Below are positions 1 through 52,673 of a DNA stretch of 52,673 nt, one piece after another. The position numbers and the translations under genes were made by a program. The stretch is from a virus. Location of the stretch: positions 1 through 52,673 of the IMG/VR virus record IMGVR_UViG_3300025769_000166; one strand, 5' to 3'. The notes below the pieces were generated by a model. The model searched no databases. It was not told where the DNA came from and was given only the letters and a program-made list of their open reading frames with translations. The first letter of the stretch is position 1, and the number at the start of each line of letters is the position of its first letter.

Positions 1-181
1 CGAAGTGGAGGTCGTACATCTGTGCGAGGTACTCTACCTCGTCTTCGTGGATGCGGAACTGCGTGTCATCTACGTCTGTGGAGATGTACACCATATCGTC
101 GTTGATTCCTGCAAGTTCTGCTTGGGTTGAGCCGCAAGCAATTTCGTTGATGTAGGCAACCGCCTTTTCGTACTTGTTCAT
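1..181 (-). CDS. Small protein of unknown function, cut by the left window edge
   Basis: The reading frame opens at an ATG read from position 181 and stays open to the window edge, giving at least 60 residues that begin MNKYEKAVAYINEIACG. The visible part is acidic (runs such as DVDDTQF and HEDEVEYL) and contains no recognised domain. The start sits in ACACATATGAACA, the same context found at one of the start codons of the neighbouring gene at 335-592. It is the third gene of a minus-strand block (1215 to 1) that is richer in G+C than the late genes. I do not recognise it. An early phage gene is the most likely reading from its position, but that is inference. Confidence 0.6.
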   Translation of the reverse strand, partial: MNKYEKAVAYINEIACGSTQAELAGINDDMVYISTDVDDTQFRIHEDEVEYLAQMYDLHF

Positions 182-205
182 ATGTGTGAGTGTTTGAGTG
201 TGAGA

Positions 206-247
206 GACACAGAGGGGAGTCGAACCCCTCCGAGCACCGTGTGTGTC
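206..247 (-). other. tRNA T-arm-like minihelix
   Basis: On the minus strand, positions 229-213 form a canonical T-arm: a 5-bp stem AGGGG/CCCCT with the seven-base loop TTCGACT, which fits the T-loop rule TTCRANY. It is closed by an outer six-pair stem GACACA/TGTGTC (247-242 with 211-206), like a shortened acceptor stem. Only 12 bases separate the two 5' strands, so there is no room for D and anticodon arms. It lies between two minus-strand genes. It could be a tRNA remnant, a tRNA-like structure at an mRNA end, or chance. Confidence 0.3.
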
Positions 248-334
248 TGTGTGAGCGTGTCACTTGCGGGTGTCCCATCCCAGCTCTGCGATGATTTGCT
301 CATCGTCAGGCACAGGGACCCACGGGTGTGTTAG

Positions 335-592
335 CTAATCTTGCCCGTCAACCAGCTCCTGAAGTTCAGGGTCCAGCAGGTCCCGTGGGAGCAGGGACGC
401 AAGGGCGTGGACGAGGGCGTCCTGAGCCTCAAACTCGGACATATCGTCCGTGTCTGTGCAGTCGGGCACGAAGCCCTTGGCGATGAGCAGGTCCACCACG
501 GGGATGGCGATGTCTCGAAGGTCGTCTTCGATGATGAGGGGCATTGGTGTGTCCATAGGTGTGTTCATATGTGTGTTCATCTGTGTGTTCAT
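335..592 (-). CDS. Small acidic protein of unknown function with a ladder of in-frame ATGs
   Basis: The frame ends at TAG (337-335). Five in-frame ATG codons lie exactly 12 bases apart (592, 580, 568, 556, 544), because the 5' end is a tandem 12-base repeat encoding Met-Asn-Thr-X. From 592 the product is 85 residues; from the last ATG it is 69 and begins MPLIIEDDLRDIAIPV. The body is acidic and probably helical (DLLIAKGFVPD, FEAQDALVHALASLLP). The true start cannot be decided from sequence. The upstream gene ends at 604, leaving 11 bases, so co-transcription is likely. In-frame sense codons continue after the stop as far as a TGA at 260. No family is recognised. Confidence 0.55.
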   Translation of the reverse strand: MNTQMNTHMNTPMDTPMPLIIEDDLRDIAIPVVDLLIAKGFVPDCTDTDDMSEFEAQDALVHALASLLPRDLLDPELQELVDGQD

Positions 593-604
593 CTGTGTGT
601 GTAT
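542..604 (-). repeat. Tandem 12-base repeat carrying in-frame start codons
   Basis: On the minus strand the unit is close to ATGAACACACAG, repeated five times at exact 12-base spacing from 592 to 542. A sixth, degenerate copy at 604 has ATA in place of ATG. Because 12 is a multiple of three, every copy keeps the frame and presents another possible start codon for the gene at 335-592. One copy reads ACACATATGAACA, which also surrounds the start of the gene ending at 181. Confidence 0.75.
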
Positions 605-1215
605 CAGAGGCAATCGTCCAAGGATACCTCGTTCTCGAAGCAACCGTATCCGTCCTGCAGGGTGGCGTAGCGGAAGGCATCCTCCACACACATATCCTCA
701 GGCATATCCACCCAAGCCTTGCGGATGACGTGCGCCTTGGCTGGGTTCTTGGGCTGGACCTCCACCTCCTTGCGGCGGTTGGTAGCCTCGTCCCAGACCA
801 CGTCAACCTTGGGCGCAGTCTTCGCGGCACGCTTCTGTGTGTTGGTGAGCGACTGCTTCTGTGCCTGTGCCTCCAGCTTGCCGTTGGAGTCCTTGGCACC
901 CTTCCGTGCCTTGCGCTTGAGGCGCTGAGCAGTGACCGACTGAGCCTTGGAGTCCAGCGGCTTCGTGGGCAGGAGGGCTTCGCCCCGTGAGTGTGTCTGT
1001 GACACGGAGGCATAGACAGCCTCGATGGACTTGCGCTTCAGCTTGTCAGCCTTCTTGGCAACCTTGGTTGCCGTGCGCTCCTTCTTGTCTGTGTACGCCT
1101 TGAGCTTGGCGCGGTCAGCCTTCTCAGCGGACCAGAGTTGGCGGTTGGCGGACTTCCGTCCTGCGAGGGTGAGGGTCGCCTTCTGTGTGGCGGTGAGGGT
1201 GTATGTCATCTGCAT
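604..1215 (-). CDS. Lys/Ala-rich basic protein of unknown function
   Basis: A 203-residue product from the ATG at 1215 (a second ATG lies at 1209), ending at TGA 606-604. The frame stays open upstream to 1554. I reject that extension because a minus-strand promoter core, TAACTTTG, lies at 1265-1258, just outside this start. The N-terminal half is rich in Lys, Ala and Thr (KADRAKLKAYTDKKERTATK, AKKADKLKRKS) and likely helical and nucleic-acid binding. The C-terminal 50 residues are more acidic (VDMPEDMCVEDAFRYATL). It appears to be the first gene of the minus-strand block. Function is unknown; a DNA-binding role rests only on charge. Confidence 0.6.
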   Translation of the reverse strand: MQMTYTLTATQKATLTLAGRKSANRQLWSAEKADRAKLKAYTDKKERTATKVAKKADKLKRKSIEAVYASVSQTHSRGEALLPTKPLDSKAQSVTAQRLKRKARKGAKDSNGKLEAQAQKQSLTNTQKRAAKTAPKVDVVWDEATNRRKEVEVQPKNPAKAHVIRKAWVDMPEDMCVEDAFRYATLQDGYGCFENEVSLDDCL

Positions 1216-1257
1216 AACAGCGAGAGTTTGAAGTGCCAGCACCGTTGCTGACGCCGA

Positions 1258-1285
1258 CAAAGTTAAGGAGAAGTTCTCGGACAAT
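1258..1285 (-). promoter_or_regulatory. Bacteroidota-type promoter for the minus-strand early block
   Basis: Read on the minus strand, TAACTTTG (1265-1258) matches the TAnnTTTG core, and a TTG (1285-1283) lies 17 bases upstream as a -33-like element. The first start codon (1215) is about 40 bases downstream, so this message would have a leader, unlike the late genes. It is the only good minus-strand match seen in the divergent gap. Confidence 0.5.
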
Positions 1286-1413
1286 CGCAAATTTGAGGTC
1301 GACAATCTGGTGCGCGATTTCTCCTGCGCATTATGCGTGGGGAAACAGGCGAAGATTCGTATGACACAAGGCGTCAGCCGAGCGCGGCTGATGTGTGTGT
1401 CACGCGACCCCAG

Positions 1414-1476
1414 TTTTGTGTTAGTATTTCGAGGCCTTTTGTGTTGGTGTTTTGACTGGGTTTTGTGTTGGTATTT
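1414..1476 (+). repeat. Three iteron-like direct repeats
   Basis: The 16-base core TTTTGTGTTRGTRTTT occurs at 1414-1429, 1437-1452 and 1461-1476, with starts 23 and 24 bases apart, about two helical turns. The copies differ at only two positions. Regular spacing at this interval is typical of protein-binding iterons or operator arrays. No coding constraint explains it, because no supported gene overlaps. Confidence 0.65.
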
Positions 1477-2074
1477 GACACCGCTGACCTCGTGTGTGCG
1501 AAGCAGAGCTTCCTGTGCCAAGCTATGTGGTTTCCAGTGCATTATGCCTGCCAAACCGCAGGGCTTCGCGAAGAGCAGTGTGCCATCAGGCTGGAGGTCA
1601 AGAGTGTAGGCTTTAGCCTAGGGGTGTGGTTGTTTGGTCTTGGCGTAGAGCTAAAGCTCTAAAGAAACCTCAAGCTGTGGTTGAACCTGAGCGGTCTAAC
1701 TCGATGAGAACCAGAGAGTTACGCTAGTCGAGCAAAACGCTGAATGTTTGCCGACTCCTGTGCATTATGCGTAGGGTCGGGGTCTGCGGATGCGTTTCGG
1801 GTGCGTGTGTGATGCGGTGTGCGTTGTGGGCCCTCCCCAAGATCTATATTACTCACCCCTTTTTTTAGGTTGCTACTCTGTTCCAAACCAGAAAATTAGC
1901 TTGGATGCGTTAGAATCTACTTCAAGACTTGCATTTGTCAAAAATACTCTGTAACTTCGCCCTGCAAGCAGCGGGACAGTGGACGGATGAGTGCTCAAAG
2001 CTTCCCAGAATGTTTTTTGAGTTGGAGAGGGAGTCAGGAAGCTGTTTGCTGTATAGGCGCAAAGACTGTTTCTT

Positions 2075-2082
2075 TATATTTG
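2075..2082 (+). promoter_or_regulatory. Promoter core TATATTTG, nearly leaderless
   Basis: TATATTTG ends four bases before the ATG at 2087. In Bacteroidota transcription starts a few bases after this core, so the message would begin at or next to the start codon. It is the first rightward promoter of the late block. Confidence 0.75.
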
Positions 2083-2086
2083 CGTC

Positions 2087-2287
2087 ATGAGAGCCAAAAA
2101 GAAGCCAAGTGTGAAGCAGCTCCTCAAGGAGTTAGAGAGCGGGAAGCACAAAAGCAAGGGGATCGAGCCCCCATACATGGGAGCCATGCGTGCTCTCAAG
2201 GCGGTAGCCAGGAAAAACACTCACAAGGCCTACAAGTATCCTAATATGGTCACACAGAAGGCCAGGAAATACGCAGGAAAATCATGA
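2087..2287 (+). CDS. Small basic protein of unknown function
   Basis: A 66-residue protein starting MRAKKKPSVKQLLKELESGK and dominated by Lys, Arg and Ala. It has no signal peptide or membrane segment. The start is fixed by TATATTTG four bases upstream. Its stop overlaps the next start as ATGA (2284-2287), so the two are likely translationally coupled. The next protein also begins MRAKK. The charge suggests nucleic-acid binding or packaging with the genome, but no family is recognised. Confidence 0.75.
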   Translation: MRAKKKPSVKQLLKELESGKHKSKGIEPPYMGAMRALKAVARKNTHKAYKYPNMVTQKARKYAGKS

Positions 2288-2508
2288 GAGCTAAGAAAAG
2301 AAAAGTAACGAAGGGTACTTACGGCGTCGAGGTTGACGGAAAGGAGTACCAAGTGGAAGGCAAGCGCGTAGAGAAGCGCGGGGGTCGTGTCACGAAGTTC
2401 AAAGCCAAAGGTGAGGGGGACGGCTTCAAGATTAAGATCAATGATAAGCTCAAGAAAACCAAGAGTGGCCTGGTGAAGAAGGATAGGAAACAAAGTAAAT
2501 ATAAGTAA
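2284..2508 (+). CDS. Small basic protein of unknown function
   Basis: A 74-residue, Lys-rich protein (MRAKKRKVTKGTYGVEVDGK). The alternating pattern of VEVDGKEYQVEGK suggests a short beta hairpin, followed by a charged tail (FKIKINDKLKKTKSG, KKDRKQSKYK). It overlaps the preceding gene by four bases and ends just before the promoter for the 2522 gene. Function is unknown; it belongs to the run of basic proteins at 2087-4469. Confidence 0.75.
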   Translation: MRAKKRKVTKGTYGVEVDGKEYQVEGKRVEKRGGRVTKFKAKGEGDGFKIKINDKLKKTKSGLVKKDRKQSKYK

Positions 2509-2509
2509 C

Positions 2510-2517
2510 TATATTTG
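2510..2517 (+). promoter_or_regulatory. Promoter core TATATTTG, nearly leaderless
   Basis: TATATTTG ends four bases before the ATG at 2522 and begins one base after the stop codon of the preceding gene. Confidence 0.75.
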
Positions 2518-2521
2518 CATT

Positions 2522-2791
2522 ATGGACACCACTATTATCGACACCATAGCTGCTTGTTGCGACACAGTAGCCGCCGTAGTAGAAGATCCTGTTATAGTTG
2601 TTGAGGCCGCAGAAGACGCCTCCATGTCTATTCTGGACTTCATCATCGCAAACTGGGGAGAGCTCTTAATCGGACTTCTCGCTTTTGCTAAAATCGTTGT
2701 TAACCTCACCCCTACCACGGCTGACAACGCTGTTTTTGGGTGGCTTGACACGCTCATCAATACCATTATAAACGACAGGCGGAAATCATGA
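2522..2791 (+). CDS. Small single-membrane-segment protein, holin candidate
   Basis: An 89-residue protein with an acidic, Ala/Val-rich N-terminal third, a hydrophobic segment at about residues 37-61 (ANWGELLIGLLAFAKIVV), then a short amphipathic stretch and a basic end (NDRRKS). Size, one clear membrane helix and charged C-terminus fit class III-like phage holins. The M15 peptidase lies about 1.7 kb downstream in the same block. It has its own nearly leaderless promoter, so it may be expressed separately from its basic neighbours. The holin call is an inference; other small membrane proteins in the window compete for the role. Confidence 0.6.
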   Translation: MDTTIIDTIAACCDTVAAVVEDPVIVVEAAEDASMSILDFIIANWGELLIGLLAFAKIVVNLTPTTADNAVFGWLDTLINTIINDRRKS

Positions 2792-3411
2792 AAAAGTATA
2801 ACATAGGCGGTAGCGTAAAGTCCGCTATAAAAAAGAAAGTAAATACAGCTTTAAAGCAGAGGTCTACTGTTCGTGCTGCTGGTGCGAGAGCTAAAGGTGA
2901 CGCCGTTGTGGCTGCTGGAAACAAAGCAGCCAAAGCTGCAGGTGAAGCAGCAGAAAAGAAGGCTAACACAAAAAGGTTCGACAGGGCTAAGACGAGGTAT
3001 CAACGTAGAAAGGCTGGAGCACAAGACGCTATCCAAAAGGGTAATGTAGGCAAGGCTGCTAGGCTTGATAAAAGAGCTGATATTCGTGGCGGTAGAGATG
3101 TTGCTAAAAACGATAAGAGAAAAGCAGCTGCTAAGGCTAAGGCCGTAAAGAGGGTAGCTACTAAGACCAGCAACATGGCTAGTAGGGCTTACGCTCAAGC
3201 AGAGCGCAGAGAGGATCGCGCAAATAAGTACGTCGGTGGCGGTAAGGTCGTTGCCCAGGGTGCTGACAAAAAGGACGTCCGAAGCGAAAAGAAGCAGGAC
3301 AGAGCCAAGGCTAGAGCAACCAGAAAGACCCGAAACAAAAATTACCGACGCCTCAAAAAAGACATTAGGACGGGTAAGCTGAATCCTTATGTTGATAATA
3401 TGAAGGGATGA
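2788..3411 (+). CDS. Histone-H1-like Lys/Arg/Ala-rich basic protein
   Basis: A 207-residue protein made almost entirely of Lys, Arg, Ala and Gly, starting MKKYNIGGSVKSAIKKKVN. Low complexity and helical Ala-Lys stretches (AGNKAAKAAGEAAEKKANTK) resemble the tails of histone H1-like and DNA-condensing proteins. The MKKYNIGG start recalls the YxxGGK patches of other small proteins here (7969, 26580). It overlaps its neighbours by four bases on each side (ATGA). A role in compacting or neutralising DNA in the head is plausible but unproven. Confidence 0.7.
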   Translation: MKKYNIGGSVKSAIKKKVNTALKQRSTVRAAGARAKGDAVVAAGNKAAKAAGEAAEKKANTKRFDRAKTRYQRRKAGAQDAIQKGNVGKAARLDKRADIRGGRDVAKNDKRKAAAKAKAVKRVATKTSNMASRAYAQAERREDRANKYVGGGKVVAQGADKKDVRSEKKQDRAKARATRKTRNKNYRRLKKDIRTGKLNPYVDNMKG

Positions 3412-3695
3412 AAGCAGTAAAGAATAAAGTCAAAGGCGAGAAGACTAAGACTAGGACGATCGGAAACCGAACCGTAACAAAGCAGAAGAACAAATCTGAG
3501 GACGGAGTTCGTTCTACTCGCAAGACTGTATACGGAGGTAATCAAGCTTCTAGGCTTGTAACCAAAGAGAAGCAGCGCACGAACTTAAAAGGTAAGAAGG
3601 CTGGTATGATGTCCTTTAAAGAAAAGGAAGTAGACCGAAAAGACTTTAGCGTGCGCCGTAAAACCAAAGGAATAACACCAAACGCAGGATCATAA
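3408..3695 (+). CDS. Small basic protein of unknown function
   Basis: A 95-residue protein, MKAVKNKVKGEKTKTRTIG onward, rich in Lys, Arg and Thr with no hydrophobic segment. Short repeated polar patches (TVTKQKNKSED, VTKEKQRTNLKGKK) suggest disorder. It overlaps the upstream gene by ATGA and the downstream gene by TAATG, so it sits in a coupled row. No domain is recognised. Confidence 0.7.
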   Translation: MKAVKNKVKGEKTKTRTIGNRTVTKQKNKSEDGVRSTRKTVYGGNQASRLVTKEKQRTNLKGKKAGMMSFKEKEVDRKDFSVRRKTKGITPNAGS

Positions 3696-4231
3696 TGATG
3701 CAGGATAGCAGTATGTCTGATATGATCAGGCAAATGATGGAACAAAAAAAGTCTGGAGGAGGTAGCGGCGAAGGTTTCAACATGATGGGGCAGTATACCT
3801 CCACTGTAAAGCAGGAGCAAGCCCCTGACGGAAGCAGCAGGGAGTACGTTCTTTACGACGACGGAAACGGAAACGAAATAAAAGTTTACGGCAACTGGAA
3901 TGAATACGCCCAGGGTCAGGACGAAGAGGGAAATATGTTTCTTCCTGACGAAGACTTTCCCGTAATGAAAAATGAGAACGGAGATTACGTTCTTGACGAA
4001 AGAAGATTTGAGGATACCATGAGCGGCGTCGAAGGCAGACAGAAAGCTAGAGGAATGGCAAGAAACCTCGGCGGACCTGGTGCCTCCCCAATGGAAGATC
4101 TCATGCAAAGGTTGTCTGACGCTCCTGGCCCCAGAAAGTACAGTAGAGGCGGTAAGTTTCCCGATTTGAACAAAGACGGAAAGGTTACGTTTGCAGATAT
4201 TCTCAAGGGTCGAGGCGTAAACCGAAGATAA
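3695..4231 (+). CDS. Protein with a C-terminal dockerin/EF-hand-like calcium loop
   Basis: A 178-residue protein with a Met/Gln-rich start (MMQDSSMSDMIRQMMEQKK), an acidic polar middle and a basic C-terminus. Residues 157-168 read DLNKDGKVTFAD, a complete EF-hand/dockerin-type loop with Asp or Asn at positions 1, 3, 5 and 12 and Gly at 6, followed by the short helix ILKGRG. Just before it is KYSRGGKFP. Dockerin loops bind calcium; in phage proteins their role is unclear. The gene overlaps the one before by TAATG and ends one base before the next start. It could be a virion or assembly protein. Confidence 0.7.
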   Translation: MMQDSSMSDMIRQMMEQKKSGGGSGEGFNMMGQYTSTVKQEQAPDGSSREYVLYDDGNGNEIKVYGNWNEYAQGQDEEGNMFLPDEDFPVMKNENGDYVLDERRFEDTMSGVEGRQKARGMARNLGGPGASPMEDLMQRLSDAPGPRKYSRGGKFPDLNKDGKVTFADILKGRGVNRR

Positions 4232-4232
4232 A

Positions 4233-4469
4233 ATGACAGACGGAGGCAAAGTAAAAGTAGCTACCAAAAAAGACAAGAGGAAGGGAAACACCTCACCTCA
4301 CGGTCTTTATGCTACCCCAAAGTCCGCTAAAGCAAAAAAGCGAAAGCCTAAGCTTGCTGGAGGAAAAGGAAGAAGAGGATCTTTTGGTAAAACCACAGGA
4401 AGAGGAGGAATAAACTACGGTCGAGGAGGAGGAAAGGGAATGAGGACTTCCAAATCCTGCAAGAGTTGA
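4233..4469 (+). CDS. Small Gly/Lys-rich basic protein
   Basis: A 78-residue, strongly basic protein, Lys-rich at the front (KVKVATKKDKRKGN) and Gly/Arg-rich at the back (TGRGGINYGRGGGKG). RGG-like patches of this kind bind nucleic acids in other systems. It is the last of the closely packed basic genes before the peptidase. Its stop overlaps a possible small start as TGATG (4467-4471). No family is recognised. Confidence 0.6.
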   Translation: MTDGGKVKVATKKDKRKGNTSPHGLYATPKSAKAKKRKPKLAGGKGRRGSFGKTTGRGGINYGRGGGKGMRTSKSCKS

Positions 4470-4612
4470 TGGGAGCCAAAGGCTACTTCAACCCAAGAAT
4501 GAAAACTAAAGACTTTAATAAAAAGAGGTATGAGACTGTCCAAAAACTTAAGTTTAAAAGAGTGTACAAAAAGTATAACAGCGGCACGACTAGGCATGAA
4601 AAACGAGCCTAA
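4469..4612 (+). CDS. Possible tiny basic protein overlapping the peptidase start
   Basis: A 47-codon frame starts in the overlap TGATG with the preceding gene and runs 83 bases into the peptidase gene in another frame. The product (MGAKGYFNPRMKTKDFNKKR onward) is basic like its upstream neighbours. The tight stop/start overlap copies the pattern used throughout this block, and without it about 60 bases before the peptidase would be empty. The long overlap argues against it. Treat as tentative. Confidence 0.3.
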   Translation: MGAKGYFNPRMKTKDFNKKRYETVQKLKFKRVYKKYNSGTTRHEKRA

Positions 4613-4994
4613 CGAAAAAGAGATAGCCAATCTTAGGGAGATTGCGGAGCACATCTTCCAACCAGTACGAGACCACTTTGGAGTTCCTATATACGTCTCG
4701 TCTGGATATAGGTCACCTAAATTAAATAGAGTGATTGGCGGGTCGGTTACCTCTCAGCATGTGCGTGGACAGGCTCTTGATCTGGACGCAGATGTATTCG
4801 GAAAGATATCCAACGCTGATATATTTAAGTATATAAAAGAAAACCTAGATTTTGATCAGTTGATCTGGGAGCAAGGAACTGATCTCTCCCCTGCGTGGGT
4901 TCATGTATCATACGTATCCGAAAGGGAAAACAGGAGAAGGGTGCATAAAGCATCCAGGTCTGAAAAAGGGGAAGTTATCTATTCTATTTGGTAA
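4530..4994 (+). CDS. M15-family peptidoglycan peptidase (endolysin-like)
   Basis: A 154-residue zinc peptidase of the M15 (VanY/DacY-like, Peptidase_M15_3) type that cuts peptide cross-links in peptidoglycan. The family signature is clear: SSGYRSPKLN at about 57-66, then SxHxxGxAxD at 75-84 (SQHVRGQALD) giving zinc ligands His77 and Asp84, catalytic Glu114 in IWEQ, and third ligand His125 in AWVHVSY. The N-terminal LSKNLSLKECTKSITAARLG matches the usual family start, supporting the ATG at 4530. There is no signal peptide, so release would depend on a holin. It overlaps the next gene as TAATG. The exact bond cut cannot be told. Confidence 0.9.
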   Translation: MRLSKNLSLKECTKSITAARLGMKNEPNEKEIANLREIAEHIFQPVRDHFGVPIYVSSGYRSPKLNRVIGGSVTSQHVRGQALDLDADVFGKISNADIFKYIKENLDFDQLIWEQGTDLSPAWVHVSYVSERENRRRVHKASRSEKGEVIYSIW

Positions 4995-5815
4995 TGGAAA
5001 AACGTTCAGTTTGTTTTTTCATGCTGTATCACAAGCGTCCTGAGCTTACTAGGATGTCTATGTGGCATATGGCAAAAGCTATAAAAATATTCAATGAGGC
5101 TGGCCACAAAGCTCAAGGTATAGTTGTGGGCTGCGGAAGCTGCGAACCTAAACAAAGGGAGTATGCTGAAAAGCTTGGACTGGAACATTTAAATAAAAAA
5201 AATGAACCACTAGAATCTAAGTTTTCATTTACGTTCATTAATGCCCTCCTAAAAGAGACGGACTATATATGTTGGATTGGCAGCAATAACATACATTCAG
5301 ACGAGTATTGGGGTAAGTGTATTAAAACACTAGAAGGACCCAGAGAAGTAACTTTTGGGAGCAACAAGTTTTGTGTAATGAATGCCGACCGAGGCGTTGA
5401 GGGTACTTGCGTCTTTCAAACACGAAGTGAAAGACATCTTTGTTCAAGCGGTCAGTTTTACCTGAATTACTCGTTAAGTCAAGCTGTAAACTTTAGGAGT
5501 ATATATCACCCAGGTCAGAAGTTTAACTTCGACGGGAAGATAAACGATGCTTTTGCAAACAAATGGGGTAATTCTGTGATTAAGCTTATAAATTCAGAAC
5601 CTAATGATTGCTTTGATATTAAAGATAGCACTAACATACACTCTTACGAGTCTTACATGAAAAGATCTCCTGCTACGTACCCGAAATATAAAGACAGGTC
5701 TGAATTAGTAGAAGAATATGAAGAGTTTAAGCTTTTAGATCTTGGATACTTCAGTCTAAGGACCGATAAAATCGTTGAACCAGGAGCCGACCTTTCTGAG
5801 TTAGAGCGTATCTAA
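4994..5815 (+). CDS. GT-A-type glycosyltransferase paralogue with an Asn-Asn in place of the metal-site Asp-Asp
   Basis: A 273-residue protein started at the ATG in the TAATG overlap with the peptidase; a TTG six bases earlier is rejected. It aligns with the 8801 protein: CGSCEPKQREYAEKLGLEH against CGSEEEHKELANEFGYKY, then TDYICWIGSNNI against WDYWMTLGSDDF. The latter is the GT-A metal-binding region, where the paralogue has Asp-Asp and this protein has Asn98-Asn99. The fold looks like family-2 glycosyltransferases, but activity may be lost or altered. Its 3' end overlaps the inverted 5751-6170 gene by 65 bases. Targets could be virion proteins, DNA bases or cell-surface sugars. Confidence 0.65.
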   Translation: MEKRSVCFFMLYHKRPELTRMSMWHMAKAIKIFNEAGHKAQGIVVGCGSCEPKQREYAEKLGLEHLNKKNEPLESKFSFTFINALLKETDYICWIGSNNIHSDEYWGKCIKTLEGPREVTFGSNKFCVMNADRGVEGTCVFQTRSERHLCSSGQFYLNYSLSQAVNFRSIYHPGQKFNFDGKINDAFANKWGNSVIKLINSEPNDCFDIKDSTNIHSYESYMKRSPATYPKYKDRSELVEEYEEFKLLDLGYFSLRTDKIVEPGADLSELERI

Positions 5816-6170
5816 CTCTGTAGTTGTATTTAGTCTCATCCCTGAATAGGTGGTCTTCAAGCTCTGCTGACGGGGTAAGTTTGTCAAAATGCTTGTACAG
5901 ATACCCTTGTTTCATAAGCGGGTATATTACTCTGTTGGCTAAATTGTCATGATTCATACCATACTCCTCTGATGCATATGATATGGTAAAGAACTCCAGG
6001 TCGTATGTCCATAGAAGAAACTCCAAGTGACTAAAGGAAATATCGTTAGACTGACAAAAACTACTTCTGACAGTGTGAAGGTTTTTTAACCCGTTATTTG
6101 ATACATACTTGGGTTTCAGTAAGGAGAAGTCCCTGAACATGCGTTTGCTTGACACTCTAGACTTTGGCAT
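5751..6170 (-). CDS. Inverted gene for a winged-helix-like protein, possible regulator
   Basis: A 139-residue protein, the only minus-strand gene inside the late block. The region from about residue 45 to the end has the helix pattern and basic wing of MarR/PadR-like winged-helix proteins: FLLWTYDLEFFTISYASEE, then NLANRVIYPLMKQGYLYKH, a charged loop, and ALTQKGRLLVQRFYRSL at the end. The N-terminus is basic. Its start is only 19 bases from the divergent start at 6190, in a gap containing the promoter for that gene, and its 3' end overlaps the glycosyltransferase gene by 65 bases. A repressor acting at the shared gap is the simplest idea. Fold assignment is by pattern only. Confidence 0.65.
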   Translation of the reverse strand: MPKSRVSSKRMFRDFSLLKPKYVSNNGLKNLHTVRSSFCQSNDISFSHLEFLLWTYDLEFFTISYASEEYGMNHDNLANRVIYPLMKQGYLYKHFDKLTPSAELEDHLFRDETKYNYRVRYALTQKGRLLVQRFYRSLD

Positions 6171-6177
6171 TAATACT

Positions 6178-6185
6178 TATCTTTG
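6178..6185 (+). promoter_or_regulatory. Promoter core TATCTTTG in the shared divergent gap
   Basis: TATCTTTG fits TAnnTTTG and ends four bases before the ATG at 6190. It fills nearly half of the 19-base gap to the divergent minus-strand gene, so any protein bound here could affect both. Confidence 0.65.
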
Positions 6186-6189
6186 AATT

Positions 6190-6489
6190 ATGAAAAGCGA
6201 CGAAAAAACTTTTATCGCCGAGGTATACTCTCATATCGTCGCAATAGAAGAACTCATCAAAAAATATGAGTTTGAAGATAGGATAATGTCGGTTATGATG
6301 ATCGGTCTTTTGGATTTAGATATGCTTGCCGAAAAAGAAGATGACATGATGCAACTTAAAAGCATATTCAGCTATAATCTTCAGAACAAAGATGAGCTAG
6401 AAGTAATAAAAGAAATAATGTCTTCTCAGTTTGACGAAGAAGACCCGCTAGATAACCTTTTGGGGGATCTAGGAATAAGTTTAAACTAA
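6190..6489 (+). CDS. Acidic helical protein of unknown function
   Basis: A 99-residue acidic protein predicted from pattern to be mostly helical (FIAEVYSHIVAIEELIKKYEF, then MMIGLLDLDMLAEKEDDMMQ). It ends in an acidic stretch, FDEEDPLDNLLGDLGISLN. It has its own promoter four bases upstream and overlaps the next start as TAATG-like sequence at 6487-6491. No domain is recognised. The divergent winged-helix-like gene may regulate it. Confidence 0.65.
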   Translation: MKSDEKTFIAEVYSHIVAIEELIKKYEFEDRIMSVMMIGLLDLDMLAEKEDDMMQLKSIFSYNLQNKDELEVIKEIMSSQFDEEDPLDNLLGDLGISLN

Positions 6490-6725
6490 TGAATGGACTA
6501 ATTAGAAAGATCGTTATCGGAAAAGACCCGAAGAACGGAATGGCCTACTTCTTAGGAATGAGAGTAGGAGACAGTAAAGTGGCCGCTATCGTACAGGACG
6601 ATTCTTATCTGCACAAGTACAGCAGAGTCCGCTACCTAGTATACACAGGAGATGAAGAGGGCACTGTCCTTTGGAAGGTGATTGATGATATGCCATGTAT
6701 GCTCGAATTTGATCTAGACTTTTAA
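6489..6725 (+). CDS. Small beta-rich protein of unknown function
   Basis: A 78-residue protein with alternating hydrophobic residues that suggest beta strands (IRKIVIGKDPKNGMAYFLG, RVRYLVYTGDEEGTVLWKV) and an acidic end (LEFDLDF). There is no signal or membrane segment. It overlaps the upstream gene by one base and ends three bases before the GroES-like gene, so it is probably co-expressed with it. No family is recognised. Confidence 0.65.
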   Translation: MNGLIRKIVIGKDPKNGMAYFLGMRVGDSKVAAIVQDDSYLHKYSRVRYLVYTGDEEGTVLWKVIDDMPCMLEFDLDF

Positions 6726-6728
6726 TAT

Positions 6729-7313
6729 ATGAAATCTATAAATAACTTCATTGTAAAGATACAAAATACCACTAACGACACCATGAAAACCGAAAGTGGG
6801 TTAAAGCTATACGTAGATACAAGATTTAATGAGTTTGATCACAGGACTACAGAAGGTGAAGTGCTGGCTGTCCCAGGAAATAGGGAAACTCCAGTTAAGG
6901 TTGGCGATACTTTGTACTTTCACCACCACGTGGTCGTTGACGGCGGTATGCCAATTAGCGAGCTGGATAAGTGGTATATGGTCATCTATAACCCAGATCA
7001 TGCGGCGTATAATCAAGCGATCGCTTACAAGAGCAAGGATACAGGAAAGGTTCAGTCAATCAAGGGTTGGTGTCTTCTGGAGCCTCATGATAAAGATGAT
7101 CAAGGACCTAAAGAAGGGTCGATAGAAGTCATCAAACTAAAGGAAGACCCAGTAACGACAGGTGTGGTATCCTTTTCATCCGAAGAGCTTGATGACCTCG
7201 GAGTATCCCATGGGGACGTGGTTGGCTTTAAAAAGAATAGAGACTACAGGATTAAAATTGATGAAAAAGAATACTACAGGGTCGCGGTCACAGAACTCCT
7301 CTACAAGCTTTAA
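6729..7313 (+). CDS. Tandem GroES-like co-chaperonin
   Basis: A 194-residue protein with two GroES-like (cpn10) domains. The first (about 5-100) shows FIVKIQNT, a mobile-loop-like stretch TMKTESGLKLYVD (18-30), TTEGEVLAVPG (40-50) and VKVGDTLYFHHHV (56-68), matching GroES in order. The second (about 112-194) has GWCLLEPHD, GVVSFSSEELDDLGVSHGD and a GroES-like end, YYRVAVTELLYKL. Single-domain GroES is about 95 residues, so this is a doubled form, as in chloroplast Cpn20. Phage co-chaperonins such as T4 gp31 replace host GroES to fold capsid protein with host GroEL; the same role is likely here. The second mobile loop is not obvious. Confidence 0.85.
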   Translation: MKSINNFIVKIQNTTNDTMKTESGLKLYVDTRFNEFDHRTTEGEVLAVPGNRETPVKVGDTLYFHHHVVVDGGMPISELDKWYMVIYNPDHAAYNQAIAYKSKDTGKVQSIKGWCLLEPHDKDDQGPKEGSIEVIKLKEDPVTTGVVSFSSEELDDLGVSHGDVVGFKKNRDYRIKIDEKEYYRVAVTELLYKL

Positions 7314-7584
7314 TACTCTTGCGGCAGCAGTAAAACTCATGGATGCAATGGCGATAGCCATTGATAACATGATTGAAGAAGTGAAAAAGCCAGTGGACCA
7401 AGAAGTAAATGGAAGCGCAAGAAAAGCCGAACTTCAATCAGTAAAACAAACGGCCATAGATTGCAAAGAGCTGCTTAGAGAAAGGCAGTCGCTGGAGACT
7501 ATGGTAAAAGAGTTACAGGAAAATGGACAAGTCGAAGAAGACAAAGACTATTCAGGAGGGTTTGCGGAAAAGTTCAGTAAGTGA
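7261..7584 (+). CDS. Helical protein of unknown function
   Basis: From the ATG at 7261 the product is 107 residues; this overlaps the GroES-like gene by 53 bases. The alternative ATG at 7339 would give 81 residues but would cut into what looks like one continuous helix (FNTLAAAVKLMDAMAIAIDN), so the earlier start is kept with low certainty. The rest is a charged helical region (RKAELQSVKQTAIDCKELLR, then LETMVKELQENGQ) that may be a coiled coil. No family is recognised. Confidence 0.55.
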   Translation: MKKNTTGSRSQNSSTSFNTLAAAVKLMDAMAIAIDNMIEEVKKPVDQEVNGSARKAELQSVKQTAIDCKELLRERQSLETMVKELQENGQVEEDKDYSGGFAEKFSK

Positions 7585-7646
7585 TATAACTCCGAACTTG
7601 ACTTGGACTCAAGACAGTACAAACAACAATCATATTTATTTTAACG

Positions 7647-7976
7647 ATGAGTGGAATGGTGAATACGAAGACTAGCACGATGGACGATCTGTCTATGGCC
7701 GTACTAGCTTGGGCTGATGAAAGAGGCCTGATAGACAAAGAAAACGCACCTAAGCAGATGCTGAAGGTCATGGAAGAAGTTGGAGAGTTAGCTGGAGCTA
7801 TGGCTAAACGCAATGAAGAAGACACTATAGACGCCATTGGGGACGTACTTGTAACTGTTATTATCTTAGCAGAACAGATGGGTCTTAGCGCTACGAAGTG
7901 TCTGGGTGAGGCATATAACGAAATCGCTGAGCGCACTGGTGAAACAGTTGACGGCGTTTTCATAAAAGATGAGTAA
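7647..7976 (+). CDS. MazG-like nucleotide pyrophosphohydrolase
   Basis: A 109-residue all-helical protein of the MazG/dUTPase-like superfamily, which hydrolyses nucleoside triphosphates to monophosphates and pyrophosphate using Mg2+. The metal-binding pattern ExxE-then-D is visible as MEEVGEL (Glu43, Glu44, Glu47) and DAIGDVLV (Asp62, Asp66). The N-terminus LSMAVLAWADERGLIDKENA and the third helix VTVIILAEQMGLS also fit. MazG-like proteins in phages are thought to alter nucleotide or alarmone pools; with the ribonucleotide reductase at the window end this suggests active control of precursors. The substrate cannot be told. A 62-base gap precedes it, with no clear promoter core. Confidence 0.85.
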   Translation: MSGMVNTKTSTMDDLSMAVLAWADERGLIDKENAPKQMLKVMEEVGELAGAMAKRNEEDTIDAIGDVLVTVIILAEQMGLSATKCLGEAYNEIAERTGETVDGVFIKDE

Positions 7977-8187
7977 TAGAAACTACAAGAAAGAGTACAG
8001 AAAGTACGGTAAAAGCAAAGCCGCTAAGAGATACCGCGCCGACCTCAATCAGTATAACAGGAAGGCTGGCACTTACGGGAACGGAGACGGTATGGATGCC
8101 GCCCACGAGGGTGGTAAAATTAAGAGGTTTGTTAAAGCTGCCATAAATAGAGCAAACAATAGGCCCAAACGAAGATCAAGCAAATAA
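7969..8187 (+). CDS. Small basic protein of unknown function
   Basis: A 72-residue basic protein. The first part is Tyr/Lys/Arg-rich (NYKKEYRKYGKSKAAKRYR), then come AGTYGNGDGMDAAHEGGK and a basic tail (RANNRPKRRSSK). The EGGK patch recalls RGGK, KGGK and NIGG patches in other small basic proteins of this window. It overlaps the MazG-like gene by eight bases. Function is unknown; a structural or DNA-binding virion protein is possible. Confidence 0.65.
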   Translation: MSNRNYKKEYRKYGKSKAAKRYRADLNQYNRKAGTYGNGDGMDAAHEGGKIKRFVKAAINRANNRPKRRSSK

Positions 8188-8201
8188 TCGACAGATTTAC
8201 T

Positions 8202-8209
8202 TAACTTTG
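8202..8209 (+). promoter_or_regulatory. Promoter core TAACTTTG
   Basis: TAACTTTG matches TAnnTTTG and lies 14 bases before the ATG at 8224, leaving a short leader. It would drive the spanin-like pair and possibly the tRNA downstream. Confidence 0.6.
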
Positions 8210-8223
8210 AGAAAATTCTGTCA

Positions 8224-8613
8224 ATGGAAAAAGATAAGTTCATCTTTAATGGATGGAGGTTATTTTCGATTATTCTTGTATCTGCTGGCCTTGGTGCTTG
8301 CGGTACTTATGCTGGCGTATCTAGATCCCTTGAGGCCGACCTTAGAGAAAGAGAGGTCCCAGCATACAACTATCTGGACACCATATTTCTTGAAGAGTAT
8401 AGGGCCACCCTTGAGCCTGACTATATTGCTACTCTAAGTATAGACAGCAACTTAATTGGCGTAAAAGTAGACCCGTATGTAATACAGACTACACCTGGGT
8501 CCAAAGGGTCCGAGTATTACTATAGGGTTCATTTATATCATTCTAAAGTCGATAGCATGTTTATAGACTATGTCGACACGTCAAATAAAGTTCTGTCATG
8601 GGAAAAGGAATAA
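8224..8613 (+). CDS. Membrane-anchored or lipoprotein-like protein, inner-spanin candidate
   Basis: A 129-residue protein with an N-terminal hydrophobic segment at about 12-30 (LFSIILVSAGLGACGTYAG). LGAC (Cys26) fits a lipobox, so it could be a lipoprotein or be held by an uncleaved anchor. The rest is a charged helix (SRSLEADLREREVPAYN) followed by a beta-rich, presumably extracytoplasmic domain. The next small frame, a putative lipoprotein, overlaps its 3' end by 16 bases. That architecture resembles Rz/Rz1-type spanin pairs that fuse inner and outer membranes at lysis. The spanin role is inferred from layout only. Confidence 0.6.
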   Translation: MEKDKFIFNGWRLFSIILVSAGLGACGTYAGVSRSLEADLREREVPAYNYLDTIFLEEYRATLEPDYIATLSIDSNLIGVKVDPYVIQTTPGSKGSEYYYRVHLYHSKVDSMFIDYVDTSNKVLSWEKE

Positions 8614-8738
8614 CACTTATGGGGCTATGCCTGATCGGTATGGTTTGCTCTACTTGCTCACCTCGTCATTGCGAAGCGTATACTATTCATCAAGAAAAGA
8701 ATACGTTCGTGAGATGCCCTCGTAGCTCAGATGGATAG
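8598..8738 (+). CDS. Tiny putative lipoprotein, outer-spanin candidate
   Basis: A 46-residue frame starting inside the end of the previous gene. MGKGITLMGLCLIGMVCSTC is a short signal sequence with Cys at 17 and 20; MVC or a nearby Cys could serve as lipobox. The remaining 26 residues are polar with further Cys. The stop codon lies 23 bases inside the tRNA-Arg gene. Size, lipobox and overlap with a membrane-anchored protein match small outer spanins. It was not long enough to be called automatically, and start use is unproven; an ATG at 8619 is an alternative. Confidence 0.4.
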   Translation: MGKGITLMGLCLIGMVCSTCSPRHCEAYTIHQEKNTFVRCPRSSDG

Positions 8739-8789
8739 AGCAACAGCCTTCTAAGCTGTGGGTCCCAGGTTCGATCCCTGGCGAGGGTA
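8716..8789 (+). tRNA. tRNA-Arg (anticodon UCU)
   Basis: A complete 74-base cloverleaf: acceptor GCCCTCG with CGAGGGT (G1-U72 pair), D-arm GCTC..GAGC, anticodon stem ACAGC/GCTGT with loop CTTCTAA giving anticodon UCU, variable loop GGGTC, T-arm CCAGG/CCTGG with loop TTCGATC, and discriminator A. CCA is not encoded. It reads AGA and AGG, which are the common Arg codons in the late genes here. Its 5' end overlaps the putative lipoprotein frame. Confidence 0.95.
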
Positions 8790-8800
8790 CAATTAAATGA

Positions 8801-9505
8801 ATGGAAAAAATAGCAATTACAATATGTGTATGGAAACGCATAGACATAACAAGAGCCTGTTACTCAAACTTAGAGTCGCACAGAAGCAGGTTTAACGATC
8901 TTGGCTTCGATTTCACTGTATACGTATGTGGATCTGAAGAAGAGCACAAAGAACTAGCTAATGAATTTGGCTACAAGTATGTACATCTACGAAATTATCC
9001 AGTAGGAAACAAATGGGAAAAAGTACTTAGGTTTTCCATGAAGGATGACTGGGACTACTGGATGACTCTTGGATCGGACGACTTTTTGTTGGAAGGGTCT
9101 GCAGATGCTATAGTAAAGCAGATGAAAAATAAAAGAGTACATGCGGGAATGCCTAAAAACATAATTTTCTTTGACATAGAGTCGGGGTTGGGGTTTGAGT
9201 TCAAAAACGTAAGTAGGTGTGGAGCTGCTAGATGGTACAGAAGGAAAGTACTAGACTTTGTATATAGTCATAGTAAAAACATATACCCGTCAAAAAACAA
9301 GTCGCTAGACTATTATTCTGAGGACACCATACGTAAATATGGAGTTGCTCCAGTTAGATTTGATGGTCTTTATGTCGCGGACTTAAAAAGTGAAGAGAAC
9401 ATAAATAGTTTTGAATCGCTATTAATGTATCGAGATGATAACGGTAAAAACGAAATTGATATAAATGACTTTATTCCAGAATGGAAATCAATAAAGAGAG
9501 TTTAA
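8801..9505 (+). CDS. GT-A-type (family-2-like) glycosyltransferase
   Basis: A 234-residue protein with the start of a GT-A sugar-nucleotide domain (IAITICVWKRIDITRACYSN). The metal-site region is DYWMTLGSDDFLLEGS at 86-100, with Asp93-Asp94 standing where the DxD/DD motif binds the metal and nucleotide. It is paralogous to the 4994 protein, which has Asn-Asn at this place. There is no membrane segment, so it is probably a soluble enzyme. It lies between tRNA-Arg and the terminase gene, overlapping the latter by 25 bases. It could glycosylate virion proteins, modified DNA bases or surface polymers; sequence alone does not say which. Confidence 0.8.
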   Translation: MEKIAITICVWKRIDITRACYSNLESHRSRFNDLGFDFTVYVCGSEEEHKELANEFGYKYVHLRNYPVGNKWEKVLRFSMKDDWDYWMTLGSDDFLLEGSADAIVKQMKNKRVHAGMPKNIIFFDIESGLGFEFKNVSRCGAARWYRRKVLDFVYSHSKNIYPSKNKSLDYYSEDTIRKYGVAPVRFDGLYVADLKSEENINSFESLLMYRDDNGKNEIDINDFIPEWKSIKRV

Positions 9506-11610
9506 ATAAGGATGAAGCTATTAGGTTGGTCAGCGGAAGTGAGCCTGGGGAGGTTATTCAGATCTACGGTCTTGTCATTTCTCTTCCGAAAAAGCCAAAA
9601 AAATCGGAAATTCTCTTCCACGACTTACCTAAACAGATGCAGATGTGGCGCCGCACCGATGTGCCACAAGAACTGTCGCGGATTAGAAGTATGGATGAGT
9701 GGTTCGAGAAGCCAGCCGAGTTTAGGCGATCCTTTTCTCCTTATATCGAGCAAGAGTTTGAGCGCAGGCGCAACGGTGTTTGGTTTTACAATAATGGTGT
9801 GCCTACGTATATTACGGGGAGACATTACATGTTTCTCCAGTGGAGTAAGATTGACATCGGATATCCTTCGTATCTTGCGTTCCAGCGTGAGATCTTTATC
9901 CATATGGCTGCGTGCGAAGCTGATAGCCGTTGTATCGGTCAGCTTTATACTAAGTGTCGCCGTAGTGGCTACACCAATATCTGTGCTTCTGTACTTGTTG
10001 ACGAAGCTACACAGGTTAAAGATAAGCTGTTGGGGATACAGTCGAAGACTGGTAAAGATGCTCAGGAGAACATTTTCATGAAGAAAGTAATTCCGATGTT
10101 TCGGAGTTACCCATTCTTCTTTAAACCCATTCAGGATGGAACGACGAACCCACGTATGGAACTCGCTTTTCGGGAACCATCAAAACGAATCACCAAGAAG
10201 AATAAGACGTCGCAGAAGGGTGACGCGCTCAACACAATCATTAACTGGAAAAATACCACCAACAATGCCTATGACGGAGAGAAACTCCATATGCTCTATC
10301 TTGATGAGGCTGGAAAGTGGGAAAAGCCAGTAGACATTAAAGAAGCCTGGAGAATTGAAAGAACTTGTCTTATTGTCGGTAAGAAAGTGGTTGGTAAAGC
10401 TCTCGTCGGGAGTACAGTCAATCCAATGGACAAAGGAGGTGAAGAATACAAAAACCTTTGGGAGGACTCCGACCCCTCTGAGAGAAATGACAATGGCAGA
10501 ACTCGTTCTGGCTTGTACCGTCTCTTTATTCCTGCTGATCATGCTCTTGAGGGCTTTTTTGATAAGTACGGTAACCCCGTAACAAAAAACCCGACGACAC
10601 CCGTAGAAGGAATAGATGGAGAAATTATTAATCAAGGAAGTAGAGAATATCTTGATAACGAACGAAAATCCTTGAAACACGACCCTTCTGAGCTCAACGA
10701 GGTCATTAGGCAATTTCCTATAACTGAAGATGAGGCGTTTCGCGATAGCATTGAAGGCAGCATATTTAATATAGGAAAGATATATCAGCAGATAGACTGG
10801 AACAATAACATGTATCCAGATCCAGTCGTGACAGGAAACTTTATATGGAAGGTAAAAGACAAGGAGGTAATATTCTCTCCAGACCCAAGGGGTAGGTTTA
10901 AGGTGTCATGGATGCCGCCTAAAGACAGAAGGAACGTAGTTAATGAATATAGGGGAAAGAGAGTCCCATCTTTTGCTGATTTTGGTTGTGGAGGAGTTGA
11001 CTCCTATGACCTTGACGAGACGGTAGACGGAAGGGGTTCAAAAGGTGCTCTCCATTTATACAACAAGTTCAACATGGACGACAACACGCCAAGCAACATG
11101 TTTGTGCTTGAGTATGCGTCCAGACCAGATCTAGCCAGTATATTTTACGAAGATGTACTTATGGCTGCCGTGTTCTATGGATATCCTTTGTTAATTGAGA
11201 ACAACAAATATGGGATCGTAAGGTATTTTGAAAAGCGAGGTTGGGACGGGTATGTTATGGATAGACCTAAACATCTTACGCCTCCAGGATCAAATATGAA
11301 AGTAAAGACTAAGGGTATCCCTTCTAACTCTGTTGACGTAATACAAGCTCATGCTCATGCGATAGAAGCGTACATACATAACCATGTTGGAATTAAGGCT
11401 GATGATTCTGAGGTTGGAAACATGTATTTCAACAGAACTCTAGAGGATTGGATAGGGTACAAAATCAATAATAGAACCAAATACGACCTTACCATTAGCT
11501 CTGGTTTAGCGCTACTTGCCGCTCAAAAGTTTAAGCAAGAAAGAAAGCAGGCAAATTTTGAAGGAAAGCGCTTTTTTAGAAAGTCAAAGCCAAAAGAATG
11601 GCATAGATGA
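9481..11610 (+). CDS. terL: Terminase large subunit
   Basis: A 709-residue motor ATPase/nuclease that drives DNA into the head through the portal and cuts it. The ATPase part shows GRHYMFLQWSKI near 112-123, a Walker-A-like LYTKCRRSGYTN near 154-165 (the lysine-rich deviant form seen in phage terminases) and Walker B LHMLYLDEAGKW near 268-279 with catalytic Asp-Glu. The RNase-H-like nuclease part has FADFGCGGVDSYD near 499, LLIENNKYG near 570 and a late acidic site near DVIQAHAHAIE. The start at 9481 overlaps the glycosyltransferase gene by 25 bases. No small terminase gene is recognised nearby. Confidence 0.92.
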   Translation: MEINKESLNKDEAIRLVSGSEPGEVIQIYGLVISLPKKPKKSEILFHDLPKQMQMWRRTDVPQELSRIRSMDEWFEKPAEFRRSFSPYIEQEFERRRNGVWFYNNGVPTYITGRHYMFLQWSKIDIGYPSYLAFQREIFIHMAACEADSRCIGQLYTKCRRSGYTNICASVLVDEATQVKDKLLGIQSKTGKDAQENIFMKKVIPMFRSYPFFFKPIQDGTTNPRMELAFREPSKRITKKNKTSQKGDALNTIINWKNTTNNAYDGEKLHMLYLDEAGKWEKPVDIKEAWRIERTCLIVGKKVVGKALVGSTVNPMDKGGEEYKNLWEDSDPSERNDNGRTRSGLYRLFIPADHALEGFFDKYGNPVTKNPTTPVEGIDGEIINQGSREYLDNERKSLKHDPSELNEVIRQFPITEDEAFRDSIEGSIFNIGKIYQQIDWNNNMYPDPVVTGNFIWKVKDKEVIFSPDPRGRFKVSWMPPKDRRNVVNEYRGKRVPSFADFGCGGVDSYDLDETVDGRGSKGALHLYNKFNMDDNTPSNMFVLEYASRPDLASIFYEDVLMAAVFYGYPLLIENNKYGIVRYFEKRGWDGYVMDRPKHLTPPGSNMKVKTKGIPSNSVDVIQAHAHAIEAYIHNHVGIKADDSEVGNMYFNRTLEDWIGYKINNRTKYDLTISSGLALLAAQKFKQERKQANFEGKRFFRKSKPKEWHR

Positions 11611-11616
11611 TTTCAT

Positions 11617-11624
11617 TATATTTG
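11617..11624 (+). promoter_or_regulatory. Promoter core TATATTTG
   Basis: TATATTTG ends seven bases before the portal ATG at 11632 and begins six bases after the terminase stop. Confidence 0.75.
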
Positions 11625-11631
11625 CCGTTAG

Positions 11632-14109
11632 ATGTACGGTAAGCAAGGGAAGAATAGCGTAGGCTTTCCAGATCCATTAGCGAGTAAGGAAAATAAGGAA
11701 GGCAAGGAGTATGGTCTTTCTTATGCGAAAGCTATTTCTTCTCAATGGGGGGCTGTTGAGAGGGATAACTCTCTTTATAAAAAAAGAGCCCGAACGTTTG
11801 AGAGAAACAGAGCTTACGCCAATGGAACTCAGGATACTAGCATATACAGGCAGCTCCTTAATAGCTTGGACCCTAGCAATAATGACGGGAGCTTCTTAAA
11901 TCTTGACTTTACGCCAGTACCTATTCTCCCGAAGTTTGTTAGGATTGTAGTAAATAAGATACTCTCTAGCGAACCCTACCCAAATCTCGAAGCTGTCGAT
12001 CCACTATCATCATCTGAAAAAGACGCTGAGCGACGCAGAGTAAAAATGCTTGTCGAAAACAAAGAAAAGATTTCACAGATAAAAGATAAGGTAGGGGTGG
12101 ACTTGTCTCAGGGCCAGGAGATACCAGAGTCTTTAGAGGAGGCTGAGATATTCATGGACGCAAACATTAAGTCTGCATCAGAGGTAGCTGCTCAGATAGC
12201 AACCAACATGACATTGAAGTGGAACGACTTTAACGACTCTACTTACAGAAGGTGTGTAAACGACATTGCTACTTTGGGAATGTCGGTAACTAAAAGAAGC
12301 AACGATCCTAACTACGGAATAAAGGTAGACTATGTAGATCCTAAAAACTTCGTGCATAGCTACACTGAGGACCCGAACTTTGGAGACATAGTGTATGCTG
12401 GTCATGTAAAGAAGATTTCTTTGCAGGAACTAAAGCGCATTGCTGGTGATCAGTTTACTGATGATGAGTACGATAAGATATCTAAAACCGTAGCTAAACG
12501 ATATCAATACGACACAACCTCGGTTAGAACCTACCTGAACGACAACACCATGGGGAGCAACCGTGGTGCATATGATCAGTATATGGTAGATGTCCTGGAT
12601 TTCGAGTTTCTATCTGTCGATATGATGGTGTTCGAGGAGAAAGAAAACAGATACGGGAATGTAGGTTTCTACCAAAAAGGAGAAAACTACAGGTCACCGA
12701 GCAACTCTGTGTACAAAAGATCTGTGACTAAACTCCCAAACGTAACTGTATACGGAGGCAGTTATGTTATGGGTTGCGACAAGCTTTTTAATTACGGTAT
12801 TAAAAAAAACGTACCTAAAAACGCTCATGACCTTAGTCGTACAAATCTTTCTTACAGTGTTGTTGCTACTAACCTTGATGGCAATATCCCGAAGTCGATG
12901 GTAGATAGCTGTATCGGGTTTGCCGACCAACTTCAGCTGACACACCTGAAAATTCAGCAAGCAATCGCAAAAGCAAAACCCGATGGTATTATCATTGATA
13001 TTGAAGGTCTTGAAAATGTTCAACTCGGCAAAGGTGGGGAATTGCAGCCGTTGGAACTTCACGACATATACGAGCAGACAGGTGTATTCTACTACAGGAG
13101 TAAAAACCCTGAAGGCGGATTCCAGAACCCTCCCATCAGGGAAATCGGTAATAACATACGGAACATCAACGAGTTTATAAACCTGTACAATCACTACCTC
13201 AGGTTGATTCGTGACGCAACAGGAATTAACGAGGCTATGGATGCGAGTACTCCTAAGGGGGATCAGCTCGTGGGTGTAAGGCAGCAAGCAATAGCAGCAG
13301 GTAACAACGCCATATACGACATTACTAACTCATCTATGGTCCTGTTTAAAAAGGTGTGTTCTGATATCGTTAAGTGCCTTCAGGTAATTCCCAGAGAAAG
13401 CATATTATTTAGGGCGTATGAAAACGCCATTGGTAAAGAGAATATAGGTCTGATCAATACCTTCTCCGACCTCCCCATGTACAACTTCGGAGTTACAGTG
13501 GTTAAGGAGATGGAAGAAATTGAGAAGCAGTACTTGGAACAGAATATACAGGCGTCACTTGCTCAGAAGGAGCTTGATATAGAAGATGCTATAGCTATTA
13601 GACAGCTTAAGGACGTAAATCAGGCTGAGCGCCTTCTAATTGTAAGAAGAAAAAAGCGTATGGCTAGGAATCAGGAGATAGCCCAGCAAAACGTTCAGGC
13701 TCAGTCGCAGGCGCAGGTTCAGTCCACTCAAGCTGCTTCTCAAGCTAAGCAACAAGAAATGCAGATGCAGTCTCAACTTGACTCGCAACAAATGCAACTA
13801 AAGTCACAGCTAGAAGCTCAACTGGAGACACTTCGTCACGAGCACAGAAAAGAGATAGAGTTGCTTAAGGCCCAGGCTACGCTTGGATTCAAGACTGACG
13901 ACCAGGAGTTTAGAGAGAAGCTAGAGGTATTTAAAGAGGACCGAAAGGACGATAGAGTAAAAAAGCAAACATCAGATCAAAGCAAACTGATTTCGCAAAG
14001 ACAGGGACAAAGGGGAGAAATAGAAGAACCTCAAGATCGGGCTCAACAGGGCCCGCCGCCGTCACAAGAAGTAATAGAACAAGCAATAGAATCTCAAAAT
14101 GAGCAGTAA
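11632..14109 (+). CDS. Portal protein
   Basis: An 825-residue protein that would form the dodecameric ring at the capsid vertex. The N-terminal two thirds are a mixed alpha/beta body; KFVRIVVNKILSSEPYPNLE and DATGINEAMDASTPKGDQLV are typical of large podoviral and crAss-like portals (a wing region and a long helix carrying ATGINE). Residues about 677-750 are a Gln-rich coiled coil (QAQSQAQVQSTQ, QSQLDSQQMQLKSQLEAQ), followed by a charged, disordered tail. Position directly after the large terminase supports the call. The next gene starts inside its last codons (11-base overlap). Confidence 0.88.
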   Translation: MYGKQGKNSVGFPDPLASKENKEGKEYGLSYAKAISSQWGAVERDNSLYKKRARTFERNRAYANGTQDTSIYRQLLNSLDPSNNDGSFLNLDFTPVPILPKFVRIVVNKILSSEPYPNLEAVDPLSSSEKDAERRRVKMLVENKEKISQIKDKVGVDLSQGQEIPESLEEAEIFMDANIKSASEVAAQIATNMTLKWNDFNDSTYRRCVNDIATLGMSVTKRSNDPNYGIKVDYVDPKNFVHSYTEDPNFGDIVYAGHVKKISLQELKRIAGDQFTDDEYDKISKTVAKRYQYDTTSVRTYLNDNTMGSNRGAYDQYMVDVLDFEFLSVDMMVFEEKENRYGNVGFYQKGENYRSPSNSVYKRSVTKLPNVTVYGGSYVMGCDKLFNYGIKKNVPKNAHDLSRTNLSYSVVATNLDGNIPKSMVDSCIGFADQLQLTHLKIQQAIAKAKPDGIIIDIEGLENVQLGKGGELQPLELHDIYEQTGVFYYRSKNPEGGFQNPPIREIGNNIRNINEFINLYNHYLRLIRDATGINEAMDASTPKGDQLVGVRQQAIAAGNNAIYDITNSSMVLFKKVCSDIVKCLQVIPRESILFRAYENAIGKENIGLINTFSDLPMYNFGVTVVKEMEEIEKQYLEQNIQASLAQKELDIEDAIAIRQLKDVNQAERLLIVRRKKRMARNQEIAQQNVQAQSQAQVQSTQAASQAKQQEMQMQSQLDSQQMQLKSQLEAQLETLRHEHRKEIELLKAQATLGFKTDDQEFREKLEVFKEDRKDDRVKKQTSDQSKLISQRQGQRGEIEEPQDRAQQGPPPSQEVIEQAIESQNEQ

Positions 14110-14464
14110 CACGACTAAAAGCACAATCAACCTTGATACTGCATCCCGCTTAGATATTATATGCAGGAGGGGGGACACCTTTTATCTGGTTTTGGATTTT
14201 GGAACAACTACTATTCCTAGTAGTGGATGGAAGATGGAAGTTAGAGAGAGTGATACTGATAACGAAGCTGGAACAGCGGTGCTTACAATATTTGATAACG
14301 AGATTGATCTTGTAGGAAGTAAGCTTACAATACAGAAGACTGCAACTGCTATGGATATACCATCTGGTCTTTATGTTTACGACTTAGAGTCGTCTGATAC
14401 TACAGTGAAAACTTACTTGTATGGCACGTTTAAAGTAAATGAAGACGTAACGATACCGTCCTAA
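14099..14464 (+). CDS. Small beta-rich virion protein with BppU-like N-domain features
   Basis: A 121-residue beta-rich protein. The order [27 protein letters not shown], then [17 protein letters not shown] and [11 protein letters not shown] resembles the immunoglobulin-like N-terminal domain of phage baseplate/appendage proteins of the BppU type, which serve as attachment points for fibres. It is sandwiched between the portal gene and the giant collagen-like fibre, overlapping both (11 bases and TAATG). An adaptor between head or neck and fibre is a reasonable guess. The similarity is by pattern and may be superficial. Confidence 0.6.
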
Positions 14465-17400
14465 TGTCAGACTGCATTCCGTGTATAGATGTATCATCAT
14501 CGGATCCGATAGAGATAAAAATCGAGTGTCCGTCTTCTCCTTTAGTTGTTATAACTATAGAAGAAGATCTATGCTCTGCCATAGTTTCTGTTGATCCAGC
14601 TACATATATAGACGTAAGTAGTTTTGAAGGAACTCTTATGGGTCCTCAAGGACCTGCTGGGCCTGCTGGACCCGCTGGACCCGCTGGTCCTGCTGGACCT
14701 GCTGGACCTGCTGGAGCCGATGGCGCTCCAGGTCAAGACGGACAGGACGGAGCTCCAGGTCAAGACGGTGCAGATGGTCAGGATGGTTCTGACGGGCCTA
14801 GAGGTTTTGATGGTGATCCTGGACCTGCTGGAGCGACAGGACCTCAGGGACCTCCAGGCACTGGACTAGAAGTTATTGGAGCGACTGGATCTACGGGGGC
14901 TGTTGTTGACCCAGCTACTGGAGACGCTTGGATTATCGGTGATGAGATATGTGTATATACTGGCAGCGGATGGTCTTGCTTTTCCACTGGACTAAACGGA
15001 GCTACAGGTCCGCAAGGCCCCACTGGTCCTGCTGGACCTACGGGTGCTGATTCTACTGCTCCTGGGCCTACAGGACCTGCTGGACCTACTGGACCTGCTG
15101 GACCAACTGGCGCAGCATCTACTACCCCTGGACCTGCTGGACCTACGGGACCTGCTGGGCCTACGGGGGCAGCTTCCACCGCACCAGGCCCTACGGGACC
15201 TCAAGGAGGTATAGGGCCGCAAGGAGATAGAGGGCCGACAGGACCTCAAGGGCCTGTAGGAAGAGACGGAGCTACAGGGGCTACGGGACCTCAAGGACCA
15301 CGGGGTCAAACAGGAGCCAATGGCCTTCCAGGTGCGCCAGGCGAACAAGGTACTACAGGCCCTACAGGCCCTACAGGCCCTACAGGGAGTTATGTTGGTG
15401 AGGTCTGCACTTTTTACGACCTAACTTTAAGCTCTTCAATAGTAAACGGGGATGATCAAAACACTGGAGAAGGAGAAATAACAGGAACCTCCTTTGGTGA
15501 CGCAACCTACATTTATCTACATCAAGAGGGTCAGACTAGCTTCACTAACACAACCACTGTAGATAATAGTATAATACTCGATTCTGTTCTTGCTGTCGGG
15601 TCTGCATACATTAAAATTATTCAGGACACAGGGGCTTATATGGCTTTCGTGTCTACGAGCATTACTTCTACTCTAAATACTGACGACGGAAACTATACGT
15701 ATACTTTTGGTAGTCTAGTTGTAAACGATGCAAACTCTTCATTCCCTGGGTTTTCTCAGGATGTAGTAAGAGTGTGCATAGCTCCGCTCGTTTCTGGCGG
15801 CACTGGACCTACTGGTCCTGTAGGACCAACAGGACCTCAAGGACCCCCAGGAATCCCAGGCGGACCTACTGGACCTGCTGGCGCTACTGGACCTGCTGGT
15901 GCTACTGGGCCTTCGTATACACCCCCTGGTCAGGAGTGTTTTTATTACAAGAGTACCGCTGGAAGTATTGAAGGTACAAATAGTATATACAATCAGGTAA
16001 ACTCAGAAGGAGAGGGGGCATTTGGATCTTTAATATTTGACAGTCTGGGATCAAATGGATTGACTCCAGAAAATGTTGACATAATAGCCCTAAGTGCTCT
16101 TTCCTATCAGGCTTTTGCAACTGATCCTGGGTGGAACGTTTCTCAAGATTCCACTCAAGAAATATTACAGCTGATTAATTACGGATCTGGAGCTGGTCGA
16201 ATAAGCGCTGTAGACTGTAACGGAGATGGATGGGAATGGGGTTTTAGTGGTGCAGGTTATACCCCTTTTGGTGACGGTATATTTAAATTTCCTAACCTTC
16301 AGTTTCTTGGAGCGATAGATAATGGAGGCAATACTATGCCAGGAACAGGCACGTTCCTTGCGCCTTGTTCGGCATGGTATAAGTTCTGCATCACTCCGTG
16401 TTGTGGAGGGGCAGGAGGAGGCCCTGATGGGGGAGGTGGAGGTAACAACCCTGGGGGTACAGGTCCTATTGGAGGAGGATTTGGAGGTCAGTGTGAGACG
16501 TTCTATATGTCTAGGTCTCAAGTTGGATCTACTGATGGATATCCTCAAAATTCAGATCCGTTTCAGAGTAACTGGATTTGGCCTCTTGGAGGTTCTAATG
16601 GTACAGTTGCTGTAACTCCCTCTATTATAACAGGCGGAGGAAGTATTACCAGCGATATTTTAGACCTGCTACTAAATCTACCTAATGGACTTTCTGTAAA
16701 TATGTCCGTTTCTGGTGTTTGGGCTGACGGATCTTATGGGGTTGAGTGGTTTAAAGTACTGGATAGTGTAGTGCCACTTCCTGCTGGAAACTTAGTTTCT
16801 GCAACTGGTGTTGATTTGTATCAGGTGCCAGTAGTTTACTTGGGTGGTGACGATAGTACACACGCTTGGCCTTATGGGGTTGGAGGAGATTTTGTTATAT
16901 GTTTTTATTTGTGCTGTGATGATGTAACTCCAACCAACATAGAACAAGTTTGTACGGATTACAATCTGACTATAGATCCTCTTGGGTTGTTTGACATATC
17001 CATTGTGATGGATAGGTCAGGAAGCGCACAGGGTTTTTGGCCCCTGCAACAAGCTGGTGTTATAAACATAATTGACGCCCTTCAGAATTTTGGTTTGCTC
17101 CAAGATAGCACCGCTATGGTAAACATAGTAAGCTATTCAAATTCTGGAAATTTAGAGATATCTCTCACTTCTGACTACTGCGAACTTAAAGAAGCTGTAA
17201 ACAACATTGCAATTCCATCTGGGGGTACGCAGCTTGCAAATGCTTTAACTATAGCAACTCAAGACCTTACTTCTTTTGGTAGGGCTAATGCTCAGAAGAT
17301 AGTTATCATAACAAATGACGGCTCTATTGCAGATCAAAATAATGCTGTTGGAGTCGTAAATGGATTTTCTGGTAGCGTTTATGCGGCTGGAATTGGGAGT

Positions 17401-20400
17401 GCAAATATGACTCAGCTAAACGATCTTGCTGATGCTGGGCAGTCATACTACGCATCTGACTTTATGGAGTTTGAAAGCGTTGTAAGCGATTCCATAATTC
17501 TTGATATTATATCTGGCACCCCTCCGTCTTCTGGAGAGATCGTGGTTTCTGCTACATCAGCTTGTGATGTAAGAATTATAGCGCTTAGTCATATAGACTC
17601 TAACAACAACTACAATGGAGGGATACTTAATGCGGCCCTGCCAAATCTTTCTGGACTCTTTAGTATAGGGACAGACTTTGATGTAGAAGTGTCTCCCACT
17701 GGACCTTACTTAATTGGTCAGTCGTCTTACGGGATGACAAACGAACTTACCACTCCAGATTATTCTGTGTATGCCGTTAACGTTGGGGGATGCACTGGAT
17801 CTTTTGTAGAAGGGGAGACCGAAGTGTGTATTGCCATAGGCCCTGAAGTAGAGGATTGTGCCTGTTTAGATTGCGCTACAGGTCTTGGTCCTGATCCAGG
17901 TCCTGATGGTGGTGGCGGAGGAAATAATCCAGGAGGTACGGGGCCTGTTGGTGGTGGATTTGGAGGTCAATGTGCTACCTACACTCTTTATAGAAGTTTA
18001 AATACAGATACAGGTGTACCTCAGTCTAACTCTCAGGATATGGCTGAGGGTCAGTTTTGGCCTATATCTACTGACAGTAATCAACTAGATACTGTAGAAA
18101 CCACTGAAGGATTCTATCTCAACCCTACTGGTCTCACATCTGACATTCTTGACCTATTAGATAATGGGCTGCCTAATGGGTACTCCATAAATATGTCTGT
18201 TTCGGGCACGTGGTCTGACGGATCTTACGCTTCTGAGTGGTTCAATGTTCTTGGTGGTGGTGTTGAAACAGGCGCTCCCATAGGTACAGCACCAAACAAC
18301 AATTTATTTAGGCTGTACACATCTTATATCGGTGGAAGCGACAACAATCACGCATTTACGTACAATAGTTCTAACGAGTTTGTCCTTTGCTTTTATCTGT
18401 GTTGTGATGATACAGACCTTCCTCCTACGATACCTCAGCAATGCCCTAATTACGAGACAGTAATTGATCCTCTTGGAGTGTACGATATCGCCATATGTAT
18501 GGACGTATCTGGTAGCGCTCAGGCCATGTGGGATTTGCAGAGGCAGGGGGTGATCAATATACTCGACACAATCTGTCAGTTTGGACTCTTTGAAGACGAC
18601 ACAGTCCGTGTTAGCTTGTTCTTCTACTCAAATTCAGGGTCAATGATCGCTCCTCTGTCTAACGACAAGTGCGGTTTGGTTAATACGCTAAATAATGCTG
18701 AAGGTGTATGGGGAGGAACTGCACTAAATAATTGCTTGACTATTGCTGAGGATGAACTTGAGAACGGAATAAATGCTCGTTCGCAAGCAGAAAAAATAGT
18801 CATTATAACTAACGACGGCAGTATTGCAGATATTCAGACCGCCGTAACGACATCAAACACTCTCCAGAGTAATGGGTATGAGGTTTGGGCCGCTGGAATT
18901 GCTGGAGCTCAAATAAGCCAAATGCAGTCGTTGGCTACTAACAACGATCAGGCATTTTTCTCTCCCACATTTGCGGACTTTGCAAGTAACGTAAGTTTCT
19001 CGATTATAACGAGCATCATTGCTGGAACTGAGCCCGCTTCGGGTCAGATGATACTATCTGCAACAGCAGCTTCTGATGTAAAGATTGTGGCCTTTAGTCA
19101 CATTGACAACGATGGAAGTTTTGTAGGTCCAATACTTGAAACTATACTTCCAGATCTTTCTGGAATTATAAATATAGGGGATGACTTTTCTGGGGATACA
19201 TCGCCAGTTGGTCTTTATTTAATAGGTGGCACTACCTATGGTCTTACAAACAATCAGCCTGCTGTTCCTTTTTCAGTATATAGAATTACTGTTGGTGGGT
19301 CAAATGGAAACTTTACTAACGGCGACGTTGAACAGGTATGTATAGACGTAGGTCCTGTGCTTCCTGAAAATTGCTTCTGTAATTGTAACCCTTGTGGTGG
19401 AGGCGGAAGTGGTGACGGAGCTACTGGCCCTGCTGGTGCTACTGGGCCTACGGGGCCTGCGGGCCCTACGGGTCCTACTGGTCCGTGTTGTACTGGACCT
19501 ACTGGACCTACAGGCCCTGGTGGACCCACCCCTCCCGATACTGGCTGTGCTGTAATAAAAACTGCAGGTTACAACACTGACATTAAGTTCTTTGGAAGCG
19601 ATGGAGGGGAGCTTTCAAGCGCCACTTCTGCAGATCCAAACGATATTTCTCAGTTTGCTGTAAGTTTTGAAAATGTAGTAACAAACGAAAGCGATGTTGA
19701 GTTTTTTGAAAATCTGCAAAATGATTCTGGTGTTGTAAGCTTAGAAATACTTACGGTATCAGGAGGGGTTGAACTGGTAACATTCCAGTACTCTTCGTGT
19801 ATAGTTCAAAACAGCCCAAATGGCATAGTAGTGCTTTTTGGAGGGCTTATTTTTGTAAGCGGTCCTAACCCTGTAAACTTAGATCCAGATCAAAGTAGTT
19901 CCGAAGATTTTGATTACACTGTATGTGTATCCCCAAATTTTGTTCTTCAAGGTATTGTAACCACAGAGATGTTTACTGCGGGGGTAACTGGTTCTACCCC
20001 TACTAGTTTGAGCGACGGTCAGATATTGTTGAACTCGTCTACCTACTCTAGTGTTTCTGAAATATATATAAGCGATACGATTAGTCTACAAGAGGCTACT
20101 TCGTCCTATGCTACTGCTAGTATTTCGGACGCAGCTACACTTATATCTAACGTAAGAAAAGGGGCTATATCTCTTAGGTCTAGCAGCGGAATTACAGTGT
20201 ATACCTTCAGTGGAGCTAGTTACACCAGTAACTTCCTAACTCTTCAGAATGTATCTGTTGCAAGCGATGGTATTGGAGGATCTGTCACTAGTGGTGCTGT
20301 ATCAGTAACTATAGATCCTAGTTTTGGCCTCGACGGACCAACAGGCCCAGCAGGCCCAACAGGAGCTGCTGGTGCTGCTGGTGCTGCGGGCGCTGATGGC

Positions 20401-22065
20401 GCGGTGGGAGCCACTGGCCCAACAGGCCCTACTGGTCCTACGGGTCCTACTGGTCCTACGGGTCCTACTGGTCCTACGGGTCCTACTGGTCCTGTAGGTC
20501 CAACAGGAGCTGCTGGTGCTGCGGGCGCGGACGGAGCTACAGGTCCTACAGGTCCTACGGGTCCTACTGGTCCTACTGGCGGAGTAGGCCCAACTGGCCC
20601 AACTGGCGGAGTAGGCCCAACTGGCCCAACTGGGCCAACAGGGTCGGTAGGGTCTGTAAAGGGAAGCAATGAAAATGGTGCTACTGGTGTAGTGTCAAAT
20701 CCAGGGTTTATAAAATTTGACAAGCTAGAGGTTGAAGCTACTGGAACTGATGGAGCTTTAGTTAAGCAAGAAAGGTTTACTCAAGACTATGTTCTGAATA
20801 TTCCTGATGAGGGTGGCGTAGAAAAGTCGTTCGGTAAGTATTTGAATGGGGACACTGTTCCATCTGATGGAAAAACAGCTATAGAAGTTCTGATTGATGC
20901 GTTCCAAGACGCTGTAAACCCGTCTCCGTCTATTAGCACAACGAGTCAACCCGACTGGCAGCATCCGTCGGGAAATTCTGCTATTGGCCTTAGTGTTGAT
21001 TTTGGAATACAAAACGTGGGGGCAAGTGGAACCGCTGTTGTAGAGTATCAGCTTGGAACCACTACTTCGATTCCTACTGGGTCATGGACTAATGTTCAGT
21101 CGTACACACCAGCTACCGTTGTTTATGGAGCAAGTGCTGTGACTCCATCTTATAATACAAATACGGCTTGGGCAAGTAACAACTACTTCCACTTTAGAGT
21201 CAGGGTGACAGACTCAACTACTGGAACTACTGAGCAGATTGCATACGCATTTACTACAGCCTCTAGCTTTAACGCTCCTAACATCACGAGCCAGACCATA
21301 GGCAGGAGTGGATCGGCTATAACTGCTGCAGGTGGAACAACAGGAACTTCTAGGGAGTATGGAGACGTTAGATCAAATTTTGTCTACGGTGTTAGAAGGG
21401 ATGAGGCATACGACCCGCTTGTCGAGTCTACTGTAGAGTTTAAGAACGGAGGCAACTGGAGAGAAATAACTAGCCCTAATTCTACTACTGACCTAAGTGG
21501 GCTTGGTAACGGACTCACTCAGATTGCTTTCTTCAACATAACATCAAGCGATAGTATAACGCTTGCTACAGACGGAGTTATAGACTTGACTACCAAGGCG
21601 ACCCCTCATGAGTATAGAAACCGAATAAATAGCACTTATGGAACTGATGTAACAGATCCGTTCGACAATATCAACTTCTATTACAGTTATGCAGTGTATT
21701 TTGACACCACCGCTCTAACCGCTTCTTCTACCGACGCTCAAGTTCAGTCAGTTTACGACGCGGCTGGCGGGGATGATAACGGAGACAACGAAATAGAGAT
21801 TAGAACAAGCGGTAGTTACCCATCCAACATAGGTAACACAGCTAACTTTACTGTACAGACGAGTAACAAGTTTATGTACATCTTCTATCAGGGAACTAAT
21901 AACATCTCTCAGATAAATCTTAATGGCGTGTCTCCAGCTCTTGGTTCGTTTACCAATTTGGGTACGTTTACTCTGGACAATAGGTACGGAATAAGTAGCA
22001 CTTACACGGTGTACAAGAGTAACTCCACTAACGCATTCAATAACCAATTTATACAAATCCTCTAA
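14464..22065 (+). CDS. Giant collagen-like fibre with two von Willebrand A domains
   Basis: A 2533-residue surface fibre or adhesin. Gly-X-Y collagen blocks (mostly GPT, GPA, GPQ) lie near residues 60-137, 178-309, 447-490, 1650-1690 and 1956-2064. Between them is a duplicated unit: a Gly-rich linker ([12 protein letters not shown]), a Cys-containing beta domain and a von Willebrand A domain. The vWA metal sites are visible as [10 protein letters not shown] (about 848) and [10 protein letters not shown] (about 1344), each DxSxS, with [18 protein letters not shown] (about 920/1417) and ITNDGSIAD (about 950/1450). The C-terminal 450 residues are beta-rich and end in [15 protein letters not shown]. 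vWA domains bind protein ligands through Mg2+, so receptor binding is likely. Confidence 0.9.
20425..20493 (+). repeat. Tandem 18-base collagen-coding repeat
   Basis: Nearly exact copies of GGTCCTACTGGTCCTACG follow each other about four times inside the fibre gene, encoding Gly-Pro-Thr repeats with a fixed alternation of Thr codons. The near identity at DNA level, not just protein level, indicates recent expansion and a place where length could change by slippage or recombination. Confidence 0.85.
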
Positions 22066-24245
22066 TGGCTGTAGAAATAGGACGTACTGGTGAATATGGT
22101 CACAACAACGCAAACAAGTCTTTTGTTGATGCCGACATGGTTCGCGGCGGAGCTCGTGTTGTTGCTGACCTCAACGCACTCTACTTGCTTTCTTCTAAGT
22201 CAGATCAGCTAAAGCAGGATGTAACGATAGTGTTTGTTACTTCAGAGAATGCATTCTATGTGCTTTCTGATGATGGAAATATAGGTAATGCCACGGGGTG
22301 GACTGATATTGGAACTATAATAGCCGCAGCTGGGGTTACTGGTCCTACGGGTCCTACAGGGGCTGCAGGACCTACAGGGGCCGCAGGAGCAAATGGAACA
22401 AACGGAACCAATGGGGTTGACGGAGCGAGAGGAGCTACAGGTCCCACAGGCCCAACAGGACCAGTAGGCCCTACAGGGGCTGCAGGAGCAGACGGAACTA
22501 ACGGAACTAATGGAACTAATGGGGTTGACGGAGCTAGAGGAGCTACTGGACCAACAGGACCCGTAGGACCTACAGGGGCGGCAGGAACTAATGGAACTAA
22601 TGGAACTAATGGAGTAGATGGAGTTAACGGTGCCACTGGCCCCACAGGCCCGACAGGACCCGTAGGTCCCACAGGGGCTGCAGGTACAAATGGTACAAAT
22701 GGAGTAGACGGAGTAGACGGAGCTACTGGACCAACGGGCCCCACAGGAGCTACTGGACCAACGGGCCCCACAGGCCCTACTGGCGGAGTGGGCCCAACAG
22801 GCCCCACAGGCCCCACAGGAGCGGATGGGGTTACGGGAGCAAGAGGTGCCACTGGGCCTACTGGACCTGTAGGACCGATAGGGGATCTGTCTGATGTTAC
22901 AATAACGTCAGTTGCAGAAGGACAAATTTTAAGATATGACGGTGGATCTTCAGAGTGGATAAACGAGTTTGACGATAGGACTTTTGTTAGAGTGTACAAC
23001 AACACTGGATCTACACTACTTGCAGGAAAGGTTGTATACATAAGTGCCGCTCAAAATGTTAATGTCGCTCAGGTGTCATTAGCTAAAGCTGACGCATCTT
23101 CTACTATGCCAGCTATTGGTGTCATGCATGAAGATGTTGCAAATGCTAACGAGGGTGTAGCAGTTGTGTATGGTAAGGCGGATAATATGAATACGTCCAG
23201 TTTTAGCGTAGGCGATACTGTCTACGTTAGCGCGGCGACTGCGGGCGAGATAAGTGCAAAGCCAACTGGTACTAATTTGATACAAAACATCGGTATCGTA
23301 ATGCGGTCCGATGCTACAAACGGGGTTGTAAAGGTTACTGGCGTTGGAAGGAGTAACGATGTCCCAAACATACCTAATGGTCAGACCTGGATAGGTAATG
23401 CAAGCGGAGTAGCTACTCCTACTGCACTGGCTACCGTTGCAACCAGCGGGGACTATAACGATCTATCAAATACGCCGTCGATACCATCTGGTACAATAAA
23501 CACTGTCACCGATGGTGTACAGACGGTAACTAATCCTAGTACCATAGAGTTTGGATCTCTTGCTGGTACTTGGAACATTACCGAGTCGCCATCTGGTACA
23601 GCAAACGTTGACCTTGAATTATCTGCCAGAGGGTTGACAGACTGGTCAAATATACCAGCAGTTAATGGAGATGTGGTTCAGTATTATAATGGTGAATACT
23701 ACCCAGCACAGATAGACGGGGGCAATGGAATAACTGTAAGTGTTGTTACTCCTGGTACAAGCGGGGATCCATCTGTTAGCATTTCCGTAGATGAAACTCA
23801 GCTTTCTGACCCAGATTCTATAGAGATAAGAAATCAGGGGTTATCTAGCGTAGGAGATGCGCAAGGAGAAAAGCTGTTTGCTTACTCTCAAACAGGACTT
23901 ACTACTGGTGTTGTTTATGGTCTTACTTCAAGTGGTTGGGCAGTATCGAGTGCAAGAAACGCAACCGACCAAGAATGTATAGGGCTACTTGGTGTCGCTC
24001 TTGGTGGAAGCAGTCTTACTAATGGACTTTTAACTAGGGGGTTAGTTAAGGTTGGAGTTACTTTGTCTGGAGCTTCTGTTGGCGCTATTTTATACATAAC
24101 AACATCGAACCCTTCAGACGGATTAGTAACTACCACTGTACCTACTGCAAGCGGAACTATCGTTAGGCCTATTGGATACGTAGTTGATCCTAGTAATAAC
24201 GTAATTTACTTTCACGGTAATCCTGACTTTATTGAGCTTGCATAA
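22065..24245 (+). CDS. Collagen-like fibre with duplicated beta domains
   Basis: A 726-residue protein. The N-terminal 90 residues ([20 protein letters not shown]) form a small head-proximal domain. A collagen-like block at about 92-272 mixes GPT/GPV triplets with [10 protein letters not shown] repeats. It is followed by a beta domain ([20 protein letters not shown], then [19 protein letters not shown]). A similar pattern returns near the C-terminus ([35 protein letters not shown]), recalling DUF2190-like or capsid-decoration folds. It is joined to both neighbours by TAATG overlaps, suggesting coupled production of the fibre set. It may be a head or tail fibre. Confidence 0.8.
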
Positions 24246-25546
24246 TGGCAAACATAAGTAGCTACAACGGAATTGATATGGCGAATATTGCATCTATAAA
24301 CGGACAAACAGTGCCATCAGGGTCTGGTGGTGTAGCAGAATCAAATACAGGATTATTGTATTTTGAAGCAGGAAATTTTAATTCAAGAACTCCAGATGCT
24401 CAAGAAGTGTATGGAACCTCTTCAGTAAGCTTGTATAAAGCTCAGTTAGATACTAGAACAGACTTAGAAAGAATGAAACAAGGTTTGTATCATTACTTTG
24501 CTGTAGATGGTTCTAATAATCTTTATTCTGCTGGCTGGACTAATACAACGCAGATAGGAAGAACAGTTAGTAATGATGCACATGAATTGAAATTATCACT
24601 TACTAACGTAGCTCAATTCGAACCTCATATAAATGGTTGTTGGGCTATAAAAACAGATGGTACACTTTGGTGGTGCGGCAGCATTAGTCAGTTTGCAGAT
24701 AATGGAGACACTGGGCAAGGTACTACTAACGCTAATAACGGATGGCTCCAGTACGGGTCTGATACAGATTGGGTTTATATTACTTCTTGGCCTTCTTATC
24801 CTTACACCACTCTTGCTGTTAAAGGAGGTGCTGGTGCTGAGTATCTGTATACTTCAGGGTATAATAATTTTGGCAGGACTGGGTTAGGAACAACAGCTGG
24901 TATTACAAAGCCGTTTACAAGGGTTAAATCTTCAGCATCTACAGACTGGACAGAAACTATTGCTAAAGTAGACGTAGGGTATGATAGCACTCTTGTTGTA
25001 ACACAAAGCGGAAAGTTGTTTGGAATAGGAGAAGGAAATTATGGCGCTCTCGGTCAAGGCACTGCTACCGACTCTTTTTATCCCATTCAAGTAGGAACCG
25101 ACACCGACTGGGAAACACCTTTTACTAAAGCTAGAACCTGTCATTGGGTTATTAAAACAGACGGTTCTTTGTACGGCTCTCGTAGTGTTTCCTCTTCTTG
25201 GGGTATAGGCCCAACTACATCAGATAGAACATATCGACAAATTGGCACGGACACAGATTATGAAGAACTTAGATTCCAAGATTGGGCTACTTCTAAAGGT
25301 GCTGAAATTGTGTTTGCAAAAAAGAATGGAACTTGGTATGTAAACTGGGATCAAAATTTAGGGGCTGGCAGTTTTGTAGGAAACACCAGCCTCAAAGCAC
25401 CCCCCGCAGAAAACACATGGCTTCCTTTTAATGATCTATTAGATGGCAATGACATCACTGTAGGCATAAAAGAAGTACTGCTTTCATTTAAAGATGGAAA
25501 TCAAAATGCGGGGGAAGTACTATTAGTATCAACAGCAGCAACATAA
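24245..25546 (+). CDS. RCC1-repeat beta-propeller virion protein
   Basis: A 433-residue protein. The start, ISSYNGIDMANIASINGQ, looks like a short attachment motif. The remainder carries RCC1-type repeats: CWAIKTDGTLWWCGS, YLYTSGYNNFGRTGLGTT, VVTQSGKLFGIGEGNYGALG and VIKTDGSLYG, spaced about 50-60 residues with the usual W/G-rich turns (GTDTDW). RCC1 repeats form a seven-bladed propeller that binds proteins or glycans. It is last of three TAATG-linked large fibre genes, so a receptor-binding tip is likely. The gene is visibly more A+T rich than its neighbours (many TTA, AAT, GAA codons), suggesting recent acquisition. Confidence 0.8.
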   Translation: MANISSYNGIDMANIASINGQTVPSGSGGVAESNTGLLYFEAGNFNSRTPDAQEVYGTSSVSLYKAQLDTRTDLERMKQGLYHYFAVDGSNNLYSAGWTNTTQIGRTVSNDAHELKLSLTNVAQFEPHINGCWAIKTDGTLWWCGSISQFADNGDTGQGTTNANNGWLQYGSDTDWVYITSWPSYPYTTLAVKGGAGAEYLYTSGYNNFGRTGLGTTAGITKPFTRVKSSASTDWTETIAKVDVGYDSTLVVTQSGKLFGIGEGNYGALGQGTATDSFYPIQVGTDTDWETPFTKARTCHWVIKTDGSLYGSRSVSSSWGIGPTTSDRTYRQIGTDTDYEELRFQDWATSKGAEIVFAKKNGTWYVNWDQNLGAGSFVGNTSLKAPPAENTWLPFNDLLDGNDITVGIKEVLLSFKDGNQNAGEVLLVSTAAT

Positions 25547-25806
25547 TGGCTATTAAAACAGTAGTAATATCGTCAGAACAAGACCTTGAGTCATTTTGGA
25601 CCGACTCAAGGTGTCCAAATTTAGAGTGGACGTTTATTGAGCAAGAATTTGAAGAGTGCCTTCAGGAGGACGGTACTTACCTCGCTACCTACGACACCTT
25701 AGAGGTGCCCGAAGGAGAGACTTTCTCTATGACGTATCTGTGTCAGGACACTGGTGGAGCTAAGATGTATACGCTAACAGAGGGGGAATACGGGATAAAA
25801 CCGTAA
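25546..25806 (+). CDS. Small acidic protein of unknown function
   Basis: An 86-residue acidic protein (IEQEFEECLQEDGTYLATYD) with beta-like alternation and three Cys residues. It starts in a TAATG overlap with the RCC1 gene and ends four bases before the promoter for the 25824 gene, so it closes the fibre transcription unit. A fibre chaperone or accessory protein would fit the position, but nothing in the sequence demonstrates it. Confidence 0.65.
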   Translation: MAIKTVVISSEQDLESFWTDSRCPNLEWTFIEQEFEECLQEDGTYLATYDTLEVPEGETFSMTYLCQDTGGAKMYTLTEGEYGIKP

Positions 25807-25810
25807 ATAT

Positions 25811-25818
25811 TATATTTG
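25811..25818 (+). promoter_or_regulatory. Promoter core TATATTTG, nearly leaderless
   Basis: TATATTTG ends five bases before the ATG at 25824, in the 17-base gap after the fibre unit. Confidence 0.75.
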
Positions 25819-25823
25819 CATTT

Positions 25824-26117
25824 ATGAAAGCCTGTAAGTCCTACAAAAAAGGAGGAAGAGTCTCACTGAAAATGGGGAAGCACAAGGACCCCAAGGGTGG
25901 GCTTACGCAGGCTGGTGTTTCTAAATACAACAGGGAAACGGGGAGTAATCTTAAAATGGCAGTCACTACCAAGCCTTCCAAGCTAAAAAAAGGTAGCAAA
26001 GCAGCCAAGAGGAGAAAAAGCTTTTGCGCCCGAATGAGCGGAGTCAAAGGGCCTATGAGAAAGCCTAATGGCAAGCCTACACGTAAGGCGCTTGCACTTA
26101 GGAAATGGAACTGCTAA
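25824..26117 (+). CDS. Small basic conserved phage protein (DUF6321-like)
   Basis: A 97-residue basic protein. After KAYKK/GG-like sequence it reads GLTQAGVSKYNRETGSNLK, then SKAAKRRKSFCARMSGVKGP, and ends RKALALRKWNC. From memory this series (toxin-free KYNR.TGSNLK, SKAAKRRKSFCARM, ALRKWNC end) belongs to a conserved phage family labelled DUF6321; I could not check. Two Cys residues in conserved-looking positions may matter. The start is fixed by the promoter five bases upstream; its stop overlaps the next start as TAATG. Its function is not known. Confidence 0.75.
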   Translation: MKACKSYKKGGRVSLKMGKHKDPKGGLTQAGVSKYNRETGSNLKMAVTTKPSKLKKGSKAAKRRKSFCARMSGVKGPMRKPNGKPTRKALALRKWNC

Positions 26118-26326
26118 TGCCTGAAAACATAACACACTTTGAGTTTTTGATAGTTGCGGGGTCACTAGTTGGTGTTTGGATTAAGCACCAGATGGACTAT
26201 GCTCGACTTGTCGCTAGGGTAGAAGCGCTGGAAAACGACAACAGCGACTTTAAAAAAGACGTCAAGACGCTATTACAAGATATACAAGAAATCAAGCTAC
26301 TACTGGCTAAAAACAAAGTAACATGA
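26117..26326 (+). CDS. Small membrane protein with coiled coil
   Basis: A 69-residue protein, started at the ATG in the TAATG overlap rather than the ATG at 26105. It has one N-terminal membrane helix at about 8-22 (FEFLIVAGSLVGVWI) and a heptad-like coiled coil at 28-65 (YARLVARVEALENDN, VKTLLQDIQEIKLLL). This layout is like XhlA-type haemolysin or spanin/holin accessory proteins. It overlaps the next gene as ATGA. A lysis role is possible; a membrane-linked assembly role is equally open. Confidence 0.65.
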   Translation: MPENITHFEFLIVAGSLVGVWIKHQMDYARLVARVEALENDNSDFKKDVKTLLQDIQEIKLLLAKNKVT

Positions 26327-26583
26327 AAAATACAAACCTTACAGCTTTTGGACAGCACGGGTACAAGCTCATAACAACCACATCGGCTACAACTCCTAAT
26401 GACGGATACAATTTTGTAGCTGTAACCGTACTTGCTGACAGCACGACCATGACTACTACGTCCGCAGATACAGACAGATTCCCAAACATGAGTGCTCAGG
26501 CGATCCCTACTGGAGTTACTGTTTATGGTAGCTGGGATAGTATACAGCTAGGTGCGGGAGTAGTAATTGCTTACATGGCATGA
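26323..26583 (+). CDS. Small beta-rich protein, possible head accessory protein
   Basis: An 86-residue protein, Thr-rich and beta-like (NLTAFGQHGYKLITTTSATT, YNFVAVTVLADSTTMTTT), ending VYGSWDSIQLGAGVVIAYMA. Similar short proteins with a W-x-S-I-x-L ending lie near capsid genes in marine phages, from memory. It overlaps both neighbours as ATGA. A capsid-associated role is suggested by the closely following scaffold and capsid genes. Confidence 0.65.
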   Translation: MKNTNLTAFGQHGYKLITTTSATTPNDGYNFVAVTVLADSTTMTTTSADTDRFPNMSAQAIPTGVTVYGSWDSIQLGAGVVIAYMA

Positions 26584-26765
26584 AGGCGGTTAAGTATCAG
26601 AAAGGCGGAAAGCTTAAGGTGCTCAACAAGAAAGTTGGCATTGATCCTCCGAAAGGCTATCACTGGATGGAGGAGTCTGGACGGTACTACCTCATGGCTG
26701 GAAAATACAAGCCTCATCCTGGAGCCGTAGAAAAAGCGCAGTTTAAAGTCGCTACTCATGGCTAA
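26580..26765 (+). CDS. Small basic protein of unknown function
   Basis: A 61-residue protein beginning MKAVKYQKGGKLKVLNKK, followed by DPPKGYHWMEESGRYYLMAG, a Tyr/Trp-rich middle. The YxKGGK patch is shared in form with other small proteins here. It overlaps the upstream gene as ATGA and the downstream gene by eight bases. Function is unknown. Confidence 0.65.
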   Translation: MKAVKYQKGGKLKVLNKKVGIDPPKGYHWMEESGRYYLMAGKYKPHPGAVEKAQFKVATHG

Positions 26766-27150
26766 GACAGCAAAGAAAACCAAAGGGGCTCTCTGGAAGA
26801 GAATCGTGGCCAACGTAAAGGCTGGGGGCAAAGGCGGGAGGCCTGGGCAATGGTCTGCTCGTAAGGCTCAGATAGCCACAGCTAAATACAAGGAAGCTGG
26901 AGGCGGATACAAGGGTAAGAAGTCCAGTAGCAACAGCCTCTCTAAGTGGAGCAAGCAGAAGTGGCGAACATCAGACGGGAGTAAGTCTGAGGGTAAAAAA
27001 AGGTACTTGCCTGACGCGGCTTGGAAGGCTCTTTCGCCTGCTGAAAAAGCAGCTACAAATAGAGCCAAAGCAGAGGGAAATAAAAAGGGGAAGCAGTTTG
27101 TTTCTCAGCCTAAGAATATTAAAAATAAGGTGGCAAAATATCGTAATTAA
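26758..27150 (+). CDS. Basic conserved protein with a DUF5872-like domain
   Basis: A 130-residue, highly basic protein. The C-terminal two thirds contain KWRTSDGSKSEGKKRYLPDA, WKALSPAEKAATNRAK and KQFVSQPKNIKNKVAKYR. From memory this is the DUF5872 pattern found in phages and giant viruses. The N-terminal region is Lys/Gly-rich (VKAGGKGGRPGQWSARKAQ), with a GGRPGQW motif. A DNA- or RNA-binding virion protein fits the charge. It is the last gene before the promoter of the scaffold unit. Confidence 0.75.
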   Translation: MAKTAKKTKGALWKRIVANVKAGGKGGRPGQWSARKAQIATAKYKEAGGGYKGKKSSSNSLSKWSKQKWRTSDGSKSEGKKRYLPDAAWKALSPAEKAATNRAKAEGNKKGKQFVSQPKNIKNKVAKYRN

Positions 27151-27158
27151 TTCACACT

Positions 27159-27166
27159 TATATTTG
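27159..27166 (+). promoter_or_regulatory. Promoter core TATATTTG before the scaffold gene
   Basis: TATATTTG lies 14 bases before the ATG at 27181, with the A/T-rich spacer CTAAAATTTAATTT, giving a short leader. It could drive scaffold and major capsid protein together. Confidence 0.7.
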
Positions 27167-27180
27167 CTAAAATTTAATTT

Positions 27181-28248
27181 ATGTCAGAGGAAATTAATCC
27201 TAACGAACAGCCGCAAGGGGAAGACCTGAGCAACTGGTCGTTTGCAGAGGAAAGTGAAGTGCTTGCAGCTCAACAGGCTGAAGAGCAGACGATGGATGGG
27301 TCATTCCAGGAAACCGAAACGGTTGAGGAAAACTCTCCTGAAATTGAGACCTCAACGGAGGGAACTCATAGTGAACATATAGAAGAATACGACCAGGAAG
27401 AGGTCGAAGACGCGGTCCTTGATTACTTGAGCGAAAGGCTTGGTTACGAGGTGGAGTCTTTGGATCAACTCTTGGGAGTAGAGCAGCAGCAAACAGAGTT
27501 TGATGAACGTATTGAGGCTATCGTAAACTTCGTCGAAGAGACGGGGAGAGACCCTCAGGACTGGTTCATTTATCAGCAGCTTAACCCCTCCGAAATGGAT
27601 GACGTTACTGCAATACAAGTAAAGCTGTCTAGTGACTATCCAAACCTGTCTCAGGATGAGGTCGTCACTTTGATGAATAACAAATACAAACTCGATCCCG
27701 ATCTACACTCAGAAGAGGAGGTGAAAGTTTCGCAGCTGCAGCTCAAGATTGACGCTCAGAATGCTAGGGATGGAATTGACGAACTTCGAGAGAAGTACGC
27801 CGCCCCTGAGTACGATGAGTCTGAAGATCTTGGGAACCTTTTCGATGAGGATTGGTATAATTCCATGGAGGCTGAGACTGATGCTTTAGACGGAGTCGAG
27901 TTTGATCTCGGTAACGGACAGAGCTTTACGTTTGGACTTGATGACAATTACCGAGATGAACTCATTGATAAGAACGCTCGACTTGACGAGTTCTTTGATC
28001 CCTACGTCCAAAGGGATGGTAGTTGGGACTATGACAAGCTGAATGTTCACAGGGCTGTAATTGACAACATGGAACAGATTGTCCAAGCTGTATATAAGCA
28101 GGGCATGAGTGACGGTCAAAGAGGCATTGTGAATCAAGCAGCTAACGTCGGAATACCTTCTCCGAATCAAGGGGGGCAACAACAGGAAGACAATCTTTCC
28201 AAGCAGCTTAGAGAAGCTCTTGGTGGTGACTCGACCTGGTCTTTTTAA
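27181..28248 (+). CDS. Probable capsid scaffolding protein
   Basis: A 355-residue, very acidic, Glu/Gln-rich helical protein directly before the major capsid gene, the usual place for a scaffold. It has a disordered acidic N-terminus (EESEVLAAQQAEEQTMDG), a helical middle (DAVLDYLSERLGYEVESLDQ, VKVSQLQLKIDAQNARDGID) and a short basic/helical end, LSKQLREALGGDSTWSF, which may bind the capsid shell. No protease motif is seen. It has its own promoter. The call rests on position, charge and similarity in layout to crAss-like scaffolds. Confidence 0.75.
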   Translation: MSEEINPNEQPQGEDLSNWSFAEESEVLAAQQAEEQTMDGSFQETETVEENSPEIETSTEGTHSEHIEEYDQEEVEDAVLDYLSERLGYEVESLDQLLGVEQQQTEFDERIEAIVNFVEETGRDPQDWFIYQQLNPSEMDDVTAIQVKLSSDYPNLSQDEVVTLMNNKYKLDPDLHSEEEVKVSQLQLKIDAQNARDGIDELREKYAAPEYDESEDLGNLFDEDWYNSMEAETDALDGVEFDLGNGQSFTFGLDDNYRDELIDKNARLDEFFDPYVQRDGSWDYDKLNVHRAVIDNMEQIVQAVYKQGMSDGQRGIVNQAANVGIPSPNQGGQQQEDNLSKQLREALGGDSTWSF

Positions 28249-28278
28249 CAACAACAAAAACAACAAAACATATAAGCT
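28249..28278 (+). promoter_or_regulatory. CAA-rich leader of the major capsid gene
   Basis: The 30 bases between scaffold stop and capsid start are built of CAACAACAAAAACAACAAAA followed by CATATAAGCT. No promoter core is present. Such an unstructured, A-rich leader favours ribosome loading in Bacteroidota, where Shine-Dalgarno pairing is little used, and would raise capsid protein output. Confidence 0.5.
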
Positions 28279-29700
28279 ATGGCTATTAACCAAGCCCATA
28301 CTGACGTCAACAACCTTCTAAAGTCGGCGCCAGACAAATACATCTCCCTTGGGGAGTTGATGAAGTACGCAAAGCCCGATAACAGGGACTTGCTGATTAA
28401 AACCTATGGTGATCAGGGTATTACTGGTTTCCTTGAGCTGACGGGTGCTACCCGATCTTCTGGTGTTCAGGACGAAGTCCAATACTGGGAGGAGGGTCGT
28501 CTCCACAGGAAGTTCACTGGAACTCTTGCGACCGACGGTACTCTGTCGGTTACTGAAGTTAGTGGAGCAACCTCAGGCGACTACTTCGACAACGGTGGTG
28601 TCCCATGCAGACTGAACGACGTTATTATGGACTCCAACGGTTTCCGTTACGTTGTTACCGCTGTTACCGCTGATTCTGACCTCGCTACCTCTGCTGGCGA
28701 TGGTCCTTCTGTGACTGTTAAGCGTCTCGATGGTGCGAGCGCTACCACGGCGATCACTGCTCTCGATACTTTTATCGTTATTGGTAACATTCACGCTCAA
28801 GGAACCAAGCAGCCGAACAAGTTCTACCAGACGGACGTGACCAAGAGAACCAACCCCTTCCTCATCACGAAGGAGACGTACCACGTCAATGGTTCTCAAG
28901 CTACGAACATCGGATGGATCAACATCGGCAACGGTGATTATCGCTGGTACGTAAAGGGTGAAATGGACACGCGGAAGCGTTTCATGGATCAGAGAGAGAT
29001 GATGATGCTGTTCTCCGAGAAGGTGAGTAGCGGAAACATCACCATCCCGAACAGCCCGACCGATACTTCTGCTGCTGGTAAGATCACTGGATCTGAAGGT
29101 TACTTCCAGGCTGTAGAGGATCGCGGAATCACCACTGACGGATTTGGCACTGGAGCAACGTTTACTGATATTGACAATATCATCTTCGAGCTCGACAAGC
29201 AGGGTGCTCCTAGCGAGTACGCTATGTACGTCGACAACGTGACGAGCCTCAATATCGATGACATGTTGGCTACTGGATTGGCTACTACGGCTGCTCTGAG
29301 CAACGGATTGCCTGGTCAGTTCGGTGCGTTCAACAACGACCGTGACATGGCCGTTCAGCTCGGCTTCAAGAGCTTCACTCGTGGTGGATACACCTTCCAC
29401 AAGCACGACTGGAAGCTTATGAATGACCCGCAGTTGCTCGGCGCATTCACCACTAAGCCTTACAGAGGTGCCATGGTTCCGATGACGCAAGTAGCTGACG
29501 CCAAGACTGGCGTTAAGGCTCCTGCTTTGGAAATGAACTACAAGGAGACCAACGGTTACAGCAGAGAGCTGGAGCACTGGGTTGAAGGTGGTGGCGTTCT
29601 CGGCTTCAAGACGAACGACGAGGACGTGGCTAAGTTCCACTACCGTTCTGAGTGCAACCTCATCACCCGCGCTGCTAACAAGCACGTGGTGTTGAACTAA
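28279..29700 (+). CDS. Major capsid protein
   Basis: A 473-residue protein that would form the icosahedral shell (HK97-like fold expected). The N-terminus NNLLKSAPDKYISLGELMKY leads into a loop-like region (LELTGATRSSGVQDEVQYWE); the region TRKRFMDQREMMMLFSEKVS near 231-250 and GQFGAFNNDRDMAVQLGFKS near 345-364 resemble crAss-like capsid proteins. Position after the scaffold and before ring proteins supports the call. Codon use differs from its neighbours (many C- and G-ending codons such as AAC, GAC, AAG, CAC), as expected for the most abundant virion protein. It is followed by a hairpin. Confidence 0.88.
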   Translation: MAINQAHTDVNNLLKSAPDKYISLGELMKYAKPDNRDLLIKTYGDQGITGFLELTGATRSSGVQDEVQYWEEGRLHRKFTGTLATDGTLSVTEVSGATSGDYFDNGGVPCRLNDVIMDSNGFRYVVTAVTADSDLATSAGDGPSVTVKRLDGASATTAITALDTFIVIGNIHAQGTKQPNKFYQTDVTKRTNPFLITKETYHVNGSQATNIGWINIGNGDYRWYVKGEMDTRKRFMDQREMMMLFSEKVSSGNITIPNSPTDTSAAGKITGSEGYFQAVEDRGITTDGFGTGATFTDIDNIIFELDKQGAPSEYAMYVDNVTSLNIDDMLATGLATTAALSNGLPGQFGAFNNDRDMAVQLGFKSFTRGGYTFHKHDWKLMNDPQLLGAFTTKPYRGAMVPMTQVADAKTGVKAPALEMNYKETNGYSRELEHWVEGGGVLGFKTNDEDVAKFHYRSECNLITRAANKHVVLN

Positions 29701-29710
29701 TACGACTCGG

Positions 29711-29750
29711 TAAGGGAAGGGGAGGAGAAAGGCTTCTCCCCTCTCTTACT
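29711..29750 (+). terminator. Hairpin after the major capsid gene
   Basis: GGAGAA (29724-29729) pairs with TTCTCC (29734-29739) around the loop AGGC, and further interrupted pairs (GU and two mismatches) extend it outward to about 29714-29748. The T-rich sequence ACTACTTATTT follows. An imperfect terminator, or a 3' stabilising structure for the abundant capsid message, is likely. Confidence 0.5.
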
Positions 29751-29772
29751 ACTTATTTAAATCTTAAATTCA

Positions 29773-30600
29773 ATGACTAATACAACTACCAAGCGGGGTC
29801 CTGGCCGACCCGCTAAAACAACTACGGCTAAACCAACTGCTAAAGCAGTAAGCTCAAAGCCTAAGACTCAGATCAAGAGGCAAGAGAAAACAAAAGCTAT
29901 TCTTGAGTACACCACCTTGAGAAAAAAAGGGGCTGTACACTTGATGAAGCAGACTGGCGTTACAGTTCACGATAAAGAACAAGATGTAATTAGAGCCATC
30001 CGATACTGCCCTTCTGAAACTTCTATTTACGTAGATGAACAATCCGAGTTCGCTAGACAAGAAGCTATCGTTTTTAATGATGGTAGGCTTTTTGTTCGTC
30101 CAGAACAACCCAACCTAAGGGAGTATATGGAAGTCCACCCTGGAAACATAAAAAACGGAGGAAGCTTGTTTAAGTTGGAGAACAAGGAGGAAAAGGCTGA
30201 GCTGAAAGTAGATCAGGAATTTTTGGTTGCTGACGCTGTCTCTCTGGTTCGTGATAAAGACCTAAACGACCTTCTTGGTGTGGCTGTATCTCTCGGAATG
30301 AATGTAGACCGCCCAGTAAACGAAATCAAGCACGACCTGCTTATATACGCAAAAAAGAACCCTAAGGGATTCATTGACTCCTTCGACAATCCCACTGTAG
30401 AGATGAAGGCGAAGATCCGTCAGGCGGCTAAGTTCCAGATATTGAAAATGAGTAACGACGGGGTACGTTGGTACGATTCTAACCAGCTCATCGTTTCCGT
30501 TCCTGCTGGAAAAGACCCTCTAGATGTGTTTGTGAGGTATTGTCTCACTGAATCTGCAGTTCCTGTCGTTGAGGAGATTGAAAAGCAACTGAACCGATAA
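29773..30600 (+). CDS. AT-hook-containing conserved protein after the capsid gene
   Basis: A 275-residue protein. The first 45 residues are disordered and basic, with an AT-hook-like KRGPGRPAK (7-15, GRP core) and Thr/Lys-rich sequence after it. The middle reads VIRAIRYCPSETSIYVDEQ and IVFNDGRLFVRPEQPNLREY, a pattern I have seen in proteins beside capsid genes of tailed phages without assigned function. The C-terminal half is helical. AT-hooks bind the minor groove of A/T-rich DNA, so contact with packaged DNA or a regulatory role is possible. It is followed by a strong terminator. Confidence 0.65.
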   Translation: MTNTTTKRGPGRPAKTTTAKPTAKAVSSKPKTQIKRQEKTKAILEYTTLRKKGAVHLMKQTGVTVHDKEQDVIRAIRYCPSETSIYVDEQSEFARQEAIVFNDGRLFVRPEQPNLREYMEVHPGNIKNGGSLFKLENKEEKAELKVDQEFLVADAVSLVRDKDLNDLLGVAVSLGMNVDRPVNEIKHDLLIYAKKNPKGFIDSFDNPTVEMKAKIRQAAKFQILKMSNDGVRWYDSNQLIVSVPAGKDPLDVFVRYCLTESAVPVVEEIEKQLNR

Positions 30601-30620
30601 TCAGCATTACAGCCTACTGA

Positions 30621-30650
30621 AAGAGCCGCCTAGCGCGGCTTTTTCTTTTT
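30621..30650 (+). terminator. Rho-independent terminator
   Basis: The stem AGCCGC/GCGGCT (30624-30629 with 30635-30640), extended by weaker pairs from AAG, has a CTAGC loop and is followed directly by TTTTCTTTTT. It ends the capsid-side unit and lies immediately before the promoter of the ring-protein unit. Confidence 0.85.
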
Positions 30651-30651
30651 G

Positions 30652-30659
30652 TATATTTG
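30652..30659 (+). promoter_or_regulatory. Promoter core TATATTTG, nearly leaderless
   Basis: TATATTTG begins two bases after the terminator T-run and ends four bases before the ATG at 30664. It restarts transcription for the connector and tail genes. Confidence 0.8.
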
Positions 30660-30663
30660 CTTT

Positions 30664-31419
30664 ATGGCAAGCGTTCAAGCCGTATATAACACCCTTAAGG
30701 ATGCAGTGAACAAAGAGCAGCGTGGCTTTGTCACCCCTGCTATGTTCAACAACTTTGCCCAAGTGGCTCAGATGAACATCTACAACAGGCTCTTTGAGGA
30801 TATGAAGGAAGCTCACAGGAGAGACAGGGCAGGGTTTAACCCCAAAGATGACAAGTCCTATTACAAGCGTGCTGAGGAGGAGCTGGCATACTTCGCTAAG
30901 TCGGCAACGATAACCAAGTCTAACGGGGTGTTTGACAAGGACCCCAACGGCGATTTGTCTAGGATTATATCGGCTTCTACGTTCGGCACTATCATCATGG
31001 GGACTTCTACCACCGTCCCTATCGAGATGTGCTACGACGAGGGTAAGATTGAAAGGATATTGATTAGCGACCTGGCCGCCCCTAGTGAGCAGAACCCTGT
31101 AGCGCTTGTTTCAGAGAACATAGAAGTTTTCCCATCTAGCATAGGCAGGATCAAGCTTCGATACTACAAGTACCCTCAAGGGAAGAACATACTTACTGGG
31201 GCGCGTACCGCCGCCCTTCCGAGCTACGCAGTGACAGCCGTTGATGGAAACGACACCTTCGACCCCTCTCTCAGCGTAGACTTTGAATTGACAGATCGTT
31301 ACCTCTCAGATCTGGTCTATGAGGTGGCCCAGCTTGCTGGGTTGTCTATTAGAGATATGAACGTAGTTAATTTAATGCAAACAGAAGAGGATGAAAACCA
31401 AAGAGATAGAACCTTCTGA
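30664..31419 (+). CDS. Ring/connector-type structural protein
   Basis: A 251-residue protein. The ATG at 30664 is chosen because the promoter core ends four bases upstream; a TTG at 30649 lies inside the terminator and is rejected. The protein starts with helices (VQAVYNTLKDAVNKEQRGFV, FAQVAQMNIYNRLFEDMKEA) followed by a beta region with ENIEVFPSSIGRIKLRYYK and PQGKN, and ends in a helical tail. Place and size match the ring proteins between capsid and muzzle genes of crAss-like phages (head-tail connectors). It overlaps the next gene as TGATG. Confidence 0.75.
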   Translation: MASVQAVYNTLKDAVNKEQRGFVTPAMFNNFAQVAQMNIYNRLFEDMKEAHRRDRAGFNPKDDKSYYKRAEEELAYFAKSATITKSNGVFDKDPNGDLSRIISASTFGTIIMGTSTTVPIEMCYDEGKIERILISDLAAPSEQNPVALVSENIEVFPSSIGRIKLRYYKYPQGKNILTGARTAALPSYAVTAVDGNDTFDPSLSVDFELTDRYLSDLVYEVAQLAGLSIRDMNVVNLMQTEEDENQRDRTF

Positions 31420-32219
31420 TGGCAAAGAACTACATAAAAGTATCGCAAGTAGTCAATGACTTCATTGTAACCCAGGATCACGACGACTATGCTGGCCACG
31501 TTCCAGAAACGAGCGTAAGGACACAAGCCTTGCGCGGAGTAAGGGAGATGGGGTTTGACATGCTGCAGGTTGTCAGGTCGCTCAAGCTTACGGTAGACAC
31601 AGCAACAGATTCTGTTGAGTTACCCTGCGACTATGTAGACTGGACAAAAATCGGAGTGGTAGGAACTGACGGGTTGGTGTATGTACTTGGGCACAACAAA
31701 AATATCAACTACTCCCAGAAGATGAAGGAGTGTGGTGAGTGCGAAGACAGGGAAGACTCTAAGACGGGTACAGCTGGATTCTCTACCGTTGGTGGCGATG
31801 GGATCAAAAGCGGATTTGACTCTCACATCTTCAGAAATTTCATATACCAGAACAACGAGGGGAGACTGTACGGTCTTGGCGGGGGAACGCTTTACGGTCA
31901 ATTTAGAGTAAACCTAGATCAGAACAGAATTGAGCTGTCTGTAAATTCTGATATAAGTGAAATTGTTCTTGAGTACATAGCCGACGAAGCTAGAGCGGAA
32001 GACCCTAGCGTACACATCTATGCAGAGCAAGCACTTAGGAGCTATATATACTACAGGATTATAGAGAGAAAATCTTCTGTTCCTGCTAACGAAAAGGCCA
32101 GGGCTAGACAAGAGTACTACAATGAACTCCGAAAAGCTAATGCTAGGATGAAATCCTTTACAAAGGAGGAGCTGCTCAAGACGATTAGAAAGAACTCAAA
32201 GCAAGCACCTAAGTTGTAA
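31419..32219 (+). CDS. Ring or tail-tubular-A-like connector protein
   Basis: A 266-residue protein. The helical N-terminus VSQVVNDFIVTQDHDDYAGH and RTQALRGVREMGFDMLQV leads into SLKLTVDTATDSVELPCDYV and WTKIGVVGTDGLVYVLG, a pattern typical of tail tubular A/gp4-like connectors (a helical bundle with a beta insertion ending in LPxDYV). The C-terminus is helical and basic (KARARQEYYNELRKANARM). It overlaps neighbours as TGATG and TAATG. It would form the ring joining portal to the tail tube. Confidence 0.78.
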   Translation: MAKNYIKVSQVVNDFIVTQDHDDYAGHVPETSVRTQALRGVREMGFDMLQVVRSLKLTVDTATDSVELPCDYVDWTKIGVVGTDGLVYVLGHNKNINYSQKMKECGECEDREDSKTGTAGFSTVGGDGIKSGFDSHIFRNFIYQNNEGRLYGLGGGTLYGQFRVNLDQNRIELSVNSDISEIVLEYIADEARAEDPSVHIYAEQALRSYIYYRIIERKSSVPANEKARARQEYYNELRKANARMKSFTKEELLKTIRKNSKQAPKL

Positions 32220-35200
32220 TGGCGATAGATAAGTTTGTACCAAGGCAGCTAAATACTGACGTCGATCAGAGGTATCTCCAAGAGGGAGAAATGATCGATG
32301 CTATAAATATTAGCTTCAATGAGGATGGACCTAACAGTGAGGTTGTTCTTAAGAACGAGCGTGGTACTCAGACGTATCTAGCAGCTACGGTTAATGACGT
32401 CGTTCCAGATTACCCAATGACGGTAATAGGCTCTGTATCTGACGTTCAGCGGCGCAGAATATACTTCTTTGCTGCCGCCGACGTTGATGGTCCAGAGCGT
32501 TACGATATGATATTCATGCTGGACATGGAGACTCAGCTTTATAGTATCGTTTTTAGATCTATATCTAATGTGTCTTCTAATCAGTCGTTAAACTTCGATC
32601 CTAATTCATTTATAAAAGCTGACGTACTTAACAGAGACATACAGAGAAACGACACAATTCAATCTATACTGTTCTTTACTGACAACATAAACCCACCTAG
32701 AAAGCTGAACGTTGACAGGGCTTTTGCTGGAGACTATCAAGAGTTTACTGGTGATAATCCATCTGCTGAGTTTGACTTTGTATTTAATGTCGCTGTCGGG
32801 GCTCCAACCAGAAACCCAACCTTTGTATTTGAGACCGACGAAGACTTAGGAGAAAACAACCTTAAAGGAAAATGTTTTCAGTTTGCCACTCAGTTTGTTT
32901 ATGTAGACGGAGAGGAGTCCGCAATATCTCCGTATTCTTCTCTTGCCTTTGTAGACGAAACGTCTGAGTCGCAGGTGCTGGCTATCGGGATGCCAGTCGT
33001 TCTGGCGTCTCCAAGAAGTAGATTTAATGTGTGCGCTATAGACACAAAGTTTTCAAATAGCAATCCGTTTGTTGGAGGGGTATACGATTCTGTATTGACG
33101 CCAGAAGTTGTAGAGTTGAGACTTCTTGGAAGAGAAGATAATGACGGGTCGTGGTTTGTTATAGATGAGTTTGACCCAAGAGAGGATCTTGTAAAAACAA
33201 GGTATGACATTGACGGGCAATTGGTCGACACTGTATACAATGCAAACACTGGGATCTATAGGTTTACTAACAACAGTAGCTACAGAACCGTACCTTCTAT
33301 TACAACCGACAAGCTTTATGATAACGTACCTAGGATTGCTAGAGGACAGGCGATATCAGGAAACAGACTCGTATACTCTAATTACCTAGAGGGATATAAT
33401 AACGAAGATACAGATCTAGTCCAGAATGTTAAAATAACGCCTGTTTACCCAACAGGGGCGGAAGGGGGTGCTGATAATGAAATTGGTCAAGGGTTTCAAA
33501 ATTGGAACGGCACAGCTGGAGAAATTACAGTAGACTGGAACCAAATATTTAGTAGCGGAGACCCAGACGAAGGATCGTCGGTAGGTATTGAACTCACCTG
33601 GACCATAAACAATAACAACACAGTAACAAACAACGACACTGTAGCTCTAATACAGTTAGAGGGTGTTGATTCTTCAGGGGATAGAGTTGTAGTGGGACGA
33701 GGTGGCAGCGATCAAGGTTTTGAATACGATTATGTAAACATTGGATCTGGGTCATACACTTTCAATTTTAACTACGTAGTACAAGCTGGCGACACTATAA
33801 ACGATGTGTCTAATGCTTTTGCCGAATACGTTCAGGAACTTTTATGGGCGAACTATTTCAACGAAGACACCATGTCTTTCAAGACGTTGGGGTCTAACGA
33901 AGACCAGCTTGATGTTGGAAATCAGTCTGATTACACTACGTCTCCATACACAATATCTCCTGACGGCAATGATGTAGTTAGCGTGACTCAGTCATGGCGT
34001 TTTAACGGGGAATCAACTGGGGGTGTAACTACAATAACACCGACAATAACGTTCATGTCCGCGTATGGGGAGGGAGATTACGCTACCTACAATGTAGGGG
34101 GCGGTGGCGGCACTCCTGGGGGCCCTGGAGGATTTGATCCTGGAGGGGTAGATGGTATTGGTGGTGGTGGCTTTGATGGTGAAACTGAAGGTGACCTTAC
34201 TGAAGAATGGTGGAATATACAATTTCAAAGTGAAGATTTTAGTCTGAACCCAACCGAAGAGGTTTATACATGGAACAATGTTAATCTTGTTGGTAGTGTA
34301 ACAACGACTCGAAGGGCGAACGCCGTTCCGTCTTTTAAGGCTGGGTCTAGCCATGAATTTGGCCTCATGTACTACGATGAGTACAATAGGAATGGTCCAT
34401 TCATAAGCCTTGGAAGTTCATACGCTCGTTTAGCTCACGAAAGGGGACTTGTTCAAGGTAAAGGGGCTGTCGGTTTTATATTTGAGTTCCCCCCTTCCGC
34501 TGACGACTTAATTCCAGATTGGGCTAGGAGTTACAAAATACTATACAGCGGATCTCAATTCCAGTCTGTTTTTACTGGTGTGGTATCAAACGCCTTTGTA
34601 TCTACTGACGCAGTGCATCAAGGTGAGCCAGCAACTGGCGCAGGTGCTACGGCTTCAGATTTCGATGAGAGCAGAAGGCATATATATGTCTCAATACAAA
34701 ACATTGAGGATATGCAGTCCGAGATGGATGTAAAGACATCTTACGATTTTGCTGAAGGCGATATACTTAGGGTGACAAGCTACTATTCGGCGGCTGATGG
34801 AGAGAGGGTATACCCAGAAGCGGGTACATTACAAGATCCCAAAACCATAGAGTTTGAGGTGGTTAAGACAGTTATCTTTGAAGACGACTTCAACAATCCT
34901 CTTAGGGTTGGAACTTACAACCAAGGAGACCTTAAAGACAACGGTAAAGTAGGTAGGTTCCTTGTTCTTCGGGCCCCAGAGGTGGATGCTGGATTGTTGC
35001 AGTACGAGGGTTTTGACTGGTTTAGTATAGCAGAGAGTCAAAATACAATACAAGGAACACCCGTTGAATATCCAGACGGCACAGCAGCTAATCCAACTAA
35101 CTACTGGAAACAGGAATGCGTAGTAGAGATAGTAAGCCCAAGAAAAAACACAGATAGGCGCCTGTTTTATGAAATAACTGATTATGTACAAACTGGCACT

Positions 35201-36811
35201 AGAAGGTACACCCCTGCTGAAGCTCAGCTTTATGGTAACCACGGAAGGGCAATAATAACTTATAACGGGGATGTGTTCTTTAGACCTTCGATAAGCAACA
35301 TAAACTCTGTTGACACCTCTGGCGCGACACCCGTTTGGAGTTCCGACCCCAAAGACAGGTTATACAAGTCTATATCTATGGAATCGGATAGGTTCTCCGA
35401 CAAAAGAACCAGAACCGACTGGGGAAAGGGCAGAGCGCATATACCACTAAAAGACAACCAACAAAGAAGAAGGTTAAACGGAATAACGTACAGTGATGCC
35501 GTTGTAGCTGACCTGAACACGCTATACACGTCTTCTTTTGACAAGAATCAAAACAACTACTTAGATCTAAACGCCTCTTATGGTGCGGTAAACTATATAG
35601 GTAGCATGGGGGAGAACCTCATGGCACTGCAAGAAAACAAGGTGTCTAGGCTGTCAGTGGATAGGCAGGTAGTTAAGTCTGCTGGAGGTTCTGATGTAGC
35701 GCTATCTCTTTCGTCATCTCCGTTTAACGTAGATATATACTTCTCTGGAGATTACGGGGTAGGTAATAACCCCGAATCCGTTCTGATACAGGACAGTCAG
35801 TTGTTCTTTGCCGATGTATCCCGATCAGCGATATGCAGGCTTGCATCAAGTCAGTTATACCCTATCTCAGAAAAAAACACCAAAAACCTGTTTAACAACA
35901 GGTTCAATACATTTAGGGCGTTTAATAACGGGAAGATTGTTTCTGGATACAATCCAGATACAGACATGTACTATGCCACCTTCCTTATGGGTAACAACAG
36001 CGATACGATTGGATATAGCGTATTTGGTGGATCAGGCGGCGATGGAGCATGGATAAGTAGATACACGTTCTACCCTACTAACTATGCAAATCAAGATAAC
36101 TATATGTTGTCTACTTTGTATTACGACCCAAATGCTGAAAATCCTTATGATCAGCAGTTGATCCACAGGCATAGTTCTAACAACTACAACACCTTCTATG
36201 GGCAGTTTAATCAGTCAGACTTTACATATGTTTCTAAGGTCGACCCTAGCAAGGTAAAGGTATACGATGTAATATCTCACGAAGGCAATTCCAATAACTG
36301 GGTGGTTGAGTCAATCAACACTAATTTGATGGGTGCTAACGATAACGCTGGCACGTTGGCTTTTGTAGAAAGGGAAGGTTCTTACTTCGCGTATATTACA
36401 AGAGATCCTGGAGGTAGCAAGCACGTAAGGATGCTAGGAAGAATAGATACTTCAACGTTCAACAGTATAACATTTCAAAACAGAATAAATAATATGTCTG
36501 TTCCTGCAAATGCAGAGCTTATGCTTGTTTTGAACGGAAATTTAGTTAGTATTTCTAGCAATACTGATCAGGTCCTTGTGGAGTCACTTACTGATTCTAA
36601 AACGGTTGAGTCTCAGAACTCTAACATTGACGTCAACCTCGCATTAAATGGAAGCGATATAGCAATACGGACCCCAGCTATATTGGATAGCGATCCTATT
36701 AGGGGTCACTATGCTACAATAAGAATGACTAATAATTCCGCACAACAGTTTGAACTGTACTGCGTTAACACATTAACAACCCCGTCCTTGTTGCATCACA
36801 ATAGAGGATAA
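32219..36811 (+). CDS. Muzzle/tail-tubular-B-like tail protein
   Basis: A 1530-residue protein, the size and place of the crAss-like muzzle (stabilization) protein that forms the short tail nozzle. The N-terminus FVPRQLNTDVDQRYLQEGE and DAINISFNEDGPNSEVVLKN and the motif FTDNINPPRKLNVDR near 158-172 are typical of this group. A Gly-rich hinge (GGGGTPGGPGGFDPGG) lies near 626-656. The rest is beta-rich, with VSRLSVDRQVVKSAGG near 1142 and an end resembling a beta-propeller nozzle. The gene is coupled to the ring gene by TAATG, and its stop is followed by a promoter. Confidence 0.8.
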   Translation: MAIDKFVPRQLNTDVDQRYLQEGEMIDAINISFNEDGPNSEVVLKNERGTQTYLAATVNDVVPDYPMTVIGSVSDVQRRRIYFFAAADVDGPERYDMIFMLDMETQLYSIVFRSISNVSSNQSLNFDPNSFIKADVLNRDIQRNDTIQSILFFTDNINPPRKLNVDRAFAGDYQEFTGDNPSAEFDFVFNVAVGAPTRNPTFVFETDEDLGENNLKGKCFQFATQFVYVDGEESAISPYSSLAFVDETSESQVLAIGMPVVLASPRSRFNVCAIDTKFSNSNPFVGGVYDSVLTPEVVELRLLGREDNDGSWFVIDEFDPREDLVKTRYDIDGQLVDTVYNANTGIYRFTNNSSYRTVPSITTDKLYDNVPRIARGQAISGNRLVYSNYLEGYNNEDTDLVQNVKITPVYPTGAEGGADNEIGQGFQNWNGTAGEITVDWNQIFSSGDPDEGSSVGIELTWTINNNNTVTNNDTVALIQLEGVDSSGDRVVVGRGGSDQGFEYDYVNIGSGSYTFNFNYVVQAGDTINDVSNAFAEYVQELLWANYFNEDTMSFKTLGSNEDQLDVGNQSDYTTSPYTISPDGNDVVSVTQSWRFNGESTGGVTTITPTITFMSAYGEGDYATYNVGGGGGTPGGPGGFDPGGVDGIGGGGFDGETEGDLTEEWWNIQFQSEDFSLNPTEEVYTWNNVNLVGSVTTTRRANAVPSFKAGSSHEFGLMYYDEYNRNGPFISLGSSYARLAHERGLVQGKGAVGFIFEFPPSADDLIPDWARSYKILYSGSQFQSVFTGVVSNAFVSTDAVHQGEPATGAGATASDFDESRRHIYVSIQNIEDMQSEMDVKTSYDFAEGDILRVTSYYSAADGERVYPEAGTLQDPKTIEFEVVKTVIFEDDFNNPLRVGTYNQGDLKDNGKVGRFLVLRAPEVDAGLLQYEGFDWFSIAESQNTIQGTPVEYPDGTAANPTNYWKQECVVEIVSPRKNTDRRLFYEITDYVQTGTRRYTPAEAQLYGNHGRAIITYNGDVFFRPSISNINSVDTSGATPVWSSDPKDRLYKSISMESDRFSDKRTRTDWGKGRAHIPLKDNQQRRRLNGITYSDAVVADLNTLYTSSFDKNQNNYLDLNASYGAVNYIGSMGENLMALQENKVSRLSVDRQVVKSAGGSDVALSLSSSPFNVDIYFSGDYGVGNNPESVLIQDSQLFFADVSRSAICRLASSQLYPISEKNTKNLFNNRFNTFRAFNNGKIVSGYNPDTDMYYATFLMGNNSDTIGYSVFGGSGGDGAWISRYTFYPTNYANQDNYMLSTLYYDPNAENPYDQQLIHRHSSNNYNTFYGQFNQSDFTYVSKVDPSKVKVYDVISHEGNSNNWVVESINTNLMGANDNAGTLAFVEREGSYFAYITRDPGGSKHVRMLGRIDTSTFNSITFQNRINNMSVPANAELMLVLNGNLVSISSNTDQVLVESLTDSKTVESQNSNIDVNLALNGSDIAIRTPAILDSDPIRGHYATIRMTNNSAQQFELYCVNTLTTPSLLHHNRG

Positions 36812-36815
36812 CAAT

Positions 36816-36823
36816 TATATTTG
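36816..36823 (+). promoter_or_regulatory. Promoter core TATATTTG, essentially leaderless
   Basis: TATATTTG ends three bases before the ATG at 36827, the shortest spacing in the window. A TTG lies about 22 bases upstream as a -33-like element. Confidence 0.75.
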
Positions 36824-36826
36824 CAT

Positions 36827-37750
36827 ATGCCCTTATTTCTACCACTACTTGCCACGGCTGGCTCTGCCTACCTCCAATACAGAGGGCAGAAGAAGCAAAA
36901 TGAGCGTGACGAAGCCAGAAACCAGGAGCTTCTTTCTAAGAACAAGGCTGAAGCCGAGCGTCGTCAGCGTCAGGTAGAAGGTAGCTTTGGGGTTGACAAA
37001 TACACATTAGAGGCGCTTGAGCAGGCCAGAGGAAGACAAGGCGTTAAAGAGGCTGAAGATCAAGCAAACCTTGGGGCTGCAAATCAAATGGAGCTTGCGG
37101 CTAGGTTAGGATCTAGAGGTGGTATTAACGCTGCAGCAATAGAAAGACAACGACAGAAGTCCGTTTTGGCTGCGGGAAAAGAACAGAGGAGGGGAGAGCA
37201 GATCGCTCTGCAAAATACAGCGAGGGCCCGTCAGGATCTAGACAGATCCAAAAGACAATATGAGTTGGGAAGGATGGGACAAGCTGAACAGACAGCGGCA
37301 CAGGCTCAGCAAAATCTGTTTAACGTTCAGGACAACAAAGCTAACCTAGGAATAAACCTAGCCAGTGGAATTCTAGATGCCGCTACGCCACTGTTGGGCA
37401 CTATTGGTGGTGGTGGTGGAGCAGGTGGATCAGGCCTTGGAGGTTCTGGAGGTGGCGGATTTAACCTAGGGCAAAACATGATGGGTGGATTCAATAATAC
37501 TGGCGGGTATCAGTTCCCAACTGGAGGATTTGGTTCCTACAACTTTGGGGGCGGCTCTGGTAAGAACGGGATGAAAACGCCTGGTCAATTTAGCCATGCA
37601 TCCAACCCAATTAACCTGATGCAGAATGGAGCCAAAGTGGGCGAAGTAACTGGAGGTGAGTACGTTGTAAACCCAGAGCAGGCTAGAAAAATTGCAGAGC
37701 AAAGCAAATATGCCAGAATGCTCTTTAGAAAATTTGATAAAAACGCATAA
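36827..37750 (+). CDS. Ala/Gln-rich coiled-coil virion protein, ejection candidate
   Basis: A 307-residue protein from the ATG at 36827 (a TTG at 36821 lies inside the promoter core and is rejected). It opens with a short hydrophobic stretch (MPLFLPLLATAGSAYLQYRG), continues as a long charged and Gln-rich helix (about 20-165: NKAEAERRQRQVEGSFG, QTAAQAQQNLFNVQDN), then a Gly-rich segment (about 190-245) and the end TGGEYVVNPEQARKIAEQS. Such helical, Ala/Gln-rich proteins before large internal proteins are typical of ejected inner-core components in podoviruses. It overlaps the next gene as TAATG. Confidence 0.65.
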   Translation: MPLFLPLLATAGSAYLQYRGQKKQNERDEARNQELLSKNKAEAERRQRQVEGSFGVDKYTLEALEQARGRQGVKEAEDQANLGAANQMELAARLGSRGGINAAAIERQRQKSVLAAGKEQRRGEQIALQNTARARQDLDRSKRQYELGRMGQAEQTAAQAQQNLFNVQDNKANLGINLASGILDAATPLLGTIGGGGGAGGSGLGGSGGGGFNLGQNMMGGFNNTGGYQFPTGGFGSYNFGGGSGKNGMKTPGQFSHASNPINLMQNGAKVGEVTGGEYVVNPEQARKIAEQSKYARMLFRKFDKNA

Positions 37751-39219
37751 TGTACACCAACAGAGTTCAGGCGCCAGTAGAAAAGATCGGGCTTACGGGA
37801 TTTGATAAGCCACTAGAGGAATTTAAAAAACTCTCTAAGGATCATATTGCAGAAGAAAAAGCAAAAGCGGCGCAGCTGGCTTCTGAATCGAACAGACAAA
37901 AAGAAGAGCAAGCAGCTAAGCTTGAGAGATCAAGAAAAGATGCTGAAGCCGAAAGGAAGAGACAAGAAAAAGCAAACGAAGAGCAAAGAGAAAAGTACTT
38001 GAGCATGTCCGAAAAGGTGGACGCTCCAGACCACGCCAACATGTACGATGGGCACTGGGCTATGCTTGAGGAGTTTGCGGGGCACCTTGCTAATCCTGAA
38101 ACAATTAAAAGATACGCATCTTCCGTAGAAGGAGAGATGGAGTTTAACGCTCTAATTGACCAGCTTCTTACGCTTACAGACACCTTTGAGACATACTACA
38201 AAGAAACTTATGGGGACGCCAATGATCCTGACGACATGCCGACTTTTAGTGGGTCGTCAAACAGGGATCTTCACGGAGTGACGTCTATAGGCGATATAAA
38301 CTACAACACCCCTCATTCTGAAATGATGTCAAGGTTAGTTCAGCTGGACTCTAAGCAGCATACTGGAATGAGAATAGAAGGGGGTAGAGTTGTGTTTACT
38401 GGGCCAGATGGAGAAGAAATTCTGCCAGGGGCTAATTTAGATATGGATGTGTTTAAACCAGACATATCAGAAAGGGCACCTATGAGTGGGTCTGACTTTA
38501 TGAATAGTGGATTTGACGAGTCGGCGTTCAAGACAGAACAAAATGTAAGGGATTTTGTCTCAGACGGCCTACAGGACGAGACCATTCAGAGGGATGCCGC
38601 TAGAACATATGTGGAGGCAATGGAGGAGTCTAACCCCAACTTTAGGTTTACTCCAGAACAAGTTCTAGCAAACCCTACACTCAGGATGGCTGCTTTCGAC
38701 AGGTTTGAGCAAGGCGCGGTAGATCAGTGGACTGAAAACATATCCCTTCCTTCCGAGGAGGAAATAGATGCCACTATAGACGAAGAAGCCCCAGAACAAA
38801 ACGAAATGGGCATTCTAGAGGAGGATATTAAGATAGACGAAGAGGACGAGTTTGGTGTAGATCCAGGGTCGCCCACGGGCACCGCTAAATGGAAGTTCTC
38901 TGAAGAAGTTCCACCCATAATGATATCTGGGTCTCCATTTAAGATGGGTGAAATGACTTTTAATCCAGACGATCTGACCCTAAACATAGGCATGGTATAC
39001 GCAGATGTAAAGGAAGGTCAAAGAACCCCAGAAATGACCCTGTCTATTCCTACCACCCCTGAGGGGAAATTAGAAGATAGTCCAAGGCTGCAAGAGATAA
39101 TAACGACCTTCGATGAAAAGTACGGCACGGGGCAGTTTGAGAAACTCTGGACAGAGCTGAAAGACAGAGAGATCGGTAAGTGGTGGGATTCAGTGAGCGC
39201 GTCACAGACAGCTGAGTAA
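37750..39219 (+). CDS. Coiled-coil acidic virion protein, likely internal or cargo protein
   Basis: A 489-residue protein. Residues about 25-85 are an uninterrupted charged coiled coil (KLSKDHIAEEKAKAAQLASE, SRKDAEAERKRQEKANEEQR). The middle is acidic and mixed, and about 355-385 is Glu/Asp-rich (EEDIKIDEEDEFGVDPG). No catalytic motif is recognised. It starts in a TAATG overlap and lies between the Ala/Gln-rich protein and the giant internal protein, so it probably belongs to the same packaged set. Function is unknown. Confidence 0.65.
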   Translation: MYTNRVQAPVEKIGLTGFDKPLEEFKKLSKDHIAEEKAKAAQLASESNRQKEEQAAKLERSRKDAEAERKRQEKANEEQREKYLSMSEKVDAPDHANMYDGHWAMLEEFAGHLANPETIKRYASSVEGEMEFNALIDQLLTLTDTFETYYKETYGDANDPDDMPTFSGSSNRDLHGVTSIGDINYNTPHSEMMSRLVQLDSKQHTGMRIEGGRVVFTGPDGEEILPGANLDMDVFKPDISERAPMSGSDFMNSGFDESAFKTEQNVRDFVSDGLQDETIQRDAARTYVEAMEESNPNFRFTPEQVLANPTLRMAAFDRFEQGAVDQWTENISLPSEEEIDATIDEEAPEQNEMGILEEDIKIDEEDEFGVDPGSPTGTAKWKFSEEVPPIMISGSPFKMGEMTFNPDDLTLNIGMVYADVKEGQRTPEMTLSIPTTPEGKLEDSPRLQEIITTFDEKYGTGQFEKLWTELKDREIGKWWDSVSASQTAE

Positions 39220-39223
39220 TTGT

Positions 39224-39231
39224 TATATTTG
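39224..39231 (+). promoter_or_regulatory. Promoter core TATATTTG before the giant virion gene
   Basis: TATATTTG ends five bases before the ATG at 39237. The giant gene therefore has its own promoter despite only 17 bases separating it from the previous stop. Confidence 0.75.
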
Positions 39232-39236
39232 CGTAA

Positions 39237-42200
39237 ATGGATACTACGCAGATAAACTTTGCTGACATGTTAATTTCTCAGGGTAAGACCCCAGAGGAGA
39301 TAACAAAGTACTTAAACATAAGTAATGGAGGAAATTCAGTATCCCAAGATGAGGTAAATGAATACTTTAACTCCAGGTCTGTAAAAAAAAAAGAATCGGA
39401 AGATTTACCAAAGGTAGAAGCAGAGGCTACTGGACCCGAATCTTCGGTAGAGAATTTGGAGTCTACTCCAGAAGAATCTAAGCCCCTAGTAAATTTTTCT
39501 CCTGTAATACCTGAATCAGAGGACCCTGGAGTGTCCGCTTACAGGAACTATCTCATTGACACTAAAGCGTCTAAGGTTAACTCAAACAAGGCCCCAATAA
39601 TAGGCGCTTACAATTTAAGTGATGAAGAAAGCTTAAAGCAAAGGTTCAGGTACGATGCTGTAATGTGGGCCTCTGAATCTAAGGCGTTGGGTGAGAACGT
39701 CACAGAAATTGAGATGATGCAAGATCCAAAGCTGGTTACGCAAGCTATGGAAAAGTTTAAAGGCCATCTCGAATCCAATTACACTAACTATGAGGCGACC
39801 GACGAAAAGCAAACAGACTACGTTGCTGGAAGCGTGTTTCATGACATAATAGACGGAGTCTCTAGCATAAGAAATGACAAGTCCCTAAAAGGGTCAAAAA
39901 GAAGAGAGGCGGAGCGGGAGTTTATGGATCGCTACGTGGAGGAGTTTAAAGAAAGGCTACCAGAAGATAAGAGAGATGACGAAGAGTACCTAGAAAAGGT
40001 ATCTGAAGCGATGTACAGCAGGTTTGGGTTCAGAATGAACTTTGACGGAGACAACGTATATAACGAAACTGCAAATCCTCTTCTGGCCCCTCTTGCTGGC
40101 GCTGCGGCTACTACACTAGATATGATTTCGGGTGTGGCTTCAGTTAACCCTATTGCCATGATTCCTGCTTGGATTAAGAACAACTTTGATGACGACCCAA
40201 GCAATAACAATATTGTAGACGCTATAACAGAAATAGACCAGGCTTTAGCCGATGCGTCTAAAAACCTTAGGGGGTACACACGGGACTATCAAGATGTAAG
40301 CGTTTTTTCTCCTGAAGACTGGAGTGATTCGGGGGTTCATATGTTGGGGTTGATTACACAAACCCTCGGCGATGTAGCTCCTTATATGGCTGCAGCTGCT
40401 GTTTCACCGACTGTAATGGTCGGCTCGATGAATGTGGGGGCTGGTATAACTCTGGGTAGTAATGCGTTTTTGAACACATTTATAGACAGTTACAGGGAGG
40501 ATGAGATTGCTATTAAAAACAATGAAACTCCAGTATTTGACTTTTCTGCATCAGGTCAGGCTTCTAGGTTTATATTCTCTTTGGGTACGGGTGTTTTAGA
40601 AACTGGTACGGGCCTTCTGTTTCAGGGAGCCGCGTCTAGAGCTGTTGGAAAAGGAGGAGGTATTCATGACGTATTTAGAAAAATATTTGTAGGCGAAAAG
40701 AATCCAGCTACAAGAGCTCAGATTCTTAAGATATATGCTACTGCCGCTGGCGCTGACGCTATCCTTGAAGGAGGCGAAGAAGCTGCTGTTGCCTTGTATC
40801 AAGGATGGGCGCAATCAGAACTAGGAAACGTTGAACAGGACTGGGATCAAGTATGGGATAACGTTTCTGCATCTTTCCAGTTGGGAGTTGTTGGAGGTGG
40901 AGCTATTGGAACCATTTCAAGTGCCGTTGGAGCAAAAAAAGAAATATCGGAGCTTCCTACGGGGTCAAGAATAAGTACAGAGAACTCAAACTTTGAGATG
41001 CAAATTGAAAGGGCTGCGTCTTCAAAAGGAGACGAAGCTGAAGTAGCCAAGTTTTGGTTTGGACTTGGAGACAACAATGTTGATTTTGAATCTCAAGCAG
41101 AATTTAATGCGGCAATGGGAGGGACTCCATTTGCATTGGAGGAAGGAGATAAGTATACCACAGCGAACTCTGCTAGGTATGAGGAAGAAGTAGAGAACCA
41201 CAAGAAGACAAACAAGGACAAGTACAAGGCATTGATGTTTAGGAACCCAAAAGACTGGGCTAGACTTCAAGAAATAGACAGGAGGATATCTGATGTACTG
41301 GCAAAAGGAACAAGGGCGGAAGACATGTCTAATTCAGAGACCCTGTCTGCTGATGCAAAAGAAGCTGCCTCTAAATCTATTCCTTCACTTCAAAGGCAAT
41401 ATATAGACCTAGTAAAGGAAAGAAGGTCGATATACACTTCTTTTGAGTTTGACGGGAACTTTACTATTGAAGAGAAAATAAAGATGGATGACTCTATCGT
41501 GGCCAACAGGCTTGGTCAGATAGATCAGGACATAAGGGATGCCGAGTCAAAGGTGGTATTTCAAGAAGAAAACAAAGACACAAAATCCTTTAACCCACTA
41601 GCTAAAAGAAGAGCCGAAGCAGAAGTAGAAAGCCTCCAGAAAAAAAAGCAAAATGCTGAGTCTCTAGTAACGGAAGTAAATTCAGCCAGAGACAAACTAG
41701 AGCTTCTTGAAAAAAGAAACGCAAGCCCTAAGAAGATAAAAGAAGCCACTGAGATAGTTTCTTCTTCCGAGCAACAGTTGGCTGATTTGCTTGGGGTCAA
41801 AACTAAATCCACTGGTAACTCCAGATCTACTGAAAGAACGTCTCAGGCGCCATCAAAGCCCACCTCTGTTTGGTCCGCAGAAGAACAGGCTAAAAACCAC
41901 TTTGAAGACGCTGAAAACAAAGGGAGCACGTTTACCTTAGATGGCATTAATCACGCAGGAAGGCCTATGGCAAGCGTGAGCATATTCAATGAAAGAAGCA
42001 AGGTCGTGGACGGGGATATGTCACAAAAAGATCTTGAGGCAGAGCTTGGAAAGTTTAAGGAAGAGAATGCTGACATTCTTGACGGCAATGAAGATATTCT
42101 TGCCGTTGGTACATTTTACAGTAACGAAAGCAATCAAACTTTTATAGACCTGTCTGCGGTGGTTGACAAAAAGTCAGCAGAGGAATTGGGTAAGGCTTAT

Positions 42201-45200
42201 AACCAAGAGTCTGTGTGGGACCTCGAACTCATGGAAGGCATAGACACGGGTGGAGATGGAGGAGCCCTAGATAACCCCAAGTCAGAAGCAGAAAGAGTTA
42301 AAGACATTAGAGATATACTCTCTAGGTTAAATGAATCCCAGAGGGCAAAAGCCTTAGCTCAAAGAGGAATAGAAGGTAAGTATACAGACTACAGAATAGA
42401 AGGGGATGAAGGGTTTGGAGTAAAAGAAAACGATCTAGTTGACAAAAAAACTGCCGACTTCATTAACAAAAAGCTTGCAAAAACCCTACAAAATGTGGTT
42501 CCAGGAGATGTGTCAATAAGGATACATAACACTGCTGAGTCTGGTAATTATGCTAGACAGGGCGGGCTGGACTTGGAAAAAGGTGTGGTAAATGGACTCG
42601 CCGTAACGTATGAAGACGGGAGTGCGGTAATACACTTTAGCCCAGAAGCACTAAAGTCTAGCGGAAAGAGCGCAGAGTCTGTTCTTATTGAGGAGACCCT
42701 ACACCTCGCTATGGGCCCCACGATTAGAAACATGTCTCCCAAAAAGACTTCTAGGGTGATATCTGATCTTAAGGGTATAACCAAGAGATTGGCTAAAACC
42801 AACCCAGAACTTCAAGGTCTTATAGATCAGGCTACGAACAAGAGCAAGCAGTATAGGGAAAACAACGTTAGCGAAAACGAGGTAGCCGAGGAGGTCATAT
42901 TTGAGTATATATCAGAGCTTTCCCCATTCCTTGATCCTAAGGCGTTAAGCGTGCAGGATCAAAGCGCCCTTATTAGAGTGGTTAACGAGGTTCTGTCCGC
43001 TCTTGGTCTACCCTCTATAAGCAGTTCTGAGGATGCTATAAATATGCTCAAAAGAGCGTCTGAAATGTACCGAGAGGGCAAGTCTATGGTGGATGCCCCA
43101 ACTGATGGAACAGTAGATTCAGAAAGGGCGTCGTATTCTGAAAAAGGATTTCCCATTTCTGCATTACCTGAGGAGGAGCCCATAACTATTATGTTTTCGG
43201 CACCCACGTACTACAGGTCTGGACAGCTTTCAGGTCTTCAAGCGGGGACTTTAGAAAAAGAAATGACCTTTAACGGCAAGTGGCACTTTATAAACTGGTG
43301 GAAAAAGGCCACTAAAATGGGTAAGCTTCCGTATAGCGATTTTAGAATTTTCAACACATATGATGGATCTGTTGAAAGCTTAAATGTAGATCAACTAAAA
43401 AGATGGAAGCTTAAGCCAGCTAAAAAGAAGGAGACAGAAAGAGAAAAAAAGACGAGGCTTCAAAAAGAAAAAAACGAGTTGCTTTCTACTATATACAACA
43501 TGTTCAGGGATGAATATGGGGTAGAGTTTGGTATGGCAAGAAAAACGCAAGAGGCATACGAAAGCGTAGCTAGTATGTTTATGTCCGAGGAAGAGCTACA
43601 AGAGCACAAAGACTTCGAGGGGGATGTATGGTCACCAAAGAAAAAGGGAGTTATTAACCTTAGCTTCCTTACAAACGAGCAACTGGTAGATTTTATAGCA
43701 AGTCAAGAAGAGTTCTTGGGAATCAGACCAAAAGACTCTGGGTCTAGTACTGTCTCAGAAAACGCAAATGAATACCTGTTTAACATAAACAAAGTAAGGT
43801 CGATTGAAGACCTTGACGAAAGGGTGTCTAGTATGAAAAAGTATCTTCAGAGATACAAGTGCGGAGGAGACACAAACACCTGTATAATAAGAGGGGACAA
43901 AGCATATTTGGCGACCTATATGGAAATGGTAGCCGATGCTCTTAACGGAGATTTTACTGTCAATTCAGCAGCTGAGCTTCTTCAGGGAATGGTGCTGTTT
44001 CAGAATGACTTGAGAATACACAGACGTCAAAGATCTCTTGCTGACGTAGATATTGACAACATGGAGCTGGCTCAAAGGGCTACTGATTTAATCTCCAACA
44101 GATACAAAGACACCCCAGGTGTAATCCCTGCTAACTCAAGAGATTTTCAGTCTTTGTTTCTTGGCATTGCTGCTATTACATCAAATGGCAACAGAGCTTT
44201 GCCTAATCTAAAAATTGCTCTCAGGCTTCACGACTCCATACTTAAGGCGTTAGAAGGTGGGGCGCCTATGAAAGACGCTCTTAGACCTGACATAATAGAG
44301 GGAATTAGACAATACAACCCAGAGGTAACAAGAGGTGAAGTAAGAGCTGGAAGGGGACAACACGTTGCAGACGAGCTGCTTGCTCTGTTAGAGTACGCAG
44401 ACAGATTCTACGATGTAGAGACTGGACGGTTCGACTCTGACAGATTCTCCAATGGCCTTACTAGAAAGGCTAAAGGGAAAGAAGGTCCGCAGGCCAGATA
44501 CATCCTAGGTAAAGGACAAGAAGGGGATGCTGAAAAAATAGGAGAGTTTTTGTCAGGCATTCTTGGAAAAGGAAACAATTCGTTTCTAGCGAAGGAGCTA
44601 TGGGTGGGAAGAGTAATGGCCGCCATGCAAGGAAACTTTGATCTGAACATAGATTCCGAGCAGGATCAAATGCTACTAAACTACGGAGAGGTTCCTAATA
44701 TTCAGGAATACCTTCAAAATCAAGGTGTTACGGAAGATCAGGCAAGACAAGCTCTGAAGGAAGTAGGCACTACCGCGTGGGACACTACTACAGATCCGAC
44801 TGACATAGCGATAGGAGGCTTGCTGCACATAAAGTACAATCCCGAAACCTCAATAAACAATAGAAGGCAGGCAGTAACGCTCTTCAATAAGCTTATAGGC
44901 AGGGATCAACTGTACAACCCCAAGAGCGATCCTAAGGTAACAAGAGATGTACTTAAAAGAACTACTGACCTAATAAACGCTTCGCTTTCTCCAGGAGCAA
45001 AAAAATGGACCCCATTCTCCGTTCAACAAGCACTATGGGAAAGTGCTCAGGAAACGATGGGTTACTTCAGGGATGGAGAATACACACCAGTCGATTACTT
45101 AACAAGGCTTGATCAAATAGAATCGGAGGACACCTGGCATTCCTCTCCTAGTCTGTTCATGGATCCTGGTGTGAAGTGGTGGCTTGACTCCAATGAAAAC

Positions 45201-48200
45201 TCAAAAAAGGTTTCTTCTGAAAGGGCATCTATGCAAATAGACATGTTCTCTAATGATCAGAAAAACCTAAATATTCAAGCGCATGAAAGTCCGCTGTTTA
45301 GGACCAGAACCATGTCTAACACAGCGGTAATAAACGGACAGGAAATGTCTGACGAGATGGTGCATGATGCGCTATTGACTGACGCTACCTCCAGAAAGAT
45401 AATGGGAGAAGAGAATGAGGTTAAGGAAGGAGACATAGTAGCTGTAAGATTGAACCTTAATGTAAAAAATAACACGGGGGTTCCAGTTCAGACAATCCAT
45501 GATAAGACCGCCAGTGGAAAAGCACTTCAATACTCAGGAGCGGTCACACTTAAAAACGTGACGCTCGATGTGAATCAATCTGCAAGAGAAAAGATTGTAA
45601 CGTTTAGAGAAAATAAGTTCCCTATGGCGGCTGTTAGGGGAGAGTTTGTTTCCAAGGGCGTAGAGGAGGCGGATCTGGATGGGGTTAGAGCTACGTTCAA
45701 TCCATTTAGAGAGCACCTCTTTGTTGATGCGGCTGGAAGACCAATAAAGTCGGCAGAAGAAGCAACAGTAATAGGTAACAATGTAATCCTGAGAGGGAAG
45801 ATAGAGTATTATGACCCTTCTGGTCCTGTAGCTCAGAGGGGCCTTAAGGAGACTGATAAAAACAAGTCTGAAAGGCTGGACAAGGGTAATCCTAAGTACG
45901 AAGGAAACCTTAGGAGGTTTAAGGCGTTTTCAGAAAGAGCCCTCGGTGTAACTTACGAAACTAGAGAGGACCTAGAGGACGCATACGAAAACCTTCCAGT
46001 AAGCTCAAAAGTAGCGCTATCTGAGTCAGAGGTAGCAGAAAGAATGGCTACCGCTAACGAAAGGGCTAGTATAACGGAGTTTACAAAAGACAAAAGAATG
46101 AGAGGCAGGGCCAGAAAAGCTGCTGGTCAGTTTGGCGGAACCACTAGGGCGGACATTGTAAACAACCCCAGTAACTACATAAAGCCTCAAAAAATAAAGG
46201 AGATAAAGGAGGATCTAACTGCCTATACAGATGGAGAGCTCGTGTCTTTTATGACCGATGAGTCTATAGGTAGGTTGTCTCAAAGAAACGATGATATAGG
46301 GGTTTTGGCGGGAGCTGAACTCCTCAGCAGGGCTATAGCGAAAGGTGAGACAGAAAGAATACCAGGCCTGATCGCAGAGCTTGCGGCTATAGGAACTTCT
46401 GCTGGTAGGATACTTAGGCACTTTAGAGAGCTAAAAAACTCCAACCCAAGAGGCCTCGCTAGTATAATTGAGTCAGCCGTAATAGAAAAAGGAAATAAAC
46501 TTTCAGAGGCTCAATCACAAAGGCTAAACGATTTATGCGATAAGTTGTTTGCTCAGCAGGCCAAGGTGGAGAACCTAATGAAGAGGGCCATTGCAGGTGA
46601 AGAGGTTGACGCTGAGTTTGAAAGGGCACTGAAAGAAATGCAGGCCACTGAAAGAGAGCTTGATACATTTACTAACGCCGTCATAGAAAAAGACTGGGGT
46701 ACGATATTTAAACAGCTCGTTCAGGGTAACCTTCTTACGCCTTTCTCTCAGATAGTAAACGTAGGAGCAAACATGGTAAACGCATTTGGAAAAGTCGTGG
46801 TGGACACTGCGTCTTTGCCAGTAGAATACGCCATGGTGAAGCTTGGAAACGTAATGGGCAAAAATCTAGAGATGAAAAGAAAGCCCAGCTTAATGGCCTA
46901 CATGTACGCCATGAAGAGATTTGGAGCTGGATTTGTGGAAGCTGCTGACCAAATAGTAACGGGTCAAGACAAAGAGATTTCTGAGTGGAGAATAAATAGA
47001 GGATTTGCTCCATATAGATCTATAATGGCGGCCTGGAATAACGACCTACCTCAAGGTCCAGATGGGAAGGGTAGTCCAACTCAGAAGGCTAAACTGATAA
47101 TCCAAGGAACTCTTGGTATACCAGCAGAGACAATGTTTAGGTTCCTCTCCCTTGGAGATATTCCATTCAGAAGATGGGCGGAAGCTAAAGAGCTATATCA
47201 AATTGCATTAAACAAAGGTCTAAGCGGAAAAGAACTAGAAAGGTTCCTTAAATTCCCCAACAAGAAAGACCTTGAGATTGCTAGGATAGAGGGAAGAAAG
47301 CTTACATTCCAAGAGGAAGGCTTTGTTAGTGGAGCAACGAACAGACTTGTGTCAAGCCTTGAGGGTGCGATGGCATCTGGACTTCAGATGATTCCTGGGG
47401 TGAAGGATGGGTCTAAGTTTGCGAGAGCTTTGTTTGGGGTTATACTCCCGTACCGAAGCACTCCAGCGAACATACTACAGGAAACGTTTACTTGGGTAAA
47501 CCCTTATGTAGGTATAGTCAGAATGTCTAAAGACCTCGAAAACAAAGATGTAACAGAGGCTTCTAAGACCATGACTAAAATGATGCTAGGAGCAGTGACA
47601 CTAGAGGCGGCGATGATGATGATCAAAGAAGGAATCATATCTGGACCCGTTGACTGGCAGGACGACGAGAAAAGAAACATGGCTTACGACCTGTTCCCCC
47701 CAAGTAGCGTTAACGTGTCTGCACTGAAGAGGCTTATGTCTGGCGGAGACCCATCTCACAAACCAGACGATGTGTTTATGAGATACGACAAGATGGGGAT
47801 GTTTGGTGCTATAATGGCTACAGCAGTTCAGTCAATAGACTCTGATGATCTGGCAGATATAAAGAACAGAGAGTACGGGGGGCCTATAGACTTCACTTCT
47901 CACATGATATCTGACTTCTTTGGAGCGAGTTCTGTGTCTTCTATATCCGCTATGATGGAGCAGAGCTTTGTACAAGGCCTTAATCAGTTCTTGCAAATAC
48001 TTATAGGCGACAACGTAGAAAGGGATTTGGAGCGGTTTATAACAACTGCATTCAGAGCGGGTAGTGCGGCTGTTCTACCAAACACGCTGACATCTCTTTA
48101 CAAGTCTCAGAGGCTTTTGTTGCCAGACACAAGGACAACAAAGGACATGACTACCACAGAAAGAATTCTCACTAAGTTTAAATACACTCTTAAAGAAAGA

Positions 48201-48770
48201 ACGTTTGGTCTGTCGGAGGTGCCAATAAGGGTTGACTGGAAAGGTCAAGACATAAAGCAAACACCAAGAGGAGCAAATGGATTTGTCTATCAGATGTTTG
48301 ACCTGTCAAGAGCTCAAATGGGATCCGCCGATCCTCTGTCAAATGAGGTATGGAGACTATATGAAAGCACCGAGGATCTGGCTGACATATGTAGCACCCC
48401 AGGTTATGCGGAGAAGAGAGCCGTAGCGGTCCCAAACATTACATCGAAGAAAGACTTGAGGCTTACGGCGGCTCTGCCTAAACAATACACGTGGATGAAC
48501 GACCAAGAGTTCCAAGCTGAAAGCGTCTACTTGAACGTCGAGCAGATAAACAGACTAATGAAGATATCTGGCAAAAACAGGTATGACATGGCTCTCACTA
48601 TCATCAACTCTCCAGAGTACAAGTCGGCAAATGATCAAGACCGATTAGAGATGCTAAGTGACGTTGCTGACGAGTTTAACGGCGCCAAGGAATATAACGA
48701 AGAAGGATTTGAGCCACATACCATAGAACTGTTCAACATCATACAAGACATATATGATGGAAGGCAATAA
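39237..48770 (+). CDS. Giant internal virion protein (large polyvalent/cargo type)
   Basis: A 3177-residue protein, over a sixth of the window. The N-terminal 80 residues are acidic with IxxYLNISNGG. Hydrophobic Gly/Ala-rich segments at about 282-310, 380-430, 440-475 and 540-565 (FQLGVVGGGAIGTISSAVG) suggest membrane insertion or glycine zippers. A coiled coil lies near 771-855. IEETLH at 1151-1156 resembles a metallopeptidase helix with the first His missing. Later regions (FQSLFLGIAAITSNGNRALP near 1640; FNPFREHLFVDAAGRPIKS near 2147; GTLGIPAETMFRFLSLGDIP near 2622; GVILPYRSTPANILQETF near 2738) resemble segments shared by ejected proteins of podoviruses and large polyvalent proteins. No RNA polymerase motif was recognised. 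Confidence 0.75.
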   Translation: MDTTQINFADMLISQGKTPEEITKYLNISNGGNSVSQDEVNEYFNSRSVKKKESEDLPKVEAEATGPESSVENLESTPEESKPLVNFSPVIPESEDPGVSAYRNYLIDTKASKVNSNKAPIIGAYNLSDEESLKQRFRYDAVMWASESKALGENVTEIEMMQDPKLVTQAMEKFKGHLESNYTNYEATDEKQTDYVAGSVFHDIIDGVSSIRNDKSLKGSKRREAEREFMDRYVEEFKERLPEDKRDDEEYLEKVSEAMYSRFGFRMNFDGDNVYNETANPLLAPLAGAAATTLDMISGVASVNPIAMIPAWIKNNFDDDPSNNNIVDAITEIDQALADASKNLRGYTRDYQDVSVFSPEDWSDSGVHMLGLITQTLGDVAPYMAAAAVSPTVMVGSMNVGAGITLGSNAFLNTFIDSYREDEIAIKNNETPVFDFSASGQASRFIFSLGTGVLETGTGLLFQGAASRAVGKGGGIHDVFRKIFVGEKNPATRAQILKIYATAAGADAILEGGEEAAVALYQGWAQSELGNVEQDWDQVWDNVSASFQLGVVGGGAIGTISSAVGAKKEISELPTGSRISTENSNFEMQIERAASSKGDEAEVAKFWFGLGDNNVDFESQAEFNAAMGGTPFALEEGDKYTTANSARYEEEVENHKKTNKDKYKALMFRNPKDWARLQEIDRRISDVLAKGTRAEDMSNSETLSADAKEAASKSIPSLQRQYIDLVKERRSIYTSFEFDGNFTIEEKIKMDDSIVANRLGQIDQDIRDAESKVVFQEENKDTKSFNPLAKRRAEAEVESLQKKKQNAESLVTEVNSARDKLELLEKRNASPKKIKEATEIVSSSEQQLADLLGVKTKSTGNSRSTERTSQAPSKPTSVWSAEEQAKNHFEDAENKGSTFTLDGINHAGRPMASVSIFNERSKVVDGDMSQKDLEAELGKFKEENADILDGNEDILAVGTFYSNESNQTFIDLSAVVDKKSAEELGKAYNQESVWDLELMEGIDTGGDGGALDNPKSEAERVKDIRDILSRLNESQRAKALAQRGIEGKYTDYRIEGDEGFGVKENDLVDKKTADFINKKLAKTLQNVVPGDVSIRIHNTAESGNYARQGGLDLEKGVVNGLAVTYEDGSAVIHFSPEALKSSGKSAESVLIEETLHLAMGPTIRNMSPKKTSRVISDLKGITKRLAKTNPELQGLIDQATNKSKQYRENNVSENEVAEEVIFEYISELSPFLDPKALSVQDQSALIRVVNEVLSALGLPSISSSEDAINMLKRASEMYREGKSMVDAPTDGTVDSERASYSEKGFPISALPEEEPITIMFSAPTYYRSGQLSGLQAGTLEKEMTFNGKWHFINWWKKATKMGKLPYSDFRIFNTYDGSVESLNVDQLKRWKLKPAKKKETEREKKTRLQKEKNELLSTIYNMFRDEYGVEFGMARKTQEAYESVASMFMSEEELQEHKDFEGDVWSPKKKGVINLSFLTNEQLVDFIASQEEFLGIRPKDSGSSTVSENANEYLFNINKVRSIEDLDERVSSMKKYLQRYKCGGDTNTCIIRGDKAYLATYMEMVADALNGDFTVNSAAELLQGMVLFQNDLRIHRRQRSLADVDIDNMELAQRATDLISNRYKDTPGVIPANSRDFQSLFLGIAAITSNGNRALPNLKIALRLHDSILKALEGGAPMKDALRPDIIEGIRQYNPEVTRGEVRAGRGQHVADELLALLEYADRFYDVETGRFDSDRFSNGLTRKAKGKEGPQARYILGKGQEGDAEKIGEFLSGILGKGNNSFLAKELWVGRVMAAMQGNFDLNIDSEQDQMLLNYGEVPNIQEYLQNQGVTEDQARQALKEVGTTAWDTTTDPTDIAIGGLLHIKYNPETSINNRRQAVTLFNKLIGRDQLYNPKSDPKVTRDVLKRTTDLINASLSPGAKKWTPFSVQQALWESAQETMGYFRDGEYTPVDYLTRLDQIESEDTWHSSPSLFMDPGVKWWLDSNENSKKVSSERASMQIDMFSNDQKNLNIQAHESPLFRTRTMSNTAVINGQEMSDEMVHDALLTDATSRKIMGEENEVKEGDIVAVRLNLNVKNNTGVPVQTIHDKTASGKALQYSGAVTLKNVTLDVNQSAREKIVTFRENKFPMAAVRGEFVSKGVEEADLDGVRATFNPFREHLFVDAAGRPIKSAEEATVIGNNVILRGKIEYYDPSGPVAQRGLKETDKNKSERLDKGNPKYEGNLRRFKAFSERALGVTYETREDLEDAYENLPVSSKVALSESEVAERMATANERASITEFTKDKRMRGRARKAAGQFGGTTRADIVNNPSNYIKPQKIKEIKEDLTAYTDGELVSFMTDESIGRLSQRNDDIGVLAGAELLSRAIAKGETERIPGLIAELAAIGTSAGRILRHFRELKNSNPRGLASIIESAVIEKGNKLSEAQSQRLNDLCDKLFAQQAKVENLMKRAIAGEEVDAEFERALKEMQATERELDTFTNAVIEKDWGTIFKQLVQGNLLTPFSQIVNVGANMVNAFGKVVVDTASLPVEYAMVKLGNVMGKNLEMKRKPSLMAYMYAMKRFGAGFVEAADQIVTGQDKEISEWRINRGFAPYRSIMAAWNNDLPQGPDGKGSPTQKAKLIIQGTLGIPAETMFRFLSLGDIPFRRWAEAKELYQIALNKGLSGKELERFLKFPNKKDLEIARIEGRKLTFQEEGFVSGATNRLVSSLEGAMASGLQMIPGVKDGSKFARALFGVILPYRSTPANILQETFTWVNPYVGIVRMSKDLENKDVTEASKTMTKMMLGAVTLEAAMMMIKEGIISGPVDWQDDEKRNMAYDLFPPSSVNVSALKRLMSGGDPSHKPDDVFMRYDKMGMFGAIMATAVQSIDSDDLADIKNREYGGPIDFTSHMISDFFGASSVSSISAMMEQSFVQGLNQFLQILIGDNVERDLERFITTAFRAGSAAVLPNTLTSLYKSQRLLLPDTRTTKDMTTTERILTKFKYTLKERTFGLSEVPIRVDWKGQDIKQTPRGANGFVYQMFDLSRAQMGSADPLSNEVWRLYESTEDLADICSTPGYAEKRAVAVPNITSKKDLRLTAALPKQYTWMNDQEFQAESVYLNVEQINRLMKISGKNRYDMALTIINSPEYKSANDQDRLEMLSDVADEFNGAKEYNEEGFEPHTIELFNIIQDIYDGRQ

Positions 48771-49203
48771 AAAGTTCAGAGACACAAAAGTAGGAAAGTG
48801 GGTGAAAGAAAAGCTACCTGAGGTAGCAGATACTTTCGCTAATGTACTTCCAGATCAAGGAGTTCTTGGGGTAGTTAAACGGGTTGTCGACGGAAGCCCA
48901 GAGCTTAGCGCTCAGGATAAGTTAGAGTTTGATAGACTTTCTATCGAGGCAGAGAAAAACGCTCAGGATAACGTAACGAGACGATGGGAGGCGGATGCAC
49001 AGTCGGACGTCAAGCTGGCTAAGTACATACGACCAGTGACCCTGATCGCGCTTACAGTTTTTTACATGGCGTTAACCGTTTGGGATGGACTAGACCAGTC
49101 GTTTATGCCACCTGAGAATTACATAAACCTGTTAGAAATTTTAATGCTGGCCGTGTTTAGCGCATACTTTGCTGGTAGGACTATAGAAAAAGTAAAGAGA
49201 TAA
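48754..49203 (+). CDS. Two-membrane-segment protein, holin-like
   Basis: A 149-residue protein overlapping the end of the giant gene by 17 bases. The N-terminal 85 residues are soluble and charged, with LPDQGVLGVVKRVVDGSPEL and RRWEADAQSDVKLAKYIRP. Two hydrophobic segments follow at about 93-111 (RPVTLIALTVFYMALTVW) and 124-141 (INLLEILMLAVFSAYFAG), then the basic end RTIEKVKR. The layout W-E-A-D...YIRP...TM-TM resembles the GTA-type three-TM holin family (PF11351), by memory. A holin or a membrane protein used during ejection are both possible. Its stop overlaps the next start as TAATG. Confidence 0.65.
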   Translation: MMEGNKKFRDTKVGKWVKEKLPEVADTFANVLPDQGVLGVVKRVVDGSPELSAQDKLEFDRLSIEAEKNAQDNVTRRWEADAQSDVKLAKYIRPVTLIALTVFYMALTVWDGLDQSFMPPENYINLLEILMLAVFSAYFAGRTIEKVKR

Positions 49204-49715
49204 TGTTAGGGCTAGGTATACCAATTATTTATCGTTCATTCAACACTGGGGACTCAGTAGTGGCTCCAATATTTCTGTATGCAAGTGACTTTACTTCTGA
49301 TACAGACGGATGGTTTGATCCAGATGGTATTGGTGACCTTTCCGCTCCACGGAGTACTGCAGGAGGTTTAGATGATACGTTGAGATATGTTTCTCTTGCT
49401 CCGTTTCAGATCAACAGACGTATTAGACTTAACCTTTCGTCTCTCCCTATACCTAGTGGAAATAAAACATACGTTGTAAAGTTTACTTTTGAAGGGACTG
49501 CATCGAGTTCAACTCATAAGATAAAAGCAAGCGCATCGTTGGGGAGCAACAATGGACCATTTACTGGACTCATACCGAAAGACACTCCCGCTACATACCA
49601 CGAGACGTTTCAATCAACAAGCCCAAACACGTTTGATATAAACTTTGAATCGGAGTTTGGCCCATACACCGATGTCGCGTACTTCAAAAACATAGAGCTT
49701 TATTATTACCCATAA
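49203..49715 (+). CDS. Beta-sandwich-like protein, possible carbohydrate-binding or receptor-binding protein
   Basis: A 170-residue protein beginning MLGLGIPIIYRSFNTGDS. The rest looks like a jelly-roll of the carbohydrate-binding type: FLYASDFTSDTDGWFDPDG, then alternating strands and the end VAYFKNIELYYYP. Opening with F-x-D...W and closing with an F-x-N/D-I/L-E-L-Y strand is typical of CBM-like modules. The following gene has the same kind of start (MLGL) and end, so the two are probably distant paralogues. It is coupled to the holin-like gene by TAATG. A surface or tail-tip role is inferred. Confidence 0.6.
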   Translation: MLGLGIPIIYRSFNTGDSVVAPIFLYASDFTSDTDGWFDPDGIGDLSAPRSTAGGLDDTLRYVSLAPFQINRRIRLNLSSLPIPSGNKTYVVKFTFEGTASSSTHKIKASASLGSNNGPFTGLIPKDTPATYHETFQSTSPNTFDINFESEFGPYTDVAYFKNIELYYYP

Positions 49716-49728
49716 AACCAACTAAATA

Positions 49729-50523
49729 ATGCTAGGATTAAGCTTAGGAAGGGAATATAGGGACAGGGTCTCTGGAGGAACAGCCCCAGATTTGTCTCCT
49801 CGAATTTATTATGATCAGTCTCCAGGTCAGGATGGTACTTTAACTGTATACAACTCCGCTATAGAAAGCGGTTTCCAAGGTAACGCCACTGGCCCTGACG
49901 CAATCCTCGGAACCACTCAGAGCGGAACAGGCTACTTTATACCACGGGTAGACTGGAGACAGGAAATAGGACGTGGGTATGACGGAACATCCAACAACGA
50001 ACACGGAAATTTTGACCAGTTTTTTCCAAATGGAACCTGGCCTTCTACCAGTGTGCTGTATAACCAGACAGCCCCAGACGGCACAACTGGTTGGCAGGCT
50101 ATAGAATCATTTCAAGACCAGCCTACGGACTTCATTGAATTTATCAGGTTTTACATCCCGTCAACTAACCTTCCCCAATACAAAAACATTAGGCGTCCAA
50201 ACAATCCCGCAGGATATCAAGACCCCATAAAGTATAAGATTACGGGGCAGGTATACATAGACTCAAGCGGCGGCGGGTGGAATGGAACTGACCAAGTACA
50301 AGTAACATTTAAGATTGGCAAAACCTATAGTGTCCCGATTAACCAGAACCAATCTACACTTATTTCACAAGAGTATGCGCTAACTACCCCTCTGAATCAA
50401 AGCAGTAACACTAGTAATTTCAACTGGGCTAACCTTCAAATTTATTTCTACCCAACTGACACAATGGAGGCGGGAGCCAAATTTTATTTCAAAGACCTAA
50501 AGGGTATATTTTATTGGGAGTAA
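49729..50523 (+). CDS. Beta-rich protein, probable paralogue of the preceding protein
   Basis: A 264-residue protein beginning MLGLSLGREYRDRVSGGTAP and ending KFYFKDLKGIFYWE. Middle strands include KITGQVYIDSSGGGWNGTD and VQVTFKIGKTYSVPINQN. It is Tyr/Trp/Asn-rich, as in glycan-binding beta-sandwiches. The start resembles that of the protein just upstream. The leader CCAACTAAATA is A-rich with no promoter core. It is the last gene of the late block and is followed by a hairpin shared with the convergent ribonucleotide reductase gene. Confidence 0.6.
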   Translation: MLGLSLGREYRDRVSGGTAPDLSPRIYYDQSPGQDGTLTVYNSAIESGFQGNATGPDAILGTTQSGTGYFIPRVDWRQEIGRGYDGTSNNEHGNFDQFFPNGTWPSTSVLYNQTAPDGTTGWQAIESFQDQPTDFIEFIRFYIPSTNLPQYKNIRRPNNPAGYQDPIKYKITGQVYIDSSGGGWNGTDQVQVTFKIGKTYSVPINQNQSTLISQEYALTTPLNQSSNTSNFNWANLQIYFYPTDTMEAGAKFYFKDLKGIFYWE

Positions 50524-50548
50524 AGAGAGGCCCCGAAGGGCCCCTCTT
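50523..50548. terminator. Bidirectional hairpin between convergent genes
   Basis: An 11-pair stem with one A-C mismatch (50523-50533 with 50538-50548) closed by a CGAA tetraloop (50534-50537). It overlaps the last base of the late-block stop codon and lies 32 bases before the end of the ribonucleotide reductase gene on the other strand. Neither side has a long T-run, so termination may be weak or the hairpin may protect RNA 3' ends. Confidence 0.65.
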
Positions 50549-50580
50549 AAAATAGTAAAGCTGGCTCACCCAACATTGGC

Positions 50581-52485
50581 TTATCGGACGGGACATGCTC
50601 CAGTATCGCAGTTGTCGATCTCTACCTCTTCCAGCGATATGCTGTCCAAAGACGTGATCGGGGTGACACTAGCTTTCATCTCGTCATACCTCTCCTTGGT
50701 AATCTCTTCCAGAGGGGCTTGATCGAAGCCGTGGTCGGAGTGCAAAAGGAAGGAGACAGACTTTACATTGACGTAGTTATCGTGGAGCCACCATCGGATA
50801 GCCTCCAATTCTTCTTTACGGTAGTATATTGTAACAGACACAGAGTTGTCTGACCATTCGCTCTGAAGTCTCTTGATGACTTCCAGCTGATCGCATGCGC
50901 TCATATCGTCCGCGAACTGCGTACCTTCAGGGAACGAGCAAGGGAATGATACGACTACCGTGCTATGGTCATCAGTGCCGTCGAAGTTGCGGACGTACTC
51001 TACGTGGTACCCATTGCTCCTAGCAACTCGTGCCAGCTCACTATCTGCCGCCATTCGGATTCGTCTAACGTAGTATTGGGAATATCCAGGGTGTGCGCCA
51101 GGTGTAACACCAGCAAGAAGTGACAGCGTTCCAGAGGGTTTAACTGTAGTAAGCTTAATGGAATTGGGAAACCCATGTGACTTAGAATATTCTTTATCGT
51201 ATGCACGAAGATACGTATAAGCTTTGTCCAACCAAGACTTTTGTTCTTCTGAAGCCTGCAGATACCCAGTCACACCAATACCCATACGCATGTTGCGGTG
51301 GACGATATTTTCGGTCTCCTTCAGGGCGCACGGTATAGCGAGGCTGTGCTTGTTCACCCTGTACAGGTAGCGAAGCACCTTCCTCAACTCCTCGTAGTCC
51401 TCAATGTTTGGGAGGTATACCTCTGCCAGACAGCAGGTCTCGAAGTTCTCAAGGCTCTGCTCGGCACAAGGGTTGTATCCTTGAACGTTTGGATCTGGGT
51501 ATTCATATTCACCCGTCCTACCCCACTTGCGAGAGGTCTCAAGGTTGATCAGACCGTAGGGCTCTCCGTTTCCGTTATACCCCTCCCAGAACTCCTCAGG
51601 GAGCTTTCCGATGTCGTCGCATACCACGGAGTTGTTGGACATAGCCCTCCAGTTGGGTATGTTACCGAGGTCCCAACGCTTAGCGCGGAGGAACTCGATG
51701 TCGTCGAAATCACCCAGAGCAATCTGAGCAGACCTCCTGACGTTACCTGCCACCACAATCTTACCGATGATGTTCATAATGTCAAGGCAATCCACGCTGG
51801 ACAGGCGGCGACCAGCCTTGGCGTTCAGAATCTTGTTGATCTCCATCATACCCCATACAAGATCCTCGCTACCGCTGGCAGTTCCACCGAACCCCTTGAT
51901 CTTAGCTCCTTTTGGTCGAATGAGGTGGGTGGCGAAAGTAAAGTCCTCGCACGTTCCGTCCTGCCAGAAGTGAGACTCAATGACCCGCTCAAGGAGTTGG
52001 ACCCATCCCTCTCGCGAGTCAGGAACGATGAAGTCAGCGTCATTGACGTCTTTCCTCTCGATGTTCACCTTTTGGTGGCCGACCTTCGGGAGTTGGTATA
52101 CATTCTCCCTTTGGATGTTGAATCCGACTCCGCTACCGAGCATGAGCATCTCAAATGCCCAAGTGAACGGGCGGATGGGTTCGTCAACAACCACAAACGC
52201 ACAGTTTTGGAGGGACGGCAACCCCAGACGATCTACGGTTTTGGTGCCGAGCTGCCAAAGAAACCTGCCAGCAACTGTGCCTTTGAGGTCAAGCATAATG
52301 TTGCGGAGCTCCTCTTTCTCGTGATCGAGGAACCCGCATTTGAGCTGTTCGTTACATGCCTCAACAACGCGATTGACTGTATCAGGCCACTCTTCTGTTT
52401 TACCTTCTGTGGTGGGTCTTGCATACGTTCGTTTGAACGTGGGGTATCCCACCTCACCCCATGGAGTAAGTTTTTCTGTGCTCAT
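50581..52485 (-). CDS. nrdJ: Adenosylcobalamin-dependent ribonucleoside-triphosphate reductase (class II)
   Basis: A 634-residue monomeric class II enzyme (RTPR type) that reduces NTPs to dNTPs using coenzyme B12. The N-terminus (TPWGEVGYPTFKRTYAR) matches the family. Catalytic residues are visible: Cys95 in SLQNCAFVV, Cys340 and Glu342 in NPCAEQ, Cys351 in ETCCLAE, and the C-terminal redox pair Cys626/Cys631 in CDTGACPVR. KPSGTLSLLAG is also typical. Spacings 340-351 and 626-631 equal those I recall for the Lactobacillus enzyme (408-419, 731-736), but the protein is about 100 residues shorter, with the loss spread over several loops. The start follows an A9 run. The host must supply B12. The other strand carries only antisense frames. 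Confidence 0.93.
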   Translation of the reverse strand: MSTEKLTPWGEVGYPTFKRTYARPTTEGKTEEWPDTVNRVVEACNEQLKCGFLDHEKEELRNIMLDLKGTVAGRFLWQLGTKTVDRLGLPSLQNCAFVVVDEPIRPFTWAFEMLMLGSGVGFNIQRENVYQLPKVGHQKVNIERKDVNDADFIVPDSREGWVQLLERVIESHFWQDGTCEDFTFATHLIRPKGAKIKGFGGTASGSEDLVWGMMEINKILNAKAGRRLSSVDCLDIMNIIGKIVVAGNVRRSAQIALGDFDDIEFLRAKRWDLGNIPNWRAMSNNSVVCDDIGKLPEEFWEGYNGNGEPYGLINLETSRKWGRTGEYEYPDPNVQGYNPCAEQSLENFETCCLAEVYLPNIEDYEELRKVLRYLYRVNKHSLAIPCALKETENIVHRNMRMGIGVTGYLQASEEQKSWLDKAYTYLRAYDKEYSKSHGFPNSIKLTTVKPSGTLSLLAGVTPGAHPGYSQYYVRRIRMAADSELARVARSNGYHVEYVRNFDGTDDHSTVVVSFPCSFPEGTQFADDMSACDQLEVIKRLQSEWSDNSVSVTIYYRKEELEAIRWWLHDNYVNVKSVSFLLHSDHGFDQAPLEEITKERYDEMKASVTPITSLDSISLEEVEIDNCDTGACPVR

Positions 52486-52515
52486 ATTTTTTTTTCGGAA
52501 AGGCCTACAAGATAC

Positions 52516-52673
52516 TCAATAGTCGTTGAAATATCGCCATACGCGATACGAATCTAACGCCCTGAGATCCCGTAAGATAAGTTTTGTTATTAGGTCTTGC
52601 CTGTCTTTTCGTCGGTACAGTTTCCTGTATGCATCACGTTTATGCGTGACATGATCAAGCTCGACATTCTGGT
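52516..52673 (-). CDS. C-terminal end of a basic protein, cut by the right window edge
   Basis: An open frame enters from the right edge and stops at TGA 52518-52516, giving 51 visible residues. The sequence is strongly basic and probably helical (HKRDAYRKLYRRKDRQDL, then LRDLRALDSYRVWRYFNDY). It ends 30 bases before the ribonucleotide reductase start, in the same direction, so the two are probably co-transcribed. No domain can be named from this piece. The frame was missed by simple ORF calls because its start is outside the window. Confidence 0.55.
   Translation of the reverse strand, partial: QNVELDHVTHKRDAYRKLYRRKDRQDLITKLILRDLRALDSYRVWRYFNDY

Follow-up and report, generated by a model that had tools for sequence, protein, structure and literature searches.

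Among the described systems closest to the one analysed here, phage N4 ejects gp50, a protein of 3,500 residues that combines a membrane domain at its N-terminus with a polymerase, an HExxH zincin and an all-helical C-terminal part (C2) for which no structural homologue is known (PMC12633501). Mass spectrometry has detected three cargo proteins of crAss001, gp45, gp46 and gp47, in virions (PMC10172136). Very little characterisation exists of the giant ejection proteins that crAss-related phages encode.

The window, that is, the whole stretch of DNA analysed here, is a virus record of 52,673 bases. Its late module comprises genes for a terminase (start at position 9481), a portal (11632), a 2533-aa collagen/VWA tail protein (14464), a capsid protein (28279), two tail/ring proteins (30649 and 31419), a muzzle (32219) and proteins of 309 aa (36821) and 489 aa (37750), and its last large gene encodes a giant protein (39237). 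The end of the module is organised as follows:

32219-36811, plus strand: muzzle protein of 1530 aa (PF25729 crAss_MUZ_C, E 2.6e-7; phrog_14478, E 6.5e-74).
36821-37750, plus strand: 309-aa protein, first gene of a putative ejection trio, in the position of elemo gp20, phi40:1 gp99 and phi18:3 gp120.
37750-39219, plus strand: 489-aa protein, second of the putative trio, resembling in position and size elemo gp19 (449 aa), phi40:1 gp100 (549 aa, MS/MS) and phi18:3 gp121 (499 aa, MS/MS).
39237-48770, plus strand: giant protein of 3177 aa, a predicted large polyvalent ejection (internal virion) protein on the basis of syntenic full-length homologues.

A crAss-type tail is indicated by the PF25729 muzzle in the same module, found here and in 11 of 12 related records, and the best isolate matches of the terminase and muzzle are to Elemovirus, MW202828, and Cellulophaga, Tenacibaculum and Maribacter phages. 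By sequence comparison, the virus is a crAss-related podovirus with a crAss-type muzzle.

Several other genes of the window deserve mention. The tail protein encoded at 14464-22065 (plus strand, 2533 aa) contains collagen-like repeats and a von Willebrand factor A domain, and a 433-aa RCC1-repeat protein is encoded inside the structural module (24245-25546, plus strand). A GroES-like protein (6729-7313, plus strand) is encoded upstream of the terminase; a GroES-like gene adjoins the terminase in elemo phages too. At the end of the record, a B12-dependent ribonucleotide reductase (50581-52485) lies on the opposite, minus strand.

The ORF listing shows 3177 codons from ATG without a stop at 39237-48770. 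Full-length homologues of 2979-3237 aa occupy the same location in other virus contigs, so the reading frame is a gene rather than a chance ORF. Searches with the last 856 residues recovered the same gene in ten virus contigs, and with a C-terminal alignment at 35 loci; almost every copy in which both ends are present measures 2.8 to 3.3 kaa. No sequence match to aa 1022-3177 was obtained among annotated phages (tblastn), and the PDB gave nothing significant for the protein, either by sequence or by fold.

The gene order is shared with elemoF, MW202828, Calle/phi38:1/phi40:1, phi18:3 and Panino, with extra small genes in some of them. In these phages, too, the muzzle and some smaller genes are followed by a large protein at the close of the late module, with 3694 aa in elemoF, 3859 aa in MW202828, 1691 aa in phi38:1, phi40:1 and Calle, 1935 aa in phi18:3 and 1829 aa in Panino. 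The size of the giant protein, which in the initial annotation would rank among the largest of ejected proteins if packaged and ejected whole, is thus not exceptional, given the N4 vRNAP of 3,500 aa (PMC12633501) and same-position proteins reaching 3,694 and 3,859 aa. In phi46:3 (L022:6439-12958) the same-position gene appears as two ORFs, gp120 and gp121 (1439 and 626 aa), as opposed to the single 1935-aa gene of phi18:3. The genes for crAss001 gp45-gp47 come after the muzzle, as the giant gene does here, and the N4 order gp52, gp51, gp50 corresponds to that of the 309-aa, 489-aa and giant genes.

Two of the same-position proteins, phi40:1 gp101 and phi18:3 gp123, carry the GenBank note "annotation based on experimental MS/MS proteomics analysis" and are annotated as virion proteins. 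Taken with gene position and with the resemblance in fold to polyvalent and internal virion proteins described below, these MS/MS notes from cultured relatives favour an ejection protein of polyvalent type over the other explanations. By analogy with these systems, such a role, already proposed in the initial annotation, is well supported, and the giant protein most likely travels inside the virion and enters the host ahead of the DNA. The 3' end of the giant gene overlaps the start of a holin-like gene (48754), an arrangement that would also suit a late protein that is expressed alongside the structural module but stays out of the virion and acts in the cell at lysis or assembly; this is, however, very unlikely, considering the MS/MS annotation of same-position proteins in two other phage families and the nature of the fold matches.

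The following features were recognised from aa 1300 onwards:

43134-45356, plus strand: small beta region (FNGKWHFINWWK) and then a helical domain (aa 1300-2040), with conserved F1345, F1351, N1353, S1649, N1657, K1767, G1799 and Q1931.
45426-45785, plus strand: Phage_L5_gp82 / phrog_586 domain (aa 2064-2183; Pfam PF25735, E 5.5e-12; phrog_586, E 3.4e-10), beta-rich in models.
45834-48767, plus strand: conserved helical C-terminal module (aa 2200-3177), found by profile in all family members tested, those of 28% identity among them, and with BFVD fold matches.

The region of aa 1300-2040 is modelled with pLDDT mostly of 60-93. The only convincing Pfam domain, Phage_L5_gp82, is present in all nine members scanned; among annotated phages, a query with this domain matched only gp82 of Bobb and Acolyte, and nothing was found in the literature on L5 gp82. 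AlphaFold modelled aa 2020-3177 with low confidence (pLDDT 64, pTM 0.38), yet 55 BFVD structures match the model at E <= 1e-3. The named ones are mostly polyvalent and internal virion proteins (LPD3, ART-PolyVal, MuF-C, internal virion protein), including those of S-CBP2, S-CBP3 and a Pelagibacter phage at E 1e-17 to 1e-8. The resemblance to polyvalent proteins noted in the initial annotation therefore holds for the C-terminal part by BFVD fold search; no LPD Pfam model matched the family by sequence. The protein combines at least two disparate domains (the variant zincin described below, L5_gp82, the C-terminal module and, tentatively, a DUF3293-like part), and the fold matches show domains common to other polyvalent proteins.

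No sequence-level homology was detected between the C-terminal module and the proteins of elemo, MW202828, phi40:1, phi18:3, Panino, crAss001 gp47 or N4 gp50, and no relative emerged when viral contigs were scanned with the C-terminal end of the MW202828 protein. Within the giant family, the N-terminal and middle parts are exchanged among members while the C-terminal module is constant, so that the family presents a constant chassis with swappable payloads. Some members (L079 and L087) are without the zincin. In others (L053, L080 and L084) EExxH is absent and a canonical HEMAH is located just before the C-terminal module, at aa 1755, 1630 and 1121, respectively.

The position of the gene, the same as that of the N4 vRNAP and crAss001 gp47, would also be expected of a virion RNA polymerase of N4-like or crAss-like type, too divergent to be recognised, with transcription as its payload. 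No RNA polymerase was found elsewhere in the 12 related records either, by searches that miss divergent RNAPs; PF00940 was absent from these records, but control genomes gave no match as well, so this search is weak. Against such an enzyme, no RNA polymerase family was recognised in the giant protein, in agreement with the initial annotation, and models of aa 1040-3177 revealed no RNAP-like PDB fold. Neither a polymerase domain nor a conserved DxDxD motif of the N4 or crAss type was recognised: the DVDID string, considered as a candidate, is not conserved, being replaced by EIHKE already in a 58%-identical relative (L004/L024). A divergent polymerase is accordingly a very improbable alternative to the polyvalent ejection protein.

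The N-terminal third contains two regions of interest:

39924-41156, plus strand: Gly/Ala-rich N-terminal domain (aa 230-640), a possible membrane- or ejectosome-contact part, with G+A enrichment and the profile matches given below.
41904-42326, plus strand: tentative DUF3293-like segment (aa 890-1030), aa 900-1060 matching elemo 1313-1392 with probability 65.

The Gly/Ala stretches reported in the initial annotation were recovered: the richest stretch of 60 residues, which starts at aa 464, reaches 38% G+A, whereas 300 shuffles gave 30% on average and 37% at most. Transmembrane-like peaks of the canonical kind occur no more often than in shuffles (3 versus 3.9), with no strong transmembrane helix, so the membrane activity also suggested there is only possible. 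Profiles of aa 230-640 match the distant family members L087 (probability 72) and L084 (probability 70), as well as Panino (probability 25-48). In elemo gp18, residues 1313-1392 correspond to the Pfam domain DUF3293.

The next domain comprises the following elements:

42414-43136, plus strand: variant zincin domain (aa 1060-1300), with a profile-profile match to the Elemovirus HExxH domain (probability 98.8, E 8.4e-17) and a predicted helix-strands-helix-helix order.
42690-42704, plus strand: EExxH motif (E1152 E1153 T L H1156), with the first zincin His changed to Glu, in 28 of 28 aligned members and nine further members.
42840-42842, plus strand: K1202, which family alignments show as K or R in all EExxH members and F in the HExxH family.
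42891-42905, plus strand: E1219-E1223, a predicted helix with the third-ligand glutamate; E1219 is invariant, and E1223 is replaced by D or G in distant members.

In the profile comparison, aa 1069-1290 match Elemovirus 1476-1668, with E1152 aligned with the first His of HEIFH, while control segments of the same protein gave probabilities below 1. The Elemovirus domain is called a zincin on account of its invariant HExxH and downstream glutamates and of matches to DUF5700 and IrrE that are only sub-threshold. The giant protein thus shows homology to an HExxH domain with a downstream glutamate, while carrying EExxH in place of the HExxH catalytic helix. In the structure model, EExxH is located on a helix after three strands. 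The right order of helices and strands supports, though does not prove, a zincin fold, as a PDB fold search with the model including this region found no match.

Residues E1152, E1153, H1156, K1202, E1219 and E1223 are identical in all 28 aligned members, and Y1206 is present in 27. These sequences group into 20 clusters at a 70% identity cut-off, and pairs of them share on average 25.6% identity across the zincin region. Codons at the invariant sites are mixed, E1152 being encoded by GAG in 19 members and GAA in nine. EExxH is retained in nine more distant members carrying the domain (among them L078, L083 and L089-L093), with R for K in the deepest group, and [K/R]xxxY is invariant in the giant family where the HExxH family has FxxxY. 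Nowhere else in the first 2,000 residues is conservation as strong as at the zincin site: of the 16 best conserved positions in aa 1-2000, seven fall within its 72 residues (5e-7 for one given stretch, uncorrected for the choice of stretch).

The initial annotation described a degenerate peptidase-like helix, IEETLH; the motif, at I1151-H1156, does lie in a homologue of HExxH zincins, but "degenerate" is not apt, since EExxH is kept in every relative carrying the domain, and it is probably a kept and re-tooled site rather than a product of decay. A simpler explanation would be that the zincin is dead, a single ancestral loss of His having left the domain as a folded spacer in an ordinary polyvalent ejection protein, which would affect only the reading of the variant site. 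The change of the first His to Glu is known in inactive zincins, such as M2 peptidases (PMC3650047), and L079 and L087 dispense with the domain altogether, but the other site residues of a dead spacer should drift, whereas here they are kept at 25% mean identity and with mixed synonymous codons. In addition, six of the 11 invariant columns outside the C-terminal part fall within the 72 residues of the site. A dead zincin is consequently disfavoured, although it retains an appreciable minority chance.

On the sequence evidence, EExxH...[K/R]xxxY...E is most likely a retained, re-tooled site, either a changed metal site or an ion-pair scaffold, and not an ordinary zinc protease; the protease-like site is altered identically in all members that retain the domain. 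More tentatively, and with clearly less than an even chance, it may represent a distinct working zincin-like class in phage ejection cargo, in which the His to Glu change and a compensating basic residue would yield either a metal site of unusual type or an active site that needs no metal. Perhaps the same class also occurs in crAss001 gp49, homology with which is only suggestive (probability 4 to 64 depending on the profile). This "RNA polymerase subunit" cargo protein (L020:26300-27483, minus strand) has EEFAH in its N-terminal part, and EExxH is found in seven of eight Steigviridae gp49 proteins. A literature search on EExxH zincins returned nothing besides the M2 peptidase remark. If the zincin does work with EExxH and a basic residue, HExxH-based searches miss such domains in phage cargo.

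Taken together, the giant protein is quite probably the largest member of an ejection (cargo) trio in a crAss-related marine podovirus, with a constant C-terminal chassis, a changeable payload and a retained variant zincin site. It would be packed with the genome, leave through the ring/muzzle tail after the proteins of 309 and 489 aa, and reach the envelope and cytoplasm ahead of the DNA. The N-terminal Gly/Ala domain may contact the inner-membrane end of the channel, and the C-terminal helical module (aa 2200-3177) would act as the family-wide packaging/ejection chassis. The payload between them would consist of the DUF3293-like part, the variant zincin, the helical domain and the L5-gp82 domain. 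The host-takeover role suggested in the initial annotation is conjectural.

Like the large polyvalent proteins (Iyer et al., 2017; PMC5512222), the protein analysed here is a giant multi-domain phage protein with a zincin-like domain and a common C-terminal fold; the sections consulted there describe HEXXH and HEXXXH and do not mention an EExxH variant. Cargo proteins gp45-gp47 of crAss001 occupy the same position after the muzzle, and gp47 has HEAFH, but no significant sequence match of the giant family to them was found. The Cellulophaga phage proteins phi40:1 gp101 and phi18:3 gp123 (Pervagoviridae and Pachyviridae) are similar in gene position and in being MS/MS-annotated virion proteins, but differ in length (1691 and 1935 aa) and have neither HExxH nor EExxH; the sequence link to them is weak and indirect, as direct matches to the giant family are absent and the Elemovirus profile matches the N-terminus of phi40:1 gp101 with probability 86. 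The Elemovirus "structural protein" elemoF gp18 (3694 aa) and its IMG/VR relatives share the position after the muzzle, the homologous zincin domain (E 8e-17) and probably the DUF3293 segment preceding it, but have canonical RTVAHExFHA and F where the giant family has K/R, the rest being without clear sequence match. As to N4 gp50, no significant profile match was obtained, although the zincin was the top-ranked place. This protein differs in the presence of an RNA polymerase and canonical HELVH, and its N-terminal membrane domain has a counterpart in the Gly/Ala-rich domain, for which membrane contact is conjectural. Both proteins are nevertheless giant, are encoded by the third of three (here putative) ejection genes, and carry a zincin followed by a helical C-terminus of about 1,100 aa.
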